From Epibacterium ulvae (lineage in GTDB: Bacteria; Pseudomonadota; Alphaproteobacteria; Rhodobacterales; Rhodobacteraceae): a stretch of DNA of 64,000 nucleotides. Below the pieces are notes generated by a model. That model made no database searches and was not told the origin of the DNA. It worked only from the letters and a program-made list of their open reading frames with translations. Shown here in pieces: positions 1-64,000 of the stretch. The stretch spans positions 310,001 to 374,000 of the forward strand of contig NZ_FMWG01000004.1 in assembly GCF_900102795.1 (NCBI RefSeq), in the 5' to 3' direction. The translations under genes were made by a program, and so were the position numbers. Within the stretch, counting starts at the first letter, position 1. Each line of letters opens with the position of its first letter.

Positions 1-73
1 GCGCAAAAATGAAATCCACCACGTCCTGCGTGCGGGGCAGAGAGCCCACATGGGTTGTCTTGATTTTTGTCAT
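1..73 (-). CDS. MetE-like (cobalamin-independent methionine synthase II family) protein, 5' end only
   Basis: Only the first 24 codons are in the window; the gene runs off the left edge. The predicted start is MTKIKTTHVGSLPRTQDVVD. The T-T-H-V-G-S-L-P-R stretch is the hallmark N-terminus of stand-alone MetE C-domain-like proteins (UROD/MetE fold), many of which are unassigned methyltransferases in catabolic operons rather than true methionine synthases. A GGAGAG ribosome binding site lies at 79-86. The gene starts 17 bases after the upstream cupin stops, so it is probably the next gene of the same leftward operon. Substrate is unknown. Confidence 0.7.
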   Translation of the reverse strand, partial: MTKIKTTHVGSLPRTQDVVDFIFA

Positions 74-90
74 CTGGGCTCTCCGCTTGG

Positions 91-1059
91 TCAGTTGCCG
101 GTCCAGGTCATGCCGGGGACGTCGTCAGTTGCAGTTACACGGTACAGGCTGCATTCACCAGTCATTGCCGGTTCAAGGCTATAGGCCTCGGCTGCGTGGA
201 TTAGACTGGTGTCGCCAGGGTTGAGAATTTCGGATCCCCCGTCCCAACGTAGATGCCAATGGCCGCGCATGGGCATCAACACAGTCGGTTGGATCGCTGT
301 GATCATCTCAGCACCAAGGGAGCCACGTGTCAGGAAGTCGACCTCAAATCCCGGTTTGTCACGCAGCATAGCATCAGCGCCGATCACTTTGGCAGGCTTT
401 TTCCCAGCCATCGCCATCATGTCCCAGTAGCGCGCAACATAGTAGGGCACCACGTCTTCAACCGGGGTCTCAGGAAAAGCTTTCAACTGCTCTTCGCTCA
501 ACAACGGCATGGGACCAACGTTATGGGGCAGCTTCTGACCTTTTTTACTGTCATAAAGCACACCGTTTTCGCCCAGCATCAGGCCGTGGGATTGTGCTTC
601 TTCAATCACTTGCGGCGCCCAAGTGACACCGCCCCCTGCGTCATCACCGCCCAGAATGGCCATGATCATACCATAGTCAGTGCCGATGTTTTCAAAACCC
701 CGGAAAATCCCGGTGGGGATGTTGAAAATATCGCCTTCTTCGGCCACAAATTCTCCCGCATCGCCATAACGACCCCAGAAAAAACGCCAGCGGCCTTTAA
801 GAACAAAGAACACCTCGGCTGTGGTGTGGCTGTGCAGGGAGTTTCGGCATTTCGGAGGCTGGCCTGCGGCACCAATGTTAAAACCGATCTTATCGGTCAG
901 ATGTACGTGCTGGTCGGGGCTTTCAGAGACACCTCCACCGATAATGGTAAAGTTTTCCTTTTGATCGCTGCCCGGCGTGTGGGCGTCGATAAAGGCGGTT
1001 TTGCAGGGGCGCAGTTCGCCATAGCGAACGATGCGAGAGGAAATGGAAGATGTGGTCAT
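91..1059 (-). CDS. Cupin-domain protein (bicupin, possible dioxygenase or isomerase)
   Basis: A 322-residue protein of two cupin halves. The N-terminal half has a clear metal-binding motif near residues 77-95 (H-S-H-T-T-A-E-V-F-F, then G), giving the two His and one Glu expected of cupin motif 1. The C-terminal half keeps a weaker H-W-H-L-R-W segment near residue 270. There is no signal peptide, so it should be cytoplasmic. Start: ATG with AGGAC eight bases upstream. It is separated from the preceding SnoaL gene by about 180 bases containing a strong hairpin. Gentisate-dioxygenase-like or sugar-isomerase roles are possible in this fold; the sequence alone does not decide. Confidence 0.75.
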   Translation of the reverse strand: MTTSSISSRIVRYGELRPCKTAFIDAHTPGSDQKENFTIIGGGVSESPDQHVHLTDKIGFNIGAAGQPPKCRNSLHSHTTAEVFFVLKGRWRFFWGRYGDAGEFVAEEGDIFNIPTGIFRGFENIGTDYGMIMAILGGDDAGGGVTWAPQVIEEAQSHGLMLGENGVLYDSKKGQKLPHNVGPMPLLSEEQLKAFPETPVEDVVPYYVARYWDMMAMAGKKPAKVIGADAMLRDKPGFEVDFLTRGSLGAEMITAIQPTVLMPMRGHWHLRWDGGSEILNPGDTSLIHAAEAYSLEPAMTGECSLYRVTATDDVPGMTWTGN

Positions 1060-1137
1060 GGTGTTTGTCCTAAGCGTAGAAATGATGTGTTGGGTCCAAG
1101 TTTGGAAACGTCACATCATCCCCGGCGGATGCAGGTT

Positions 1138-1159
1138 AAGCCTGCGCGCGCGCAGGCTT
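1138..1159. terminator. 22-bp perfect palindrome between SnoaL and cupin genes
   Basis: Two 11-base arms (AAGCCTGCGCG and its complement) meet with no spacer, forming a GC-rich intergenic hairpin. There is no T-run on the leftward strand, so it is more likely an RNA-processing or stability element inside the operon, or a partial attenuator, than a full terminator. Confidence 0.4.
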
Positions 1160-1243
1160 TGACGATGCGCGTGATAGCGGCGCATCGCTTGCGTTTCATA
1201 CAGCCCGACGCGCGCGACGGGCTTTGGGGTGCAGGTCGACATG

Positions 1244-2233
1244 TCAAAACGTCTCGGTCTGCAAGAGGATTTGTTTCCACACTGCGATTTCATCAAACAG
1301 GGTGTATTCGCGGCGGATCTTCGGCTCACCCGCAACCAGCGCGCCGTATTCGGCATGGCTGATGCCCAGCACATACACATCGGCACCGGTCGGCGCACCA
1401 AAGGCGCCCCAGCCTTCGTGTTTGCCCTTCAGGCTCCAGCGGATCGCAGCGCGAGGCGGCATCATGGGATCATCGCGTCCAATCTGATGTTCGATGGTGA
1501 ATTCAGCATTTGGAAAGGCGGCGCGCAGGCTCATCCAGAAAGTATCTACTGGCTGCCAGCTGTGGCCGGTTTCACCGCCTGGATATTCGCTTTGGACGGC
1601 GCGATCATATGCTTCTGGGATCACAGCAAGATCCGCTGTCATGATCCGATTGAGCACCTCAGCGTAGCGCGCACCCCATTCGTTATCATTGCCGCGCCCT
1701 TTGTAGGGACCTTCAAGATCATTGGCAGGTGTCAGCGGTTTGATGCAGGCTTCGGGCCCACCCTCGCGAAGGATCTGATCACGCGCAAACTCTTTTGCGT
1801 CCCAGCCCATCTGCCGCACCACAGCGGAATTGTCACGGATCAGCCATTCGTCGTTGATGGCATTGTCGATGGCATGGCAGTCCGCCAAAATGCGATAGGT
1901 TAGTTTGGCACCTGTGGCTTTCCCAAAGGCACCGTCGCCTGTGTGGGTCGCAGTTGATAGAATCCGGTGCGAGCTTAGCATCCCGTCTTCGGGTGTCCCT
2001 GACCAGATTACATCTTCACCAAAGAGGGTGCGGTCGGAAAATTCTGCCAGCGTCGCCATAGTGGCGCCGATCACCCCTTTATTACCAGTCGATACCGATC
2101 CCGGCATACGTACGACGATATCTGGTGCGTAGTATTCGTGCAGGGTTGCAAGGCCGCGATCTTCCCAGATTTCTTTGGTGATCCCAACGATATAGTCGGG
2201 GAAGTCGCGGAATTTGGGGTTAAAACCCTTCAT
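1244..2233 (-). CDS. Tandem SnoaL/NTF2-like protein (polyketide-cyclase-like fold)
   Basis: A 329-residue protein with two NTF2-like halves, roughly residues 1-155 and 180-329. SnoaL-like alpha+beta barrels catalyse aldol cyclisation, isomerisation or hydrolysis of small hydrophobic substrates; the exact reaction here is unknown. I chose ATG at 2233 (MKGFNPKFRDF) because AAAGGAT lies just upstream; an in-frame extension to 2287 has no such site and runs deeper into the LacI gene. The start overlaps the lacI-like stop by 14 bases, indicating translational coupling. It is the most divergent of the double SnoaL proteins in this operon. No signal peptide is present. Confidence 0.75.
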   Translation of the reverse strand: MKGFNPKFRDFPDYIVGITKEIWEDRGLATLHEYYAPDIVVRMPGSVSTGNKGVIGATMATLAEFSDRTLFGEDVIWSGTPEDGMLSSHRILSTATHTGDGAFGKATGAKLTYRILADCHAIDNAINDEWLIRDNSAVVRQMGWDAKEFARDQILREGGPEACIKPLTPANDLEGPYKGRGNDNEWGARYAEVLNRIMTADLAVIPEAYDRAVQSEYPGGETGHSWQPVDTFWMSLRAAFPNAEFTIEHQIGRDDPMMPPRAAIRWSLKGKHEGWGAFGAPTGADVYVLGISHAEYGALVAGEPKIRREYTLFDEIAVWKQILLQTETF

Positions 2234-3272
2234 TGGTAGATCCTTTGGTATTCCATCCTTTCGGCATGCGCGCAGAGGTGCGCACAACCAAAGGGCTGTC
2301 TATAGCCACACGCCTGGGCATGGCCGTATCTGGGGTTGAAATGAGATCCATCAATGCGTCTACTGTCTCTGCCACCATCAGATTGGCGCGTTGACGCATT
2401 GTGGTTAGGTTATACGCAAGCCATGCAGCAGGAGGCACATCGTCATAGCCGATGACCGATACATCCTCTGGCACCTGCAGGTTCAGCTCAAACCGCAATA
2501 CATCCATCACGGCAAACGCCATGTGGTCGTTGGCGACGAACACCGCATCGGGCCGCAGGTTGGCAGGTTTATCAAACAAGTCGCGCGCAGCTTGTCGGGC
2601 CAGTTCAGTATTGAAGTCTCCCACGGCATAGGCATGAAGCTTATGCCCCGCCGCTGCAAGGCCCGCACGAAACCCGGCTTCGCGGTCGCGTTGAGTGGAT
2701 GCACCTTCCCAGCCCGCAATATAGGCGATCCGTTGATGCTCTCCCGCGATGAGAAATTCGGCCACTGTGCGCCCACCTGCATGGTTGTCTGACGACACCG
2801 CGGTGATGCCTTCGATATCTTGGCCCCGGTTGAAAAGAACCACTGGCACTCCAGCTTGCTGGCATCGCGCGGAAATGTCAGATGACATGGCAACCGAGGC
2901 CATGACAATGCCATCCACCTGATAATCCAGAATCTCTTCCATCACATCATCAATGTTGTCGGCGGTCTGCTTGGTCATGAAAACAAGCACGTGATAGCCC
3001 TGTTCCTGCAAAGCATTTGACAGGAGCTCCAGCGTTTCTGGGTAAAAGAAGTTTTCCAAATAGGCGACTACAAGCCCGATGATCCGGCTTTTACCTTTGA
3101 CCATGGCGCGCGCCAACACGTTGGGCCGATAGCCCAGTTCACGCGCTGCAGCGCGTACTTTGTCGGCAGTTTTCTGCGAAACCGACGCACCCGGTGTAAA
3201 CACGCGCGATACGGCAGACTGGCTGACCCCAGCCTTTTGAGCGACCTGTAGGGATGTGATCTTTGCTGCCAT
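2220..3272 (-). CDS. LacI-family transcriptional regulator
   Basis: A 350-residue regulator. The N-terminal helix-turn-helix (about residues 5-25, T-S-L-Q-V-A-Q-K-A-G-V-S-Q-S-A-V-S-R-V) is followed by the hinge G-Y-R-P-N-V-L-A-R-A-M and a periplasmic-binding-protein-like effector domain to the end. The ATG at 3272 shares one base with the SDR stop (TGATG), so coupling favours it over an in-frame TTG at 3287. It sits inside the operon it probably controls: two LacI-type palindromes with central CG lie in the divergent promoter region at 11517-11591. A sugar-like or sugar-acid inducer is expected from the family, not shown here. Confidence 0.9.
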   Translation of the reverse strand: MAAKITSLQVAQKAGVSQSAVSRVFTPGASVSQKTADKVRAAARELGYRPNVLARAMVKGKSRIIGLVVAYLENFFYPETLELLSNALQEQGYHVLVFMTKQTADNIDDVMEEILDYQVDGIVMASVAMSSDISARCQQAGVPVVLFNRGQDIEGITAVSSDNHAGGRTVAEFLIAGEHQRIAYIAGWEGASTQRDREAGFRAGLAAAGHKLHAYAVGDFNTELARQAARDLFDKPANLRPDAVFVANDHMAFAVMDVLRFELNLQVPEDVSVIGYDDVPPAAWLAYNLTTMRQRANLMVAETVDALMDLISTPDTAMPRRVAIDSPLVVRTSARMPKGWNTKGSTNEGF

Positions 3273-4039
3273 CAACCGGCTGTCCAACCCCCATCTATCA
3301 ACATAGAGGTTCCTGTTACCATGGCTGAGGCATCCGAGGCCAGAAACTGCACGGCCCCCATGATGTCTTCGACTTCACCGACACGGTCCAGTTTGATTTT
3401 GCTCAGGATCCACGCCAGCCGTTCAGGATTGTCGAATGTCGCTTCTGTAAAAGGCGTGCGGATGAAGGTTGGGCAGATCGAGTTGATACGAATGCGGGAT
3501 TTGCCCCATTCCATCGCCATGGATTTGATCATGCCCTCTAGCCCGTGTTTTGAGGCGCAATATAGCGCCCGATCAACACCACCTGTATGACCCATCTGGC
3601 TGGAGATATGGATGATTGATCCGGGCTTACCCGCAGCCATCATCGTTTTGGCAGCTTCAGCGGATAGAAAATAAGCCGAGCGCAGATTCACATGCATCAC
3701 GGTGTCAAAATCGTCAAGCGTGGTGTCCACGGCGGCACTGTGGCGGGCAACGCCTGCGGAATTGACAACCACATCAAAGGCCTCGCGCGCCATTACATTT
3801 GCCACAGCGGTTATATCGCCTTGATCTAACGGCAGGGCACTGACGCTCCAGCCCTCAGCTTTCATAGCTTCCACCGCCGCATTTAGTCGCTCGGCTCCGC
3901 GCGCGGCACAGACCACATGAGCACCTGTTTCGGCTAAGGCAATGGCACACCCAAGCCCAATGCCAGATGAGGCGCCGGTGACCAACGCTTTCTTCCCGGT
4001 TAAGTCAAACGAAGGGGTGCGCGGCAGATTTGTCATCAT
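3272..4039 (-). CDS. Short-chain dehydrogenase/reductase (SDR)
   Basis: A 255-residue classical SDR. The Rossmann cofactor motif T-G-A-S-S-G-I-G lies near residue 20, N-S-A-G near residue 90, catalytic Ser in the I-H-I-S-S segment, Y-C-A-S-K (catalytic Tyr/Lys) near residue 160, and a typical D-G-G-W C-terminus. It should use NAD(P)H to oxidise or reduce an alcohol/ketone. Its start overlaps the preceding double SnoaL gene by ATGA and its stop overlaps the LacI start, so it is firmly within the operon. It probably handles an intermediate between the HDH-like dehydrogenase and the SnoaL proteins; the substrate is unknown. Confidence 0.9.
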   Translation of the reverse strand: MMTNLPRTPSFDLTGKKALVTGASSGIGLGCAIALAETGAHVVCAARGAERLNAAVEAMKAEGWSVSALPLDQGDITAVANVMAREAFDVVVNSAGVARHSAAVDTTLDDFDTVMHVNLRSAYFLSAEAAKTMMAAGKPGSIIHISSQMGHTGGVDRALYCASKHGLEGMIKSMAMEWGKSRIRINSICPTFIRTPFTEATFDNPERLAWILSKIKLDRVGEVEDIMGAVQFLASDASAMVTGTSMLIDGGWTAG

Positions 4040-5085
4040 TTCAGGCCATCTGGTAAAGACAAGGGCACAATCGTGCGAGCCTTGTTGAATTCATTGAGGC
4101 GGGTAAAGACATCGATGCCCAGTTGATCATACACGTGTAAGAGATCCACAAGCACCCAGTTTTCCCGAATTCTACCACCCTCGACACGCCAGAAATCGAG
4201 CGACCGTAGAGAAATTTTCTGGTTCGTAGGTGGCAGTCCCAGCCAGCCTGCTTGGGATAGAGTTTGAACCATGTTGGGCCAACCCGTAACCGCAGCATAA
4301 GGGCCATCGCCAAAAAAGTGATGGGTGCTTTCGTCTGGGAATTGGCCACGATCTGGCATAGCGTTCAAAAACGGTATTTGGTGCCAATTGCGAAACCCAG
4401 AAATGCCGCGCGCCGTGCCAATCCCTGCTGGACCATACCAGTTCATTCGAGGATGCCAGAACTTGTCAAGTTCCATCACCTCGGGACCGCCCTGGGCCGG
4501 ATGGCGGATCAGGTGGTTCAGCATGTCGATGATCAGACCACAAGATGTTGTGCTTTGTTCAACGTCACGCGGGCCTGTAATCAGGCCGTTTTGGGGGGCA
4601 GGCGCCGGCGCAAGCCATTCTCGCCCTAGCGATGGAGCCAATGGCCAAGCCTTGGCCTGCATCATCATTTCGGGAATGTCCCAGATGGCTTGCATTTCAA
4701 CAATGCGATTATCTTCGAACCGAAAGAATTCGTGAAACCGCATAGCGACTTGATGGCCTGTGGGGGGAATGTTCAGCCAGGGTGCCGTGAATACGCCGGT
4801 GTAGTAGCCGCAACAGCCAACCCAATCATTGCCCTGTTCGTCGGGGCCAGACATGACGATGTAGTCCCGCCGCTCCAGATCGGGCAGGGCTGCAAATAAT
4901 GGTTTATAAGCCGTTTCATACAGTGCTTTTGGACCGGTCAAATCACCGAATGGGTGACACAGATGAGCAATCGCATCACCGGTAAAAATCCGCTCCAAAG
5001 CCGCACGAACCGGGCTTTCGGCAAAGTCATACATCGCTGCCTGGAGAGGGGCGATCAGGGTTTTATGTTGGCTGTGTTGATCCAT
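4036..5085 (-). CDS. Tandem SnoaL/NTF2-like protein
   Basis: A 349-residue protein of two SnoaL-like halves. Each half ends with the typical pattern: an R-F-H-E-F-F-R-F strand with a following E-M-Q-A-I-W segment in the first, and R-S-L-D-F-W-R-V plus E-N-W-V-L-V-D-L-L-H in the second. The closing D-F-W-R-V...E-N-W-V-x-V-D-L-L-H block is shared with the SnoaL proteins at 6483 and 11661, so these three are one sub-family. I used ATG at 5085 (MDQHSQHKT); the upstream in-frame TTG at 5133 lies inside a hairpin and lacks support. ATGA overlap couples it to the SDR. No leader peptide. Confidence 0.78.
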   Translation of the reverse strand: MDQHSQHKTLIAPLQAAMYDFAESPVRAALERIFTGDAIAHLCHPFGDLTGPKALYETAYKPLFAALPDLERRDYIVMSGPDEQGNDWVGCCGYYTGVFTAPWLNIPPTGHQVAMRFHEFFRFEDNRIVEMQAIWDIPEMMMQAKAWPLAPSLGREWLAPAPAPQNGLITGPRDVEQSTTSCGLIIDMLNHLIRHPAQGGPEVMELDKFWHPRMNWYGPAGIGTARGISGFRNWHQIPFLNAMPDRGQFPDESTHHFFGDGPYAAVTGWPNMVQTLSQAGWLGLPPTNQKISLRSLDFWRVEGGRIRENWVLVDLLHVYDQLGIDVFTRLNEFNKARTIVPLSLPDGLK

Positions 5086-5109
5086 AGAGTTCGGTCGATT
5101 AGAGGAAAG

Positions 5110-5131
5110 GAGAGCCCCTAATAGGGCTCTC
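5110..5131. terminator. Hairpin directly after the HDH-like gene
   Basis: Perfect 8-base arms (GAGAGCCC and GGGCTCTC) around a 6-base loop begin nine bases after the HDH-like stop codon. No T-run follows in the leftward direction, so it is more likely an intercistronic stability or processing element than a terminator. Confidence 0.4.
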
Positions 5132-5139
5132 AACTTATG

Positions 5140-6471
5140 TTAATCTAAGGGGTCACGGTAAGGCGCACCGGTGCCGTAGGGGACATTGATCCCCCCATAG
5201 CGCCGGACCCGAACGTTGCACTGTTCTGCGTGACCAACAAAACCTTCAAGCATACACAGGCGAGAGCCGTATTCGCCAATCAGCGTTGCTGCTTCATCCG
5301 TTGTGACTTTTTGATAGCTGTGGGTCTTCAGATACTTACCAACCCACAGACCACCCGTGTATCGTCCTGCCTTCTTGGTTGGTAGTGTATGGTTGGTACC
5401 GATCACCTTGTCCCCGTTTGAGACATTCGTACGCGGCCCAAGGAACAACGCGCCATAACAGGTCATATGTTCCAAGAACCAATCATCCCGGTCGGTCATG
5501 ACCTGAACGTGCTCTGAGGCAATATCATCTGCAACCTGCAGCATCTCATCATAAGTGTCACAAACGATAATCTCGCCGTATTCCTCCCAACTGACGCGCG
5601 CGGTGTCAGCCGTCGGCAAAATGCCGAGAATACGATCGATTTCTGAGAGAGTGTCCTCGGCGAGTTTCTTGGAGTTGGTCAGCAGAACGCATGGGCTATT
5701 GTAGCCATGTTCCGCTTGCCCTAGCAGATCGGTCGCACAGAGTTCGCCGTCAGCCGCGGTTTCATCTGCGATGACCATGGTTTCGGTGGGGCCCGCAAAG
5801 AGATCGATACCCACACGGCCAAACAGCTGACGTTTTGCTTCAGCTACAAAGGCGTTGCCGGGGCCAACCAGCATGTGCACGGGATCAATGGTTTCTGTCC
5901 CCAGTGCCATAGCGCCAATCGCCTGAATGCCGCCCATGACGTATATCTCATGTGCGCCACCCAGATGCATAGCTGCAATCACCGCGGGGTTAGGTTTACC
6001 CTTGAACGGGGGCGTGCAGGCGATGATGCGGGGGACACCAGCAACTGATGCAGTGGCCACTGACATATGTGCCGAGGCGACCATAGGGAATTTACCACCC
6101 GGCACATAACAGCCTACCGATTGTACGGGGATGTTTTTATGACCAAGGATCACACCCGGCATAGTTTCCACTTCGATATCCAGCATCGAGTCCCGTTGCG
6201 CCTGTGCAAAGTTGCGCACTTGCTCCTGTGCAAATTTGATATCAGCTAGCTCACGCTCAGACAGCTGTGCAATGAGATCATCTATTTCTTGCTGGCTCAG
6301 TCGGAAAGAGGCAGGCGAATAGCTGTCGAATTTCTCCGACAATTCACGAACCGCTGCGTCGCCGCGGGTTTCAATGTCTTTCAGTGTGGCTTCCACCACG
6401 GCGCGGGTCTTGGCATCGTCCTCGGCGCGATCAGCGTCGGATTTACCGCGTTTGAGATAATCGATGGTCAT
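5140..6471 (-). CDS. Histidinol-dehydrogenase-like alcohol dehydrogenase (HpsN-type paralogue)
   Basis: A 443-residue member of the histidinol dehydrogenase family. Residues that bind zinc and act in catalysis in HisD are retained: Gln/His in G-Q-A-E-H-G, Asp in [10 protein letters not shown], Glu-His in A-S-E-H-V, and a late His in E-G-F-V-G-H-A-E. The family oxidises a primary alcohol to a carboxylate in two NAD steps. The locus has no histidine biosynthesis genes and the protein resembles catabolic paralogues such as sulfopropanediol 3-dehydrogenase (HpsN), so a catabolic alcohol is likely. However, the hpsO and hpsP partners are absent, so that substrate should not be assumed. It sits 11 bases after a SnoaL gene. 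Confidence 0.85.
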
Positions 6472-6482
6472 TGCAAGGATCC

Positions 6483-7013
6483 TTAGTTGTCGGGGCGCGG
6501 AGGCGATTTCTCTCCGCGGTCAAATGCTTCCCAGCCCTGGCCGTTGAAAAGGTCGACACCCAGCTGGGCCGCAACATGGGCGAAATCGACGTTCACCCAA
6601 TTGTCGACGATCTTGCCGTCGACCACTTTCCAAAAGTCCATATAGCGAATTTCAACCCGCTTGCCGGTGGGGGCTATACCCAGAAACTCGCCCGTGTGGG
6701 TGGCTTCCTGGCGGCCAAAGGCAGCCGCCCATTCGCCCATATAAAGCCGGGCTTCGTCGATGCATACCTTGTCGGAAAACGCCGCCTGAAAGGGGCGTTG
6801 CCAATTGTCCTGAAACTCTTTCAGCCCGGTTTTGGTACCGCAGCCCTGATTGCCCATCCAGCGAAATCCTTGCGAGAAGAATTCGCCAATGTCAGTGATG
6901 CGGTGGTCGTTCAACCCATCGACCATGTTTTCGATCACGGCGCGAGTTTCGTCTGTTTTGCTTAGGTCGGTATCCTTGGTCAGGACGGCCTGTTCAGGGC
7001 GTGAGCCTTTCAT
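6483..7013 (-). CDS. Single-domain SnoaL/NTF2-like protein
   Basis: A 176-residue protein with one SnoaL-like domain. It shares the D-F-W-K-V...[10 protein letters not shown] closing pattern with the double-domain paralogues in this operon. Ester cyclase/hydrolase or isomerase activity is possible; no function can be fixed from sequence. Start: ATG with AAAGGA about nine bases upstream. It follows the ABC permease by 132 bases, the largest gap between the transporter and catabolic halves of the operon, so a secondary promoter or processing site there is possible. No signal peptide. Confidence 0.75.
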
Positions 7014-7145
7014 GTCGTTATTCCTTTCAGGTGTTGCGGACTTTCTAACAATGGGGAAGAAGGTTTCCCTTTTAGGTCAGAAAATCCCGCGGCATCCTGT
7101 TCAGGGCTGGATGGCGAGCTATCGCGCCATGTCGTGCATTTGCGC

Positions 7146-8027
7146 TCATCCTTTGACGGCTCCGGCGGTCAGGCCAGACACAATCTGGCGCTGGAAGAAC
7201 ATAACCAACACAAACAACGGAGCAGTAGCCGAGACCACGGCGGCGACGGCGAACATAACATTGCCCTCTTCCAGCGTGGAGCCAAGGAAGCCTGCGATCG
7301 CTGGAACCATGGTGCGGTTTTCTTCGCTTAGCAGCATCGATGTAACGGCAAAGTCGTTATAGGCCAACAAGAAGCTGAACAAACCAGTGGTGATCACACC
7401 AGGCCACATCACGGGGATGATCACATGGCGGAAGGCTTGAAATTGGGTGCAGCCGTCAACCTTGGCACTTTCGTCCAGATCTTTTGGAATATTCAAAAAG
7501 AACGAGTGCAGCATCCATAGTGTAAAGGGTTGATTGATCGCCACCAGCACAATGATCGAGGTCGGCAAATGCCCCCACAGGTTCCATTCAAAGAACGGCA
7601 GCAGATAGCCAGATACCAAGGTGATATGTGGCATGGCACGGAATACGAGGGCGATCATCAACAGCCCAAAAGCATATTTGCGCCCAGACCGCGCCAGCGC
7701 ATAACCGCCAAGTGTGCCAAAAGTCAGCGAAATGATTACGGTAAAAAACACAACGATCAGCGTATTGATGGCCGCGCGCCAGAACTCTTCCTGCACCCAG
7801 GCTCCATCATAGCCGGCCCCCGTGAATGTGCTGCCGGTTTCGATCAAAGTGCGGGTGCCCCACAAAGCATTGCGCCAATCGGCTTTGGAGAAGAAATCCC
7901 CCTGCACTTTGAACGAGCCCCAAAGGGTCCAAATGAAGGGAAAAGAGGCGACAGCAACCCAAAGCAGCACAAAAGCAGAGGAGAGGATAATGACAGAACG
8001 GGGTGACCGGTCGAGTGCAGAGGACAT
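7146..8027 (-). CDS. ABC sugar-type transporter permease (MalG-like)
   Basis: A 293-residue inner-membrane protein with about six hydrophobic segments and the permease EAA loop (D-E-S-A-K-V-D-G-C-T-Q-F-Q-A-F-R, near residue 190), which docks the ATPase. With the neighbouring MalF-like permease it forms the channel of a CUT1-type carbohydrate importer. The start codon overlaps the stop of the upstream permease by one base. An inserted periplasmic stretch between the first and second membrane segments (about residues 40-80) is longer than in MalG and may contact the binding protein. Confidence 0.9.
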   Translation of the reverse strand: MSSALDRSPRSVIILSSAFVLLWVAVASFPFIWTLWGSFKVQGDFFSKADWRNALWGTRTLIETGSTFTGAGYDGAWVQEEFWRAAINTLIVVFFTVIISLTFGTLGGYALARSGRKYAFGLLMIALVFRAMPHITLVSGYLLPFFEWNLWGHLPTSIIVLVAINQPFTLWMLHSFFLNIPKDLDESAKVDGCTQFQAFRHVIIPVMWPGVITTGLFSFLLAYNDFAVTSMLLSEENRTMVPAIAGFLGSTLEEGNVMFAVAAVVSATAPLFVLVMFFQRQIVSGLTAGAVKG

Positions 8028-9055
8028 CAGACAGCCTTTCCTTTGAAATCGCGCCAGGTGCGCAGCAGAACCGGGGTTAACAGGATGGCAACACCAATCA
8101 CGGTCAGGACCGAGGTCGCGGCAGCTGAATTGAACCGGGTGAGGTCACTGCGCATGTCAGCGTAGATGATGTAAGAGAGCGAGGTCGCATTGGCCTGTGC
8201 CGAAAAGCCGACGATGGCTTCAAAGACGCGGAAGTTATCCATCAGCTGGATCAGTGAGATAAAGACCACCAGCGGCATCAGATGTGGGATTACCACATAG
8301 CGTATTTGCTGCCAGCGGGTGGCGCCATCAATCATAGCGGCTTCTAGGGAATCTGAGTTGACAGTCTGTAGGCCTGCGTAAAATACCACAAAGGCAAAAG
8401 GCGCAGAACTCCAGACCCCATATACCATCAGGGTGATCCACGTCAGAGCTGGTGAAGCTTTGAGGGACAATTCTGGATCGTCAAACACCCATTGCAGTGT
8501 TTTACCAATGACCCCTTGTGCGTCTATCATCCAGAATAGGATCAGCGAGCCAATCAGCGGCGTGATGATCATCGGCAACAAGGATACAAAAATCGTGGGA
8601 CCTTTGAGCAGGCTGGGCAGGCGGTTGACCCCCAGTGCGATCAGCAGCCCCAGCAGGATCACCAAAGGCGTGACTAGGAACGTATAGGTCAACGTAAAGG
8701 CCAGCGCCTTGTAGAAAGGCAGATTGTAAAGTTCTGACAGAAAACCGCCAAACCCATCACGGTTGCGCCAGGCCTCGGCGATTTCGGCGGTCGCCAGATG
8801 GCCACGATCAAAATAGGTGCTAAGACCAGCAAACCGGCCCAAGGGTTGTTCTGCACGCAGTTGCGCAGTGGCCTCGGTATCGACTGAGCTTTCTTCAGTA
8901 CAACCAAACGGACCACAGTTTTCGGTCACGACAATGACCTGCTCATGTTCGATGTGCAGGGACTGCACCACCACCGACACAAGGGGCAGCGCAATAAAAA
9001 GGATCATTGCTGCCAGACTGGGCAGAATAAACCAAAAGAAGGTTTTATGTCGCAT
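8027..9055 (-). CDS. ABC sugar-type transporter permease (MalF-like)
   Basis: A 342-residue inner-membrane protein. After the first membrane span it has a periplasmic insertion (about residues 30-105) containing two Cys (N-C-G-P-F-G-C) that could form a disulfide. The EAA loop (E-A-A-M-I-D-G-A-T-R-W) lies near residue 240. It pairs with the MalG-like permease that follows directly. It starts 69 bases after the binding-protein gene. The solute is unknown; the family takes up mono- and oligosaccharides, polyols and glycerol phosphates. Confidence 0.9.
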   Translation of the reverse strand: MRHKTFFWFILPSLAAMILFIALPLVSVVVQSLHIEHEQVIVVTENCGPFGCTEESSVDTEATAQLRAEQPLGRFAGLSTYFDRGHLATAEIAEAWRNRDGFGGFLSELYNLPFYKALAFTLTYTFLVTPLVILLGLLIALGVNRLPSLLKGPTIFVSLLPMIITPLIGSLILFWMIDAQGVIGKTLQWVFDDPELSLKASPALTWITLMVYGVWSSAPFAFVVFYAGLQTVNSDSLEAAMIDGATRWQQIRYVVIPHLMPLVVFISLIQLMDNFRVFEAIVGFSAQANATSLSYIIYADMRSDLTRFNSAAATSVLTVIGVAILLTPVLLRTWRDFKGKAV

Positions 9056-9124
9056 GAAAGATCCGTCCGGTTCGCGTGTGAATTGGACAAAGCACGCTGT
9101 GGCGCTTTGCCCGTTGAGCTTCGC

Positions 9125-10360
9125 TTAGTTCAGGAAGCCTTTTTCTTTCGCAGCAGCGATGTATGACGCTTCAACATCTGCCAACGCCTGTTCCGCAGTC
9201 TCTTTCCCTTGCAGGAAGTCTGTCAGCTCATCTCCCAATGCGGTGTGCATCAGCCCCATGAAAGGGATCATTGGGTAAGGTTTTGTTTTGCCTGCGGCTG
9301 TTGCGAACACACCGGCAGACGCAGGCGCGGGCTCATAACCTTCGACGAGCCAAACCGCTGCGTCGTTATTGGCCTTGACCACTTCGGTGCTGATGCCGTT
9401 CAGCATCGCAACAAAGCTGGCTTCAGCGTCTTCATCGCTGGCGTTACTCGCAATCGCAAACCCATCCCACCATAGGGTTGATGCAGGAATGTCACCGCCT
9501 CCAACAGTTGGGGATGCAATCAACGAGGTGTTGCTGACGATATCTTCGGACGATCCTTCATCGTCCAGAATTCCAGTCCCGCGTGAGCCCCAGAGATGTG
9601 CCATTGCGATCTCACCTGCTTCCCATGACGCTTGAACCGCATTGGAATCAAAGGTCAAATAGTCGGGGTTGGACAGTTCGGTCAGCGCTTTTAATGTATT
9701 CAGCGCTGCAACACCGGCTTCGTTGTTAACTGTAGGTTCAGCAGTGCCCGATTTGAAGAATTGACCACCGTGGCCCAAGTACATATTTACGAATTCTTCG
9801 CCCAGGTTCCAACCCGTTTGGCTGGTGGTGGCAAAGGGATGGTCCATCAGGCCTGCGTCTTTGATGGCCTTGCCCGCAGCAATGACTTCTTCATAGGTTT
9901 CAGGCGCGTCCAGGCCGACCTTTTCAAGAATATCATCGCGTACAAACAGGTGCTGCGCGTTTGCCATAAAGGCAATCGCCATGACTTTACCATCAACCGT
10001 GATCAATTGGTTTTTGCTCAGGTGCTGGCCGTGCTTCGCGATCAAATCGTCCAGCGGCCGGATCAGATTGTCGCTCAGCAGAGGTACGATTGCGGCGTTT
10101 GTGGTGGTGACAGCACTGTATTGCGCGGGATTTGCTGTTAAGGCGGCAACCTGGAGTTCGCGATAATCTTTGTTCAGGTTGCTTTCAACGGTAACACCAT
10201 CGTCTGCGCAGGCCTTTGCGCCATCGGTAACAGCTTGGATTGCTGCAAATTCGTTGCCAAGGATGCTGACATTACCATTTGAAATTCCACAGCCTGCAAA
10301 GGCGGTTGTACCCATCAGAATAGCTGCAGCGCTTATCATTGAAACTTTTTGAATAGACAT
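9125..10360 (-). CDS. ABC transporter extracellular solute-binding protein (family 1)
   Basis: A 411-residue periplasmic binding protein. The N-terminus (MSIQKVSMISAAAILMGTTA) is a signal peptide with a likely cut after F-A near residue 23. The mature part has the two-lobe organisation of CUT1 sugar-binding proteins, with Trp-rich ligand regions (L-W-W-D-G-F-A near residue 300). I chose ATG at 10360 because GGGAGACAG precedes it; an in-frame upstream Met at 10393 has no such site and spoils the signal peptide. It lies between the ATPase and permease genes of the same operon and determines the substrate of the cluster. Confidence 0.9.
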   Translation of the reverse strand: MSIQKVSMISAAAILMGTTAFAGCGISNGNVSILGNEFAAIQAVTDGAKACADDGVTVESNLNKDYRELQVAALTANPAQYSAVTTTNAAIVPLLSDNLIRPLDDLIAKHGQHLSKNQLITVDGKVMAIAFMANAQHLFVRDDILEKVGLDAPETYEEVIAAGKAIKDAGLMDHPFATTSQTGWNLGEEFVNMYLGHGGQFFKSGTAEPTVNNEAGVAALNTLKALTELSNPDYLTFDSNAVQASWEAGEIAMAHLWGSRGTGILDDEGSSEDIVSNTSLIASPTVGGGDIPASTLWWDGFAIASNASDEDAEASFVAMLNGISTEVVKANNDAAVWLVEGYEPAPASAGVFATAAGKTKPYPMIPFMGLMHTALGDELTDFLQGKETAEQALADVEASYIAAAKEKGFLN

Positions 10361-10444
10361 TTCTGTCTCCCTGTTCTGGATCAAAATTTGCACAAATGAC
10401 CCGGTTGGCCTTCGCTGTACACACGAAGACTTTTGTTTGGGGTG

Positions 10445-11497
10445 TTAACCCCCCAATCGCGCGCCATCCTCTGCGTTGAAGAGATGGCAAATCTCACTCG
10501 GAATACGGATCGAAACAGTGTCGCCAATGGCCGCACGGAAGGTTTTATCCGCTTTAACCGACACCAGCGCTTCGCCAACACGGACCGACACCATGGTGGC
10601 ATCGCCCAAAAGTTCCAGCGTGTAAATTGGAGCATTGATCTGCCCCTGCGCTTCTCCCGCCAAAGATGCATCCTCGGCGCGGAAGCCCAGCGTGAGCGGC
10701 CCATCTGGCGCGTTCAATCCGGTGATTTCAACATGTTCTGCGATAAAGGTTCCGGCACTAACGGTCCCCTTCATCAAATTCATGGCGGGTGAACCGATGA
10801 AGCTGGCCACAAAAGCATTGGCGGGGCGATCATAGATTTCAGTCGGAGACCCCACTTGCTGAACCACGCCACCTTTCATGACAACCACACGATCCGCCAA
10901 TGTCATCGCTTCAATCTGATCGTGGGTCACATAGATCGTGGTAACCGCCAGTTCATGGCTCAGGTTCTTAATTTGCGCACGCGTAGATACGCGAAGCTTG
11001 GCATCAAGATTCGACAGCGGTTCATCCATCAAGAACACATTTGGCTCACGGACAATCGCACGTGCCAGGGCCACACGCTGTCGCTGACCGCCAGACAGTT
11101 CAGCGGGTTTGCGGTGCAAAAATTCGTCCAGCTCAACCATGGCTGAGGCACGGCGTACTTTGGCATCGTGCGTGGCTGGGTCGATCCCGCGCACTTTGAG
11201 TGGAAAGCGAATGTTCTCATAAACGTTCATATTGGGATAAAGCGCATAAGACTGGAACACCATCGCCACATCGCGGTCTTTAGGTTCCAGATCATTTACG
11301 GTAGTGCCATCGATTAAGATCTCACCTTCGGTCACATCCTCAAGCCCGGCAATCATCCGCATCGTCGTTGTCTTGCCGCAACCGGATGGGCCAAGCAGAA
11401 CCAGAAACTCTTTATCTGCAATCGTCAGATCAAAGTTTTCGACACCAACAAAAGATCCCCAACGCTTTCCCACGTTGCGCAGTTGAATTTCAGCCAT
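10445..11497 (-). CDS. ABC transporter ATP-binding protein (UgpC/MalK type)
   Basis: A 350-residue ATPase: Walker A G-P-S-G-C-G-K-T-T near residue 38, signature L-S-G-G-Q-R-Q-R near 135, Walker B F-L-M-D-E-P, H-loop T-H-D-Q near 190, and a C-terminal MalK-type regulatory (TOBE) domain from about 240. It energises the two permeases downstream. ATG at 11497 is preceded by GGGAGA; the in-frame ATG at 11524 falls inside the LacI-type operator and is not used. It is the first gene of the leftward operon, so its promoter is the operator-bearing divergent region. Confidence 0.92.
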   Translation of the reverse strand: MAEIQLRNVGKRWGSFVGVENFDLTIADKEFLVLLGPSGCGKTTTMRMIAGLEDVTEGEILIDGTTVNDLEPKDRDVAMVFQSYALYPNMNVYENIRFPLKVRGIDPATHDAKVRRASAMVELDEFLHRKPAELSGGQRQRVALARAIVREPNVFLMDEPLSNLDAKLRVSTRAQIKNLSHELAVTTIYVTHDQIEAMTLADRVVVMKGGVVQQVGSPTEIYDRPANAFVASFIGSPAMNLMKGTVSAGTFIAEHVEITGLNAPDGPLTLGFRAEDASLAGEAQGQINAPIYTLELLGDATMVSVRVGEALVSVKADKTFRAAIGDTVSIRIPSEICHLFNAEDGARLGG

Positions 11498-11516
11498 GTC
11501 GTCTCCCTGACGGTAT

Positions 11517-11536
11517 TTTTGCATACGTTTGCAAAA
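11517..11536. promoter_or_regulatory. LacI-type operator 1
   Basis: Near-perfect 20-base palindrome TTTTGCATACGTTTGCAAAA with central CG, 19 bases upstream of the ATPase start. Central CG palindromes of this length are typical of LacI-family regulators. Confidence 0.7.
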
Positions 11537-11569
11537 TGCTAATGTGCTAGCAACACTTCAGGCAAGACA

Positions 11570-11591
11570 TTTTTGCATACGTATGCAAAAA
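11570..11591. promoter_or_regulatory. LacI-type operator 2
   Basis: Perfect 22-base palindrome with half-site TTTTTGCATAC, the same sequence as operator 1 with one position corrected. Centre-to-centre spacing to operator 1 is 54 bases, about five helical turns, which would suit looping or cooperative binding and control of both divergent arms. Confidence 0.75.
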
Positions 11592-11660
11592 TAGTCTGGA
11601 AAAGATGAGTCTCCAGCATATCTGGTGGAGGGCTAGGTGCTGAGACGAAAGGAAAAATAG

Positions 11661-12662
11661 GTGTCCGTTCAGGAAAGCAAAAAAATTGTGCGGGCCTTTA
11701 TCCAGCAAATGGATCAGGCTCAACTCAAAGACGTGGACGCCGTTTGTAAAGCGTCTTGTGCGCAGAATATTCACTGGCGCGGGTATCATCCGTTCAACGA
11801 GATTCGCGATATTCAGACGGTATCGGAACAGTTTTGGCGCCCCTTAAAGGCAAGCTTCACGGGACTGACACACCGCTTGGACGTGTTTATGTCCGGCGAA
11901 AACATGTATGAAACACCCGGGGGTACTTGGGTGGTGACCATGGGCCATTTGATGGGCTTGTTTGATCAACCGTGGCTGGGCATTCCTGCCACGGGCAAAC
12001 TGGCTTTTCTCCGGTTTTGTGCGTTTCACCGGGTTGACGGCGATAAGATTGTCGAAACGGCTATGTATTTCGATCTGCCACATCTGATGGAGCAGGCGGG
12101 ATTGCTGCCGTTCCCGGTACAAACTGCAGCACAATTGGTGCAGCCTGGTCCTGCCACCCATGATGGATTGATGTTTGATAACCAGCCTCAGCACGAAGCT
12201 GAGAAAACGCTGGCGATTATCAATGCGATGGTCTCAGATCTTGGCCAATGGCAATCGGGTCTGCCATTGGAGGAAGAGCTGGCGCGCACATGGCACCCCG
12301 ACATGCTGTGGTGGGGACCGACCGGCATTGGCGCAACCTACACCATTCCGCGATACGCGCGACAGCATGCAGGTCCGTTTCGTTCCGGGTTCAAAGATCG
12401 ATCAGGAACCGGGCATATCTGCCGAATTGCCGAAGGCCACTACGGAGGATTCTTTGGCTGGCCCAATTTCACTGCAGTGCCCACAGGTGGGTTCATGGGC
12501 ATGCCGGCCACGGAAAAGCCCGGCGAGTTCCGCGTCATCGACATCTATCGGCGCGAAGGAGATAAGCTGAAAGAGAACTGGGTATTCATAGATCTGCTAC
12601 ATTTTTGGAAATCACAGGGTGTCGATATTTTGGAACGCACAACGGGGATTTCAACGATATGA
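11661..12662 (+). CDS. Tandem SnoaL/NTF2-like protein
   Basis: A 333-residue protein with two SnoaL-like halves. It belongs to the same sub-family as the double protein at 4036: both contain W-L-G-I-P-A-T-G-like/W-L-N-I-P-P-T-G motifs in the first half and E-N-W-V-F-I-D-L-L-H in the second. The start is GTG, with GAAAGGA upstream. It is the first gene of the rightward arm, 69 bases after operator 2, and overlaps the amidohydrolase start by ATGA. Duplicated double-domain paralogues on both arms suggest they act on related intermediates of one pathway or form hetero-oligomers. Confidence 0.78.
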   Translation: MSVQESKKIVRAFIQQMDQAQLKDVDAVCKASCAQNIHWRGYHPFNEIRDIQTVSEQFWRPLKASFTGLTHRLDVFMSGENMYETPGGTWVVTMGHLMGLFDQPWLGIPATGKLAFLRFCAFHRVDGDKIVETAMYFDLPHLMEQAGLLPFPVQTAAQLVQPGPATHDGLMFDNQPQHEAEKTLAIINAMVSDLGQWQSGLPLEEELARTWHPDMLWWGPTGIGATYTIPRYARQHAGPFRSGFKDRSGTGHICRIAEGHYGGFFGWPNFTAVPTGGFMGMPATEKPGEFRVIDIYRREGDKLKENWVFIDLLHFWKSQGVDILERTTGISTI

Positions 12663-13531
12663 AAATTGATGCGCATCACCACCTTTGGGATCTGAACGCC
12701 GTCCATTACCCATGGTTGATGGCAAAAGGCGAGCCGCGATTTTTTGGCGACCCAGCGCCAATTCAACGCGATTACTTACTGGAAGAATTTACACGGGATG
12801 CCAAAGCGCAAGGGTTTGAAGGATCCGTTCATATTCAGGTTGGCTCTGCCGATCCATTGGCCGAGGCGCAGTGGGTACAATCGGTTGCCGACGCCAATCC
12901 AGACTGGCCGATGGTACAGGTTGCGTTTTGTGATCTCACGGCGCCAGACGCCGAAGCGCAGTTGGACGCGCTTCAGGATTTACCAACAGTGCGCGGCGTG
13001 CGCCAAATTATCGGACGTGCCCCCGGCGAAGACGCGGTGACGGGCACCAATGCGTTGCTAGACAACCCTATGTTCTTAGCGCGATTGCAAGGTTTGGCAA
13101 AGCGCGGGTTGAGCTTTGATCTACAATTGCTTCCTGAGCTGATGCAGCAAACCGCAGCGGTGATGGCCCGCGCAACTGATACTCAGGTTGCTCTGTGCCA
13201 CGCGGGATCCCCACATGATCGCAGCCCAGAAGGCTTGAGCTATTGGGCGCAGCAGCTGTCCTACCTGTCTGAGCTGCCGAATGTGGCGTGCAAACTGTCC
13301 GGACTTGGCATGTTTGAGCCGCACTGGAACGCGCAAAGCGTTGCACCGATTGTTGAAACGATCCTTTCGCAGTTCTCTCCTAAGCGCTGCATGGTCGGTT
13401 CTAACTTTCCTGTGGATTCACTAAATGCAAACTACGATGTGCTGATGGAAAACTATCGCACGCTCGTTCCTCAAGCAGACGTTGAGGATGTTTTTGGTTC
13501 GACCGCATCATGGTTTTATGGATTGCGGTAA
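12659..13531 (+). CDS. Amidohydrolase family 2 protein (fuconolactonase/PDC-lactonase type)
   Basis: A 290-residue TIM-barrel metal-dependent hydrolase. It begins MKIDAHHHLWDL (H-x-H metal ligands), has L-C-H-A-G near residue 180, and ends with G-S-N-F-P-V-D, the segment carrying the catalytic Asp in this family (usually G-S-D-W-P-V). Relatives hydrolyse sugar lactones or 2-pyrone-4,6-dicarboxylate. Start chosen at the ATGA overlap with the preceding SnoaL gene. Lactone hydrolysis after oxidation by the HDH-like or SDR enzyme would fit a sugar-like pathway; this is inference. Confidence 0.85.
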   Translation: MKIDAHHHLWDLNAVHYPWLMAKGEPRFFGDPAPIQRDYLLEEFTRDAKAQGFEGSVHIQVGSADPLAEAQWVQSVADANPDWPMVQVAFCDLTAPDAEAQLDALQDLPTVRGVRQIIGRAPGEDAVTGTNALLDNPMFLARLQGLAKRGLSFDLQLLPELMQQTAAVMARATDTQVALCHAGSPHDRSPEGLSYWAQQLSYLSELPNVACKLSGLGMFEPHWNAQSVAPIVETILSQFSPKRCMVGSNFPVDSLNANYDVLMENYRTLVPQADVEDVFGSTASWFYGLR

Positions 13532-13866
13532 GCCTTTTTTGCATAGTCTTGCCTGTTATCAAAATGTGCCATACCCGTTTCCAGAACCTCAACTAACATC
13601 GCAGCAATCAGGCCAAGCGGAAGTAGACGCACATATACATCGTAATCGTGATCCAGTTGCCGCAAGATGAACCGTCCATTTTGGCAACACCAGTTGCAGC
13701 GGCGACTGATTTGTTGACCAAACCACCTTAAATAGCATCGAACATTGCGCGATGATCACCCATAGTATTCATGATGATCTCTCCTGCATCTGGACGCTGA
13801 ACAATCAGCAGTTCAAATGCAGGCACTTCTGGCAAATCAAAACGTCACTCCCATTTTGAAAAATCT
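13532..13866 (-). pseudogene. Gene-free stretch with unidentified decayed coding remnants
   Basis: No intact gene. On the leftward strand several open blocks in different frames look protein-like but are broken by stops. One contains L-P-E-V-P-A-F-E-L-L-I-V-Q-R-P-D-A-G-E-I-I (about 13770-13835); after a stop the frame continues with G-G-L-V-N-K-S-V-A-A-A-T-G. A third block in another frame (about 13535-13670) reads L-P-L-G-L-I-A-A-M-L-V-E-V-L-E-T-G. I do not recognise the parent gene or genes. It marks the boundary between the SnoaL cluster and the TRAP cluster. Confidence 0.35.
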
Positions 13867-15174
13867 TTAGCTTCCAAACATTGAATTGGGCAAATAAAGC
13901 GCGAGGGACGGAAAGACCAACAAGATGATTAGCGTCGCAAACATCGCAATCCAGAATGGCCAGATCCCGCGGAAAATTTGATTGATTGGTACGTCGGGTG
14001 CAATACTTTTTACGATAAACACATTCATCCCAACAGGTGGTGATATCAAACCCATCTCAAGGGCGATCACAGCAAGGACGCCAAACAGGATCATATCTAC
14101 ACCCAAAGGCTCAAGGATAGGTTGCACCAACGGGATAGTCAGCACCAGCATCGCAAACCCATCCAGGAACATACCCAGAATGATGAACATTAAGAGAAAT
14201 GCGATTACGACCTGCGTGCCTGTCAAACCGAGTTCGTTTACCCATAGCGACAGCGCATAGGTAACACCTGTGAACCCTACAAAGGTTTTGAACACAAACG
14301 CACCAAACAGGATCAAGTAAACCGTGCCTGTAGCGCGTAAAGTTTGGCCAAAAACCTGCACAATGTTCTCGCGAGTCATTCTGCGGCGATAGACAGTCAC
14401 CAGAAAGGCCAGAAACGCTCCAAACCCGGCGGCTTCGGTTGCGGAGAACACACCGGTATAGATTCCACCAATGGTCAGGAATATGATCCCGACAATGGTA
14501 GATGAAGCCCAAAGAGCCTTCCATTTTTCCAAGGCGCTCATCGTGTCATCTGTCGCAGGTGCCTTCGAGCGGTCAAGCGTGACGGTAATCCAAATTGCGG
14601 CAATGAAAAGCAGGGTCAGCAATAGCCCTGGCACAACACCCGCGAGAAATAGCCGTCCAATGCTTTCTTCCGTCAGGATCGCATAGACAACGAACCCAGC
14701 AGAGGGAGGGATCAAAATCCCAAGCGTGCCGCCCGCTGCAATCGCACCTGTCGCCAGCCCATCATGATAGTTAAACCGTTTCATTTCAGGCAGCGACACA
14801 CGTCCCATCGTCATCGCCGAGGCCAAAGACGATCCTGACAAAGCAGAAAAACCAGCACAGCCCACAACCGCTGCAGAGGCCAACCCACCACGAAAGCGCC
14901 CAAGCCAGGCATGGGCTGCGCCATAGATTTCTCGGCTCATCCCAGACACCCCGGCCAAATTACCCATAAGCACGAACAGGGGAATGATTGTTAGGGGATA
15001 AGACGTGGCCTCAGAGAAAATCTCTCCCGCGAGTTTTGGCAAAGCAGCAGCCGGACGAACCATATAAATTCCAACCGTTCCCACCAACATCATGGCGATG
15101 CCTACAGGCATTCGTAAGTAAAGCAGGATCAGAAGCGACACGAACCCGAGTATAGCAAGCGTAATAAGATCCAT
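13867..15174 (-). CDS. dctM: TRAP transporter large permease (DctM)
   Basis: A 435-residue very hydrophobic protein with about 12 membrane segments, the ion-coupled translocation subunit of a TRAP importer. DctM signatures include F-S-A-L-S-G-S-S-L-A-S-A near residue 100 and G-I-L-I-P-P-S-A-G near 155, plus a late P-P-V-G-M-N. I used ATG at 15174 (MDLITLAIL), two bases after the small-subunit stop; a longer in-frame start at 15309 would overlap that gene completely in sequence logic and adds no membrane segment. It is the last gene of the operon dctP-dctQ-dctM. Confidence 0.92.
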   Translation of the reverse strand: MDLITLAILGFVSLLILLYLRMPVGIAMMLVGTVGIYMVRPAAALPKLAGEIFSEATSYPLTIIPLFVLMGNLAGVSGMSREIYGAAHAWLGRFRGGLASAAVVGCAGFSALSGSSLASAMTMGRVSLPEMKRFNYHDGLATGAIAAGGTLGILIPPSAGFVVYAILTEESIGRLFLAGVVPGLLLTLLFIAAIWITVTLDRSKAPATDDTMSALEKWKALWASSTIVGIIFLTIGGIYTGVFSATEAAGFGAFLAFLVTVYRRRMTRENIVQVFGQTLRATGTVYLILFGAFVFKTFVGFTGVTYALSLWVNELGLTGTQVVIAFLLMFIILGMFLDGFAMLVLTIPLVQPILEPLGVDMILFGVLAVIALEMGLISPPVGMNVFIVKSIAPDVPINQIFRGIWPFWIAMFATLIILLVFPSLALYLPNSMFGS

Positions 15175-15176
15175 GA

Positions 15177-15683
15177 TCAAGCGCCTTTTCCTAAGAGAAA
15201 TTGTAGTGTGCGCAGCGCAAAGAAAAGCGCAGTTAGGGCGCAGGCGACGGCAAGGATATAATAGAACGGCGTATGCTCGATCCCGAGGTTCGACGTAATT
15301 GCACCACACTCCAATCCGCAGCCACCCTTTTTGACCAGGGCACGGACCGCCGTTGCCAGAATGGCAAAAGAGAGAAAGTGCACAGCAATATCCGAATAAC
15401 GCAGAAAGCGTGCCGATACGTGCCGTTCTATGAGTTCGATTGTTACGTGGGCCCCATGGAGGGCCCCGTAAAAGATTGCGCAGGCCACGACCACAGAAGC
15501 TCCCAGCACCTGCAAGTCTTCGATACCAAACAAGGCATCGTTCAGAACATACCTCCAGAAGACGCTGACGACAGTCAGGACCATCATGAAAAAGATGCCC
15601 AGACCTCCAATGAAGCAGGCGATAGCACCCAGTTTGTTCATTATGCCTGCAAGCGGCAGTTTTTCCGTATCGTGGCCTGACAT
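15177..15683 (-). CDS. dctQ: TRAP transporter small permease (DctQ)
   Basis: A 168-residue membrane protein with four hydrophobic segments and the DctQ pattern R-Y-V-L-N-D-A-L-F-G-I-E-D-L-Q in the first loop. A periplasmic loop near residues 115-125 has two Cys (G-G-C-G-L-E-C-G). It pairs with DctM in the inner membrane and lies four bases after dctP. The TRAP system takes up organic acids or related solutes using an ion gradient. Confidence 0.9.
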   Translation of the reverse strand: MSGHDTEKLPLAGIMNKLGAIACFIGGLGIFFMMVLTVVSVFWRYVLNDALFGIEDLQVLGASVVVACAIFYGALHGAHVTIELIERHVSARFLRYSDIAVHFLSFAILATAVRALVKKGGCGLECGAITSNLGIEHTPFYYILAVACALTALFFALRTLQFLLGKGA

Positions 15684-15687
15684 GGGC

Positions 15688-16671
15688 TTAGTCCTTGCCC
15701 AGTTTGGCGATCACATCACCAATGGTTGTGTCACCCGCTGGGTTGGCTTTCACCGCCTCCATAACCTCTGCAACGATTGCATCCATCTTGCTGCGCTCGT
15801 CATCAGACAGGGTGATCACTTCAAGACCTTTTTCTGTCGCATGCTTCAGAGCCTTTTGACCGATGGCCGCATATGTCTTGGCCGCCTTCATTGACAGATC
15901 CGAATCCGCGATCTTATCGATCGCTGCGCGCTCGTCATCGCTCAGACCATCATAGACATCTTGATTCATCAATACGACGAAAGTAGACGGCCCGCCTGGG
16001 AACCAAGTGGTTACAAACTCTCCGGGCTCGTCCAGTTTGAACGACAGAATGCCTGATGGATCAATCATCACGCCGTCTGCAATCCCATTTGCAAGAGCTT
16101 GGTTCACTTCGGTCACCGGGATTGCAACTGTGGAGGCGCCAAGCGCTTCGACAAATGGAATTGCGGTCGGGTCAGAAACGCGAATTTTCATGCCTTTCAC
16201 GTCCTCAACCGAACGCACCGCTTTGTCACGTGTGATCAAGACAGGTGGCGAATTCGTCCAGAAACCTAAGACCTTGCCTTTGAATTCCGCTTCGAGTTCA
16301 TCGCGGGCGGAACGTACCGCATTTGTACATTCTTCTGCCGTCTCGCATAGGTTCGGAAGGCCTATCACAGATGTCTTCTGAAACAAACGGTTTGAAAAGT
16401 TTGGTAACATAAACACAACATCCGCTACCCCATCCAGCAGAACAGAATATTGCGCAGGAGGGCTGGCATTCAATGCACCCCCCGGAAAATGCTGCACCTT
16501 CAAAGACCCACCAGTTTCCGTTTCAACCATTTCACTGAAAGGTGTCAGGAAGGCTTTTGCCATCGGGTGATTGGTCCCCATGAAATAAGCCATAGAAAGC
16601 GTGTCTGCTTGCGCAAGAGGCGCTGCTAGAACGGCCGTCACAAGTGCCGCTGTTCTCATCACTCTTTTCAT
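15688..16671 (-). CDS. dctP: TRAP transporter solute-binding protein (DctP)
   Basis: A 327-residue periplasmic binding protein. N-terminal signal peptide (MKRVMRTAALVTAVLAAPLA, cut after Q-A near residue 22). The region around residue 160 (K-G-M-K-I-R-V-S-D-P) contains the conserved Arg that binds the substrate carboxylate in DctP proteins. ATG at 16671 is preceded by GGAG nine bases upstream and gives a clean leader; the in-frame ATG at 16698 does not. First gene of the leftward TRAP operon. Carboxylate substrate expected; identity unknown. Confidence 0.9.
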   Translation of the reverse strand: MKRVMRTAALVTAVLAAPLAQADTLSMAYFMGTNHPMAKAFLTPFSEMVETETGGSLKVQHFPGGALNASPPAQYSVLLDGVADVVFMLPNFSNRLFQKTSVIGLPNLCETAEECTNAVRSARDELEAEFKGKVLGFWTNSPPVLITRDKAVRSVEDVKGMKIRVSDPTAIPFVEALGASTVAIPVTEVNQALANGIADGVMIDPSGILSFKLDEPGEFVTTWFPGGPSTFVVLMNQDVYDGLSDDERAAIDKIADSDLSMKAAKTYAAIGQKALKHATEKGLEVITLSDDERSKMDAIVAEVMEAVKANPAGDTTIGDVIAKLGKD

Positions 16672-16728
16672 CTTCAGTACTCCAACTGTTGGTTTCAAGC
16701 GAGGGGAGTGCCTGGTTTCCAGGTCATA

Positions 16729-16795
16729 TAGTTATCATACGCAACTATCTCTAGAGAGATTAGTTACGTCAAGAAATTATTTACATTCGCAACTA
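16729..16795. promoter_or_regulatory. Repeated half-sites in the dctP/marR divergent region
   Basis: CATACGCAACTA (16736-16747) and CATTCGCAACTA (16784-16795) form a direct repeat 48 bases apart. The first is also part of an inverted pair TAGTT...AACTA (16729-16747), and TTAGTTACG lies between them. This could bind the adjacent MarR-like regulator and overlap the dctP promoter. Confidence 0.45.
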
Positions 16796-16901
16796 ATGGC
16801 AGTTACACTCGCCTCAATGTTTGGTAAGACCTGCGCACAAAAGCCAAAGATCACCCACATTAGTTAAACGATTACAGATACTTATTTTATATTCAAAAAT
16901 G

Positions 16902-17231
16902 ATGTCGAAAATTTATATCCATGGCGCATACGCCTTGCATCAACGGCTTGGCTATCGATTGAGGCGTCTTTCAAACCTTATGAAAGCCCGGTTAGACATG
17001 AATCTAGCCCCACTAGGGGTCTCACGTCTTGACTCGTGTGCTCTGTCGGGAGTCGGCTTGAAACACATCTGTACACCGAGTGGTATCGCTGATCACATTG
17101 GCATCACAAGGCAAGCCACATCGCTGCTACTGCTCCAAGTGCGCAATGACGGGTTGATTGAGCAAAGTTTCGAGGAAACAGATGACCGCTCGCGGCGATT
17201 GGGACTGACCAAAAAAGGCCAAGAAGTTTGA
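16902..17231 (+). pseudogene. MarR-family regulator, C-terminally truncated by an IS5 remnant
   Basis: About 109 residues starting MSKIYIHGAYALHQRLGYRL. The winged-helix region is present: I-A-D-H-I-G-I-T-R-Q-A-T-S-L-L-L recognition segment and the wing D-D-R-S-R-R-L-G-L-T-K-K-G. MarR proteins then continue about 30-40 residues through the dimerisation helix; here the frame stops right after K-K-G-Q-E-V. From that point the opposite strand codes for the C-terminal part of an IS5-type transposase. The gene was therefore probably cut by insertion. It is divergent from the TRAP operon, which may have lost its control. Confidence 0.65.
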
Positions 17232-17830
17232 CGCAGTTCACCTTTTTCTCTGCGTGGCTTGGACGGTGATAACCGGTTAGTTTTCGCCACAAAGCCTGCT
17301 CTAGATATTTGCAGGCTCTTAAGGCTTAGTTTGGCGCAACAGCGCCAGCTGTCGCTGGCTTGCCAAAGCTGCGCATTCTTACGCGGAGGAATAATGGCAT
17401 CTGCGCGTGTCATAGGCCCCAATGCCGGTGGTCGGGGCGATCTTTTGATCCGGTGGAATTTGCGCCAACAGGTCGGGCAGTGTTGGGGCGTCGCCGACGT
17501 TGCTTGTCGTGATCTCGACCCCGCTGAATCCCAGTATTTTTCATCCACCCCAAAGTGAAGCGTTCACCACAGGCGCTTTTTACTTCTGCTATGCTTGCGA
17601 GCGTTTGATTCACCCTCGGCCTGGACCCCGGTGCATCAATCCGCAGATGCAGCAACCCAGATCCGCCACACTCGCAGCCGCCGAGATTCTGCGGCAGCGT
17701 GAGGTCAATAGGCAAAAGACAGCGCATTTGAGGAACTCTCGGCTTTTTTGCAGGAAAAATGGGCCAGTCGACAGCATCACCTGGCTTATCTGGCGTTCAT
17801 TCAGGAGGTCAGCGTGACGGCCGTGTTGCT
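17228..17830 (-). mobile_element. Decayed IS5-family transposase remnant
   Basis: Read leftward, successive frames give recognisable IS5 transposase blocks in the right order: L-L-H-L-R-I-D then S/C-T-G-V-Q-A-E-G-E-S-N-A-R-K-H, then F-G-V-D-E-K-Y-W, then V-E-I-T-T-S-N-V-G-D-A-P-T-L-P-D-L-L-A-Q-I, then I-I-P-P-R-K-N-A, and finally T-G-Y-H-R-P-S-H-A-E-K-K-V-N-C-V-K-L-L-G. The reading frame changes at least three times and a stop interrupts it, so it is inactive. The low-coordinate end abuts the truncated MarR gene. Confidence 0.7.
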
Positions 17831-18114
17831 TGCTTTCGTTGGAAGATGAGCCAGTTGTGACATATTATTAGCGGTTGGTAATGGAGCGGAGCGGGTTATA
17901 GAATCCGGGGTGTCACGTCGACACGCGTGGCGTCAACTTCGACAGAGTTCTATACCAACTCCGATTCAAACAATTTAACATAATGCACATTACAATACTC
18001 CATGCACTCTAATTAGAGTAGCGACAAACCTGCTACTTTGTTGCATCACAAGGAAGGACATGATGACCTATATTGGTTAAACTGTTCCTTGATGTGCGCT
18101 AGGACCACCATGTC
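17831..18114. other. Non-coding stretch between two IS remnants
   Basis: I see no gene here. It contains a short palindrome CTCTAATTAGAG (18008-18019) and several imperfect repeats, and probably is insertion-sequence junk plus broken flanking DNA. Confidence 0.4.
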
Positions 18115-18809
18115 AGATCGCTGTCTTTGATTGGCTGGGCAGCTACGGCCGCCCACGGATGACCGAGGAATTGGGTCTGAACATCGGCCATCGGCGCGTC
18201 GGCCGATTGATGCGTAAGAATGGTATCCGTGTCGAACGCTCCAAGAAATACAAGGTGACAACCGACAGCAACCATACCTTCAACATCGCACCTAACTTAT
18301 TGAACCGAGACTTCCATGCAGAGCTGCCAAACCAGAAATGGGCGGGCGATATCAGCTACGTCTGGACGCGTGAGGGATGGCTTTATCTTGCTGTGATCCT
18401 TGATCTACACTCTCGGCGTGTCATTGGCTGGGCTGTCAGCAAAAGGATGAAGCGTGATCTCGCGATCCGGGCTTCGAAGATGGCTATCGCGCTACAGCAA
18501 CCGCCCAAGGGCTGCATCCACCGCACGGATCGTGGGGTGCAATATTACTCGCATGATTACCAGAAAATATTGCGCCAGCACGGGTTCAAGGTGTCGATGA
18601 GCGGCAAAGGCAATTGTTATGACAACTCCGCCGTCGAGACGTTCTTCAAAACGATTAAGGCAGAACTGATCTGGCCAGAGTCATGGCAAACGCAGCGGGA
18701 TGTTGAAATCGCTATCTTCGAATACGCCAACAGCTTCTACAATCCACACCGCCGTCATTCAGCATTGGGTTCGAAAAGCCCAGTCGCCTTCGAACGGAAA
18801 GTGGCCTAA
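18115..18809 (+). mobile_element. IS3-family transposase (OrfB), 5'-truncated
   Basis: The frame is open from about 18115 and the first ATG at 18159 gives 216 residues. It contains the rve/DDE integrase core: W-A-G-D-I-S-Y-V (first Asp), H-R-T-D-R-G-V-Q-Y (second Asp) and N-S-A-V-E-T-F-F-K-T-I-K-A-E (Glu), and ends S-P-V-A-F-E-R-K-V-A. The N-terminal HTH_21 part begins abruptly at F-D-W-L-G-S-Y-G-R-P-R-M; about 60 residues and the whole OrfA are missing. The catalytic core is intact but the element is not autonomous. A related, more decayed fragment lies at 28469-28640. Confidence 0.85.
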
Positions 18810-18970
18810 GCGAGCATCTGCGGCGACACGAATACGAGACAGGTCCACCCGCAATTTGGCAAGTCAATACACAACTAGATATTCTGGATCGATGGTCCCT
18901 TCATATCTTCTCCCAGAAAAGATAGATGCAGACCCTAAAAGGTATCGAATAAAGTCTATGAATGAGAGTT

Positions 18971-18997
18971 AGCAGAGCCGGATCAGTCGGCTCTGCT
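18971..18997. terminator. Hairpin downstream of the TauA-like gene
   Basis: Perfect 10-base arms (AGCAGAGCCG / CGGCTCTGCT) around a 7-base loop, 12 bases past the leftward stop at 19009. No long T-run follows, but position and stem strength suit transcription termination of the binding-protein gene. Confidence 0.6.
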
Positions 18998-19008
18998 GGT
19001 AAGACAAA

Positions 19009-20004
19009 TCAGCCTTCGTTGGCGATCCGCATGGTCTCGATGTTCACGTTGGTTTCATAGCTTGGCTGCGAAGCACCAATGCTACCCGCATTTACGAAGA
19101 CGTCTGCCACACCTTTCATGAAGGACTGGATGCCGCCGTCCATCCATTTTGCGGAGAGCTGTTCTTCCAAACTAGGGAAGCCCATGGTGCTGATCGCGTC
19201 ACGCGCCGCTTCCAGATCCAAACCGGATTCTTTCGCAAGAACGGCGAGCATTTCTTCGCCACCTTCGCCTGAGGTCCAGCGGGCATTCGCTTCTGCCGTT
19301 ACCTTTAGGAAGGTTGCAACCACGTCTGGGTTTTGTGCAGCAAAAGCAGAAGGGGTGGACGTGACGTCAAATACGAGAATACCGAGATCTTCCTTTTCAG
19401 CACCAGTCAGAAGTACGTTTCCGTAGTCTTTCATACGGGTCAGGCCACCGCCGTAACCACATGCAAAATCAATCGCGCCCTGTGCCAGTGCTACAGCACC
19501 TTCTGGTGGCGCCATATCGACAACTTCTAAGCTTGAAATCTCTACACCGAAGTGATCCATCTGACGAAGGAAACCATAGTGAGCGGCTGTGCCGAGCGGA
19601 ATAGCGACTTTTTTACCAGCCAATTCAGAAGCGTTGGTTTTGTCGATTTCCAAACCGCTGGAGACAACACAGTTGTCGTTTTCGGAATAGGTTACAGCCA
19701 CATCCACGACTTGCAAATCCTGACCAGAAGACGCCGCAACAACAAATGGTGGAATGCCCTGGCTTACCGCGATCTGAACATCGCCAGATGCCATGGCCGC
19801 GCTCATCGCCGTACCCGTGTCGAAGCTAACCCAGTTCACTTTCATGCCGAGCGCTTCATCGTATGCGCCGGACGCTTTCGCTTCCATCATAGGAAGCGGC
19901 CATTCGAGGAAGTATGCGATCGTAATCTCATCCATTGCCTGCGCAGGCACCATAGATGCGCTTAGGGCGGTTCCTGTGACCAGCGCTGTCATCAACTTTT
20001 TCAT
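19009..20004 (-). CDS. ABC transporter substrate-binding protein, TauA/NMT1-like
   Basis: A 331-residue periplasmic binding protein with signal peptide (MKKLMTALVTGTALSASMVP, cut after A-Q-A near residue 23). The mature part matches the nitrate/sulfonate/taurine group (A-Y-F-L-E-W-P-L-P near residue 30; G-K-K-V-A-I-P-L-G-T-A-A-H-Y near 130). AGGAG precedes the ATG. The permease and ATPase expected for a TauABC system are missing: the gene is followed by its own hairpin and then IS3 debris. It must either share another transporter or be a leftover of a disrupted operon. It is divergent from an IclR regulator and likely in the same regulon as the flavoprotein and AldA. Confidence 0.85.
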   Translation of the reverse strand: MKKLMTALVTGTALSASMVPAQAMDEITIAYFLEWPLPMMEAKASGAYDEALGMKVNWVSFDTGTAMSAAMASGDVQIAVSQGIPPFVVAASSGQDLQVVDVAVTYSENDNCVVSSGLEIDKTNASELAGKKVAIPLGTAAHYGFLRQMDHFGVEISSLEVVDMAPPEGAVALAQGAIDFACGYGGGLTRMKDYGNVLLTGAEKEDLGILVFDVTSTPSAFAAQNPDVVATFLKVTAEANARWTSGEGGEEMLAVLAKESGLDLEAARDAISTMGFPSLEEQLSAKWMDGGIQSFMKGVADVFVNAGSIGASQPSYETNVNIETMRIANEG

Positions 20005-20062
20005 GTTTCATCTCCTGTTAGGTCACTGCTGCAAGGCGCAGCTTATATAATCTATTGTATAT

Positions 20063-20078
20063 CAGAACAAATGTTCTG
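20063..20078. promoter_or_regulatory. Operator-like palindrome in the tauA-like/iclR region
   Basis: CAGAACAAATGTTCTG has perfect 7-base arms. The half-site TGTTCTGCA recurs before the flavoprotein gene (21021-21028, GTTCTGCA) and as part of a second palindrome before aldA (22457-22475), which suggests one regulator, probably the adjacent IclR protein. Confidence 0.6.
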
Positions 20079-20205
20079 CATAACGATAGTATTAAGATGT
20101 ACGAAGTGGCGTCAATAAATTTATTTTTTCTGGAAAAGCTAGCATTCTTGCCAATGAGCAAAGGTATCGATAGTTCTACAATGCAGTAGTTGAAGGCAGG
20201 AAATT

Positions 20206-20973
20206 ATGGGCCGACCCACAGAAAGTTCGATTGTCACAAAATGCGCTATCGTGATGGATGTTTTGTCTGAAGCGCGCCAACCCCTTGCTTTTTCAGAGAT
20301 TGTGGATCGCACAGGCTTTGTGAAGAGTTCTTGCCACCGCATTCTTGCGGTCCTGCTGGGGGAAGAACTTATTTCTTACGACAAACCCTCTAGAACTTAT
20401 CGAACCGGGGCGAGGTTACATCAATGGGCGCGGTCTGCTTGGCGGAGAATCGACTTGCAGCAAGTCGCTGCTGAACCAATGAACCGCTTAAGCGAAATGA
20501 CAAAAATGAATGCGGCGCTGTCGATCTTGGATGGTCAGACAATTCTTTACTTGCGCACGGCAGATTATGTCCCCGTCCGTTATGCCGCACACTCCGGAGA
20601 TCATGCTCCTTTGCATAGCACCGCAGCAGGAAAGGTCTTTCTTGCGTTTATGTCAGAACAGAAAAGACACGATCTGCTTGAGCAACTGGAATATGAGAAA
20701 TTCACCGAATTCACACTGACCTCTCCAGAGGAACTCAAAAGAGAACTCTGGGCGACCAAAACCAACGGCTACGGGCGTGCAGTCAAAGAAGAGGTGTTGC
20801 AAGTCACTGGTATCGCTGCGCCTATTTTCAACGAACAAGACGATGTGGTCGCCTGCATGTCTCTTTGGTCACTCGAGCAGGCTGCGACCTCTGCTGAAGT
20901 CATTGCGAAATCTGAACAGGTGATCGCGGCTGCAGAGGAAGTGTCCAAGATCATAGGTTGGCGACCGAGTTAA
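20206..20973 (+). CDS. IclR-family transcriptional regulator
   Basis: A 255-residue regulator: N-terminal winged helix (residues about 5-65, L-A-F-S-E-I-V-D-R-T-G-F-V-K-S-S-C-H-R-I) and C-terminal IclR effector domain (H-S-T-A-A-G-K-V-F-L near 140; V-T-G-I-A-A-P-I-F near 200), ending I-G-W-R-P-S. RBS AGGAAATT precedes ATG. It is divergent from the TauA-like gene and 68 bases ahead of the flavoprotein. A decayed paralogue with clear similarity along its length lies at 52438-53072, next to a decayed copy of the same flavoprotein. Confidence 0.92.
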   Translation: MGRPTESSIVTKCAIVMDVLSEARQPLAFSEIVDRTGFVKSSCHRILAVLLGEELISYDKPSRTYRTGARLHQWARSAWRRIDLQQVAAEPMNRLSEMTKMNAALSILDGQTILYLRTADYVPVRYAAHSGDHAPLHSTAAGKVFLAFMSEQKRHDLLEQLEYEKFTEFTLTSPEELKRELWATKTNGYGRAVKEEVLQVTGIAAPIFNEQDDVVACMSLWSLEQAATSAEVIAKSEQVIAAAEEVSKIIGWRPS

Positions 20974-21041
20974 TCGGTGGCTTGACTAACCAGCATGTAG
21001 TCCCACATATTAATAGTTGCGTTCTGCAATATGAGACTAAT

Positions 21042-22346
21042 ATGATTCAAAATACTCCGCCTGCACCAATGGTCCCACAATCGTTATGGCAGGCAACGGC
21101 GCCGCCCGATGGACCTCACGCACCTTTAGAGGATGCGATAACGGCCGATGTCACAATTATCGGGGCCGGGTTCACGGGATTAAGAACTGCGCTGAACTTG
21201 GCCGCGGCAGGTACAAAAGTTGTCGTTCTGGATGCTGCCGATGTGGCCTGGGGTGCCTCGGGACGGACCGGAGGACAGGTCAACCCATTGCTGCCATTCA
21301 ATTCGCCACAACGTCTGCATCGCCTGCTTGGCGATACCTATTTCGAGAGAGTCACAGAAGCGTCATTGAATTCGGCAGATGAGCTTTTCGAATTGGTACA
21401 GACCTACCAAATCGAGTGTCAGGCGCGGCAAAACGGTTGGTTACGCGTCAATCATAGTACCAAAGCGCATAACGCGTCGCTTAAAGACATTGAGAACTGG
21501 CGAGCGCATGGGTCCACCGCCGAAGTGGTAGAGGGAGACGAACTAAATCGTCTTGCTGGAACCAAAGCGTATCTGTCTGGCGTCATTGCGCATAAAGGTG
21601 GCGCAGTTCATCCAAAGATGTTCGCACAAGGGTTGGCAAAGGCCGCGTCAGAACGCGGCGCGCAGTTTTTTGGCGAAAGCCCCGTGCTGTCGCTAACAAA
21701 GAATGGACAAAAGTGGGTCGCAAAGACACCAACAGGATCTGTCCAATCTGATTGGGTTGTTGTGGCAACCAACGCCTATTCCGACGACCTTCTGCCGGGG
21801 TTATCAAAAAGCATTGTACCTTTGACCCCTATCCAGATTGCAACAGCTCCCCTGCCGGAGGCCGTGATCAATTCAATCCTTCCGGAAGGCCATACGATCT
21901 CTGACAGTCGGCGCGTCATCATGTATGCGCGCCGAGAGCCGGATAATCGGCTGGTCTACGGTGGGTTGGGGCGCCCAGGACCAGGGGAAACTCTGTCTGG
22001 TTTCAATTGGCTGCGAAAAGACGCAGAGCGTATCTACCCTCAGTTACAAGGCGCTGAATGGTCCCATCAATGGGGCGGGCGGATCGCGATCACTGATGAT
22101 CACTTGCCTCACCTTCACGAGCCTCAACCGGGCCTACTGGCTGGGCTTGGTTATAATGGCCGCGGTGTCGCGATGTCGATGGTTGTTGGCCGCGTCCTTT
22201 CCGAACGGGTTTTAGGTGCGAGCCCCGATGCTTTGTCCCTTCCGGTTTCAAAGATCAAAACTGTGCCATTCCGGCGCAGTAAGATGTTTGGGATGGGAAC
22301 GGCCATCTGGTTCATGCGGCTACTAGACTATCTTGAGACTCGATAA
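21042..22346 (+). CDS. FAD-dependent amine/amino-acid oxidoreductase (DadA/PuuB-type)
   Basis: A 434-residue flavoprotein. The ADP-binding motif I-I-G-A-G-F-T-G-L near residue 40 is followed by the G-A-S-G-R-T-G-G-Q signature of the glycine oxidase/gamma-glutamylputrescine oxidase group, and the C-terminal half has the G-Y-N-G-R-G-V FAD segment. It should oxidise a C-N bond of an amine or amino acid to an imine/aldehyde. No signal peptide. Start uncertain: ATG at 21042 or 21069; no strong RBS at either. With AldA downstream, the logical scheme is amine to aldehyde to acid. Followed by a good terminator at 22367. Confidence 0.88.
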   Translation: MIQNTPPAPMVPQSLWQATAPPDGPHAPLEDAITADVTIIGAGFTGLRTALNLAAAGTKVVVLDAADVAWGASGRTGGQVNPLLPFNSPQRLHRLLGDTYFERVTEASLNSADELFELVQTYQIECQARQNGWLRVNHSTKAHNASLKDIENWRAHGSTAEVVEGDELNRLAGTKAYLSGVIAHKGGAVHPKMFAQGLAKAASERGAQFFGESPVLSLTKNGQKWVAKTPTGSVQSDWVVVATNAYSDDLLPGLSKSIVPLTPIQIATAPLPEAVINSILPEGHTISDSRRVIMYARREPDNRLVYGGLGRPGPGETLSGFNWLRKDAERIYPQLQGAEWSHQWGGRIAITDDHLPHLHEPQPGLLAGLGYNGRGVAMSMVVGRVLSERVLGASPDALSLPVSKIKTVPFRRSKMFGMGTAIWFMRLLDYLETR

Positions 22347-22366
22347 GAGGTCTCACTTCCTGTGTA

Positions 22367-22392
22367 AGGCGCGGTTTTACCGCGCCTTTTTT
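22367..22392 (+). terminator. Rho-independent terminator
   Basis: Nine-base arms AGGCGCGGT / ACCGCGCCT with a 3-base loop and a run of six T directly after; 20 bases past the flavoprotein stop. Confidence 0.88.
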
Positions 22393-22456
22393 ATTTGTGC
22401 ATCGCAAGTAGTTGACAGAATCGAAATCGAAATCAAATATCGTATTACAATAGCTT

Positions 22457-22475
22457 AGTTCTGCAAGTCAGAACT
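22457..22475. promoter_or_regulatory. Operator-like palindrome upstream of aldA
   Basis: AGTTCTGCAAGTCAGAACT: perfect 7-base arms with a 5-base spacer, 22 bases before the aldA start. It shares the TTCTG/CAGAA half-sites with the palindrome at 20063. Confidence 0.6.
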
Positions 22476-22497
22476 TTAAATAAATCGGGAGGAAAGA

Positions 22498-23934
22498 ATG
22501 ACGATTCAACACCGAAATTTCATCAACGGCGGATTTGTCGATACAAAGGCGCAGGGTATTATTCCTGTGCTTAATCCCGCGACTGGTGCGGTCTTGTCTG
22601 AAATTCCAGAAACGTCACCTGAAGCGGTTGCTGATGCTATCGCGGCGGCAAAAACAGCTCAAAAAGGCTGGGAAGCAAAAGCGCCAATCGAACGTGCGGG
22701 TTACCTACGTCAAATCTCAGCGAAGATTCGTCAAAACGTGCCTGCACTCGCCAAAACTATTGTGGCAGAACAAGGCAAAACCATGGGTCTAGCTGAAGTC
22801 GAAGTGAACTTCACTGCCGATTATATCGACTACATGGCGGAATGGGCGCGTCGTCTCGAAGGTGAGATCGTAACGTCTGACAACCCGAACGAAAGCATCT
22901 TCCTATTCCGCCAAGCCATTGGCGTTGTAGGTGGCATCTTACCTTGGAACTTCCCGTTTTTCTTGATCGCTCGCAAACTTGCGCCTGCGCTTTTGACTGG
23001 CAACACCATCGTTCTGAAGCCCTCAGAAGAAACGCCAAACAACGCAGCGATGTTTATGGATCTGCTTGCAGAAACGGACATGCCCAAAGGTGTTGTTAAC
23101 ATGGTTTATGGCCGTGGTGCTGTCGCAGGTGCTGCGCTCTGCGAAAATCCCGATGTGGGCCTTCTCAGCTTCACCGGTTCGGTGGAAACAGGTTCTCGGA
23201 TCATGGGCGCCGCGGCAAAAAACATCACAAAGGTAAACTTGGAACTGGGCGGCAAGGCTCCAGCCATTGTGCTGAAAGACGCCGATCTGGATCTGGCGGC
23301 AGAAGCGATTGTCGCTTCTCGCGTCATCAACTCGGGTCAGGTCTGCAATTGCGCCGAGCGCGTTTATGTGGAAGCCAGCGTCGAAGACGAATTGGTCGCG
23401 AAACTGTCGCAGAAAATGTCTGAACAAAAGTTCGGCAACCCTGCTGAAGACTTCAGCGTGGCTTATGGGCCAATGATCAACAAAGCCGGTCTAGATAAAG
23501 TTGCAGGTATGGTTGATCGCGCAAAAGCGGTCGGCGCTTCAGTTGTGACAGGTGGTGAAGTGGCTGATCTGGGGCAAGGCAACTACTTCCAGCCAACGAT
23601 TCTAACAGGTTGCGCTCAAGACAGCGAGATCATGCAGAAAGAGGTCTTTGGCCCTGTGCTCCCGGTCAACGCAGTCAAAGACATCGACGAAGCCATCACC
23701 CGTGCCAATGACAGCGAATTTGGCCTGACCTCATCGATTTACACCCGCGACATCAATTCTGCGATGCAAGCTTGCCGCGAGCTGAAATTCGGTGAGACTT
23801 ATATCAACCGCAACAATTTCGAAGCCATGCAAGGCTACCACGCGGGTGTCCGTAAGTCAGGCATCGGTGGAGCTGACGGGAAACATGGGCTCTATGAATT
23901 TACCCAAACACACATGGTCTACATACAAAGCTGA
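22498..23934 (+). CDS. aldA: Aldehyde dehydrogenase, AldA (lactaldehyde/glycolaldehyde dehydrogenase) type
   Basis: A 478-residue NAD-dependent aldehyde dehydrogenase, within one residue of E. coli AldA. Catalytic Glu in L-E-L-G-G-K-A-P, catalytic Cys in N-S-G-Q-V-C-N-C-A-E-R-V, and the AldA-specific C-terminal pattern G-E-T-Y-I-N-R-N-N-F-E-A-M-Q-G then R-K-S-G-I-G-G-A-D-G-K-H-G. It oxidises small aldehydes to acids. A perfect GGGAGGAAAGA ribosome site precedes the ATG. The operator-like palindrome just upstream links it to the IclR/flavoprotein/TauA-like set, so the physiological aldehyde probably arises from the flavoprotein reaction. Confidence 0.88.
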   Translation: MTIQHRNFINGGFVDTKAQGIIPVLNPATGAVLSEIPETSPEAVADAIAAAKTAQKGWEAKAPIERAGYLRQISAKIRQNVPALAKTIVAEQGKTMGLAEVEVNFTADYIDYMAEWARRLEGEIVTSDNPNESIFLFRQAIGVVGGILPWNFPFFLIARKLAPALLTGNTIVLKPSEETPNNAAMFMDLLAETDMPKGVVNMVYGRGAVAGAALCENPDVGLLSFTGSVETGSRIMGAAAKNITKVNLELGGKAPAIVLKDADLDLAAEAIVASRVINSGQVCNCAERVYVEASVEDELVAKLSQKMSEQKFGNPAEDFSVAYGPMINKAGLDKVAGMVDRAKAVGASVVTGGEVADLGQGNYFQPTILTGCAQDSEIMQKEVFGPVLPVNAVKDIDEAITRANDSEFGLTSSIYTRDINSAMQACRELKFGETYINRNNFEAMQGYHAGVRKSGIGGADGKHGLYEFTQTHMVYIQS

Positions 23935-23964
23935 TCTCACCTGTAATGAATTGGCTTTCACTAG

Positions 23965-23988
23965 GCCGGGCTTTCTTTAAAGCCCGGT
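23965..23988 (+). terminator. Hairpin between aldA and the small cupin gene
   Basis: Ten-base arms (GCCGGGCTTT / AAAGCCCGGT, one G-T pair) with a 4-base loop, followed by a pyrimidine stretch rather than a pure T-run. It could terminate aldA transcription partly. Confidence 0.6.
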
Positions 23989-24019
23989 CCCTTTCCTTCA
24001 ACAATTCGGAATAATCCAC

Positions 24020-24412
24020 ATGAATGCTGAGAACTTCATTCACACCCAGACGCAACCCAGCTTTATTTTGTTTGGTGCTCCAGAAGTGCCCCGTACAATC
24101 AAGGATGACAGTGCAAATCTGATCTCTGGTAAGGCAGAACAAGGCGTTTGGCTTTACAGTAATGATACACAAAGTGGATCCAAATTTGGCATCTGGGAAT
24201 GCAATGCCGGCCGTTTCCGAGCAACGATGGATGGCATCACCGAGTTTTGCCACATCCTAGAAGGTGAAGCAGAGGTCACGAACTTAGCAGATCGCTCCAC
24301 GCGTATCATTCGAGCTGGGGATTCTTTTGTGATGGAAGCGGGTCTACGTACCGAATGGTACGTTCCAGTTTACATCAAAAAGTGCTTTGCGATCAGCGAT
24401 ATTCGTCCATAA
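24020..24412 (+). CDS. Small cupin (DUF861/EutQ-like) protein
   Basis: A 130-residue single cupin. The fold is indicated by G-I-W-E-C-N-A-G-R-F, the E-F-C-H-I-L-E-G-E-A-E-V central motif (Glu and His with G-x-x-x-V), and the D-S-F-V-M-E-A-G-L strand. DUF861 cupins often accompany amine and amino-acid catabolic flavoproteins; activity is unknown. It follows aldA by 85 bases with an intervening hairpin, and may be transcribed by read-through. No signal peptide. Confidence 0.75.
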   Translation: MNAENFIHTQTQPSFILFGAPEVPRTIKDDSANLISGKAEQGVWLYSNDTQSGSKFGIWECNAGRFRATMDGITEFCHILEGEAEVTNLADRSTRIIRAGDSFVMEAGLRTEWYVPVYIKKCFAISDIRP

Positions 24413-24769
24413 GTTGGCGATTTAGATCGTTAACTTGGATTGCGTCAATTGTAGTTGCCTGATCTACGGCGCAAGTGTTCCAATGGTCTACGTTTGCTGG
24501 ACGCAAGTCTGAAGGCCGGAGGTGCAAATTTCCTGCATGCTTGAATCTGCCGCTGCGCGGCGTCCGTAAAGCGAACAGAATATGTTCTTTAGGTTGTCCT
24601 CCCTGTGTCAACCTACCCGGCCCTTATTATGCGCTGCACTCTAAAAGCGGACGTACATACAAAGCGCAGCTTTGGTTAAAATGAGTTCGAAATCCGATTT
24701 TTCCGCTGCTTTGTGATCCTCCCGCATCTAAGTGCTCCACCGCTATGTATAGGAAACGGAAGACCAAGA
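24413..24769. other. Gene-free stretch before an IS3 remnant
   Basis: I see no gene or clear regulatory structure. An AGGAAACGGA ribosome-site-like sequence at its right end belongs to the decayed OrfA that follows. Confidence 0.4.
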
Positions 24770-25411
24770 ATGTCACAGAAGCGACCACAACCGGAAGAGA
24801 TTATCTTAACGTTGCAGTAGGTTGAAGGTCTAATGGGGCCGGGCATGTCCCGTATCTGGATGCGATCAGGCACATCCGTGTCATTGAACAAACCTATTAC
24901 CGCTGTAAGAAAAAGTATGGTGGCATGGCTGCGGATCGGTTGATCCTTGCGGCGGCAGCCAAGGAAAATTTCTAAGCTCTGCACGTCGTCGAGCTTGATT
25001 AATCTAGCGCGATCGAAGCTGAAGAGTTCAAAATGCCGTGCAGACCGTGCTGTAAAATGCTGGCTGGCAAGCCAATGACAAACGCGTCGAACGGCTTTGG
25101 CAACGTGAGGGGCTTAATGAAACAACCCAAGAAAGAGCAGTTCTGGCTAAACGCCGGATCCTGTGTCCGACTGCGCTCCGAGCCCCGCAATCACGTCCGA
25201 TTGTATGATTACGTTGCATTGTCATACGGATGATAGGAAAGCACTCCGAACGCACAATATTATCGATGAATATAGTCGAGAATGTTTGACGATCCGTGTG
25301 AACGGAAAACGCCCACACAATGCGTTGGGCTATCACCCACCAACTACGGAAACCATAATCCCGATGGATCGAAGGCCTATCATGAAACAACAATCAAATT
25401 GGGCCACTTAG
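24770..25411 (+). mobile_element. Decayed IS3-family element (orfA-orfB fusion remnant)
   Basis: The start reads M-S-Q-K-R-P-Q-P-E-E-I-I-L-T-L-Q, the usual OrfA opening of one IS3 group, soon broken by a stop and frameshifts (V-I-E-Q-T-Y-Y-R, then K-K-Y-G-G-M). The later part reads E-P-R-N-H-V-R...Y-D-Y-V, H-T-D-D-R-K-A, N-I-I-D-E-Y-S-R-E-C-L and finally R-P-H-N-A-L-G-Y-H-P-P, the start and end of the integrase domain with the middle missing. Internal deletions and stops make it inactive. It belongs to a different IS3 group from the copy at 18115. Confidence 0.78.
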
Positions 25412-25429
25412 ATGGGGCTGATCAATCCG

Positions 25430-25735
25430 CTGGATGGGATGCCCGGCATGGTGGAAAATCGCGCTTTCAGTGCTTTGCTCAGGTGGGTCACAGACTTCGT
25501 ATTCAACAATGGCACGCGGTTTGGCCGTATCAGCTGGATTGAAAGTCTCAACGACTGTCATGATATTCCCCAAATAGATTTCAGGAAACTCAACATCCTG
25601 AGGGGCTGTAAAGTCGCCCAAAAGGCCGGATTCTCTCCGTTTTCATCAAACTCTTTGTAGAGGTCAAAGCTGCGGTCCTGAAGGAGCGTTGCCACATAGG
25701 TTTTTTCTTCATTTCGGAAGAGGGTTCCCAATAAT
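25430..25735 (-). pseudogene. C-terminal fragment of an unidentified gene, frameshifted
   Basis: Leftward, one frame gives N-E-E-K-T-Y-V-A-T-L-L-Q-D-R-S-F-D-L-Y-K-E-F-D-E-N-G-E-N-P-A-F and, after a frameshift near 25625, the next frame continues G-D-F-T-A-P-Q-D-V-E-F-P-E-I-Y-L-G-N-I-M-T-V-V-E-T-F-N-P and A-I-V-E-Y-E-V-C-D. Both blocks have normal coding character, so one broken gene is the simplest explanation, cut at its left end by the IS3 element. I do not recognise the family. Confidence 0.4.
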
Positions 25736-26200
25736 TTCCACGTACTGAGGATTGTGCTCTGATGCTCTCTATCTTGACGGTAGCGGCGTTTGGCGTACGA
25801 CCTTCAGACGGAGCGAAAAGCAATGCTTGCTCGGTAGTGATCGACGACTCGCCTGAAATATCAATCTGTGCTTATGCTTCGCCATCAACACTAGATGGTA
25901 CGTCCTTTGAAAAGGTTGGTGACGCAGTTGATAGCGGAATGATTTTGGCCAGCACCAGCCCTGAATGTTGGTAACATGACTCGTCCTGTTCCTTGTCCCA
26001 AAGTGTCGTTATTTACGTTCGGGTACCGAGACAATTTGGATCACGGAACAATAGCCAAAATTCCAAAGATGCCATAAATGTTATCATTAAAACAATATCT
26101 TAACCCATAAAATTCGTGAGAAAGTTCCCAATGCGCTCAGTATACGCACCTGTATGTAGCAAACAATCGTGTGCTTCCGCGATCGACCCAATGAATGCCT
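25736..26200. other. AT-richer gene-free stretch
   Basis: No supportable gene. A 70-codon rightward open frame at 25762-25974 lacks a ribosome site and any recognisable domain. The stretch separates IS debris from the intact hydrolase/cupin/MarR trio. Confidence 0.35.
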
Positions 26201-27013
26201 TCATAGCTGTCCAGATATTTCAAACATTTTCCAAGCCTCACCCACATGATCGGGATTGAACGAGTGGCCACCTGAAAATAGGCAAAAGCCAAGAATTCTC
26301 CCAGCTGCGTTACGACTATTTTTGCAACGTAGATCGGCAACTTCAAACGGTGCCGTTGGTGCGTAACTTCCATAGTTACTATACCAATCGATCACAGTTG
26401 CGACATTGCCCTGGTGCGTGTCCAGCACTGGTCGACCCTCCAGAGGAACGGTTTTGTCACTCTCGCCATGAATATGAACAATGCTTGCTGGCGGCGTGTC
26501 ACATGCTAGGGGTTCGGGCCTCCAAAAGGTTCCAGCAATGGGCGCAAATGCAGCAAACATATCGCTTCGATAACATGCCAAGTTCCAAACCATCATTGCG
26601 CCCGCGGAAAAGCCAGACATCATTAGACGGTTCTCATCGATAAGAAACTTCTCCGTGGCATCTCTGATAACCGTATCAAAGTAAGCCAACTCGTCTACGC
26701 CTTCTTGAGTGACTGCCGAAGGCGCGCCGGGTATTGACCAGTCCTTCGCCGCTGACTTTGTAGCGATGATCGCGACTCCGAGTTCATCGGCAAGTTCAAT
26801 CATCCTACGGTTTCTCAATATGCCACTTGCCGATCCCCCGAAACCATGCGCGAACACAATCGCACCAATCCTCTCGTCAACAGCATGGTCTACAGGCATT
26901 CGTACTCGATAGTGCCGATCTCCGATGTGACAGTCGGTATCAGTTCCGCACGCAACAACCGGGGAAGATGCCACGAATTGACTTACCGTGGCGATTGCAA
27001 GGAGAGCTCGCAT
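26201..27013 (-). CDS. Secreted alpha/beta hydrolase, PHB-depolymerase/LpqC-like
   Basis: A 270-residue hydrolase with an N-terminal signal peptide (MRALLAIATVSQFVASSPVV). Catalytic triad: nucleophile Ser in M-S-G-F-S-A-G-A near residue 138, Asp in H-G-E-S-D-K-T-V near 190, His in S-G-G-H-S-F near 245. An oxyanion-type H-G-F-G-G motif precedes it. This family (COG3509) includes polyhydroxybutyrate depolymerases and feruloyl/acetylxylan esterases. ATG at 27013 has AAAGGA upstream; the in-frame ATG at 27043 has none. It ends with E-I-S-G-Q-L. It lies 98 bases after the secreted cupin gene, probably co-transcribed. Confidence 0.85.
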   Translation of the reverse strand: MRALLAIATVSQFVASSPVVACGTDTDCHIGDRHYRVRMPVDHAVDERIGAIVFAHGFGGSASGILRNRRMIELADELGVAIIATKSAAKDWSIPGAPSAVTQEGVDELAYFDTVIRDATEKFLIDENRLMMSGFSAGAMMVWNLACYRSDMFAAFAPIAGTFWRPEPLACDTPPASIVHIHGESDKTVPLEGRPVLDTHQGNVATVIDWYSNYGSYAPTAPFEVADLRCKNSRNAAGRILGFCLFSGGHSFNPDHVGEAWKMFEISGQL

Positions 27014-27111
27014 TCTCTTGTCCTTTATGTTTGTCACAGCCAAGGCTTTGTGCTGTTACAATTGATCCGTGATGACAACGAACTTCACTCGTCGCCATCA
27101 CTGGTGGGCGT

Positions 27112-27516
27112 CTATTCCACTGGTACGATGTCAAATACGAAAAACACTGCCTCACCGCCTTCGTTGACGATCCAGTGGTCGACTTCTCGTCCCTCAAGTA
27201 CAGCAGTACCTGCTGGGACAAGTACCTTTGTGCCATCAGCGCGATACTCATTAATCCCATCACCACGAACAACAAAATATGCACCGGGACGGGTCGAGTG
27301 GTCATGTGCGGCTACAATGCCGCCCGGCTCGACGGTTACTGTGCGAATTCGCACTTGAAACCCTTCCATCGCTGGGATTTGGGCCCCAAGCTCCAATGCA
27401 TTTCTATCACTCACGGAAACGCCTTTGTGTTCCGTTGGGCGTTCGCCATCATGAGCGAAAGCAAGTGTCGAGGAAAGCAGGAGTGCGAGAACAGCTTTTG
27501 TGATCGTTTTGTACAT
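27112..27516 (-). CDS. Secreted single-domain cupin
   Basis: A 134-residue protein with signal peptide (MYKTITKAVLALLLSSTLAF, cut after A-F-A near residue 21). The cupin core shows V-E-P-G-G-I-V-A-A-H-D-H-S (two metal His), P-G-A-Y-F-V-V-R-G and a later D-H-W-I-V-N-E-G-G strand. It is probably periplasmic. It is divergent from a MarR gene, with a strong palindrome between them, and upstream of the secreted hydrolase. Role unknown. Confidence 0.78.
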   Translation of the reverse strand: MYKTITKAVLALLLSSTLAFAHDGERPTEHKGVSVSDRNALELGAQIPAMEGFQVRIRTVTVEPGGIVAAHDHSTRPGAYFVVRGDGINEYRADGTKVLVPAGTAVLEGREVDHWIVNEGGEAVFFVFDIVPVE

Positions 27517-27558
27517 GAGAAGTTCCTAGAAGTTAGTGTTTATGGTTAGCTGTATTTT

Positions 27559-27586
27559 GATAATAAAATTATGTAAGTTTATTATC
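27559..27586. promoter_or_regulatory. Operator-like inverted repeat in the cupin/marR region
   Basis: Perfect 9-base arms GATAATAAA (27559-27567) and TTTATTATC (27578-27586) with a 10-base spacer, located in the divergent promoter region; a plausible site for the adjacent MarR protein. Confidence 0.55.
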
Positions 27587-27703
27587 TATATTGCGTCTAG
27601 TCACACGTAATCAAGTTTACTTGAACGAGACGAGCACTATTGTGCACGCGCCTAGACTGACGTTGCGATAGACAAAATGCAGAAACAGAAGGGAAATAAG
27701 CCA

Positions 27704-28216
27704 ATGGATCATCAGTTTCCAAAAACGGTGACAAGACAGGAACTACTGTTTGAGGATTCTGACGCGAAGTTCCGCAAACTTCTGTATGAAATCACAGCTT
27801 TGGCTGATCGGGTCGAAACCATGCGTGCGACATTCGCAAGGCACTTCGGAATCACACGGCCGCAGTACAACATTCTTTTTTATATAGCTCAACATCAGCG
27901 AGACGTTGGTTTGACAACTGGTCAGGTTGCGACGGCACTTCGTGTGTCCAGTCCACATGTTGTCCAAGAGGTGAATCAACTCGTGCGAGTCAACTTGATA
28001 GAGAAGAGTCCAAACCCCGATGATGGTCGCAGCGTTCTCTTACGGGTATCGGAGCGAGGATTCGTCATGATCGATGATTTGGCACCTACCTTACGTGACG
28101 TGAACGATCGGTTATTTCAATCGCTTTCAAAGTCTGAATTCGACCAGCTATGCACGTTGGTTGCCACGATCCTAGAAGATGCTGAGGGTGTAATCTCAAA
28201 ACTTCCGGTTGACTAA
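27704..28216 (+). CDS. MarR-family transcriptional regulator
   Basis: A 170-residue MarR protein. The winged helix lies in the middle: Q-Y-N-I-L-F-Y-I-A-Q, L-T-T-G-Q-V-A-T-A-L-R-V-S-S-P-H-V-V-Q-E-V (recognition helix), then the wing P-D-D-G-R-S-V-L-L-R-V-S-E-R-G, and a C-terminal dimerisation helix. ATG at 27704 is preceded by AGAAGGGAAA; an in-frame ATG at 27677 is weaker. It is divergent from the secreted cupin/hydrolase pair, which it likely controls. Confidence 0.85.
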   Translation: MDHQFPKTVTRQELLFEDSDAKFRKLLYEITALADRVETMRATFARHFGITRPQYNILFYIAQHQRDVGLTTGQVATALRVSSPHVVQEVNQLVRVNLIEKSPNPDDGRSVLLRVSERGFVMIDDLAPTLRDVNDRLFQSLSKSEFDQLCTLVATILEDAEGVISKLPVD

Positions 28217-28318
28217 ACCAAGGCCTCTTGGAAGATCCTCATCCGGTGGCCCGGTTTAATCGTCAATGTATTGTCGGCCAGATCAGCGTCTTTCGAAACG
28301 ATGAGCGGCGTGGCGAAA
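28213..28318 (-). pseudogene. C-terminal coding remnant, unidentified
   Basis: An open leftward frame of about 34 codons ending in TAG reads F-A-T-P-L-I-V-S-K-D-A-D-L-A-D-N-T-L-T-I-K-P-G-H-R-M and has good coding character, but no start and no upstream continuation. It may be the tail of a lost gene. It overlaps the MarR stop codon on the other strand. Confidence 0.3.
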
Positions 28319-28468
28319 GTGCGGTGTTGTAGAGACCCCAAAACCACTAGGCAATGACCGCTAAGCCCGCTCAGCAAAACTATGTTGCGAGCACGTGCCG
28401 TGAAAAATCAAAGTCACAGTTTTGGCACTTTGGACTTGTCACGATTAAGTTCCGATCCGCGTGCGCAT

Positions 28469-28640
28469 TTAAGCTGCCTTTCTTTCGAAAGCCAATCGGC
28501 TTTTGTACTCCAGAAATTTCCTTTGTCTGACATTGAAAATTGGGGGCCATGTTGGCGCAGGATTTTCTGGTATAGCGCAGTGGCCATCAGGCTTGGGCTG
28601 GGTCAGCAGGATACGTGTCGCAGCACGGGTCTTGCATTAC
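28469..28640 (-). mobile_element. Decayed IS3-family transposase fragment
   Basis: Leftward reading gives Y-Q-K-I-L-R-Q-H-G near 28560, then M-S-D-K-G-N, and in another frame K-S-R-L-A-F-E-R-K-A-A with a stop at 28469-28471. These match Y-Q-K-I-L-R-Q-H-G, M-S-G-K-G-N and the tail S-P-V-A-F-E-R-K-V-A of the transposase at 18115-18809, with most of the DDE core deleted. Together with the preceding remnant it fills the 447-base gap before the sulfatase gene. Confidence 0.6.
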
Positions 28641-28663
28641 TCCGTGCTGCTACTTTAACGAGA

Positions 28664-30274
28664 TCAGGTCTTTGATATCGCCACTTCTTGCAAAGCTTGC
28701 TCCAGCTCTGGCTCGTCCCAAAACCCAATCAGAATACCCTTGGTAAATTCAGGCCCCTTTGCTGTGATGAACGCATCACTCTGTGTGATCCGCATTTTGC
28801 TGCCAACCGCCCAATCCCGTATCTTAGCATCCATGCTTGCCCGGATCTGTTCGTACCCATTCCGCTGCCCCAGATCGATCAGCTCATCCGGATCTTCTTT
28901 GAGGTCAAACAACATGGGGGGGAGGTCTTGCGTGTGGATGTATTTCCAGCGCCCATCAAAGGCCATGACCATTTTACACTCTTGTGGTGTGCGACCCAAA
29001 GCTGCTCGTGTTGCCGACCGGCTGTAATCGGCCTCTGCAAAAACACACTCACGCCAAGGCGTCTTTTGTCCGCGCAGCAAAGGTAGTAAGGAGCGACCTT
29101 CCAAAATATTCTCCCGCAGCTCGCCCCCCATGTATTCGATAATTGTTGGTACCAGATCGATGGCTTCACTTAGATGATCGTCTACGGTTCCACGAGTTTC
29201 ATTTGCCTCTGGCGAGGGGTCTACCACAATCAATGGAACTTTGACGGAGGGATCGTGGAAGTACTGTTTCTCCCCCATCCAGTGATCCCCCAGATAATCG
29301 CCGTGATCAGAGGTAAAGATGATCATTGTGTCTTCGGCACGTCCGCTCTCATCCAGCCATTTGGTCAAACGCCCGATGTGATCGTCGATCTGCGTGATCA
29401 GCCCCATATAGGTGGCAATCATCTTCTCACGCGCGCCCGGTCGTTTATATATCGTCGAGTATCTAACGCTGCGTTTGGTTTTATAAACCGGGTGTTCGTG
29501 ACCTTGCTCCTCATCGGATCGCACCACTGGGATTACATCTTGAGGCCCATACATATTATGGTAGGGCGCCGGCGCAACAATAGGCCAATGGGGTTTGATA
29601 TAGCTAAGGTGCAGACACCAGGACGTGTCACCTGCCTGTTCAATAAACGACATGGCCCTGTTTGTAGAATAGGCCGTTTCACTGTGTTCTTCGGGGATCC
29701 GGGCAGGACGATCCGCATATTGATTCAACCAGCCGTTTTTGATGGATCCGTCATGATCAACAACAGATGCGGCCCACTCTTCCCAAGGGTTTTCCCCCTC
29801 GAACCCCTTCGAACGCAGGTACTCATTATAGTGGCTCGGTTTCTTTCCTTTGCTTGGGTGCAGCCCATCCAGCCGATCCCAAACTTCGAATCCGGCCTCA
29901 GCAATATGCTCGCCTTTTTCGCTTTTGGGATCGATCCCAAGACGCACCATCCCTTCAATGTCAGCGCGAGCATGGGTTTTACCGCATAAGACCGCTTTTG
30001 CACCAAAACTGTTCAGATGATCGCCAAGCGTCCATTCTCCCACCCGGAGCGGGACGTTATTATAGTCAGATCCATGACTTCTTGGATAGCGACCCGTATA
30101 GGTGCTCATCCGGCTAGGTCCACAGATCGGAGATTGTACATAAGACCGGCTAAAGCGCACGCCACGCTTGGCCAGGGCATCAATATTCGGTGTGCGGATG
30201 GTTGGGTGGCCAGCGCAGCCCAAATAGTCAAACCGCAATTGATCACACATAATGAACAACACATTTTTTGTCAT
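28664..30274 (-). CDS. Cytoplasmic Cys-type sulfatase/phosphonate monoester hydrolase family enzyme
   Basis: A 536-residue alkaline-phosphatase-superfamily hydrolase. The formylglycine motif is C-G-P-S-R (Cys51) in S-P-I-C-G-P-S-R-M-S-T-Y-T-G-R. The N-terminal metal site is M-C-D-Q-L-R-F-D and the second metal site T-S-D-H-G-D-Y-L-G-D-H near residue 325. There is no signal peptide, so the substrate must be imported. The family covers sulfate monoesters and phosphonate/phosphodiester substrates; the sequence does not fix which. It lies 16 bases after the alpha-hydroxy-acid dehydrogenase, last gene of the TTT operon. It is a distinct paralogue of the sulfatase at 31430, not a recent duplicate. 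Confidence 0.88.
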   Translation of the reverse strand: MTKNVLFIMCDQLRFDYLGCAGHPTIRTPNIDALAKRGVRFSRSYVQSPICGPSRMSTYTGRYPRSHGSDYNNVPLRVGEWTLGDHLNSFGAKAVLCGKTHARADIEGMVRLGIDPKSEKGEHIAEAGFEVWDRLDGLHPSKGKKPSHYNEYLRSKGFEGENPWEEWAASVVDHDGSIKNGWLNQYADRPARIPEEHSETAYSTNRAMSFIEQAGDTSWCLHLSYIKPHWPIVAPAPYHNMYGPQDVIPVVRSDEEQGHEHPVYKTKRSVRYSTIYKRPGAREKMIATYMGLITQIDDHIGRLTKWLDESGRAEDTMIIFTSDHGDYLGDHWMGEKQYFHDPSVKVPLIVVDPSPEANETRGTVDDHLSEAIDLVPTIIEYMGGELRENILEGRSLLPLLRGQKTPWRECVFAEADYSRSATRAALGRTPQECKMVMAFDGRWKYIHTQDLPPMLFDLKEDPDELIDLGQRNGYEQIRASMDAKIRDWAVGSKMRITQSDAFITAKGPEFTKGILIGFWDEPELEQALQEVAISKT

Positions 30275-30290
30275 TAGGCTGTCTCTTTCG

Positions 30291-31427
30291 TTAGACGTTT
30301 GTCGTTCTGAGATTAGGGATAGTTTTTGCTCCCAACTGGATCATGTTATTTTCCAAGTCGCCGCGTAACACCTCATAGGCATGATCCCCCCCTACTGCGC
30401 CCAATGCGCCAATCGCATAAAGAAAACCGCGCCCTGCAAAGCAGAAATCCGCTCCCAGCGAGAGGGCACGCGCAATATCAAGGCCTCCACGAATACCACT
30501 GTCAAACAAGACTGGCACACGTTTTGCCACAATTTCAGCAATCTTGGGCAGCACCGTAATAGCCGCAGGAGCACCATCAAACTGACGGCCACCATGGTTG
30601 GATACCCACACAGCATCCGCGCCATGTTCAATAGCATCTTCGGCATCAACACTGTGCATAATACCCTTAATCACAAGGGTTCCCGCCCACTTTTCTCGGA
30701 TACGGTCAAAATACTCCCAGTCCGGGCGACCATCCACGATGTTACCAATCAGTTTGGCCCCTTCGCGCATCTGATCCTGCGGAAAATACGTTTCGATGGT
30801 TTTGAAACGCGGCTGCCCATACCGCGCGGTTGCCAAGGCCCAATGCGGACGTTTTACCACCCGCCACAAAGTTATGAGATCCATTTTAGGCGGCACCGTC
30901 AATCCCGCAGCAAGTTGGCGTTCACGTCGGCTGCCCACCGGAACATCAACCGTAATGATCAGTGTTTTCACCCCTGCCGCTTTGCTGCGCGCAATAAGAT
31001 CGTCCAAGACCTCTGGCTCTTTTGGGCAATAGATCTGCATCCACAGATGATCAGGGGCCAATGCTGCCGTTGCCTCGATGGATTCATTCGCAACCATGCT
31101 TAAACCATAGGGCATATTCTTGGTATGTGCTGTCTTTGCCAAAGCCAGCTCCGCACCGGGCCACATAAGGCCCGACATGCCAACCGGAGCAGCGCCAAAC
31201 GGCACAGAATAGGTCTGCCCAAAAAGTGTGGTGCTCAGGTCAGGTGTGAAACGCCCTCCCAAAGCGCGGGGCAATAACTCGACTTCATCCAGCGCGACAC
31301 GGTTGCGGTCAACCAACCGTTCCATGCCGGTGCCACTGTCCAGATACTCCCAGGCAAAATATGGGATGCGCCGCTTTGCCCGCTCTGCCATGTGCCAGAT
31401 TGAAGGAAGTTGATTTTGATAATCCAT
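30291..31427 (-). CDS. FMN-dependent alpha-hydroxy-acid dehydrogenase (LldD/glycolate oxidase family)
   Basis: A 378-residue TIM-barrel flavoprotein. The catalytic and FMN-binding block is V-S-N-H-G-G-R-Q-F-D-G near residue 270 (active-site His and Arg), with the FMN Lys in L-V-I-K-G-I and a phosphate-binding D-S-G-I-R-G-G segment near 310. It oxidises L-2-hydroxy acids such as lactate, glycolate or mandelate to 2-oxo acids. The start is ATG at 31427, or GTG at 31433 overlapping the sulfatase stop. Being placed between two sulfatases, it likely oxidises the 2-hydroxy acid released by desulfation. Confidence 0.9.
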   Translation of the reverse strand: MDYQNQLPSIWHMAERAKRRIPYFAWEYLDSGTGMERLVDRNRVALDEVELLPRALGGRFTPDLSTTLFGQTYSVPFGAAPVGMSGLMWPGAELALAKTAHTKNMPYGLSMVANESIEATAALAPDHLWMQIYCPKEPEVLDDLIARSKAAGVKTLIITVDVPVGSRRERQLAAGLTVPPKMDLITLWRVVKRPHWALATARYGQPRFKTIETYFPQDQMREGAKLIGNIVDGRPDWEYFDRIREKWAGTLVIKGIMHSVDAEDAIEHGADAVWVSNHGGRQFDGAPAAITVLPKIAEIVAKRVPVLFDSGIRGGLDIARALSLGADFCFAGRGFLYAIGALGAVGGDHAYEVLRGDLENNMIQLGAKTIPNLRTTNV

Positions 31428-31429
31428 CG

Positions 31430-32959
31430 TCACGCAGGTCCAACCGGTACGCGATTTGGCGTAATATCATCTGGTCTCTGGGCCAAAAACTCTTCCAACT
31501 CGGCACGACGCGCCGCATAAGACGGGTCTTCAAAAACGTTGATCATTTCATCAGGATCGTTCACCAGATCATACATCTCACCCTCTCCTGTCTCCATATT
31601 CATCGATAGCTTATCGGTTTTGGTCCGCACGACACGCATCGACAGGGCAATACCGGCACGGTTCGCCAAGAGTTCCCATTCGCTCATTGCGTAATCTCGG
31701 GTGGCGCTTTTCCCTTCCAGAAAAGGGCGTAGGCTTTCCCCATGCTGGCACAGCTGTGGGGCAACCCCGGCAAGATCAAACAAGGTTGGGCCAACATCAA
31801 TGTTTGAAACAGGTTCATCCACCACCTGCCCCTCTGGCACGCCCGGACCCTTTACCAGCAATGGAATACGAAGCAGCCCGTCGTAGAACATCGGCCCCTT
31901 TAGAACGAGCCCATGATCGCCCAGCCAATCGCCGTGGTCAGCGGAATAGATGATATAGGTGTTCTCATCCAATCCAAGCTCGCGCAAGGTGTTCATAATC
32001 CGGCCAACCTGATCATCAATAAATGAGATCTGCCCATAGGTATTGGCAATAATTTCACGAAGCTGATCATCGGTTTGAGGTTCAATGCGCGAATATTCCT
32101 GACGGATGCGCACAGACTCCGGGTCTCCCTGCGGTGTGTTCTCAACCACAGCTTTATGCCAACTGGGGCGCTTTTCAAAATCGCGCGATCGGTTTTTGGG
32201 CAAATCAACCTCTTTTGGATCATGCAGACGCGACCAGGGCTCAGGACAGTCAAAAGGATGGTGCGGATCGGGAAAGCTGATCCAGGTCACAAAAGGCTTG
32301 TCCTGATCCCGCTTGAATTTGATCCATTCAAGAGCACGATCCGCGGTCCAGGGCGTATTGTGATAAATAAGGGGCAATTGGCTGTGCCAGGTCTGTGCTG
32401 CGCCTTTCGTATCCCCGCCATTTTGCTTATAAAGCGCGTTCAGCTCATCTCCGCGCCCAGAACCATAATAAAACCGTTCAAAATGCAATCCTTTTGGCGG
32501 TTTTTGCGGTGTGAAATAATTGTGCCCGTGGATCATCATTTCCACATGGTTGAAGCCCATATATGGGCCATACCAATCCTCACCAAATGCATGTGAGGAA
32601 ATGACCGCTTCGGGGCGGCCTGTTTCAACGCGGGCATCATACGAGGAAAAATGTCCCTTACCGAAATAAGCTGTGTCGTATCCCGCATCCCTCAGCGTGC
32701 CCGCGAACCCTTTTTCGCCGGTCTCATAATCCAGATCAATCCCATTATCATGCACCCCGTTGGTGCGACAGAGTTGACCAGTCAATATTGAGGCGCGTGA
32801 TGGCTGACACACTGGTGACGGACAGATTGCAGAGGTAAACCGTGTCCCCTCCTTTGCCATCTGATCCAGGTTTGGCGTTTTCACGTTGCGCCCTTCGACG
32901 CCCAAACAGTCGCCACGGTGTTGATCTGCAGTGATAAATATAAAATTAGGACGGCTCAA
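31430..32959 (-). CDS. Cytoplasmic Cys-type sulfatase
   Basis: A 509-residue sulfatase. Formylglycine motif C-Q-P-S-R (Cys51) in S-P-V-C-Q-P-S-R-A-S-I-L-T-G-Q; N-terminal metal site T-A-D-Q-H-R-G-D; second metal site S-A-D-H-G-D-W-L-G-D-H near residue 340; Lys/His-containing F-G-K-G-H-F near 98. No leader peptide. Arylsulfatase/choline-sulfatase-like family; the substrate is not decided by sequence. Its stop overlaps the possible GTG start of the hydroxy-acid dehydrogenase, and it follows the universal stress gene by 15 bases. Confidence 0.9.
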   Translation of the reverse strand: MSRPNFIFITADQHRGDCLGVEGRNVKTPNLDQMAKEGTRFTSAICPSPVCQPSRASILTGQLCRTNGVHDNGIDLDYETGEKGFAGTLRDAGYDTAYFGKGHFSSYDARVETGRPEAVISSHAFGEDWYGPYMGFNHVEMMIHGHNYFTPQKPPKGLHFERFYYGSGRGDELNALYKQNGGDTKGAAQTWHSQLPLIYHNTPWTADRALEWIKFKRDQDKPFVTWISFPDPHHPFDCPEPWSRLHDPKEVDLPKNRSRDFEKRPSWHKAVVENTPQGDPESVRIRQEYSRIEPQTDDQLREIIANTYGQISFIDDQVGRIMNTLRELGLDENTYIIYSADHGDWLGDHGLVLKGPMFYDGLLRIPLLVKGPGVPEGQVVDEPVSNIDVGPTLFDLAGVAPQLCQHGESLRPFLEGKSATRDYAMSEWELLANRAGIALSMRVVRTKTDKLSMNMETGEGEMYDLVNDPDEMINVFEDPSYAARRAELEEFLAQRPDDITPNRVPVGPA

Positions 32960-32974
32960 AGCGTGTCTCCGAAA

Positions 32975-33805
32975 TTAATGTGCGATCAGAACAGGCAATT
33001 GCGCGTTCTTCAGAATGTAGTGGGTGTTGCAACCAAAGATACGTTCACGAAATGGACTGTGTTCATAAGCCCCCATGACCAGCAGCCCCGCCGAGACATC
33101 CTCACAATGCTGCAATATGTCCTGTGCGGTCTTTTGCTTGGATTGCGGCTTCTTCACGCGCGCCACATCAATGCCATGTCGGGTCAGCGCGGTTTTTATA
33201 TCAATACCTTCAAGCGCATCTCGCAAAGTGCCATCAGAGACGCTGACAACAGACACTTTTTGCTTTGTTTCCAAAAGCTGCATTGCATCCATCACTGCGC
33301 GTGCGGCAGCACGACGCCCATCCCACGCCACAACCGCCGTTTCGCGGATCTGCCCGGGGTGATGTCCACGTGGCACAACCAACACCGGCCGACCACTTTT
33401 CAGCGCAATCGCTTCGGGATGCAATTCAAGGTGCTCTTGCCCGTGAATAGCGTCATAACGCCCCACCACTGTCAGATCATACATCCGAGCATAAGAGGCC
33501 ACGGTCGCATCCGCATTCCCAAACAAGGAAATCCAATGCACTTGATCGGCGGCAATATCATTACCCGCAAAGGCAATGAATTGATCATGAACCGTTTCTT
33601 CCATCTCTTTGACTTTCGCCGTGATGGTTTCACGCACATTCTCTGGCACCCAGCTGTTTGCACTAAGCTGTTCACGCTGGCCGGAATGCACAAGAATACC
33701 AGTCACATGGCAATTGTATTTCTTGTGCATCAGGACCGCAGCGCTCACGGCCGCTTCACTGCTTTGTGTACCGTTAAAAGCCACGAGGATATTTTTAATC
33801 GCCAT
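32975..33805 (-). CDS. Tandem universal stress protein (UspA family)
   Basis: A 276-residue protein of two Usp domains, about 1-140 and 150-276. The second ends with the ATP-binding pattern L-L-V-M-G-A-Y-E-H-S-P-F-R-E and a final Q-L-P-V-L-I-A-H. Start ATG has a perfect AGGAGG eight bases upstream and lies nine bases after the tctA stop, so it is co-transcribed. Usp genes are regularly linked to TTT and TRAP operons in Rhodobacteraceae, perhaps modulating transport; role here is inferred from context. Confidence 0.9.
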   Translation of the reverse strand: MAIKNILVAFNGTQSSEAAVSAAVLMHKKYNCHVTGILVHSGQREQLSANSWVPENVRETITAKVKEMEETVHDQFIAFAGNDIAADQVHWISLFGNADATVASYARMYDLTVVGRYDAIHGQEHLELHPEAIALKSGRPVLVVPRGHHPGQIRETAVVAWDGRRAAARAVMDAMQLLETKQKVSVVSVSDGTLRDALEGIDIKTALTRHGIDVARVKKPQSKQKTAQDILQHCEDVSAGLLVMGAYEHSPFRERIFGCNTHYILKNAQLPVLIAH

Positions 33806-33814
33806 TTCAGCCTC

Positions 33815-35410
33815 CTAAGACACTTCAGATGACAAAGCGGCCTCGTCCTTTTTGCCGCACATGAAGAACACGATGACAACAACCGACAACACAAGAAACA
33901 CTATGGATATCGGACTGCGGAACAGAAAGAACGGATCGCCACCAGATACGGCAAAGGCCTGTCTCAATGCGGTTTCCAGATTACTGGCCAGAATAAAGGC
34001 GATCACAAAGGGCAGGATCGGAACGCGCAGCTTACGCATGAAAAAACCCAGCAGCCCAAAGCCCAGCAAAAAGAAGATCGCATCAAAGCTTGTTTCCTGC
34101 ACATAAACCGCCGTGATGGTCAGCAAGAACACCATAGGCATCAGAACCTGCTTTGGCACTTTGGACATCACGCCAACCCAGCGCATAAACTGCCCGCCAA
34201 TGGTCCAATTCAGAATGTTCGCGCACATCATCGTGGTGAACAAACCAAAAGCGATCACCAGTTCCGGGTTTACTTCTGATGTGGTGAACCGAAAAACACT
34301 GGGACCAGGGTTGAAGCCCCCGATGGATTCCGCCGCCAGGATCAGAAAAACAGCCGAAACATTGCCCGGTATGCCCAAGGACAAGACCGGGATCAGATTC
34401 GCACCCGAGACAGAGCTATTGGCAGCCTCTGTTGCCGCCACGCCCTCCGGTGTGCCATCGCCAAATTTCACCGGACCTTTGTGCATTTTCTGCCCCGTCG
34501 CATAGCCCAGAGTCGCAGCAAGGGTTGATCCAATCCCTGGCAATGCGCCAATCAATGTCCCGACAGCCGCTGAAACACTGATATAGGGCAGCAGCGCCTT
34601 ACGCTCTGACCAGCTTAACGAATTGTCGTCTGATTGCGGGATCTGGTTTTGCACTCGCGCTGCCCTGCGATCACGCCAGGTTTCCTCAAACGACGTGATG
34701 ACTTCGCCCATGATTAAGACTCCAAGGACAGCGGTGATCAGTGGGAAACCGTTCGCCAAAAACTCGGTGCCCATGGTCATACGCGGATACAGGTCTTCAC
34801 CCGTGCCAACAGAGGCCAGTAAAATGCCAAAAAACGCCGCCATCAGTCCCTTCATCGGAGACGCGCCCACCACCGCGGCCACAAAGCTGAGTGAGAGGAC
34901 GATCAGCGCCGCCTTTTCCGCAAATCCAAGATAGGATTCCACGATAATGGCCAGAAAGGGCGCAGTGGTGAACAGCACCAGATCTGAAAACGTATCCCCC
35001 GACACCGAAGCGAAGTGTGCGGTACGTAACGCCTTGCCCGCGTTTCCGCGCTTTGTCATTGGATACCCATCAAGCGTTGTCATCAACGCATCCGGCGTTC
35101 CCGGTGTATTAAACAAGATCGCCGGCACTGCGCCGCCCACTGTCGCGCCCTTCATAACTCCGACCAGGAAGCCCATAACGGGCAATAAGGCATCCGGCGT
35201 GAAGCCAAAGAACGAAATTAGAATTGGCAGTGAAACGGCCATCACAAACGGACCGCCCAAACCCGGCGTTGCGCCAATCACAATTCCCAATAAAAACCCA
35301 AACACCACCATCACTAAGGTGATCGGCACACCAATGCCAAACAGGGAGAAAGCCTCTGGCCCTAGAAAAACTGCGAGAACACCGGCCCAAACGTACTCAA
35401 AAACACCCAT
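33815..35410 (-). CDS. tctA: Tripartite tricarboxylate transporter large permease (TctA)
   Basis: A 531-residue membrane protein with about 12 segments and TctA-specific motifs: G-A-T-P-G-L-G-G-P-F near residue 45, V-P-A-I-L-F-N-T-P-G-T-P near 100 and P-G-I-G-S-T-L-A near 290. It is the translocation subunit of a TTT importer for carboxylates. ATG at 35410 shares one base with the tctB stop (TAATG) and has GGAG upstream; the two extra codons (TTG start) of the longest frame are not needed. Confidence 0.93.
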   Translation of the reverse strand: MGVFEYVWAGVLAVFLGPEAFSLFGIGVPITLVMVVFGFLLGIVIGATPGLGGPFVMAVSLPILISFFGFTPDALLPVMGFLVGVMKGATVGGAVPAILFNTPGTPDALMTTLDGYPMTKRGNAGKALRTAHFASVSGDTFSDLVLFTTAPFLAIIVESYLGFAEKAALIVLSLSFVAAVVGASPMKGLMAAFFGILLASVGTGEDLYPRMTMGTEFLANGFPLITAVLGVLIMGEVITSFEETWRDRRAARVQNQIPQSDDNSLSWSERKALLPYISVSAAVGTLIGALPGIGSTLAATLGYATGQKMHKGPVKFGDGTPEGVAATEAANSSVSGANLIPVLSLGIPGNVSAVFLILAAESIGGFNPGPSVFRFTTSEVNPELVIAFGLFTTMMCANILNWTIGGQFMRWVGVMSKVPKQVLMPMVFLLTITAVYVQETSFDAIFFLLGFGLLGFFMRKLRVPILPFVIAFILASNLETALRQAFAVSGGDPFFLFRSPISIVFLVLSVVVIVFFMCGKKDEAALSSEVS

Positions 35411-35988
35411 TACCAATCTCCGTTCGGCGGTAACAGCACTGAATCCAAGGGCAGATCAAAGATCGCGACCAAAATCGCAACCGTGATCAGTGCAAGAATA
35501 GCACGTGATGCGCGTATCTGACCTTCGATCAAAGCGCTCAGACCAAAAACCAGCGCAAAGCCCCCCAGTACAAAGCCAATCAGTTTATAAGGATAAGTGG
35601 CGCGCATCTGGCGATAGGTGATATCTTCGCTGCCTGATACGACAAATAGCTCCACAGCAAGCGGGCCCGCCCAGAACATCACTGCCAAAGACAACGCAAC
35701 AACAAGGGTCAGCTGGATCAGAAATGCCATTGCGGCGCTGTCAACCGGCGCAGATTCGGTATCGTATAAATCTTTACGCAAGGCTGTCATCACCAGATGA
35801 ATGGCTGCGCATATCCCCATGAGCGTTCCGGCTACAATCGGTACAAAGGCGTCTCCCATCGATATCTGGCGCCGAAAGACCTCGATCATTGCGGTTTCGG
35901 TGTCCCGTGGGAGCCAAAACAAGACGCAAACCAATGCAAAGATCAAACAAAGTGCTGCGAAGACCAGATCTGGTTTGCGTGCAAGCAT
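35410..35988 (-). CDS. tctB: Tripartite tricarboxylate transporter small permease (TctB)
   Basis: A 192-residue membrane protein with four hydrophobic segments (about residues 8-25, 45-65, 90-115, 135-180), the size and layout of TctB. It pairs with TctA in the inner membrane. It sits between the binding protein and TctA and is translationally coupled to tctA. A GGGGAGGGG-type sequence precedes the ATG. Confidence 0.88.
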   Translation of the reverse strand: MLARKPDLVFAALCLIFALVCVLFWLPRDTETAMIEVFRRQISMGDAFVPIVAGTLMGICAAIHLVMTALRKDLYDTESAPVDSAAMAFLIQLTLVVALSLAVMFWAGPLAVELFVVSGSEDITYRQMRATYPYKLIGFVLGGFALVFGLSALIEGQIRASRAILALITVAILVAIFDLPLDSVLLPPNGDW

Positions 35989-36053
35989 ACGTTACCCCTC
36001 CCCCCAAAGAGCACCGAGCCTAAAGGGGCTAGATGCTATGTCTTGACTGGATT

Positions 36054-37007
36054 TTATTCCACCGCTGCCAACAGCTCGAACGCGCTGGCCTGTGCGGTTT
36101 CCATGAAGGTATCAAAATCAGCACCAGCAATGGCCTGAGGCCCCGCAAAAGCTTTGCTGATAAACTCGTTCAACTTGCTGGATGGATCATTCACGATGTC
36201 AACGATCGCAGCGGTAATCGCCTCTTCGGCCTCTGAAGGTATACCCGCAGGCGAGAAAACGCCAAATTTTGTTCCAAACGTCAGATCGATGCCATATTCT
36301 GTCAGCATTGGTGCATCGGGAGAAACTGCCAAAGGCTCTGCTTCAGCAGACACCAGATTGATCAGATCACCAGCCTGCACACCTTTGGTCTGAGGCCCCG
36401 CAGCCCAGGCGATGTCCAGATCATCTGCAACCACACCGTTCAAGCCGCCCTTCCCGCCCTGAACCATAACGATTTTAAAATCGACACCATTCTTTAGACC
36501 GATGTAATACAAAGCGTCAGCAAGCTTCGCGCTCATGGCGCCGGCCGCAATCGTCTGACCACCCTTGGCCGCTTCAATCACATCCGAAAGCGTCCTCCAG
36601 CCGCGATCGGTTTTTGAAATAAGGCCTGTTTGCGATCCCGTAATGGTGGTTAGATTTTCAAAATCCTCCAGCGCAAAACCAGGATTTTTGGCCGCGAGAA
36701 TACCATAAGCTAGACTATCGGTCGTGGTCATACCAATGGTAAGACCGTCTGCGGGCTCATCTTTCAGCTTCGCCGCCATGGCAGCACCACCACGACCTGC
36801 AACATTTTCAGGTATGATTTCCCACCCATGACGTGCAGTTAATTCTTCGGCCAGCAACCGCGCCGACGTATCAACGCCACCACCTGCACGAAATGCAATC
36901 ATAAGCTTAATTGGTCCACTGGGCTGCCATTCAGCCAAAGCTGAAGTGGTCGTACTCACCATAAGAGTCGCACCGACAAGCGCTGCTTTCAGAGTTCCAA
37001 GTTTCAT
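36054..37007 (-). CDS. tctC: Tripartite tricarboxylate transporter binding protein (TctC/Bug family)
   Basis: A 317-residue periplasmic binding protein with signal peptide (MKLGTLKAALVGATLMVSTT, cut after A-L-A near residue 25). Bug-family features: A-F-R-A-G-G-G-V-D-T-S-A-R near residue 38, G-G-A-A-M near 72 and the P-D-A-P-M-L-T-E-Y-G-I-D-L segment near 225. It captures a carboxylate-bearing solute for TctAB. First gene of the leftward operon that also contains the sulfatases; divergent from the MarR gene. Confidence 0.92.
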   Translation of the reverse strand: MKLGTLKAALVGATLMVSTTTSALAEWQPSGPIKLMIAFRAGGGVDTSARLLAEELTARHGWEIIPENVAGRGGAAMAAKLKDEPADGLTIGMTTTDSLAYGILAAKNPGFALEDFENLTTITGSQTGLISKTDRGWRTLSDVIEAAKGGQTIAAGAMSAKLADALYYIGLKNGVDFKIVMVQGGKGGLNGVVADDLDIAWAAGPQTKGVQAGDLINLVSAEAEPLAVSPDAPMLTEYGIDLTFGTKFGVFSPAGIPSEAEEAITAAIVDIVNDPSSKLNEFISKAFAGPQAIAGADFDTFMETAQASAFELLAAVE

Positions 37008-37162
37008 GTTTCCTCCTCCTGAAACATTATCAATTTTGAAAATTCGCAGAATTTGATCCGTATTCTTTGTCTTTTAGAACAAACGCATATGACCCTTTTC
37101 GATGTTACGTTCTCACTACGCCCCTTAAACCTCGCCTACGCTGTGAATTAACTGATGGTGCA

Positions 37163-37180
37163 TACTTTAACGATAAAGTA
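37163..37180. promoter_or_regulatory. Operator-like palindrome 1 in the tctC/marR region
   Basis: TACTTTAACGATAAAGTA: perfect 7-base arms with a 4-base spacer; a candidate MarR-type site between the two divergent genes. Confidence 0.6.
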
Positions 37181-37200
37181 ATGTATATTTGCAGCTTTAA

Positions 37201-37214
37201 CAACATTAATGTTG
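37201..37214. promoter_or_regulatory. Operator-like palindrome 2 in the tctC/marR region
   Basis: Perfect 14-base palindrome CAACATTAATGTTG, 28 bases before the MarR start and probably over its promoter; candidate autoregulatory site. Confidence 0.6.
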
Positions 37215-37241
37215 CATACGCATGATTAATGGAGCAAATAA

Positions 37242-37715
37242 ATGGTATTTCAATCGATCGAACTAGAAAAACGGCTAGAGCGCGTACGTATTCTAGAAAA
37301 CAACGTCACCTATCAATTTTCTATGATTGCCAAGCTGATGGACATGGACGCGCTCGCCAAACTTGAAGGCACCGGCCTCAATCTGACCTCTTACCGGTTA
37401 CTGAAAACCGTTGAGACCTTTGAAACCATGTCGATTGCAGATCTCAGCAGACATATGGTGACAGACAGCGCGCAAATCAGCAGAACCGCGACGGAACTTG
37501 GCAAACGTGATCTCGTTGAATTTCAGGTTGATCCCACAAACAAACGTCGAAAGCTTGTGGTTCTGGCCCCGGCAGGCATTGAACTGATGGCAAAACTCGC
37601 CCCTGTTTTTAAAGCCCGCCGTGCCGCTGTCGAAGACCTGCTTGGTGAAGCTGCTATTCGCGACCTTCACACACATTTCACCAAACTTGCCGCTCATTTC
37701 CTAAACACGCCCTAG
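37242..37715 (+). CDS. MarR-family transcriptional regulator
   Basis: A 157-residue MarR protein: central winged helix with T-M-S-I-A-D-L-S-R-H-M-V-T-D-S-A-Q-I-S-R-T (recognition helix near residue 75) and wing D-P-T-N-K-R-R-K-L-V-V-L, then a dimerisation helix. ATG is preceded by GGAGCAAATAA. Divergent from the TTT/sulfatase operon and flanked by two palindromes, so it is the likely regulator of that operon. Its stop overlaps by four bases the stop of the convergent aminotransferase gene. Confidence 0.9.
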   Translation: MVFQSIELEKRLERVRILENNVTYQFSMIAKLMDMDALAKLEGTGLNLTSYRLLKTVETFETMSIADLSRHMVTDSAQISRTATELGKRDLVEFQVDPTNKRRKLVVLAPAGIELMAKLAPVFKARRAAVEDLLGEAAIRDLHTHFTKLAAHFLNTP

Positions 37716-38917
37716 GCGTCTTCCTTCAGAATCGCTGAAAAGGCATGAGCAACAACATCAATATTCTCACGGGTCAGCCCGGCAACATTGATGCGCCCGT
37801 CACCCGCCATGTAGACGCCAAATTCGGTTTTCAGCCGCGCCACAGCATCTGGTCCAAAACCGGTGTAGGAAAACATGCCTTTCTGAGCGGTCAAAAACGA
37901 CGTATCTGCTGTAATACCCAATGCATCCACCCTGCTTTTTAGAGCATGGCGCATAGAGGCAATGCGATCCCGCATCTCTCTCAGTTCCTGCTCCCAATCC
38001 AGCTTTTGGTCAGCATTTTCAAAAACCGTGCTTACAATGCGTGCACCATGGCTGGGTGGCATAGAATAGTTTGACCGCACCACCGTCTCGATCCCGCCAT
38101 GGGCCTTTTGCAAATCGTCCTGATCCGCGGCAATTACCGTCAACGCTCCGGTGCGTTCACGATAAATGCCAAAGTTTTTCGAGAACGAAGACGCGATCAA
38201 CATTTCAGGCACCAGACCAGCCATATGGCGCAAACCCGCGACATCCGCTGTCATGCTTTCACCCAACCCCTGATAGGCGCAATCAAGAAACGGAAGAAGC
38301 TGTAGATCAAGAACCAGGTCTGCCAGAATCTGCCATTGTTCAAAGCTTGGATCCACACCGGTTGGATTGTGGCAGCAAGCATGCAAAAGAATAGCATCCC
38401 CCGGTTTGGCATTGGATTTCAGATGAGACACCATGCCTTCAAAATCCAACCCGCGATCAGAGGCACGAAAATAGGGATATTCAGAAATAGAGAGCCCCGC
38501 ATCCTGCGCGACCGGAATATGGTTTGCCCAGGTGGGTGAGCTGACCCAAAGCGTCTTACCAGCCTCCAACATGTTCAGGTAATCACATGCCACTTTCAAC
38601 GCTCCAGATCCACCCGGCGTCTGAACGCTGGTCACCCGGGCTGCGGCGACCTGTTGTGAATCCGCCCCCAAAAGCAGGGCCGGCACCAGCGCGCGATAAT
38701 CTGCAGCCCCAGAAATGCCCACATATGTCTTAGTAGTTTCAGTCTTGTACAATTGCTTTTCTGCGGCCTTGACCGCCCGCATCACGGGAATATTTCCTTC
38801 CGCATCCTTATAAACGCCCACAACCAGATCAACTTTGTTGTCCCGTGGGTCCGCCTGGTAGGCTTGCATCAGGGCAAGTAACTGATCGATGCCACGGCTT
38901 TGCGTCGTTTCAAACAT
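37712..38917 (-). CDS. Aromatic amino-acid/aspartate aminotransferase (class I, AspC/TyrB type)
   Basis: A 401-residue PLP enzyme. PLP lysine in S-S-F-S-K-N-F-G-I-Y-R-E-R near residue 245, conserved H-A-C-C-H-N-P-T-G-V-D near 180, and the N-terminal G-V-Y-K-D-A-E-G-N segment. It transfers amino groups between aspartate or aromatic amino acids and 2-oxoglutarate. Last gene of the leftward eight-gene operon, nine bases after the SDR. In this setting it may consume the 2-oxo acid or form glutamate from the catabolic route. Confidence 0.9.
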   Translation of the reverse strand: MFETTQSRGIDQLLALMQAYQADPRDNKVDLVVGVYKDAEGNIPVMRAVKAAEKQLYKTETTKTYVGISGAADYRALVPALLLGADSQQVAAARVTSVQTPGGSGALKVACDYLNMLEAGKTLWVSSPTWANHIPVAQDAGLSISEYPYFRASDRGLDFEGMVSHLKSNAKPGDAILLHACCHNPTGVDPSFEQWQILADLVLDLQLLPFLDCAYQGLGESMTADVAGLRHMAGLVPEMLIASSFSKNFGIYRERTGALTVIAADQDDLQKAHGGIETVVRSNYSMPPSHGARIVSTVFENADQKLDWEQELREMRDRIASMRHALKSRVDALGITADTSFLTAQKGMFSYTGFGPDAVARLKTEFGVYMAGDGRINVAGLTRENIDVVAHAFSAILKEDA

Positions 38918-38926
38918 TAATTCCTC

Positions 38927-39712
38927 CTAGAAACGACCGCAGTCGACTTTCATTTTGTCCCCAGTGATAGCTGACGACAGATCAGACGCATAATAAAGCG
39001 CTGCTCGTCCAACTTCTTCTGGCGCAACCCAGCGCTTCAACGCAGCAACATCCGTGTAATTCTCGCGTTCGATCTGTTCGGCGGACCGCCCTTCCTGCTC
39101 AGAGCGGCGCTGCAGAATGCGATCCATGTTTTCACCAGAGACGGCACCGGGCATCAACGCGTTCACACGCACATTCACCGGCCCCAGCTCACGCGCCATG
39201 GTTTCCGTGATGCCGATCAGCGCAAACTTGGAAGCCACATAGGCAGACCGCATTGGATAACCTTGTATACCCATAAGCGACGACATGTTGATGATCGAAC
39301 CAGAATTCTGCGCAGACATGATTTTCGCTGCTTCTTGCAGGCAATACATCGCACCAACCAGATTGATATTCATACACTCAACCCAAGCGCTCATATCCAC
39401 GTCGGCGACCGGAGCAATCGGACCAGGGCCGCCCGCGTTGTTGAGCAAAATATCGATCTTACGTCCAAATTTGAGCGCCTCTTTGAACATTGCCCGTACC
39501 TGTGCCTGATCCGAGACGTCACAAGCAATTGCATGGCCACCGATTTCTGCTGCAACCCGTTGCAAGGGCGCCAATCGTCTCCCAGTCACGATCACCATTG
39601 CGCCAGCATCTGCAAACACCTTGGCCGTTGCTTCACCAATGCCACTGCCCCCCCCTGTGACCACAGCCACTTTTCCATCCAGACGGCAGGTATCAATCGA
39701 AATCAGGCTCAT
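38927..39712 (-). CDS. Short-chain dehydrogenase/reductase (SDR)
   Basis: A 261-residue classical SDR: T-G-G-G-S-G-I-G cofactor motif near residue 20, N-N-A-G-G-P-G near 92, catalytic Ser in I-I-N-M-S-S, Y-V-A-S-K near 160. A C-terminal D-C-G-R-F replaces the more common D-G-G. ATGA overlap with the upstream FAD subunit gene shows tight coupling. Substrate unknown; a hydroxy or keto intermediate of the operon's pathway is likely. Confidence 0.9.
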   Translation of the reverse strand: MSLISIDTCRLDGKVAVVTGGGSGIGEATAKVFADAGAMVIVTGRRLAPLQRVAAEIGGHAIACDVSDQAQVRAMFKEALKFGRKIDILLNNAGGPGPIAPVADVDMSAWVECMNINLVGAMYCLQEAAKIMSAQNSGSIINMSSLMGIQGYPMRSAYVASKFALIGITETMARELGPVNVRVNALMPGAVSGENMDRILQRRSEQEGRSAEQIERENYTDVAALKRWVAPEEVGRAALYYASDLSSAITGDKMKVDCGRF

Positions 39713-40806
39713 AGCATGTCCTCATCAAAGTCACGCCCCGGATCAAACAGAGGCAGTTCGGGCTCTCGCCCAAGAATAAAATCGCCCATCAACTGGCCGA
39801 TATAAGGCCCAATGGTGTATCCGCCGCGCACGCAGCCCAAAACAAAGGCATCATCAAAGCCCGGCAAAGCTCCGGCGAGCGGATAGAAATCAGGAACATT
39901 GGCTTCAAACCCTGTCCAGCTGCGCAAGATCCGCGCCTTGGACAATCCAGGCATAGCAAATTGGGCCAGCGCGATATTGGGCATCACAGAAGACGCCATC
40001 ACCTGCCCTCGTCCCTCTTGCGGCCTGCCCCGCCCTTGCCAGCCGCCGCCAACCAAAACAGTGCCGTTTGCCTTTTGCTTCATGGTCAGCAGACCCGTCG
40101 CGTGGCCTATCACGCTTGAGATCAACGCAGGCATGCGCTCTGTGACCGAAACCGTATTAATGCGGGCATCGACCGGCAGATGAACATCCAACAGGGCCGC
40201 CGCAGTCTTGATCCACGCACCGGCAGCCAAAAGCAAACGTTTTGCGTAAATCACACCTCGGCTGGTGGTCAGTTGATAGGAGGCACCCCGATCAATCGCC
40301 AGAATCTGACAACGCTCTTGATACTCAATAGCCTCATCGCACAATCGACCACGAAAATACTGACCCGTCAGCGAGGAATTCGCATACCCATCTTCCGCAC
40401 AATAGCTTGCCGCCACCACCTTTTGTGCCAGATTGGGTTCTACATTACGCAACCGTTTGGTGGACACAAATTCAATCGGAGCACCCGCCTTTGCTTTCAG
40501 CGTTTGACGTTCAGTCAGCAACTCAGCTTCGCGTTCTGTAAACGCCAGCGTGAAACCACCTGTTTTCTTAAATCCAACAGCCGCTCCCATGCGCGCCCAA
40601 GCATGGTGCCCCTTCAAGGCATAAGGCATAAGTTTGACACGCTTGATCTGCAGCGACAAAGTGCCGGCATTCACACCCGATGCGCCCTGACCAATGTCGC
40701 TTTGCTCCAGAACAATCGGGCGCATGCCACCGGCAGCCATCTCCAGCGCAGCAGCACAGCCCATGATGCCTCCACCGACAACGGCAATATCATAAACAAT
40801 CGTCAT
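39709..40806 (-). CDS. FAD-dependent dehydrogenase, catalytic subunit (opine oxidase OoxB/D-hydroxyproline dehydrogenase type)
   Basis: A 365-residue DadA-family flavoprotein. ADP-binding motif V-V-G-G-G-I-M-G-C near residue 10, G-A-S-G-V-N-A-G-T near 42, and a C-terminal C-V-R-G-G-Y-T-I-G-P FAD segment. Together with the following two genes (in transcript order, upstream) it makes a three-part dehydrogenase like octopine/nopaline oxidase, HcnABC or LhpBEF, oxidising the C-N bond of an N-substituted or D-amino acid. Coupled by ATGA overlaps at both ends. Confidence 0.85.
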   Translation of the reverse strand: MTIVYDIAVVGGGIMGCAAALEMAAGGMRPIVLEQSDIGQGASGVNAGTLSLQIKRVKLMPYALKGHHAWARMGAAVGFKKTGGFTLAFTEREAELLTERQTLKAKAGAPIEFVSTKRLRNVEPNLAQKVVAASYCAEDGYANSSLTGQYFRGRLCDEAIEYQERCQILAIDRGASYQLTTSRGVIYAKRLLLAAGAWIKTAAALLDVHLPVDARINTVSVTERMPALISSVIGHATGLLTMKQKANGTVLVGGGWQGRGRPQEGRGQVMASSVMPNIALAQFAMPGLSKARILRSWTGFEANVPDFYPLAGALPGFDDAFVLGCVRGGYTIGPYIGQLMGDFILGREPELPLFDPGRDFDEDML

Positions 40807-42224
40807 AGCGGCGCCGGTTTTGGAATAGGAAGATCATCATATTCGAAATCACCTGCCAAAGCCGCCACAGGGATCGGGCGCAAGGGCGGGCGGGCGGTTG
40901 GAGGAGGCACGTCGGATACCTCTCCCCCCTTGGCCTGCGCGATTAGCTGAGAAATCGTGCCTTGGCAAAATTTGCCACCACAAGGGCCCATGCCCGCCCG
41001 CAAGCCTGACTTCACAGACAGCGTGCTCTGTGCCCCGGCATTGATCTCCGCCACAATATCGCTTCGGGTCAAGCTTTCGCAGCGACACACCACAGTATCC
41101 GCACACATCAAAGTCTGTAGCCCCTTACGCGGCACGCTTAGGGCGGTCATCGCCATACCAAAACGCGCGGCACGCTGATAGGCCTGTTGCAACAGATGAT
41201 TTTCACCGGGTGCCACACCACGCACATATGCCGAGGCTGTCTCACCGGTTAGCTTGCCATGAATTTCTGCTGCAGCCGCACCGCGGATACCTGCTCCATC
41301 TCCGCACAGAAACAGGCCTTCTCTCTCGGTTTCGCCAGAGGCGTCCACCTCAGGGCACCAGCCACCAAGGTCTGCACGATACCGCAGTTCAAGACCCGCT
41401 AATTGCGCCGCCTCAGCCGCTGGAGTTAATCCATTCCCAAGGCAAAGACTGTCTGCGCCGAGGAATTCTGGTTCCCCGTCAGGAGCCCAGTCCCGCGTCA
41501 GACGACGTATCGTGACACCGCTCACGTCTGTCTCTCCATCAATTTCAGCAACCGCATGGCGCCAATAAATCGGGACACCGGCAAGATACAGATCCGCGAC
41601 CCAGAGGGCTCCGCGCACCAGAAGATCCGGACGTCGGACCATCGCAGGGAAGGCACGCAGCCATTCTCTTTTAGAATTTGGAGTAACAACGGCCGCGACC
41701 TCACCGCCCAGCCTGCGAATTTCGCTCGCCACAAAGAACACTAAGGGGCCAGTACCGCTGACCACCGTACGCTGCCCTGGAAGAGCCAGATCCTGCTTGA
41801 ACATCGCAGTCGCCCCTGCAAGGCCAATCACACCGGGCGTTGTCCAGCCCGGAACCGGCTGCACATATTCGCGCGCGCCTGTTGCAAGGATCAGTGCTTT
41901 TGCCACAAGCGTCACAACCTTGCCTTCTTTCAAAACATAGATTTCCCAACCACTGGCGGCAGATTCAATCTGCCACACCCGGCTCTGCGCAAACGTCAGG
42001 ACCGTGCTGCAGGCTACCTCTTGCCGCAGGGCGTCACCGGATCGGCTTTCCGGCGTTGTCGGAGCCTCTAAAACAACAGGGTTCTTTGCCCGCCAAACCT
42101 GACCACCGGGTTTGCGCTGTTCATCCACCATCGCAACACGACATCCGGCCCACGCTGCCGTCAGCGCCGCATTCGCCCCTGCAGGCCCCGCACCGATCAC
42201 AACGATGTCAAATATCTGGCTCAT
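40803..42224 (-). CDS. FAD/NAD(P)-binding [2Fe-2S] dehydrogenase subunit (OoxA/HcnB type)
   Basis: A 473-residue protein: N-terminal Rossmann motif V-I-G-A-G-P-A-G-A-N, a second nucleotide motif V-S-G-T-G-P-L-V-F near residue 155, a pyridine-nucleotide-type C-G-D-G-A-G-I-R-G-A segment near 305, and a C-terminal BFD-like [2Fe-2S] domain with V-C-R-C-E-S near residue 385 and C-G-G-K-F-C near 425 (four Cys ligands). It passes electrons between the catalytic FAD subunit and the small ferredoxin-like subunit. ATGA overlaps on both sides. Confidence 0.88.
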   Translation of the reverse strand: MSQIFDIVVIGAGPAGANAALTAAWAGCRVAMVDEQRKPGGQVWRAKNPVVLEAPTTPESRSGDALRQEVACSTVLTFAQSRVWQIESAASGWEIYVLKEGKVVTLVAKALILATGAREYVQPVPGWTTPGVIGLAGATAMFKQDLALPGQRTVVSGTGPLVFFVASEIRRLGGEVAAVVTPNSKREWLRAFPAMVRRPDLLVRGALWVADLYLAGVPIYWRHAVAEIDGETDVSGVTIRRLTRDWAPDGEPEFLGADSLCLGNGLTPAAEAAQLAGLELRYRADLGGWCPEVDASGETEREGLFLCGDGAGIRGAAAAEIHGKLTGETASAYVRGVAPGENHLLQQAYQRAARFGMAMTALSVPRKGLQTLMCADTVVCRCESLTRSDIVAEINAGAQSTLSVKSGLRAGMGPCGGKFCQGTISQLIAQAKGGEVSDVPPPTARPPLRPIPVAALAGDFEYDDLPIPKPAPL

Positions 42225-42526
42225 TGACTCTGCGCGCCCCGTTTTAACGAGGTCACGGTCAAGTCGGCACTGACAAGCAAACGACAGCTTTCAACAGGAC
42301 GCCCCCCCACCTGCACCAGACATTCCTGACACAGGCCCATGCAGCAAAAGGCCCCGCGCGCACCGCCATCTTCGGGCGCATGCCTGAGCAGGCGATGCCC
42401 TCCTCGCTGCAACGCAGTTGCCACGGTTTCACCGACAAAACCCGATATAGCTTCATCATCAAAAGTGAAGGTCACGGACCGCGCCCGCTGAACGCGCGCT
42501 GCATGGTTGGGGACAAGCCGGATCAT
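42221..42526 (-). CDS. Small [2Fe-2S] subunit of the three-part dehydrogenase (HcnA/SoxA type)
   Basis: A 101-residue ferredoxin-like protein. The cluster ligands lie in A-F-C-C-M-G-L-C-Q-E-C-L-V-Q-V with a further Cys in V-E-S-C-R (spacing C-x4-C-x2-C-x11-C). The N-terminal part has F-T-F-D-D-E-A-I-S-G-F typical of these subunits. It completes the OoxA/OoxB-like complex. Its start overlaps the DapA-family stop by ATGA. Confidence 0.88.
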   Translation of the reverse strand: MIRLVPNHAARVQRARSVTFTFDDEAISGFVGETVATALQRGGHRLLRHAPEDGGARGAFCCMGLCQECLVQVGGRPVESCRLLVSADLTVTSLKRGAQSQ

Positions 42527-43425
42527 CTGTAACGAATGCCAAGCTGATCAAAAGCGCGTTTGATCTTATCAATATCGGCTTGTGTCGCAGGCAAAACCGG
42601 ATCCCGCGGAACACCTGCAGGCTGGCCGATCAAATTCAACGCCGCTTTAAACGACGCAGGCCATGTGCCGGTGCCCATCAACAGTTCATACAGAACTGTC
42701 AGCTGGTAATGGGCTTTGCGATATGTCTCATCCGGCACACCTGCCCCAACCTGTGCCATTTCAGATGGCATGAGATCCGTAAACTCTGGACCGGTCGCAA
42801 TAAAACCTGCAGCACCCAAACCGAATGCAGGCATGATATAGTGACAGGGGCCTGTCATGATGGACATTTTATCGCCCAGACGTTGAAGCAAATGCGTGTG
42901 ATAAAAGAAATCACGCTGGCTTTCTTTAATGCCAATCACATTATGTGTATTCAGCAGGCGTTCGGTCTGATCCACGGTGAGGGAAAACCCCATGCGACGG
43001 GGTGAATTATATAGCACGAGCGGCTTATCTGTTGCCGCCGAAACCTTGTCAAAACGCGCCATCAGCTCAGCCTCAGAGGCCTTTAAAACATAGGTCTGCG
43101 GCATCGAAAGCAACACATCCGCACCGTTATCCTCTGCCGCCCGCACATAGCCCAAAGAGGCCTCAATCGTTGGTGCAGAAATACCCATCATAATGGGCAC
43201 GCGGCCTTTTGCAGTATCTTTCGCCAAACGCACCAAACGGCCGCGCTCTTGCGCAGACAAAGCCCAGCTTTCACCATTATCGCCTGCAATACAGACGCAG
43301 GTTGCCCCCCGGCTGAGAAGAAATTCAAACAAGTCGACAAAAGCGTCTTCCATAATTTCACCTTTTTCATTGAAAGGTGTCGCAATTGCCGGCACGTAAC
43401 CGCGCAAATTATCTTTGGTCATCAT
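42523..43425 (-). CDS. DapA-family (dihydrodipicolinate synthase/N-acetylneuraminate lyase) enzyme
   Basis: A 300-residue TIM-barrel class I aldolase. Schiff-base Lys in V-I-G-I-K-E-S near residue 162 and active-site Tyr in V-L-Y-N-S-P near 135; the G-D-N-G-E-S segment near 48 takes the place of the usual G-T-T-G-E. Members act as lyases, aldolases or deaminases on 2-oxo or imino acids. In hydroxyproline catabolism a DapA-family deaminase works on the imine made by a three-part FAD/[2Fe-2S] dehydrogenase, the same gene association as here; but no proline epimerase is present. Confidence 0.88.
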   Translation of the reverse strand: MMTKDNLRGYVPAIATPFNEKGEIMEDAFVDLFEFLLSRGATCVCIAGDNGESWALSAQERGRLVRLAKDTAKGRVPIMMGISAPTIEASLGYVRAAEDNGADVLLSMPQTYVLKASEAELMARFDKVSAATDKPLVLYNSPRRMGFSLTVDQTERLLNTHNVIGIKESQRDFFYHTHLLQRLGDKMSIMTGPCHYIMPAFGLGAAGFIATGPEFTDLMPSEMAQVGAGVPDETYRKAHYQLTVLYELLMGTGTWPASFKAALNLIGQPAGVPRDPVLPATQADIDKIKRAFDQLGIRYR

Positions 43426-43440
43426 GATGATAGATCCTCG

Positions 43441-44322
43441 TCAGTCAGGTATTCTACAGGTGAACACCGCGCCAAACTGGGCATCGGTGATATAGAGCAA
43501 TGAATCATCGTCTGGATGAAACGCCACCGAAGTGGTCCACAGTCCTTCGGGCAAACGCACATCAGCAATCGGATCCCCAAGCGCATCAAACACATACGCG
43601 CGCCCCGCTTGTGCCTGCGCTACCGCAATCTGGCCCTGCGCATTTGTCGCCAGCCCATCCGGCCCCAAACCACCAGACAGTTGTAGAAATGTGCCAAGCA
43701 TTGGCAAACCGGTCTCAGGTAAAGCCGTGGACAACCTCAGAACCTGATTAGAGCGCGTGGCTGCCACATAAAGCCATGTGCCATCCGGAGAAAGGCATAT
43801 GCCATTGGAATACGGTACAGAATTTGCCACCAAACGCAGCGCCCCCTCAGCGGTGCGGCAATACACGCGCCCCACTGGGTCGCTCAATGAACTACGTCCA
43901 CTGTCGGTAAACCACAGTCGACCATCCGTTCCGTAGATCATATCTGACAGCCCCAAAAAGGGCATATTCGCATGCCCCGTGGACAGAACCTGAAAGCTGT
44001 CACGCCCGGTTAGTTCAATAAGCCCATGGCGATAATCAACGGCAATACGACTTCCATCCGGCGCAATCCGCATCGAATGCGGCTCACCATCGATGTGATG
44101 CATGACCTGCCACGCACCCTTGCGATCAATACGAAACACTCGCCCATAAGGCACGTCCGACAGCCACAGATTGCAATCCTCATCAAAAAAGGCCCCTTCC
44201 AGAAATGAGTGCATCGGCTGTCCTGGACGCGTCATCTTGGCCCAGGCTGAAGGCTCTCCTTTATGTCTCAGCTCATCTGGCAACTGGGTGAAACGCGTGG
44301 CGGTTATGCGAACGGGGAACAT
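43441..44322 (-). CDS. SMP-30/gluconolactonase-family protein
   Basis: A 293-residue six-bladed beta-propeller. Metal ligand segments are visible: F-F-D-E-D-C-N-L-W-L-S-D near residue 48, S-N-G-I-C-L-S-P-D-G near 150, and G-P-D-G-L-A-T-N near 205. Family members hydrolyse lactones in sugar-acid catabolism. ATG at 44322 overlaps the CoA transferase stop (TGATG); a GTG one codon upstream is also possible. A lactone intermediate in this pathway is suggested but not shown. Confidence 0.85.
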   Translation of the reverse strand: MFPVRITATRFTQLPDELRHKGEPSAWAKMTRPGQPMHSFLEGAFFDEDCNLWLSDVPYGRVFRIDRKGAWQVMHHIDGEPHSMRIAPDGSRIAVDYRHGLIELTGRDSFQVLSTGHANMPFLGLSDMIYGTDGRLWFTDSGRSSLSDPVGRVYCRTAEGALRLVANSVPYSNGICLSPDGTWLYVAATRSNQVLRLSTALPETGLPMLGTFLQLSGGLGPDGLATNAQGQIAVAQAQAGRAYVFDALGDPIADVRLPEGLWTTSVAFHPDDDSLLYITDAQFGAVFTCRIPD

Positions 44323-45497
44323 CACGCGACAACAATCCCGTTTTTGACAAGATCGGAAATCTCTTGATCAGACAGCCCCAGCTCGCTCAGCACTGCGACG
44401 CTGTGTTCGCCGTGCTTGGGCGCGTCTGTTACCAACGCAGGCCCGCCTTCGCTCATGTGATATGCGGCCTGCGGCAATGTCACCTGGGGATCGCGCGAGC
44501 TGGGGACAAAATAGCGACGCGCTGCAAGCTGGGGATTTTGCACCGCGTCTTGCAGCGTTTTCACTGGCTCTACCGGCAACCCTACCCGCCTAAGGACCGT
44601 GATCCATTCGTCTGTCGTCTGCTCTGCAAAGACCGCGGCAAGTCGGTTTTTTGCCACGTCTGAAATCGCCCAAATATCCGGCCAATTCTGGATATCGGCG
44701 ATCTCGGCAACCTCATGACCCAAACCAGCCAGAACCTGATATAGCGCCTTGTATTGCTGCGCCCGAAAAGCCCCAAGCATCAATCGCCCATCAGACGTAT
44801 CGTAGGCTGAAATACCCGCTTCTTTACCACGATCAGCCTGAACCGGGTGTTGTACCGCCGCCACCTCTGGTGACATTATTTGCATCGCGACTTCCAACAT
44901 GGACACGCTGATATGGCAGCCCTTACCCGTGTTCATACGCTGTATCAGTGCAGCACTTACCGCAAAGGCAGCGCAGTATCCGGTGCTATAATCGACAAAG
45001 GACACACCCGGCTTAACACCGCTACATTGCGCAATCGTGCCGCTAACAGCCTGAATGACGTTGTCATACGCCCCCATTTTTGCATTCGGCCCGGTATCCC
45101 CATATCCGGTGATTGAACAATGTATCAGGTTTGGATTTTTCTGCGCCAGAACATCATAGCCCAGACCAAGGCCGGCCAAGGCATCCGTGGCGTAGTTTTC
45201 CACTAAAACATCTGCATTCCTCACAAGGCGAAGCAAGATAGCTTTTCCTTCGGGGGTAGCCAGATCGATTGCAAGTGCACGTTTATTGCCGCCCTGCACT
45301 AAATAATTCAGACCCAACCCTTCGGCATTTGCGGCATCATCTGGGCCCCGCCCTCGTGCACAATCCGGGTCGGTTGGCGATTCTATCTTCAGAACATCCG
45401 CACCCAGCAAACCCAACTGATACGCACAGAATGGCCCGGCCAAGACATGAGTAATGTCTAACACTTTGATATTATTCAGAGCTCCGCTCATACCCAT
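44322..45497 (-). CDS. Class III CoA transferase (CaiB/BaiF family)
   Basis: A 391-residue CoA transferase. The N-terminus I-K-V-L-D-I-T-H-V-L-A-G-P-F-C and the Asp-containing G-A-Y-D-N-V-I-Q-A-V-S-G segment near residue 150 (catalytic Asp position) mark the family; R-L-V-R-N-A-D-V-L-V-E-N-Y lies near 100. It moves CoA from a donor such as succinyl-CoA to a carboxylic acid. ATG at 45497 has TTGGA upstream; starts at 45491 or 45509 are alternatives. First gene of the leftward operon, divergent from the aminotransferase/BKACE pair. Confidence 0.9.
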   Translation of the reverse strand: MGMSGALNNIKVLDITHVLAGPFCAYQLGLLGADVLKIESPTDPDCARGRGPDDAANAEGLGLNYLVQGGNKRALAIDLATPEGKAILLRLVRNADVLVENYATDALAGLGLGYDVLAQKNPNLIHCSITGYGDTGPNAKMGAYDNVIQAVSGTIAQCSGVKPGVSFVDYSTGYCAAFAVSAALIQRMNTGKGCHISVSMLEVAMQIMSPEVAAVQHPVQADRGKEAGISAYDTSDGRLMLGAFRAQQYKALYQVLAGLGHEVAEIADIQNWPDIWAISDVAKNRLAAVFAEQTTDEWITVLRRVGLPVEPVKTLQDAVQNPQLAARRYFVPSSRDPQVTLPQAAYHMSEGGPALVTDAPKHGEHSVAVLSELGLSDQEISDLVKNGIVVA

Positions 45498-45550
45498 TCG
45501 CCATTCCAATCAGCAGCGCAAAATCACCTTGCGCAATTCCTATATGTCTA

Positions 45551-45577
45551 ATATGCAAAACATTGTTCCATATGCAA
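45551..45577. promoter_or_regulatory. Repeated ATATGCAA motif in the divergent promoter region
   Basis: ATATGCAA occurs at 45551-45558 and 45570-45577 (19 bases apart), the first as TGCAAAAC. The same TGCAAAA word occurs twice before the IclR/dioxygenase genes at 48626-48650, so one IclR-type regulator may control all three transcripts. Confidence 0.45.
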
Positions 45578-45589
45578 TACGGAAAAATT

Positions 45590-46921
45590 ATGAGCTATGT
45601 TCTGCACCGCAACCTGACCGCTGAATTGCCCGCAATCGTGTCGGGCGATGGCAACTATCTGATCGATGAAACGGGCCGTCGTTATCTGGACGCCTGCGGA
45701 GGCGCAGCAGTATCCTGCCTTGGCCACGACAACCCCAAAGTGCGCGCCGCAATAAAGGAACAGGTTGATAAAATCGCCTTCGCGCACACGGGGTTGTTCA
45801 CCAATCAACCAGCTGAAACATTGGCTGAATTTCTGGTCAAACACGCGCCCAAAGGTACGGGCGACGGTCGCGTCATGTATCTAGGCAGCGGCTCAGAAGC
45901 GATGGAAGCCGCGCTTAAACTGGCGCGCCAATACTATTTGGAACGAGGCGAACCTGCGCGCTCCAAAGTCATTGCACGCATGCCCTCGTATCACGGAAAC
46001 ACACTGGGCGCGCTGGCCACAGGCGGTCACACCGGTCGCCGCGCACCTTTCCAGCCCTTGCTGATGGATGTCAGCCATATCGACGCTGCATATGCATACC
46101 GTATGCAAAAAGACGGTGAAAGCGAGGCGCAATTTGCCCTACGGGCCGCCAACCTGCTCGAAGAACGCATCCTTGAATTGGGCAAAGACGAGGTTATGGC
46201 CTTTGTGGCGGAACCTATCGTTGGTGCCTCGCTGGGCACCCAACCCGCCCCCAAAGGGTATTTCAAACGGATTCGTGAAATCTGCGACACCTACGGCGTG
46301 CTGCTGATCGCAGATGAAGTCATGTCAGGCATGGGGCGCACCGGAACTTTGTTCGCCCTCGAACACGAAGGAATTTGTGCAGATATCACGACCATGGCCA
46401 AAGGTCTTGGCGCCGGTTATCAACCAATTGCAGCAGTGCTAGCTTCAGAAAAAGTCATATCGCAGATGCAGGCAGGCAGTGGTACGCTGTGGAACGGCCA
46501 TACCTATATGTCACACGCCATCGCCACTGCGGGCGCACTTGCCGTGCAACAGGTCATCGAAAACGACAATCTCCTGGCAAACGTGCAGGAACGGGGCGCG
46601 CAGTTGGAAACCGCTTTGATCTCCGCTTTTGACACCCATGAAAATGTGGGCAACATCCGCGGTCGGGGTCTGTTCTGGAGCATTGAATTCGTCGCAGACC
46701 GCACCACCAAAAAACCCTTTCCCCCCGCACGCGCCATTGCCCCGCGCCTGAAAACAGACATGCTCGCACGCGGGATCATTACATATCCCTCACAGGGCTG
46801 CATTGATGGCACCAATGGAGACCATATGCTTCTGGCACCCTCTTACACCTCTACAGTTGAAGAGATCGAGTTGATCGTATCCGAACTGACCCAAGCCGTT
46901 GCACACGTGCTGGAGACCTGA
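45590..46921 (+). CDS. Class III pyridoxal-phosphate aminotransferase
   Basis: A 443-residue omega-type aminotransferase. PLP lysine in T-T-M-A-K-G-L-G-A-G-Y near residue 270, L-I-A-D-E-V-M-S-G-M-G-R-T-G near 240, and S-G-S-E-A-M-E-A near 105. The group uses terminal amines or beta-amino acids. ATG at 45590 has GGAAAAAT upstream. It lies three bases before BKACE, so the two act together: transamination to a keto acid, then beta-keto-acid cleavage. Compare the decayed class III aminotransferase at 51655. Confidence 0.9.
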   Translation: MSYVLHRNLTAELPAIVSGDGNYLIDETGRRYLDACGGAAVSCLGHDNPKVRAAIKEQVDKIAFAHTGLFTNQPAETLAEFLVKHAPKGTGDGRVMYLGSGSEAMEAALKLARQYYLERGEPARSKVIARMPSYHGNTLGALATGGHTGRRAPFQPLLMDVSHIDAAYAYRMQKDGESEAQFALRAANLLEERILELGKDEVMAFVAEPIVGASLGTQPAPKGYFKRIREICDTYGVLLIADEVMSGMGRTGTLFALEHEGICADITTMAKGLGAGYQPIAAVLASEKVISQMQAGSGTLWNGHTYMSHAIATAGALAVQQVIENDNLLANVQERGAQLETALISAFDTHENVGNIRGRGLFWSIEFVADRTTKKPFPPARAIAPRLKTDMLARGIITYPSQGCIDGTNGDHMLLAPSYTSTVEEIELIVSELTQAVAHVLET

Positions 46922-46924
46922 CTC

Positions 46925-47806
46925 ATGTCCAAGAAAACAATCCTGACAGCGGCGATCACAGGCAATCTGATGACCCCCAAGATCAGCCCACACCTGCCCG
47001 TTACCCCCCAGGAAATTGCCGAACAAGCCCTTGATGCCGCCAAAGCCGGAGCCGCCATTGTCCACTTGCATGTGCGCGATCCGGAAACCACAAAAGGCTC
47101 GATGCGGATGGATCTCTACCGCGAGCTGGTGGAACGCATCCGCGAGAAAAACGAAAACGTTATCTTGAACCTGACCACCGGAGAAGGCGGTCGGTTTCTC
47201 CCGTCGCCGGACAATCCACAAATCGCGGCGGAGGGCTCTACCCTATGTGCGCCGGAACAGCGCGTCGCTCATGTTGAAATACTGAAGCCAGAGGTATGCA
47301 CTCTGGATTTCAATACCATGTGGTCAGGTCAGGCCAGTGTGATCAATAGCCCGCATAATATCGAAATCATGGCAGATCGCATTTATACTGCAGGGGTTAA
47401 ACCTGAGATCGAGATCTTCGACAGTGGCGATTTGCATATGGTCAAAGACTTTCTAGCCCGCGACGTCCTGTCCGGTCCCCTGATGCTGCAAATAGTCCTT
47501 GGCGTGCGCTTTGGCGCGGTAGCAAATCCCGAAACCATGGCTTTTCTTGCCAGCCAGCTGCCCCCGGAAACGCAATGGGCCGGGTTCGGCATCGGCCGGA
47601 TGGCCTTCCCCATGCTTGCACAGGCTTATTTGCTAGGCGGACACTGTCGGATTGGCATGGAAGATACAGCCTATATCCGCAAGGGTGAGCATTGCAAATC
47701 CAATGCCCAACTGGTGACAAAAGCCGTTGGCATTATCGAAGATCTTGGCGGTTCAATGGCAAACCCGGACGAGGCGCGTGCCATTCTGGGTCTGGCTACA
47801 ACCTGA
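46925..47806 (+). CDS. BKACE-family beta-keto-acid cleavage enzyme
   Basis: A 293-residue TIM-barrel zinc enzyme (DUF849). Zn ligands in V-H-L-H-V-R-D-P near residue 46 and a later G-G-H-C-R-I-G-M-E-D near 240, with the family's N-L-T-T-G-E-G-G segment near 82. BKACE condenses a 3-keto acid with acetyl-CoA to give acetoacetate and a shortened acyl-CoA; known substrates include 3-keto-5-aminohexanoate and dehydrocarnitine. Which one applies here is unknown. RBS GGAGAC precedes the ATG. Its stop is two bases from the stop of the convergent IclR gene. Confidence 0.92.
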   Translation: MSKKTILTAAITGNLMTPKISPHLPVTPQEIAEQALDAAKAGAAIVHLHVRDPETTKGSMRMDLYRELVERIREKNENVILNLTTGEGGRFLPSPDNPQIAAEGSTLCAPEQRVAHVEILKPEVCTLDFNTMWSGQASVINSPHNIEIMADRIYTAGVKPEIEIFDSGDLHMVKDFLARDVLSGPLMLQIVLGVRFGAVANPETMAFLASQLPPETQWAGFGIGRMAFPMLAQAYLLGGHCRIGMEDTAYIRKGEHCKSNAQLVTKAVGIIEDLGGSMANPDEARAILGLATT

Positions 47807-47808
47807 TG

Positions 47809-48600
47809 TCAGGCAGGGCCTGCATATCCCAGCTCGCGCGAGATTTTCAACGCGGCGGCTTTGGTTTCTGGCACGTAGAATGTGTCAACCCGGTCAAAGT
47901 CAAACCCGCTGTCAGGCCCGGAAATGTTCACACAAGCAACAACGTTACCACTGTTGTCTCGCACGGGCACAGCCACGCTGGAACCACCGGGGTCACGAAA
48001 CCCTTGAGAAAAAACATATCCTGCCTCACGTACCGCCTGCACTCGCACCTTCAGGGCTTCAAATGTGGTTGGCGTGTGATCGGTAAATGCCACCATGTCC
48101 AGGTCTTCGCAGAACAGCGAAAGCTCTTCGTCGCTCAGATCACTCAGAAGACACCAGCCAATTGCCGAGGCATAAGCCTGCGTGCGTGTGCCCGTCGCCA
48201 TATTCGACACAAACCCACTGCGCGCCTGATGGCTGCCAAGGTACAGAACCTCTTCACCTTCCAGAACACTAAGGTGAGTGCTTACCTCGATTTTGTCGCG
48301 CAGCGCCGCAAGATAAGGGCGCGAAATCGACGTCACAGGCTGTTGATTCAAATAGGCAAACCCCAAATTCAGCACCCGTGCACCCAGTGTGTAGGTGTTT
48401 TTTTGTTCCGCCTCTTTGATGAAATCCATGTGCCGCAGCGTATAGATCAGACGAAACGCAGACGAGCGGCTCAGCTCCATCGCGCGCCCGATCTCACTCA
48501 GCGACATGGGACCCGCAGCTGCACCCAAAATTTCCAGAACCCGCAATCCCCGCTGCAGGCCGGGAACAAAATAAACGCTATGATTGGGAGATTCGGTCAT
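47809..48600 (-). CDS. IclR-family transcriptional regulator
   Basis: A 263-residue regulator: winged helix in residues about 15-75 (M-S-L-S-E-I-G-R-A-M-E-L-S-R-S-S-A-F-R-L) and a C-terminal IclR effector domain ending in A-A-L-K-I-S-R-E-L-G-Y-A-G-P-A. I used ATG at 48600 (MTESPNHSVYF); the longer frame to 48729 would run through the operator and the dioxygenase start. It is divergent from the intradiol dioxygenase genes and convergent with BKACE. Confidence 0.92.
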   Translation of the reverse strand: MTESPNHSVYFVPGLQRGLRVLEILGAAAGPMSLSEIGRAMELSRSSAFRLIYTLRHMDFIKEAEQKNTYTLGARVLNLGFAYLNQQPVTSISRPYLAALRDKIEVSTHLSVLEGEEVLYLGSHQARSGFVSNMATGTRTQAYASAIGWCLLSDLSDEELSLFCEDLDMVAFTDHTPTTFEALKVRVQAVREAGYVFSQGFRDPGGSSVAVPVRDNSGNVVACVNISGPDSGFDFDRVDTFYVPETKAAALKISRELGYAGPA

Positions 48601-48625
48601 TCGTGGCTCAGTCTCTCTACAGAAA

Positions 48626-48642
48626 TGCAAAAGCGTTTTACA
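48626..48642. promoter_or_regulatory. Operator-like palindrome between iclR and the dioxygenase genes
   Basis: TGCAAAAGCGTTTTACA: 7-base arms with one mismatch around GCG, followed by another TGCAAAAC at 48643-48650. It lies 26 bases from the IclR start; likely IclR binding site. Confidence 0.55.
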
Positions 48643-48676
48643 TGCAAAACAAACTTGTTGCAATGGAGGAAACGAA

Positions 48677-49282
48677 ATGACGCAAGAGACTGGGCAAAAG
48701 ACCCTCTTGCCGACGAACGAAGATACCACCGGACCTTACTTCCCGATTTATTTTCGAGATGAAAGCCTGGAAGATCTCACACGGGTTGATGCCGGTGTTG
48801 TTGGTCAGGCTAAAGGCACCCCTATTATCTTACGCGGTCGTGTGTTTGATCGCCACGGCAATCTCGCCAATGGTGTGTTGCTGGAATTCTGGCAGGCCAA
48901 TGCGAAAGGTCTTTATCGCACGCCTGAAACCGAAGGCCACACAGATATCGATCCCTGGTTCAACGGCTATGGCCGCCTGCGCTCAGCCAGCGGCGCATAC
49001 AGTTTTCGCAGCATCATGCCAGGCACCAGCGACAACCGCGCGCCCAATATCACCGTTACAATATTCTCAGATGGGATAAACCGTATTGTAACACAGGTCT
49101 TTTTCCCAGATCAAAGCGCCAATGACGCCGATCCGGTATTGAATGTACTCACTGAAAGTGAACGCCACCGCCTGATTGCCAAACATGATGGCCGTACCGC
49201 TGATGGTGCCGAAGTTTACCTGTTTGATATCATCATGGCCGGCGACGGTGAGACCCCATTTTTTGATGATCTGCAAAGCTGA
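48677..49282 (+). CDS. Intradiol ring-cleavage dioxygenase, alpha-type subunit
   Basis: A 201-residue protein resembling the alpha subunit (PcaG) of protocatechuate 3,4-dioxygenase. The early D-T-T-G-P-Y-F-P, the E-F-W-Q-A-N-A-K-G strand and the A-P-N-I-T-V-T-I-F segment correspond to alpha-subunit elements; the iron-binding His-x-His of beta subunits is absent, as expected. RBS TGGAGGAAACG precedes the ATG; an in-frame Met at 48584 is unlikely. It is paired with the beta-type gene 12 bases downstream. No other protocatechuate pathway gene (pcaB, pcaC, pcaD) lies in the window, so the aromatic substrate is uncertain. Confidence 0.85.
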   Translation: MTQETGQKTLLPTNEDTTGPYFPIYFRDESLEDLTRVDAGVVGQAKGTPIILRGRVFDRHGNLANGVLLEFWQANAKGLYRTPETEGHTDIDPWFNGYGRLRSASGAYSFRSIMPGTSDNRAPNITVTIFSDGINRIVTQVFFPDQSANDADPVLNVLTESERHRLIAKHDGRTADGAEVYLFDIIMAGDGETPFFDDLQS

Positions 49283-49294
49283 GAGGAGTCCCGA

Positions 49295-49963
49295 ATGACC
49301 ACCCTAGGACGCCAACTGAGCATTGGCCCAACCGATAACACCTCAGACCAGCGCACGCCGCGCCAACGCCTGAAATTGATCCCCGAAACAGCCCGCAAGA
49401 GCTTTGTCCCCTATGTGCCCGCACGTTATGTCAGCCGGACACATGAATGGGATCTCACCCGTATTTCCCCCGACCGCCCCCGCGCACATGGCGAAGCGAT
49501 CGAAATCACCGGCACCGTGCGCACTCAAAGCGGAGCCCCTCTGCGTCATGGCTTGCTGGAAATCTGGAATGCCAATCACTACGGTCGCTATCGCCACATA
49601 GAAGATCACTCTGGCCTGCAGTTGGATGAAAACTTCTTTGGGATGGGCCGCGTGGTAACTGACGAAAATGGCCAATACAAATTCTGGACCATCAGCCCCG
49701 GTGCCTATCTGGCCCGTCCTGATATCGGCCGCTGGCGTCCAAAACATATCCATATCTCTGTCAGCGGCGGATCTTCGCGTCTGATCACGCAGATGTATTT
49801 CCCAGACGAGCCAAACAATCACTCCGACCCAATGGCCATACTGATGGGGGATGCCTTTGAACGCAATGTTGGTACCTCTTACGAGACCCCAAACATCGAT
49901 GTTGAGCAAGGTTTCCGCTTTGACATCGTCGTTGGCGGGCGCAATGCAACGTTTTTCGAATGA
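49295..49963 (+). CDS. Intradiol ring-cleavage dioxygenase, beta-type (iron-binding) subunit
   Basis: A 222-residue protein. All four non-haem Fe(III) ligand positions are present: Tyr in Y-G-R-Y-R-H near residue 100, Tyr in S-P-G-A-Y-L near 133, and the two His in R-P-K-H-I-H-I-S near 150. The P-G-P-Y-P-W motif of PcaH is changed to P-G-A-Y-L-A, and the usual R-D-x-x-x-H-P-P N-terminal block is not seen, so the substrate may differ from protocatechuate. Its stop overlaps by ATGA the start of a broken hexapeptide-repeat gene. Confidence 0.87.
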   Translation: MTTLGRQLSIGPTDNTSDQRTPRQRLKLIPETARKSFVPYVPARYVSRTHEWDLTRISPDRPRAHGEAIEITGTVRTQSGAPLRHGLLEIWNANHYGRYRHIEDHSGLQLDENFFGMGRVVTDENGQYKFWTISPGAYLARPDIGRWRPKHIHISVSGGSSRLITQMYFPDEPNNHSDPMAILMGDAFERNVGTSYETPNIDVEQGFRFDIVVGGRNATFFE

Positions 49964-50430
49964 AGACCGCAGCCAATCTCTATAAACTGGGAGAGTTTTC
50001 TCCCAGTCTGCCCTCAAATGACGATTATTGGATCGCGCCAGATGCCCGTGTCATCGGTCAGGTCAAGCTGGGTGAAGGCGTGTCATCTGTAGGGCTCTGT
50101 CCTGCGCGGCGACAATGAACCCATCCTTCTGGCCCATGGCAGCAATATTTAGGAACATTGTGTCCTGCATGTTGATTCCGGCTTCCTGCTGACAATTGGC
50201 GCAAACTGCACGATCGGGCATAAGGCCATGCTACACGGCTGCAGGTGTTTGATAAGCCAGACGCACTTAATTACAGAAAATGCCGAAATACCGGATGGCT
50301 CTTTGGTCATCAGCACACCTGCAAAGGTCAAACGTAGCCTCAGAGAAACCAAAACAGAGCGGTTTTTGAAATCCGCTAAAAATACCGCTGGAACAAGGAC
50401 CGCTTTAAATCCCAGCTTGTGCCGCTTTAG
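49960..50430 (+). pseudogene. Broken gamma-carbonic-anhydrase-like (PaaY/CaiE type) gene
   Basis: Starts at an ATGA overlap with the dioxygenase gene and reads M-K-T-A-A-N-L-Y-K-L-G-E-F-S-P-S-L-P, A-P-D-A-R-V-I-G-Q-V-K-L-G-E-G-V. A frameshift near 50090 moves the frame to L-R-G-D-N-E-P-I-L, then H-V-D-S-G-F-L-L-T-I-G-A-N-C-T-I-G-H-K-A-M-L-H-G-C. After a deletion of about 20 codons the tail reads I-T-E-N-A-E-I-P-D-G-S-L-V, and a final frame change gives D-R-F-K-S-Q-L-V-P-L. Left-handed beta-helix hexapeptide proteins of this type are carbonic anhydrase homologues or acyl-CoA thioesterase helpers in aromatic operons. At least two frameshifts, one internal stop and a deletion make it non-functional. 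Confidence 0.75.
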
Positions 50431-50565
50431 CAATCAAAGGTCGGCTTTGGGATCAGCACCGAAACCACTGTTGTGTTCTTGAAATTTGCGGACCGACACT
50501 AGTTGCGTCATTTGTAGCTTAAATGGAAGATACTAGAGCACAGAAACGCCTTTGAGGAGAGAATA

Positions 50566-51522
50566 ATGGACTATCTAGTAACCATGCGGACCTATCTCTC
50601 CGTGGTTGAAGAAGGTTCCTTTATTGCCGCCTCCCAACGGCTTGGCATCACCCCACAAGTGGTGAGCAAACATATTCAAGCCCTTGAAAAAGACCTTGGT
50701 GTTCAGCTTCTCAACCGGACAACCCGATCGCTCAATCAGACCGAAGTTGGCGATCGTTTTGCCCGTAGATGCGCAACCTTTCTAGATGAGTTCAAAGATA
50801 TCATCAGCGACGTTCGCAAAGAGCACACCGAACCACGTGGCATTTTAAAGCTTACCGTTCCGGTCACATTTGCTGAAATATACATGTCACGGATCCTTGT
50901 CGGGTTTTCTCAAATTTACCCAGACATTTCGGTCGAGATGCGGCTGTGCGATGACTTCTCAGATTTGCTGGATGACAATATCGATCTTGCCCTGCGGATA
51001 GGAAAACTCACAGATTCCTCGGTAATCGCAAAGAAGATCCTTGATACAAAAGCCATTGTTTGCGCCGCCCCCAGCTACCTTGAACGTGTGGGCAGGCCCA
51101 AAACGCCAGCCGACATAGAAACACTGAACTGCATTATCGATACAAACCGCCGAACGCCCCGGCGCTGGTCCTTTATGTTCAACGGAAGCCTCACCACCGT
51201 GGCCATCAACGGGTGTTATACGGTCAACTCAGCCAGTGCTGCGATTGAACTCGGGCGGGCAGGTGGCGGCGTGCTGATGTGTCCTGATATCTTCATTCAA
51301 AAAGAACTGCAGTCGGGCCAGCTCCAGCCCCTCTTTGATCAAGATGCCACAGAAGGCTCAGGCTTATATGCGATGTTTCACAGCACTCGCTACACAGCAG
51401 CCAAGACTCGCGTTTTTGTGGATTTCCTCACCACCTGGTTCAAACATAACCCAATAGACGGCCGCCAGACATGCGCAGCTGGGACTTCACCCGGTACGAG
51501 ATCACGAACGGCATTTGATTGA
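50566..51522 (+). CDS. LysR-family transcriptional regulator
   Basis: A 318-residue LysR regulator: N-terminal winged helix (M-R-T-Y-L-S-V-V-E-E-G-S-F-I-A-A-S-Q-R-L, with T-P-Q-V-V-S-K-H-I in the recognition helix) and C-terminal substrate-binding fold from about residue 90. It belongs to the DsdC/AaeR-like cluster that begins with M-D-Y-L. GGAGAGAATA precedes the ATG. The gene it once controlled may be among the neighbouring decayed genes; no intact divergent partner is present. Confidence 0.9.
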   Translation: MDYLVTMRTYLSVVEEGSFIAASQRLGITPQVVSKHIQALEKDLGVQLLNRTTRSLNQTEVGDRFARRCATFLDEFKDIISDVRKEHTEPRGILKLTVPVTFAEIYMSRILVGFSQIYPDISVEMRLCDDFSDLLDDNIDLALRIGKLTDSSVIAKKILDTKAIVCAAPSYLERVGRPKTPADIETLNCIIDTNRRTPRRWSFMFNGSLTTVAINGCYTVNSASAAIELGRAGGGVLMCPDIFIQKELQSGQLQPLFDQDATEGSGLYAMFHSTRYTAAKTRVFVDFLTTWFKHNPIDGRQTCAAGTSPGTRSRTAFD

Positions 51523-51654
51523 AGGGGCATCCTGATCAACGGTTGGAAAGGTCGGCACTGGTGGCTGGTGAATTGGAGAAAACCGTTTCATCGGTTTTAC
51601 GGTTGGGGTTCCTGTAGTGAACACTAGCCATCGTCATCCTCCGGTGGTGCCAGC

Positions 51655-52070
51655 GATGCAGACCAACTGGCGGCCCCAAAATCGATCTCTTTGTGACCAC
51701 CGGGGCCGCAGCTATCGAAAACGCCGTTAAAATCGCCCGCACAGCCACCGGCCGTCCTGCGATGATCGCCTTTGGTTGCGTTCACCGGGCGTGCTGATGT
51801 GATCGAAGAAGAAGGCTTATGCGCCCGCGCAACTGAGCTGATCGACGTGCGCGGGCCGGGGTTCATAATTGCCCCAGAATTCAACAGGATGGATGGACCC
51901 AGGCCAACCCAGAGTTCGCGAATGCCGTGCGTACCGAGGCGCTGTCACACGGTTTGGTTCTATTGATCTGCGGCGTTTATGGAAATGTCATTCGCTTTTG
52001 GGCACCTTGGACGATTGAAGGCGCGATGGGCGTGCTTGATGCCTCTTTCGCTTCCGCGAAAGGAACCTGA
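51655..52070 (+). pseudogene. Decayed class III aminotransferase (GabT-like)
   Basis: Blocks in changing frames match a GABA-type aminotransferase: G-P-K-I-D-L-F-V-T-T-G-A-A-A-I-E-N-A-V-K near the start, A-R-T-A-T-G-R-P-A-M-I-A-F-G, then F-T-G-R-A-D-V-I-E-E-E-G-L-C-A-R-A-T-E-L after a large deletion, D-V-R-G-P-G-F-I-I-A-P-E-F-N, then N-P-E-F-A-N-A-V-R-T-E-A-L-S-H-G-L-V-L, and finally G-A-M-G-V-L-D-A-S-F-A-S-A with a TGA at 52068. The PLP-lysine part is lost in the deletion. Only about a third of the gene remains. Confidence 0.75.
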
Positions 52071-52115
52071 GCCGTCCCTTGAGGGGATATCAATCACCGT
52101 TGAAATGAAATCAGC

Positions 52116-52340
52116 TTAACGCGTTTCAAAATAATCAAACAGGCGCATGAACCAGATTGCGGTATCCATGCCAAACATCTTACTGCGTCTGAACGGAACC
52201 AGTTTTATTTGGCTGACAAGCCGTACCAAGCCTCTAGCCCAGCCCCCAGAACACACGCGGCCAGCCTACACTCAACGATATCGCCACACCGTGGCCATCC
52301 CAGCCAGTATCCCGCACAGGCTTCATGGATATGCGGCGGG
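52116..52340 (-). pseudogene. Decayed 3' end of a flavoprotein paralogous to the one at 21042
   Basis: Leftward, the last 30 codons read I-K-L-V-P-F-R-R-S-K-M-F-G-M-D-T-A-I-W-F-M-R-L-F-D-Y-F-E-T-R, almost identical to the C-terminus of the intact flavoprotein (P-F-R-R-S-K-M-F-G-M-G-T-A-I-W-F-M-R-L-L-D-Y-L-E-T-R). Upstream blocks H-E-P and G-H-G-V-A-I-S-L-S-V-G in a shifted frame correspond to H-E-P and G-R-G-V-A-M-S-M-V-V-G. The N-terminal three quarters are gone. It follows the decayed iclR on the same strand, repeating the gene order of the intact locus. Confidence 0.78.
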
Positions 52341-52437
52341 ATAAAATACCAAATGTGGTGTCGAAATCATAACACACCACAATACAGAATTTATCTATTA
52401 ATATGCGAGCCTGACGCGAAGTTGGTCAAGATAGATT

Positions 52438-53072
52438 TTAATTTGGACGCCACCCGATCGCTTTCGAAATCAGTTGTGCCGCTTCGATCATGTGATCTGA
52501 TTGCGAGATGACTTTGTCTGCCTTTGCGTGCTGATCCAGGGCCCAAAACGAAAGACTGGCCCCGACTTTGTCTTATTAATCAAAAATAGGTGCCGCTATT
52601 TCTGTGACCTGCAAGAATTCTTCTTTCACCGACTTGGCAAAGCCATCAATTTTAACATCCCACAAAAAAGCACTTCAATTAAGCGGCGGAGGTCAGCGTG
52701 AATTTGGTAAATTCTTCAAACTCTAACGTCTCAAGAAATTCTTGCTTACGCGGTTCTGACGGATGGTAAAGAAATACTTTGCCAGTGGCATTGCAATGCA
52801 AGGGACATGGTCGCCAGATCATCCGGACCCACTGGTGCAAACGGCGTCCGGTACGGTATGTCCGAGAGGATTTATAATACCCGATCAGCCCTTCGCCCTG
52901 AAGGCACAGTAAGGACGGAATGGCAGGAACTTTTCACCAATTCCTTGCTTCGCACATCCTCTAAAAAAGCAAGAGGCTGGCGTGCATCAGACAAGACATC
53001 CATCACAATCGCACATTTGGTGACAATCGAACTTTCAATGGCTCGGCCTATATATTCACGCATCAATTCCAC
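52438..53072 (-). pseudogene. Decayed IclR regulator paralogous to the one at 20206
   Basis: The start has E-S-S-I-V-T-K-C-A-I-V-M-D-V-L-S-D-A-R-Q-P-L-A-F, matching the intact IclR with a single difference over that stretch. A frame change leads to S-S-R-T-Y-R-T-G-R-R-L-H-Q-W-V-R; then about 65 codons are missing before A-T-G-K-V-F-L, E-F-E-E-F-T-K-F-T-L-T-S, a stop, K-E-E-F-L-Q-V-T-E-I-A-A-P-I-F, and the tail I-S-K-A-I-G-W-R-P-N ending in TAA at 52438-52440. Several frameshifts and stops; not functional. Confidence 0.82.
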
Positions 53073-53154
53073 GGCAATGAAATCGCGAACGCGGTTCCCT
53101 CACCCAAGGGGTGAGCCGGATCTTTCAGTCCAACCTTTGGCACATTGCCGCGTC

Positions 53155-54402
53155 TTACGCATTTGCGCGTCGCAGAACTGCGTTGAGCAAAACATTGACG
53201 CCCGGGGCTGTATAGCGCGGCTCGATATGTTCGCTTTCGTTATGGGTGATGCCATCGTGGCAAGGGGTAAAAATCAGTGCCGTTGGCACGACTTTTGCCA
53301 GATGATAGGCATCATGTCCTGCTGCGCTCAGCATATGTTTGTGACTGACGTCCAAATCCACAGCGACCTCTTCGACAAGGTCTGTCAAATTTTGGTCAAA
53401 GGCCACATCACCGAAAACCCATTCTTTGATGATCCCAAGCGCAGTGTTTGATTGCTTTTGGGCCACGGGCAACACTGCAATCACTTTGTCGTACATCTCT
53501 TTGGCCAGCGCAGGGTCTGGATGTCGCACATCAATCGTCACCTTGGCATGGTCTGCGATGATCCCATATTTATTCGGAGACACCTCAATCCGGGCACAAG
53601 TGGAGCGCCCTTCGGGTTCATATTCCCAGCCAATTTTATTGACCTCGGCCACGATCACCGATGCGGCTACCAATGCGTCTTTACGCTTGCGCATGGGCGT
53701 CGGCCCAGAATGCGCGTTTTCGCCGGTGATCTGCACTTCCGCCCCAAAAGACGTATAGCCTCCGATAACAATGCCCACGTGCAGGCCTTCTGCGTCTAGA
53801 ATGGGCCCCTGTTCAATGTGCAGCTCAAAATAAGCATCAATCGCGGAAGGATCACGCGGCGCGGACCCGGCATAGCCAATGCGTTTCAGTTCTTGTCCAA
53901 AGGCACAGCCATTTTCATCCTGCTGCCCCAAGACCCAATCCAGAGCATGCACACCGCAAAAAAACCCTGCCCCCATCATGGGCGGCTGAAAGCGCACACC
54001 TTCTTCGTTGGTCCAACAGACCACTTCAACAGCCCGCCGGGTGTCGACATTTTGATCGTTTAAGGTACGAATGACCTCTAGTCCTGACAACACCCCTAGA
54101 ATTCCGTCATACCGCCCGCCCGCAACTTGTGTATCCAGATGCGAGCCCATCACCACGGCAGGCAAACTGGGGTCTTTGCCCTCTCGGCGGGCAAAGATAT
54201 TACCTGCACCATCAACGCGCAGCACACACCCAGCCGCCGTACACCATTGCACAAATTGATCGCGCATGGCTTTATCATCATCGCTCAGCGCAAGCCTGCT
54301 CAGCCCTGTGGATTTGCCAACCCCAATACGGGCCGATACCTCAAGTGTATCCCAAAGACGCTCCGCATTAATTTCCAGTTTATTCGCTTTGGTGTTCAAC
54401 AC
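53155..54402 (-). CDS. N-carbamoyl-L-amino-acid hydrolase/allantoate-amidohydrolase-type metallopeptidase (M20 family)
   Basis: A 415-residue Zn/Mn/Co-dependent amidohydrolase. Metal-site motifs in order: G-S-H-L-D-T near residue 83, W-T-N-E-E-G-V near 128, E-L-H-I-E-Q-G-P near 195 and A-G-H-D-A near 385; substrate-binding T-H-N-E-S-E near 395. The family hydrolyses N-carbamoyl amino acids, beta-ureidopropionate or allantoate with release of ammonia and CO2. I chose GTG at 54402, five bases after GGAG, giving L-N-T-K-A-N-K-L-E-I-N; a TTG at 54441 is the longest alternative. It is divergent from a LysR gene. Confidence 0.87.
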   Translation of the reverse strand: MLNTKANKLEINAERLWDTLEVSARIGVGKSTGLSRLALSDDDKAMRDQFVQWCTAAGCVLRVDGAGNIFARREGKDPSLPAVVMGSHLDTQVAGGRYDGILGVLSGLEVIRTLNDQNVDTRRAVEVVCWTNEEGVRFQPPMMGAGFFCGVHALDWVLGQQDENGCAFGQELKRIGYAGSAPRDPSAIDAYFELHIEQGPILDAEGLHVGIVIGGYTSFGAEVQITGENAHSGPTPMRKRKDALVAASVIVAEVNKIGWEYEPEGRSTCARIEVSPNKYGIIADHAKVTIDVRHPDPALAKEMYDKVIAVLPVAQKQSNTALGIIKEWVFGDVAFDQNLTDLVEEVAVDLDVSHKHMLSAAGHDAYHLAKVVPTALIFTPCHDGITHNESEHIEPRYTAPGVNVLLNAVLRRANA

Positions 54403-54489
54403 GGGCGCTCCAAATTTGTTGCGGCTTGGGATGGGTTGCAATAACCGTCTATGTTTCTCTGCTAGCAGCGGGCAGTTGCCACGGGTATC

Positions 54490-54523
54490 TTGATGTAACT
54501 ATGTTTGCTTAGAGAGTTATCAA
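54490..54523. promoter_or_regulatory. Inverted repeat in the hydrolase/lysR divergent region
   Basis: TTGATGTAACT (54490-54500) and AGTTATCAA (54515-54523) form an imperfect inverted pair in the space between the two divergent genes; a plausible LysR-type binding region just ahead of the LysR start. Confidence 0.4.
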
Positions 54524-54537
54524 AGTAAGAGGCGGCT

Positions 54538-55476
54538 ATGGCACTTACCTCGGTCAGTAATGTCGATCTAAAGCTGCTCAGCGTGTTTCGCACGGTGGCG
54601 CAATGCGGTGGGTTTTCTTTGGCACAGGCTGAACTGAACGTCAGCCAAGCCACCATCAGCATACACATAAAGAACCTAGAAACTCGTCTGGGATTGACCT
54701 TATGTCAGCGCGGACGCGGCGGTTTTGCCCTGACCGACGACGGGCAACGGGTATATGACGCCTCAAATGCGCTGTTCAATCACCTCGAAGATTTCCGAAG
54801 TCTGGTGCTGGGTTTTGAAACGCTTGTGGGTGAATTGCAAATCGCTATCATTGACAACTCCGTCTTTCACCCGGAGTTTCAACTTGCGAACGTTATCCGG
54901 AATTTTGGGCAACTTGATCACAGTGTCGATCTGTCAGTGCATGTCTCCCCACCCAATTCTCTAGAACAAATGGTACTGGGCGGGCAGGCGCATATCGGTA
55001 TCGGCTATTTCCCAAGACGGCTGGCACAACTTGACTATGACCCATTATATATGTCCGAAATGCAGCTGTATTGCGGGCAAGACCACCCGCTGTTTGATCG
55101 CGACGATCCTGATATATCCGTTAGTGATGTTGAAAATGCGGATCACGCGCAGCGGGGTTATGTATCCTATGATCAGCTGCCCGAGAACGAAAGACAATTC
55201 AACTATGCCGCCCGCGCCCAAAATATCGAAGGCTTAGCGCATCTGGTTTTGTCTGGGCAATATCTGGCGTTTTTGCCTGTTCACTATGCGGATCAGTTCG
55301 AACGAAACGGCAAGGTCCGCCCACTACTAAGCGACACCTACAGCTATACGTCGTGTTATGAAATTATCCGGCGCAAATCTGCGGCGCGTACCCCAGCGGA
55401 ACGCAAATTCCACGAACTGCTGATCTCAGAATCAATCGAACACGATCTGGTGCACCCAGATGTGCCCACACGCTAG
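54538..55476 (+). CDS. LysR-family transcriptional regulator
   Basis: A 312-residue LysR regulator. Winged helix in residues about 8-65 (L-L-S-V-F-R-T-V-A-Q-C-G-G-F-S-L-A-Q-A-E-L, V-S-Q-A-T-I-S-I-H-I), then the effector-binding fold. Divergent from the carbamoylase-type gene and 274 bases ahead of the amide-type ABC operon, so it may control either or both. Confidence 0.9.
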   Translation: MALTSVSNVDLKLLSVFRTVAQCGGFSLAQAELNVSQATISIHIKNLETRLGLTLCQRGRGGFALTDDGQRVYDASNALFNHLEDFRSLVLGFETLVGELQIAIIDNSVFHPEFQLANVIRNFGQLDHSVDLSVHVSPPNSLEQMVLGGQAHIGIGYFPRRLAQLDYDPLYMSEMQLYCGQDHPLFDRDDPDISVSDVENADHAQRGYVSYDQLPENERQFNYAARAQNIEGLAHLVLSGQYLAFLPVHYADQFERNGKVRPLLSDTYSYTSCYEIIRRKSAARTPAERKFHELLISESIEHDLVHPDVPTR

Positions 55477-55750
55477 AATGCATAGGGTGAATCTTATATG
55501 TTTGCCCAAATATTCAGACATGCGCTCATTATACGGGCATCATCGCTTTGTTACTTAGACCAGTATCAAACTAAACATTATTACATTCGAATGCCTTAAG
55601 ATGAGCCCTTGTGGAACACTTAAATTGTTCCGGCCCGAACCTTCGGTATTTGGACACACTGGGGGCCCGCATAAGCCCGCCATCGCTGGCTAGGCCAGCG
55701 CAAGTCGGATTGGGATCCGCGCAATGATCCCACAGAACAGGGGAATGAAC

Positions 55751-57076
55751 ATGACTGATATTTCAATGAAATCTGGTACATCGCGGCGTAGTTTTCTTCA
55801 GACGGCAGGTCTAAGCACTGTTGGCGGTGCTGCCGTACTAACTGGAACGAACACAGCGGCACAGGCACAATCTGGCGAGCCAATTGTGATCGGTGGACCA
55901 ATCCAAATGACAGGCGGCGGTGCCGCGGATGGCATCGAATTCAAACGCGGCCTTGAGATGGCAGCCGAAGAAATCAATGCAGCAGGTGGTATTCTGGGGC
56001 GCCCCGTCGAAATCGTTGTCGCGGATACGGAATCTGGAGGGGACGATAAAATCACCAGCGCTGGCCAACGCCTGATCGACCGTGACAACGCCAGTGCACT
56101 GATCACCGGCTATAATTTTGGCTCGCAAATCGCGTTGCAAAACGTCGCGGCAGATGCCTCAGTCGTTTATATGCATGCTGATACCGCCCGCGCCCACACT
56201 GCGCTTGTCGGAAGTGATCCCGAAAAATACTGGCAATCCTTTATGTATTGCCCTTCCGAAGTTTATTATGGCTTTGCCTATCTGAACTATATCAAAACCC
56301 TTGAAGACTCTGGCCAGTTCATCCCTGTCAACAAAAAGATCGCGATTGTAACAGGCCCAATCCAATATTCCATCAACATCGCCAACTCCATTCAGGAAGA
56401 AGCCGCGAAATACGGCTATGAGATCTCGCTTTATGAAACGGTCGAAGCACCGACCAACGATTGGGGCCCGACACTGGCCAAGCTCCGCGAAGACGAGCCG
56501 GGCTTTATCGTAGTCACCCATTTCTTCCCCGGGGATCAGGCGCAGTTCATGAAGCAATTCCTGACCAACCCAACCAACAGCCTTGTTTATCTGCAATACG
56601 GTGCCTCTCTGGCGGCATTCCGTGACATTGCTGGCGATGCATCTAAAGATGTTCTTTATGCTACGAACATCGGTGTGCTGTCTGGCGACATTGGAGCGGA
56701 CTTCACTGCGCGCTATCTTGCAAAGTATGGTGACAAAGCATCTCCGAACGGCGGCGCGCAAACTTACGAGGCCCTGCATATGTTCGCTCAGGCGGCAGCG
56801 TTGGCAGGTGGCGTCGGCGAAGCTTATGACGATGGGCAAAACAAAAAGGTCGCCGATCGTCTGCGCAACCTGATCTATCGCGGGCCAACCGGAGCCATTC
56901 GCTTTGATAAGCAAACCCAGCAAGCGTTTTCTTATCCGGTGCAGACCAACGATCCATCGCTGGGCATGTCGCATATCTTCAGCCAGATCGCGAAAAAGGA
57001 AGAGAATGGCAAGATCATCTCTCCCGTTCCATACAGCGTCGCGGAGTTCCGCAAGCCACACTGGATCAAAGCATAA
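55751..57076 (+). CDS. Branched-chain/amide-type ABC substrate-binding protein, Tat-exported
   Basis: A 441-residue periplasmic binding protein. The twin-arginine leader S-R-R-S-F-L-Q lies near residue 10, followed by a hydrophobic stretch and A-Q-A cut near 40. The mature part is the LivK/UrtA/AmiC type: G-G-P-I-Q-M-T-G near 52 and L-E-M-A-A-E-E-I-N-A-A-G-G-I near 75. ATG at 55751 has GGGGAA seven bases upstream; Met at 55724 and 55745 are alternatives. First gene of the ABC operon feeding the amidase and nitrile hydratase. An amide, nitrile or urea-like solute is likely. Confidence 0.9.
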   Translation: MTDISMKSGTSRRSFLQTAGLSTVGGAAVLTGTNTAAQAQSGEPIVIGGPIQMTGGGAADGIEFKRGLEMAAEEINAAGGILGRPVEIVVADTESGGDDKITSAGQRLIDRDNASALITGYNFGSQIALQNVAADASVVYMHADTARAHTALVGSDPEKYWQSFMYCPSEVYYGFAYLNYIKTLEDSGQFIPVNKKIAIVTGPIQYSINIANSIQEEAAKYGYEISLYETVEAPTNDWGPTLAKLREDEPGFIVVTHFFPGDQAQFMKQFLTNPTNSLVYLQYGASLAAFRDIAGDASKDVLYATNIGVLSGDIGADFTARYLAKYGDKASPNGGAQTYEALHMFAQAAALAGGVGEAYDDGQNKKVADRLRNLIYRGPTGAIRFDKQTQQAFSYPVQTNDPSLGMSHIFSQIAKKEENGKIISPVPYSVAEFRKPHWIKA

Positions 57077-57096
57077 ACGGTTAAAAGGGTGGCTCT

Positions 57097-57867
57097 GTGA
57101 ACAGTCCCGTTGAATCTATTCTCGAATGCAGAGGCGTATCGCGGCACTATGGTGCCCTGGCAGCTGTGGATGGCATTGATTTAGCGATCTCTGCAGGCGA
57201 AACCGTTGGCATAGGTGGCCCCAACGGGGCTGGCAAAACCACCTTTTTTGACCTGATCTCGGGATTGACCGCAGTCAGCGGTGGTCAGATTCTGTATAAT
57301 GGAAAGACCATCACAGGGGTTTCTCCTCACCAGCTGTTTCACCAAGGCATGGCCCGCACGTTTCAGGTAACCGATGGCTTTGGCAGCCTAACCGTAATGC
57401 AGAACATGCTGGCCTCGATCATCAACGGCGGTGGCGCAGAACGTCCGGGGCTGTTTATCACACGAAAACACCGCGACTTGGCCTGTGCTGTGCTGGCAGA
57501 TTATGGGCTGTTGAACTCTGCAGATGACCTTGTCTCGGATCTGCCCGCGCTCGACAGAAAAAAGCTGATGGTCGCGACCGCCGTTGTCCATAAGCCGCAA
57601 ATATTGCTGTTGGACGAACCTGTTGGCGGCCTTGCTCCTTCTGAGGTGGATGCCTTTATCGAGCTGATTTTAGGCCTGCGCAAAACCGGCATAACAATTG
57701 TATTCATCGAACATGTAATGCGGTTTTTGCTCGCGGTGGCAGACCGCGCCTTGATCATGCATCAAGGTAAACTGATCTATGATGGCGCGCCCAAAGGCAT
57801 CGCGGCAGATGAAACCGTTAAGTCGGTCTATCTCGGCTCTGCCGCTGACGCGATGGGGGCACATTGA
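57097..57867 (+). CDS. LivG-type ABC ATPase with non-canonical signature
   Basis: A 256-residue ATPase. Walker A G-G-P-N-G-A-G-K-T-T near residue 39, Walker B I-L-L-L-D-E-P near 170, H-loop I-E-H-V-M near 205. The ABC signature, normally L-S-x-G-Q, reads D-L-P-A-L-D-R-K-K-L here; it lacks the Gly-Gln pair. It starts with GTG, 20 bases after the binding-protein gene. It forms the ATPase pair with the LivF-like protein downstream, whose signature is intact, so the dimer may have one canonical and one degenerate site. Confidence 0.9.
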   Translation: MNSPVESILECRGVSRHYGALAAVDGIDLAISAGETVGIGGPNGAGKTTFFDLISGLTAVSGGQILYNGKTITGVSPHQLFHQGMARTFQVTDGFGSLTVMQNMLASIINGGGAERPGLFITRKHRDLACAVLADYGLLNSADDLVSDLPALDRKKLMVATAVVHKPQILLLDEPVGGLAPSEVDAFIELILGLRKTGITIVFIEHVMRFLLAVADRALIMHQGKLIYDGAPKGIAADETVKSVYLGSAADAMGAH

Positions 57868-57870
57868 ACC

Positions 57871-58581
57871 ATGGCTTCTATTCTTAGCATTCAGGGTCTG
57901 TGCTCTGGCTACCGCAATCAACAGGTACTGACCGACATTGATCTTGAGATCGAAGAAGGCTCTGTCACCGCGTTGATTGGCCCCAATGGGCATGGGAAAT
58001 CAACGCTGCTGAAAACTTTGTCCGGATTAATCCCGACCTGGAAAGGCGACACGCAATTTCTTGGAAAAGCGCTGGGGAACAACGCTCCAGATCGTGCGCG
58101 TGCCGGGTTGATCCTGGTCCCGCAGGGCGATCAGTTGTTTGGCGGCATGACGGTCGAAGAAAACCTGATGATGGGGACCTTCGCTCGCAAAGACCGCGAC
58201 GCAGTCCAAGACAGTTTGGAAACTGTCTTTACTCTATTCCCCCGCCTCAAAGAACGGCGTGGCCAACGCGCCGAAAGCCTGTCTGGCGGAGAACGCCGCA
58301 TGGTGGGCATCGGGCGTGGGATGATGGCAAACGGAAAAATGATGATGATTGATGAACCCTCTCTGGGGCTTGCACCTTTGATCATCGAACAGATTTACGA
58401 AGCCCTTGGGCACCTTGCCAACCAAGACCGATCGATTCTGGTGGTCGAAGAAAACCCAAGCCGTGTCGCCAATGTGGCCAGCGCTTTTCACCTGATGGAC
58501 GGCGGCCGCATCGCGTGGTCAGGCAATACCAACGACCTCGCGAATTCAAGCGACCTGCTTAAGACATACCTAGGGGGCTAA
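57871..58581 (+). CDS. LivF-type ABC ATPase
   Basis: A 236-residue ATPase: Walker A G-P-N-G-H-G-K-S-T near residue 37, signature E-S-L-S-G-G-E-R-R near 138, Walker B M-M-I-D-E-P near 160, E-E-N-P H-loop replacement (V-V-E-E-N near 190) as usual for LivF. It starts three bases after the LivG-type stop and is followed four bases later by livH. Confidence 0.92.
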   Translation: MASILSIQGLCSGYRNQQVLTDIDLEIEEGSVTALIGPNGHGKSTLLKTLSGLIPTWKGDTQFLGKALGNNAPDRARAGLILVPQGDQLFGGMTVEENLMMGTFARKDRDAVQDSLETVFTLFPRLKERRGQRAESLSGGERRMVGIGRGMMANGKMMMIDEPSLGLAPLIIEQIYEALGHLANQDRSILVVEENPSRVANVASAFHLMDGGRIAWSGNTNDLANSSDLLKTYLGG

Positions 58582-58585
58582 AGCG

Positions 58586-59464
58586 ATGGATGCGATACTT
58601 CAAATCTTAGTAACCGGGCTGACGCTTGGCTCTATGTATGCCTTGGCCTCGGTTGGTTTGGCGCTGACCTATGGCACGATGGGCATGTTTAATATGGCCC
58701 ATGGTCTGTTTATGACCATCGGCGCCTATGTCTGCTATTCCGCCTTTATCGTGTTCGGCATGCCGCTCTCGTTTGCAGTTCTGATCGGTATTGCTGCAGG
58801 CGGCGTTGTGGGCATGGCGATGCACCTGCTGATCGTCAAATTCATGCTGCACCGAGCTGACTTTCAGACCACAATTATGGTGGCCACCGCAGGTGTCGCG
58901 ATCTTGTTGCAGGATCTGATCCTGAAACAATACGGCGCTTACCCGTTCAAACAGCCCGCCCAGATCGAGGGCCAGCTGACCGTCGCAAGTGTTGTTGTGA
59001 CTTACCAATCGATCGCGATCATGACCTTTGCCGCCGCGCTGATCGGTCTGATGGCGTGGCTACTGACAAACACACGGTTTGGCCTGGCGATCCGGGCAAC
59101 CGCAATGAACCAAGACGCCGCCGAGTTGATGGGGGTCAAGACAGAGCAAACCTATCTGCAGGTCTTACTAATCGCCGGGGTTCTAGCCGCTGCTGCAGGC
59201 ATTTTGATTTCGTCACTGGCCAGCCTGTCACCCGACATGGGCACCAATCCGTTGATCCGCGCTTTTGTAATCTGCGTTGTGGCCGGTCTGGGCAGCGTCA
59301 CCGGCGCAGGCATCACTGCGATTGTGCTGGGCGTCATGGAGGCAGCGATTGGCTATTACATCGGGGTGCGCTTTGGCTTTCCAACAATGCTGGGCCTCGT
59401 GATCCTTGTTCTTATCTTTAAGCCAGCAGGTCTGTTCGGCAAACAGGGGGTTGTGCGCGCATGA
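58586..59464 (+). CDS. LivH-type ABC permease
   Basis: A 292-residue membrane protein with about eight hydrophobic segments. LivH patterns: L-T-L-G-S-M-Y-A-L near residue 12, the coupling-helix region G-L-A-I-R-A-T-A-M-N-Q-D-A-A near 165 and V-A-G-L-G-S-V-T-G-A near 230. It pairs with the LivM-type permease, whose start overlaps its stop by ATGA. Confidence 0.92.
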   Translation: MDAILQILVTGLTLGSMYALASVGLALTYGTMGMFNMAHGLFMTIGAYVCYSAFIVFGMPLSFAVLIGIAAGGVVGMAMHLLIVKFMLHRADFQTTIMVATAGVAILLQDLILKQYGAYPFKQPAQIEGQLTVASVVVTYQSIAIMTFAAALIGLMAWLLTNTRFGLAIRATAMNQDAAELMGVKTEQTYLQVLLIAGVLAAAAGILISSLASLSPDMGTNPLIRAFVICVVAGLGSVTGAGITAIVLGVMEAAIGYYIGVRFGFPTMLGLVILVLIFKPAGLFGKQGVVRA

Positions 59465-60489
59465 ACGGCAATACTGCACTTTACCGACACCTCACCGCAC
59501 TTGTCGCTGTGCTTGCAGTGATCGCGATCCTGCCAGTGTTCATCACTCAACGGTATTTTCTGGGCGAGATCATCCTGTTCATGATCTGGGCCTCGGTGGC
59601 GACACAATGGAACGTGTTGCTGGGGCACGCAGGGGTCTTTTCACTGGGGCAGATGCTGTTCTTTGCGATTGGCGCCTACGCGGTGGGGATGATGGGCACG
59701 TATTTTGATGTCTCACCTTGGCTTGCCATGCCAATCGGCGCGATTGTTGCCGCAAGTGCGGCGCTGGTAATTGGTCTGGCCTGTCTGCGGCTCGAAACCG
59801 CTTATGTGGCACTGTTGACCTTTGCAATTGTCTTTATGGTCAGCACACTGATCAGAACGGATGCGGAATGTTTCATCACCAAAGGTGGCTTGTGCACCCC
59901 ACTGTTCGGAGGCGGCAATGGGTTTTCTGGCTTTGATGATCTGGGCTTTCGAAAACTACTGAAAGGCCAATGGGTTGTGGGCAACTACTTTGTAGTGCTT
60001 GGCGTTCTGGCTCTATCCTTGCTGGCATCTATCTGTGTCATTCACGGCCGCTTGGGGCTGGCGTTCAGGGCGCTTGGCGACAGTCGCATCTACGCCGCGG
60101 CACGCGGTATGAACAGAACCCGTTTCCATATCATCGCATTTGTTATCACGGCCTTTTTTACCGGTCTCACCGGGGCTGTTTATGCTGCCCATTTCCGCTT
60201 TGCAGGGCCCAGTCTGTTTGAATTTCCGACACTTGTTTTCATTCTCGCGATGATCGTGATCGGTGGGCTGAAATCCACATGGGGCCCGATCTTTGGCGCC
60301 GCGCTGATGATGGTTCTGGTCGAATTCGCCAAAGAAATGGGTGATGTGCAAAACACCCTGATCGGCTTTGTCCTCGTGGTGTTTGTCTTGATCTTCCCCA
60401 AAGGGCTGGCCGGTGCGACGTCTCAGCTGGCTCAGCGGATCAGCAGACAGCGGTCTCGCAAAGCCAGCGATACAGCGCGCGCAATCTGA
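59461..60489 (+). CDS. LivM-type ABC permease
   Basis: A 342-residue membrane protein with about ten hydrophobic segments, G-H-A-G-V-F-S-L-G-Q-M-L-F near residue 55 and the coupling region G-L-A-F-R-A-L-G-D-S-R near 200, followed by V-I-G-G-L-K-S-T-W-G-P. A cytoplasmic loop near residues 135-160 carries two Cys. Last transporter gene; the amidase follows after 54 bases, suggesting one transcript. Confidence 0.92.
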   Translation: MNGNTALYRHLTALVAVLAVIAILPVFITQRYFLGEIILFMIWASVATQWNVLLGHAGVFSLGQMLFFAIGAYAVGMMGTYFDVSPWLAMPIGAIVAASAALVIGLACLRLETAYVALLTFAIVFMVSTLIRTDAECFITKGGLCTPLFGGGNGFSGFDDLGFRKLLKGQWVVGNYFVVLGVLALSLLASICVIHGRLGLAFRALGDSRIYAAARGMNRTRFHIIAFVITAFFTGLTGAVYAAHFRFAGPSLFEFPTLVFILAMIVIGGLKSTWGPIFGAALMMVLVEFAKEMGDVQNTLIGFVLVVFVLIFPKGLAGATSQLAQRISRQRSRKASDTARAI

Positions 60490-60543
60490 CATTGGCAAAG
60501 ACATGCTGGCCGCAAGCCAAACCACAGGTGTAGGACTGCTTTG

Positions 60544-61953
60544 ATGAACTTTGAAACGATAGAAACGGTTTCTGCGCAGCTTAAAGCAGGCGAGGTGACA
60601 TCACAGGCTTTAACAGCCGCTTTGATGCAAAGCATCACAGCCCGCAATCCGTTGATTTGCGCTTATAGCGACCTGTTGTTTGACACAGCCATGCACGAGG
60701 CGCGCGCAGCAGATGCGCGCCATGCCGAAGGGCAGGCAAAAAGCGCGCTGGATGGCATCCCGATTGCAGTCAAAGACCTGATTGATACAACCCCAGCCCG
60801 CTGCTCTGCAGGGCTCGCCCATCTTGCAAACTACATCCCCGCCATCGATGCGCCAGTCGTCAAAACACTGCGCGATGCAGGTGCCGTTATTCTGGGTGTG
60901 ACCGAAACCGACCCTGGCGCGTTTTCAACTGACACTTTGCGGGTCACCAACCCCTTGGCGGCAGATCGAATCGTCGGTGGCTCTAGCGGTGGGTCCGCTG
61001 CGGCGGTGGCTGCTGGCATGGCATTTGCAGCGATTGGCACAGACACCGGCGGCAGCATTCGTATTCCGGCAAGTTGCAGTTCGATCTACGGGTTCAAACC
61101 CACCTGGGGAACCGTGGATACAACCGGTGTGCGCCCCCTGGCGCAATCCCTTGATCATATAGGTCCGCTGGCCCGCAGCATTGCGGACCTTGCCCTTGTT
61201 CAGCAGATCATTGACCCCGGCTTTATGGGGCAAAGCAATGCACCACAAAACGGCCCCCTTACGCTGGGCGTGCCACACGCCTATTTCGCCGATGCCCAAA
61301 CCGAAATACGAAATGGCTTTGCCGAGACCCTAGACAGGCTCGTCGATCAGGGTGTGGATTTGATTGAAGTCACCCTGCCCTATCCCGACACAGTGCTAAA
61401 CTTTCATATGGTCAATCTGCCGCAACAGGCCGCCACCTATCATCTGAAACATTTTCCACGCGACTGGCCAAACTATCCGCCCATTGCCCGTGGCACAATT
61501 GAAACCGGACACAGCATTTCGGCCACGCAATTAGCAACCGCCCAAAAGCAATGCAAAGCCGCCCGCGATCAGGCTGATCAAGCCCTCACGCAGGTGCGAG
61601 CCTTAATCTTGCCCACCATGCCGGTGGATGCACCAAAACGAAGCGAACACAGCATTACTCTTGCTCAACAAGAACGATCCCGTTTGGCGGCAACCATCCG
61701 CTATACCTGCCTTTTCAATCAGACCGGCCACCCGGTGGTGTCCATGCCCGCAACCAGACAAGCGGACGGGCGCGCACAAAGCATACAATTGGTGGGCGCT
61801 CACGCCCAAGATCGCGCCTTGTTGGCCATCGCAAAACGGATTGAAACGATATTGGCTCTCGACCTGAACTATGCTGATCTGCAAGACTTTAGGACAAATG
61901 CGCCCAAAGAAACCGGGAAAGCAACACATGGAGACGCTGTAGATGCAAGATAA
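60544..61953 (+). CDS. Amidase-signature enzyme
   Basis: A 469-residue amidase. The Ser-cisSer-Lys triad is visible: Lys in A-V-K-D-L-I-D near residue 77, cis-Ser in V-G-G-S-S-G-G-S-A near 148, nucleophile Ser in T-D-T-G-G-S-I-R near 172. It hydrolyses carboxamides to acid and ammonia. ATG at 60544 (one codon after a TTG). Its 3' end overlaps the nitrile hydratase alpha start by 11 bases. In this setting it converts the amide made by nitrile hydratase, or an imported amide, to the acid. Confidence 0.92.
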
Positions 61954-62548
61954 TCTCTCAGACGATCACCATCACGACCCAATCGAAGAGGGTGCCGCCC
62001 TGCGCGTGCGCGCCCTTGAGGAACTGTTGATCGCAAAGGGCCTTGTCAAAGCCGAAGCCATCGATGCAGTGGTCGAATACTACGAAAAAGAAACCGGCCC
62101 CCGGAACGGGGCGCAGGTGGTCGCGCGCGCATGGTGTGACCCAGATTTCAAAGCATGGCTGTTGAAAGACGGCACCGCCGCGATCCACTCGATGGGGTTC
62201 AAAGGCTATCAGGGCGAACATATGCGAGTGGTCGAAAACACCAACGACACCCATAATATCATCGTCTGTACTCTTTGCTCTTGCTATCCGTGGCCGGTGT
62301 TGGGCCTGCCTCCAGCTTGGTACAAAGGCGCCGCCTATCGTGCCCGCGTTGTCCGCGAACCGCGCGCGGTGCTGGCCGAATTTGGGTTAGATCTGCCCGC
62401 GTCTCAAAAAGTCCGCGTTTGGGACAGCACGGCTGAAATCCGCTTTATGGTCTTACCACAGCGCCCCCCAAACACCGGCAATCTTTCGCAGGCCGAACTG
62501 GCTGATCTTGTGACCCGCGACAGCATGATCGGGACGGCAGTGCTTTGA
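61943..62548 (+). CDS. nthA: Nitrile hydratase alpha subunit, cobalt type
   Basis: A 201-residue protein with the metal-claw motif [10 protein letters not shown] (Cys109, Cys112, Cys114). Thr and Tyr in that motif mark the Co(III) type; iron enzymes have C-S-L-C-S-C-T. The second and third Cys are normally oxidised to sulfinic/sulfenic acids. A His cluster (D-D-H-H-H-D) is at the N-terminus. It hydrates nitriles to amides with the beta subunit. GGAGAC lies before the ATG within the amidase 3' end. No CobW/P47K-like activator gene is present; the accessory protein at 63232 is the likely maturation partner. Confidence 0.93.
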
Positions 62549-62576
62549 TATGATCAAACGGCAAAGGTAACTGGCA

Positions 62577-63245
62577 ATGGATGGAATTCACGACCTTGGT
62601 GGCATGCATGGATTTGGCCCAATCCCGATTGAATCACAGGATTACCGTTTTAAACACGACTGGCAGCGACGCGCCTTTGGCATCGTGCAGGCCGTTGCCG
62701 GCAACACACCCTATGTGGCGGACCAGCACCGATATAAGATCGAGCAACTTTCAGCGACAGACTACCTGACGCTAGATTATTTTGAAAAATGGATCACAGC
62801 GACCTCGGCGCTGTTGAAAGACGCTCGCCTTGTAAATGACCAGGAGCTGGCGACGGGTCAGAAAGAATTCGACGTTGATCTGGTAAACCACCCCGCCGTA
62901 AGCGCTGACGATCTGCTGAGCGCGATGAAAATCGGCGCGGATTACCAATTTCCAACCAACAGTCAGCCACAGGGTTTTGCCATCGGCACCCGCGTACGCG
63001 TGCGTTCCGACAGTCCGCAGGGGCACACCCGCGTGCCGCGGTATGTGCGCGGAAAATTCGGCACAGTTCTGGCCACTGAAGGTGTGTTTCAACACGCCGA
63101 CAGTGTCGCCGCAGGGCAAGGACGCAACCCGCAGCATTGCTATCTGGTTTCTTTCAGCGCCGCAGAACTCTGGGGATCCAGCGTAGAACAGGCCGATGAC
63201 GACATTCTTCTGAACCTGGCGGAGAGTTACCTTGAGCCAATGTAA
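62577..63245 (+). CDS. nthB: Nitrile hydratase beta subunit
   Basis: A 222-residue protein beginning MDGIHDLGGMHGFGPI, the conserved opening of nitrile hydratase beta. The C-terminal SH3-like domain has T-R-V-P-R-Y-V-R-G-K-F-G near residue 145; Arg there contacts the oxidised Cys of the alpha subunit. It starts 28 bases after nthA and overlaps the accessory gene by 14 bases. Confidence 0.92.
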   Translation: MDGIHDLGGMHGFGPIPIESQDYRFKHDWQRRAFGIVQAVAGNTPYVADQHRYKIEQLSATDYLTLDYFEKWITATSALLKDARLVNDQELATGQKEFDVDLVNHPAVSADDLLSAMKIGADYQFPTNSQPQGFAIGTRVRVRSDSPQGHTRVPRYVRGKFGTVLATEGVFQHADSVAAGQGRNPQHCYLVSFSAAELWGSSVEQADDDILLNLAESYLEPM

Positions 63246-63621
63246 CGTCGACGACAATGTACTGCTGCAAGCACAACGCATCATCCCCGATCGGCCCGAA
63301 GGGGACCCTTTGTTTCGCCGCGCTTGGCATGCACGCGCCTTTGCTTTGATTGTTACCTTAGTCAAAGACAGTGACCTGCCCTGGGCGACCTTTCAAACGC
63401 AACTTGTAGAACGGCTTGCTGCACAACAAAAGGACGCCCCAGCCCGTGACCCGGAACAGATAGATCTACAGTATTTTGACTGTTGGCTGGAGGCGGTCGA
63501 AGACACGCTTATTGCACAGCAATTTATTGAACGACCAGAAATTTCTGCACAGATCGAACGCATTCGCCAATCAGTGGCAGACATTCGTCATTCGCAAATG
63601 TCTTTGCATCCAAGAACATAG
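63232..63621 (+). CDS. Nitrile hydratase accessory protein (beta-like, metallochaperone type)
   Basis: A 129-residue protein resembling the N-terminal domain of the beta subunit (P-L-F-R-R-A-W-H-A-R-A-F-A near residue 27; F-D-C-W-L-E-A-V-E near 82), the small activator/self-subunit-swapping type found beside Co-type nitrile hydratases. The start is TTG, with GGAGAG five bases upstream inside the nthB 3' end; no in-frame ATG is better. It probably delivers cobalt or matures the alpha subunit. Last gene of the operon. Confidence 0.85.
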   Translation: MSQCNVDDNVLLQAQRIIPDRPEGDPLFRRAWHARAFALIVTLVKDSDLPWATFQTQLVERLAAQQKDAPARDPEQIDLQYFDCWLEAVEDTLIAQQFIERPEISAQIERIRQSVADIRHSQMSLHPRT

Positions 63622-63858
63622 GCCTCCCGGCTTAAGCCCCAGACTGGCTTTGTTGCACAAACCCAGTCATCAATGGCATCTTTTCAAGCTTTTCAGACCG
63701 CAACATATCAAAGAGGTCAGACGACACGCGCGCGGACGTCACTCGTAAATACGGCTGGCTTCGCGTCGCATAATCTCCTCTGAACTCTCGCCAGTGCACC
63801 CCAGCCCGTCTAGAGCTGGGATGAGACCATCAAAACCACCATCATCTACCGAAACCAT
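63622..63858 (-). pseudogene. Broken coding fragments after the nitrile hydratase operon
   Basis: Leftward, 63739-63858 reads M-V-S-V-D-D-G-G-F-D-G-L-I-P-A-L-D-G-L-G-C-T-G and stops after R-I-Y-E. In the next frame a second block S-D-L-F-D-M-L-R-S-E-K-L-E-K-M-P-L-M-T-G-F-V-Q-Q follows, whose tail is encoded by the IS5-type end. This looks like a decayed gene joined to an IS end. Family not recognised. Confidence 0.35.
63646..63661. repeat. Solo IS5-type terminal sequence
   Basis: GGCTTTGTTGCACAAA matches the end sequence common to many alphaproteobacterial IS5 elements. No transposase and no partner end are seen in the window, so it is probably a solo end left by deletion. Confidence 0.45.
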
Positions 63859-63863
63859 CGGCG

Positions 63864-64000
63864 TCACGCACCCTTAAGACCGCTGATCAGCCGAGCTTGG
63901 CCAAGGTTTTTCAAAGCCGTCAAAAGGCTCTCGCGCTCTGATGCTGCATACATCGCAAAAGGATCTCGCACACTGGCGCCCAAGGCCTCTTCAAAAGCCG
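63864..64000 (-). CDS. C-terminal part of an unidentified protein, cut by the window edge
   Basis: The last 44 codons of a leftward gene end F-A-M-Y-A-A-S-E-R-E-S-L-L-T-A-L-K-N-L-G-Q-A-R-L-I-S-G-L-K-G-A. The tail faintly recalls the C-terminus of ADP-forming acyl-CoA synthetases (a short helix followed by L-x-G-x-x-G), but this is too short to rely on. It may also belong to the broken material that follows. Confidence 0.35.
   Translation of the reverse strand, partial: AFEEALGASVRDPFAMYAASERESLLTALKNLGQARLISGLKGA

Follow-up and report, generated by a model that had tools for sequence, protein, structure and literature searches.

A conserved gene cluster with seven SnoaL domains and a distinct histidinol-dehydrogenase-fold enzyme in Epibacterium ulvae, possibly a sugar-type catabolic regulon

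The window, a stretch of 64,000 nucleotides from an Epibacterium ulvae contig, opens inside a cluster of ~16 adjacent genes that includes a CUT1 importer, a LacI regulator, and four SnoaL-domain proteins. The cluster extends past window base 1, where an alpha/beta hydrolase and an RraA-like protein are encoded (G000:C15:307554-308943), and the window holds only the first 73 bases of the MetE-like gene. Linkage, operator-like sites, enzyme classes, and residue conservation were computed for the following features:

C15:307554-308261, outside the window: RraA-like aldolase (PF03737 61.1 bits, cut-off 24.5)
C15:308251-308943, outside the window, after the MetE-like gene: alpha/beta hydrolase (Abhydrolase_6 55.4 bits, cut-off 26.3)
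1..73, minus strand, continuing outside the window to G000:C15:308940: MetE-like gene, first 24 codons (377 aa; PF01717 49.9 bits, cut-off 21)
91..1059, minus strand: bicupin (Cupin_2 31.5 bits, cut-off 27.2)
1244..2233, minus strand: SnoA, tandem SnoaL protein, 2 domains (PF07366 57.2 bits, PF12680 38.6 bits)
2220..3287, minus strand: LacI-family regulator (profile match)
3272..4039, minus strand: SDR oxidoreductase (KduD-like, 200.7 bits against an equivalog cut-off of 338.85)
4036..5085, minus strand: SnoB, tandem SnoaL protein, 2 domains (PF07366 89.3 bits, PF12680 61.8 bits)
5140..6471, minus strand: HDH-a, histidinol-dehydrogenase fold (Histidinol_dh 443 bits; motif GKFPM)
6483..7013, minus strand: SnoC, single SnoaL protein (PF07366 75.2 bits, PF12680 55.8 bits)
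7146..8027, minus strand: CUT1 ABC permease 1 (profile match)
8027..9055, minus strand: CUT1 ABC permease 2 (profile match)
9125..10360, minus strand: ABC solute-binding protein (SBP_bac_1)
10445..11498, minus strand: ABC ATPase, UgpC/MalK type (NF008653 449.5 bits, above the 432 cut-off); its start is most likely 11498, reassigned from 11524
11519..11534, no strand: putative LacI operator O2, TTGCATACGTTTGCAA (16-bp pattern search)
11573..11588, no strand: putative LacI operator O1, TTGCATACGTATGCAA, a perfect palindrome (16-bp pattern search)
11661..12662, plus strand: SnoD, tandem SnoaL protein, 2 domains (PF07366 60.7 bits, PF12680 46.7 bits)
12659..13531, plus strand: amidohydrolase family 2, lactonase-like, accessory member (Amidohydro_2); its start is most likely 12659, not 12605, with an ATGA overlapping the SnoD stop

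The initial annotation had counted seven SnoaL domains in four proteins, three of them tandem doubles. The count holds: the open reading frames lie at these positions and the Pfam matches (SnoaL/SnoaL_2) exceed gathering cut-offs, with two domains each in SnoA, SnoB, and SnoD and one in SnoC. PF07366 scores 57.2 to 89.3 bits in all four proteins (gathering cut-off 28.4). The neighbors that it named (HDH-like dehydrogenase, SDR, amidohydrolase, bicupin, MetE-like protein, and CUT1 importer) were all matched by profiles. The catalytic Asp of the family (Asp121 in SnoaL) is conserved in all seven halves, and D143 of SnoC aligns with an Asp of 1sjw. Against the SnoaL/DnrD methyl-ester cyclase model NF033407, SnoC reached 44.1 bits (cut-off 200) and SnoA, SnoB, and SnoD had no listed match. 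In its predicted model, SnoB holds two SnoaL folds in a single chain. The top whole-chain Foldseek match to this model by E-value is Lsd19 (TM-score 0.31, rmsd 17 Å), and the domain matches are IdmH, AclR, and SnoaL2.

The closest solved relative of HDH-a is HpsN (E 1e-112), the DHPS-3-dehydrogenase that turns R-DHPS into R-sulfolactate and whose Glu318-His319, zinc ligands, and Asp352 are kept in HDH-a as EH, QAEH, GDK, and a late His. HpsN recognizes sulfonate through His126, within the motif G-R-Y-A/S-H, and the substrate motif of HisD is reported as G-S-A-P-L (PMC11382572). HDH-a instead reads GKFPM, replacing the sulfonate-binding position, which is Met, Leu, or Ile across the cluster enzymes. 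The pattern G[KR][FY]P[MLI] is present in the window enzyme and in 47/47 cluster HDHs, HDH-b among them, that were compared with it; 19 of 20 further HDH-a rows fit it, and one reads GAFPM. The same genome encodes a separate HpsN-type copy (L010) with GRYSH, 46% identical to HDH-a, and, on another contig, a HisD with the motif GLASY. Assignment of HDH-a as HisD was rejected, based on GKFPM and on a tree that splits HDH-a from 16 HisD rows with support of 100. On sequence grounds, HDH-a is a class distinct from HisD and HpsN.

Conserved residues were also identified in the other enzymes. The Ser/Asp/His of the alpha/beta hydrolase are invariant. So are R132 and D133 of the RraA-like aldolase (n = 26 sequences), presumably the Arg-Asp of the metal site, and H243, C245, E277, and C343 of the MetE-like protein (n = 33 sequences), which we take to be its His/Cys/Glu/Cys zinc site. 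In other clusters an HpcH/HpaI-type aldolase, identified partly by annotation, replaces RraA. The cupin has an HxHxxxE metal motif in its first lobe (H76, H78, E82), and its AlphaFold model (pLDDT 88.6) has quercetin dioxygenase YxaG and oxalate decarboxylase as best folds. Its Arg120 sits near the position where the final His ligand would be expected, which makes a dioxygenase role uncertain. The amidohydrolase scored 110.3 bits against the L-fucono-1,5-lactonase model NF052480 (cut-off 400).

Two sites of the 16-bp palindrome TTGCATACGTATGCAA lie between the divergent halves of the cluster, separating the ATPase and SnoD genes. They are the only sites within 2 mismatches in the 3.99-Mb genome. 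At 3 mismatches the genome has 15 places versus 6 for the reversed control, and the two window sites were equalled in 4/100 shuffles, which we count against the proposed reading. A site within 1 mismatch occurs in 52/295 family genomes (reversed pattern, 2), and 47 of the 56 site places (close pairs counted once) fall at most 15 kb from HDH-a or SnoB; six of the remaining 9 adjoin other cluster genes and 3 do not. Sites within 2 mismatches were found in 53/91 loci and in 0 shuffled loci. Close variants adjoin related genes in Rhodobacterales, Rhizobiales, Sphingomonadales, Pantoea, Deinococcus, and Priestia; counting against the proposed reading, none within 2 mismatches was found in Vibrio pelagius, Halobellus, Phaeobacter piscinae, or Ensifer NER9. 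Overall, common regulation of the cluster genes is supported by computation, and a single regulator probably switches them.

The cluster is a real co-organized unit. Gene order is alike in many of 54 related loci. Among the 32 loci with full 10-kb flanks, we identified HDH-a in 29, SnoA in 27, SDR and LacI in 25 each, cupin in 23, ATPase in 18, MetE-like in 16, and alpha/beta hydrolase and RraA in 13 each; the MetE-like and RraA counts imply that parts vary, are replaced, or sit elsewhere. Across 295 family genomes, SnoB-type proteins occur in 118 (E up to 1e-30) and HDH-a in 143 (E up to 1e-170). Both are present in 113 of the 118 SnoB-type genomes (Fisher p 6.6e-46), 111 of which also have SnoA. 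HDH-a lacks a SnoA or SnoB match in 27/143 genomes, and five of the 17 examined among these have an amidase and a second HDH instead. At five loci (L085, L087, L090, L092, L093) HDH-a and SDR occur with no SnoaL, cupin, or aldolase match, so the two together may form a module of generic function. The versions of the cluster in Vibrio pelagius and Halobellus have no HDH in the stretches covered.

These results bear out part of the interpretation in the initial annotation. Gene order and co-occurrence agree with the single unit that it described, the LacI gene and two operator-like sites with its one regulator, and its suggestion that no described pathway has this composition stands among the matches listed (open PMC library). 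SnoaL genes occurring apart from HDH would have pointed to chance proximity, and only 5/118 genomes have a SnoB-type protein without an HDH-like gene. The proposed co-occurrence held for HDH-like and tandem SnoaL genes; the amidohydrolase is an accessory gene, assigned in 7/54 related loci. The initial reading does not extend to HDH-a without SnoA or SnoB, to the amidase variants, or to the aldolase and hydrolase of the cluster that lie outside the window. A sugar-like, lactone-forming compound may plausibly be processed in a series of steps, and the doubled SnoaL proteins, as the initial annotation suggested, may form pseudo-heterodimers.

As an explanation of the whole, held with evenly balanced confidence, we propose that the genes form a regulon dedicated to the catabolism of a small, polyhydroxylated compound resembling a sugar, a polyol, or a sugar acid; every reaction, and their order, we infer. 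The compound would enter via the CUT1 importer. Until LacI binds this compound or a product, it would sit on the paired palindromes and keep both halves repressed. HDH-a, a predicted zinc- and NAD-dependent enzyme, could convert a terminal CH(OH)-CH2OH or CH(NH2)-CH2OH to an acid in a single four-electron reaction. The SDR may turn a secondary alcohol into a ketone, so that the two enzymes together would yield a keto acid. On this acid or its cyclic form, the SnoaL proteins might perform proton-transfer chemistry: dehydration, keto-enol tautomerization, or ring opening and closing. The alpha/beta hydrolase (and the amidohydrolase where present) may hydrolyze a lactone, ester, or C-C bond, an enol intermediate could be the target of the metal cupin, and the RraA-type aldolase would make a final retro-aldol cut to pyruvate and a small aldehyde. 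More broadly, we lean slightly toward an undescribed, widespread pathway under one conserved LacI operator (TTGCATACGTATGCAA; Pseudomonadota, Deinococcota, Bacillota), with two new HDH-fold specificity classes and with tandem SnoaL families recruited into catabolism as lyases, tautomerases, or ring-opening enzymes. The SnoaL sets, and amidase together with HDH-b, would be alternative entry modules into one HDH-a/SDR/cupin/hydrolase/pyruvate-aldolase core. No published description of such a pathway was found among the matches listed (open PMC library).

Six loci (L089, L091, L094, L095, L098, L101) carry importer genes, amidase, HDH-b, HDH-a, and cupin with no SnoaL match in 19.9 kb; operator-like sites occur in 6/6, and LacI, SDR, and hydrolase each in 5/6. 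The substrates of these sister clusters may bear amides, with HDH-b and amidase opening the molecule and the SnoaL proteins here opening, in an equivalent way by hydrolysis or elimination, a related compound that is not an amide. Annotated amidase and tandem-length SnoaL both occur in Roseibium, Pantoea, Sinorhizobium, Novosphingobium, Priestia, and Alloyangia, and Deinococcus has a carbon-nitrogen hydrolase. We consider this unlikely, however: the window cluster has neither amidase nor HDH-b, the two gene types are not simple replacements where both occur, the L101 genome (G153) carries a SnoA match on a different contig, and no known amidase activity of a SnoaL protein turned up in this analysis. 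Less probable still is an aromatic or pyrone-like route, in which dehydration by the SnoaL proteins would yield an enediol or an aromatic ring for oxygen-dependent cleavage by the cupin, with hydrolase and aldolase finishing as in meta-cleavage. Quercetin dioxygenase is the closest fold to the cupin model, in Croceicoccus a MetE-like relative has gallate/protocatechuate-type and folate C1 genes nearby, and syringate/gallate catabolism includes a CHA aldolase and a predicted NTF2-type tautomerase. Yet the cupin metal site looks incomplete, neither a LigAB-type ring dioxygenase nor a flavin hydroxylase is among the annotated genes, and carbohydrate systems are the typical setting of CUT1 importers and LacI regulators.

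The shared catalytic and zinc residues of HpsN, the nearest solved relative, could suggest that the cluster breaks down an organosulfonate of the DHPS type by means of an HpsN dehydrogenase. The loss of His126 in the cluster enzymes and the separate GRYSH copy argue against it, and sulfolactate lyase and other hps genes were not recognized among Pfam-annotated genes; we hold this reading very improbable. We give slightly less credence again to natural-product biosynthesis, which arises from the role of SnoaL proteins as polyketide cyclases and from the part that tandem SnoaL proteins play in polyether assembly (Lsd19), in line with the Foldseek matches. Polyketide synthase, NRPS, and terpene genes are all absent from the annotated set, the importer and aldolase indicate uptake and breakdown, and SnoC falls far below the cyclase cut-off.

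Many marine bacteria share the cluster, as do some distantly related ones. Given the frequency of HDH-a and SnoB-type proteins in the family genomes, the substrate of the proposed regulon is probably common in the sea; relatives in bacteria of leaves, nodules, and rhizosphere soil suggest that it occurs on land too. Identifying it would explain a large gene block that currently goes under the names 'histidinol dehydrogenase' and 'ester cyclase', and it would reveal whether SnoaL folds, best known from antibiotic synthesis, carry several consecutive breakdown steps. The operator and the solute-binding protein are two direct handles on it.

Parts of the cluster resemble known systems. GalC, the CHA aldolase of the syringate/gallate route, is presumably of the RraA type. 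In Pseudomonas sp. NGC7, an NTF2/SnoaL enzyme predicted to be a tautomerase, MgaD, acts ahead of GalC in this route (PMC12314914). There MgaD is assigned to pfam13577, whereas the cluster proteins match PF07366/PF12680, and no counterparts of the ring-cleavage dioxygenase MgaAB or the tautomerase GalD were recognized in the cluster. SteC and BaiE are described as SnoaL/NTF2 dehydratases of other catabolic routes (PMC13101464). HisD shares the family (PF00815), zinc ligands, and catalytic Glu-His with HDH-a, but HisD rows read Asp-Tyr at the Asp-Lys of HDH-a. This Asp-Lys pair (352/353) is common to HDH-a and HpsN of Cupriavidus pinatubonensis (8v35; (R)-DHPS dehydrogenase 8wwe), as are family, zinc, and catalytic residues; HDH-a nevertheless lies on a separate tree branch, with unlike gene neighbors and GKFPM rather than GRY[A/S]H. 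The cluster proteins differ from the polyketide cyclases and hydroxylases SnoaL, SnoaL2, AclR, and IdmH by their catabolic setting and tandem chains, and SnoC differs from SnoaL-type methyl-ester cyclases by its low score. Lsd19, the lasalocid epoxide hydrolase, is biosynthetic and aligns poorly with SnoB over the whole chain, but, like SnoB, it joins two SnoaL-type domains in one chain.

The first base of the window falls inside the cluster, which is arranged around a divergent region at about 11.5 kb. The seven SnoaL domains that the initial annotation counted across four proteins were confirmed, all four proteins scoring above the Pfam cut-off. A domain tree carried a long-branch warning and its bootstrap was unsettled. 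The genes, listed on the minus strand from about 11.5 kb toward base 1, then beyond the window, then on the plus strand, are:

minus strand: ABC transporter ATPase
9125-10360, minus strand: solute-binding protein
minus strand: two CUT1 permeases
6483-7013, minus strand: SnoC, single SnoaL domain
5140-6471, minus strand: HDH-a, histidinol-dehydrogenase-fold enzyme
4036-5085, minus strand: SnoB, tandem SnoaL protein
minus strand: SDR
minus strand: LacI regulator
1244-2233, minus strand: SnoA, tandem SnoaL protein
minus strand: bicupin
minus strand, to base 1: start of MetE-like gene
beyond the window: remainder of MetE-like gene, then alpha/beta hydrolase, then RraA-like protein
11661-12662, plus strand: SnoD, two SnoaL domains
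plus strand: family-2 amidohydrolase

A complete TRAP transporter (DctM, DctQ, and DctP; 13867-16698) adjoins the cluster; it was assigned in none of 54 related loci and was therefore rejected as a member of the unit. Nearby is an integrase-core (rve) transposase gene, probably IS3-like (18159-18809), that may bear on the patchy distribution of the cluster. A PADLOC search of six proteins for a defence system gave no match, and polyketide biosynthesis was rejected because a synthase gene is absent among the annotated genes. Solved relatives of the solute-binding protein are distant and diverse, and the ligand cannot be inferred from them; ligands of the seven relatives listed include sulfoquinovosyl glycerol, chitin oligosaccharide, maltose, XOS, and trehalose/maltose.

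Searching a set of 84,980 species genomes with SnoB peptides yielded 54 loci, a set biased to close relatives, and similar gene order recurs in many of them; a few, among them L030, L038, and L045, hold little of the cluster besides the SnoB-type match. In two cultured relatives, Ruegeria sp. THAF33 and Paracoccus alcaliphilus, the cluster is plasmid-borne. Genes were assigned from open frames only, at no less than 40% identity, and labeled by best window query; distant SnoaL paralogues may thus be filed as SnoA, SnoB, or SnoD. Among the 32 loci whose 10-kb flanks are complete, we identified HDH-a in 29, SnoA in 27, SDR and LacI in 25 each, cupin in 23, ATPase in 18, MetE-like in 16, alpha/beta hydrolase and RraA in 13 each, and the amidohydrolase (whose query began one codon ahead of its ATG) in 5. 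Given that the 54 loci favor close relatives, we extended the count to 295 family genomes. A SnoB-type gene is present in 118 (at an E threshold of 1e-30, which also admits paralogues of 37 to 43% identity), HDH-a in 143, and SnoA in 123; SnoB occurs with SnoA in 115, and all three are present in 111. The initial annotation had proposed a search for conserved co-occurrence of the HDH-like, tandem SnoaL, and family-2 amidohydrolase genes across the family. Such co-occurrence is borne out for the first two, HDH-a being present in 113 of the 118 SnoB genomes (Fisher p 6.6e-46, a value that overstates independence because the genomes are related), and does not extend to the amidohydrolase, assigned in 7 of the 54 loci. 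Within the genus, the HDH-a motif occurs in 5 of 13 genomes (G000, which is the window's own, G295, G297, G299, and G301), which indicates a patchy distribution of the cluster or of its HDH. One congener has three HDH genes, two HDH-a and one of a second class, HDH-b, inside 19 kb (G295:C7:174604-193338).

There is strong evidence that a single regulator, acting through a putative operator, controls the importer, HDH, SnoaL, cupin, and hydrolase genes. Between the ATPase and SnoD genes is a perfect 16-bp palindrome, TTGCATACGTATGCAA (11573-11588), with a near-copy 54 bp away (11519-11534). These are the only sites in the window with up to three mismatches (0.28 expected; two or more in 4 of 100 shuffles) and the only ones in the 3.99-Mb genome with up to two; at three mismatches the genome has 13 other places, compared with 6 for the reversed control. 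Of the 295 family genomes, 52 contain a site with no more than one mismatch, versus 2 for the reversed pattern, and 51 of these 52 encode HDH-a or SnoB. With close site pairs entered once and gene positions taken only for genomes with a site, 47 of 56 places have HDH-a or SnoB no more than 15 kb away. Of the remaining nine, six neighbor genes of the cluster: SnoD in three cases, and in one case each amidase/HDH/SnoaL, a cupin, and a cupin with hydrolase. The other three do not; one of these adjoins an ABC ATPase, which at 47% identity is no specific sign. More broadly, sites at one or two mismatches accompany the clusters of Priestia, Deinococcus, Pantoea, Novosphingobium, Roseibium, Alloyangia, and Sinorhizobium. 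Phaeobacter piscinae (L074) and Vibrio pelagius (L068) have three-mismatch sites only, and no site within three mismatches was identified in the Halobellus (L069) and Ensifer NER9 (L122) loci. The shuffled-locus control kept base composition only, in three runs; the whole-genome control was the reversed pattern. Together, the paired operator-like sites and their recurrence beside cluster genes support the earlier proposal of a single LacI regulator over the cluster. In the divergent region, a promoter scan found no sigma-70-like site, and there are three terminator-like sites versus 0.3 in shuffles.

Six family loci (L089, L091, L094, L095, L098, and L101) encode importer genes, HDH-a, a cupin, an amidase, and HDH-b, with no SnoaL match in 19.9 kb; Pfam identified one amidase (L091) and one HpcH/HpaI protein (L098), and the others were assigned by clustering. 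LacI and SDR were assigned in five of the six (not L101, which is cut off inside the importer), as was the hydrolase (not L098). SnoA or SnoB matches are absent from five of the six genomes, and in the sixth (G153, source of L101) a SnoA match lies on a different contig. Those five belong to a group of 27 genomes that have HDH-a and lack a match to both SnoA and SnoB, of which 17 were inspected; the 20 stretches fetched comprise 17 from this group and three from G049, G175, and G153. Annotated amidase and tandem-length SnoaL proteins occur together in Roseibium, Alloyangia, Pantoea, Priestia, Sinorhizobium, and Novosphingobium. HDH-a and SDR also occur in other settings that show no SnoaL, cupin, or aldolase match (L085, L087, L090, L092, and L093; L086, which contains an HpcH-cluster protein, was left out). 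We read these arrangements as variations on a shared core whose entry module, amidase/HDH-b or SnoaL, can be swapped. Deduction of the substrate from the neighbors of SnoaL-less HDH-a was abandoned, as the contexts are too diverse. In two further loci (L102 and L103), an HDH-a relative (65-66%) lies beside a thiamine-diphosphate enzyme, a sugar-type binding protein, and GMC oxidoreductases.

The closest solved relatives of HDH-a are DHPS dehydrogenases (E about 1e-112), raising the question of a sulfonate substrate. In CpHpsN, His126, last in the motif G-R-Y-A/S-H, is reported to recognize the sulfonate; the enzyme performs a four-electron oxidation, with Glu318, His319, and Asp352 important for catalysis (PMC11382572). 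HDH-a retains the catalytic and zinc residues but has GKFPM at the sulfonate motif, which makes a substrate of the DHPS kind unlikely, and on the His126 motif we rejected the DHPS/HpsN assignment. A lysine beside the zinc-binding Asp is retained, and our guess is that it may suit another anionic group. The same genome also holds a true histidinol dehydrogenase (HisD) and an HpsN-type copy with GRYSH (G000:C22:29732-31039; L010, L123), so DHPS use is likely separate. In a quick tree of 64 sequences, made without bootstrap, HisD (16), HpsN (6), and HDH-b (10) each fall on one side of a branch, with supports of 100, 100, and 92. HDH-b, from amidase-bearing clusters, has the motifs GR[FY]P[LI] and SDK. 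The 32 HDH-a rows defined by motif need one extra change; 30 form one branch (support 95), and a Deinococcus pair (L079b and L119b), HDH-a by motif, lies outside it.

Residues that we take to be functional are conserved in the alpha/beta hydrolase (Ser62, Asp182, and His210), the RraA protein (Arg132-Asp133), and the MetE-like protein (His243, Cys245, Glu277, and Cys343). The predicted bicupin model is closest in fold to quercetin dioxygenase and oxalate decarboxylase; its first lobe has HxHxxxE, with an Arg near the expected position of the last His. RraA gives way to an HpcH/HpaI-type aldolase in several sister clusters (L098 by Pfam, L094 and L095 by clustering with L098, and Deinococcus, Pantoea, Priestia, and Novosphingobium by annotation). 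RraA and HpcH/HpaI are unrelated aldolase families, both pyruvate-forming, and the best hint of a retro-aldol end is that they alternate within a single gene set. In Croceicoccus and Sphingobium, MetE-like relatives are encoded next to or close to folate one-carbon genes, a context that weakly hints at a methyl group on the substrate. In these two genera (L076 13001-15271 and L082 11995-14285), the MetE-like gene is lined up with genes for one NTF2 protein and an IclR regulator, close to folate one-carbon and aminomethyltransferase-type genes; the arrangement may represent a gene pair for demethylation.

A plasmid of the haloarchaeon Halobellus limi (L069, 12926-19319) encodes five ester cyclases in a row, four tandem-length, alongside a MetE-like gene, an aldehyde dehydrogenase, and an ABC importer; a Vibrio pelagius plasmid (L068) has four tandem-length SnoaL genes and an importer, adjoining sarcosine oxidase and purU genes. 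Neither stretch contains an HDH. Ensifer adhaerens NER9 (L122, 12001-18937) combines a SnoA-type gene, an HpcH-type aldolase, a hydrolase, and a cupin with the 3-oxo-tetronate kinase OtnK and an aldolase, a context possibly hinting at C4 sugar acids. Another locus (L012, 5157-11024) has a 1955-aa open frame, with no Pfam match above cut-off, between the cluster and the flagellar export genes FliR/FlhB.

Our best reading, predicted from the enzyme classes, the aldolase exchange, and reports on SnoaL/NTF2 proteins, is that a substrate would enter via the importer and be oxidized by HDH-a and the SDR to a keto acid. The SnoaL proteins would then perform enol chemistry on the keto acid, followed by hydrolysis and a retro-aldol step. 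Catabolic roles of this fold have been reported: an SnoaL/NTF2 protein is predicted to act as a tautomerase (PMC12314914), and SteC and BaiE are described as dehydratases (PMC13101464). Among the papers listed by full-text searches of open-licence PMC articles, none describes this gene composition, in agreement with the initial annotation, which knew of no such pathway. The parts of the cluster come from known families, and its plan, a LacI regulator with an importer and enzymes, is of a known kind; if this reading is true, the novelty would lie in the pathway itself, in the HDH classes, and in stacked SnoaL proteins being put to catabolic use.
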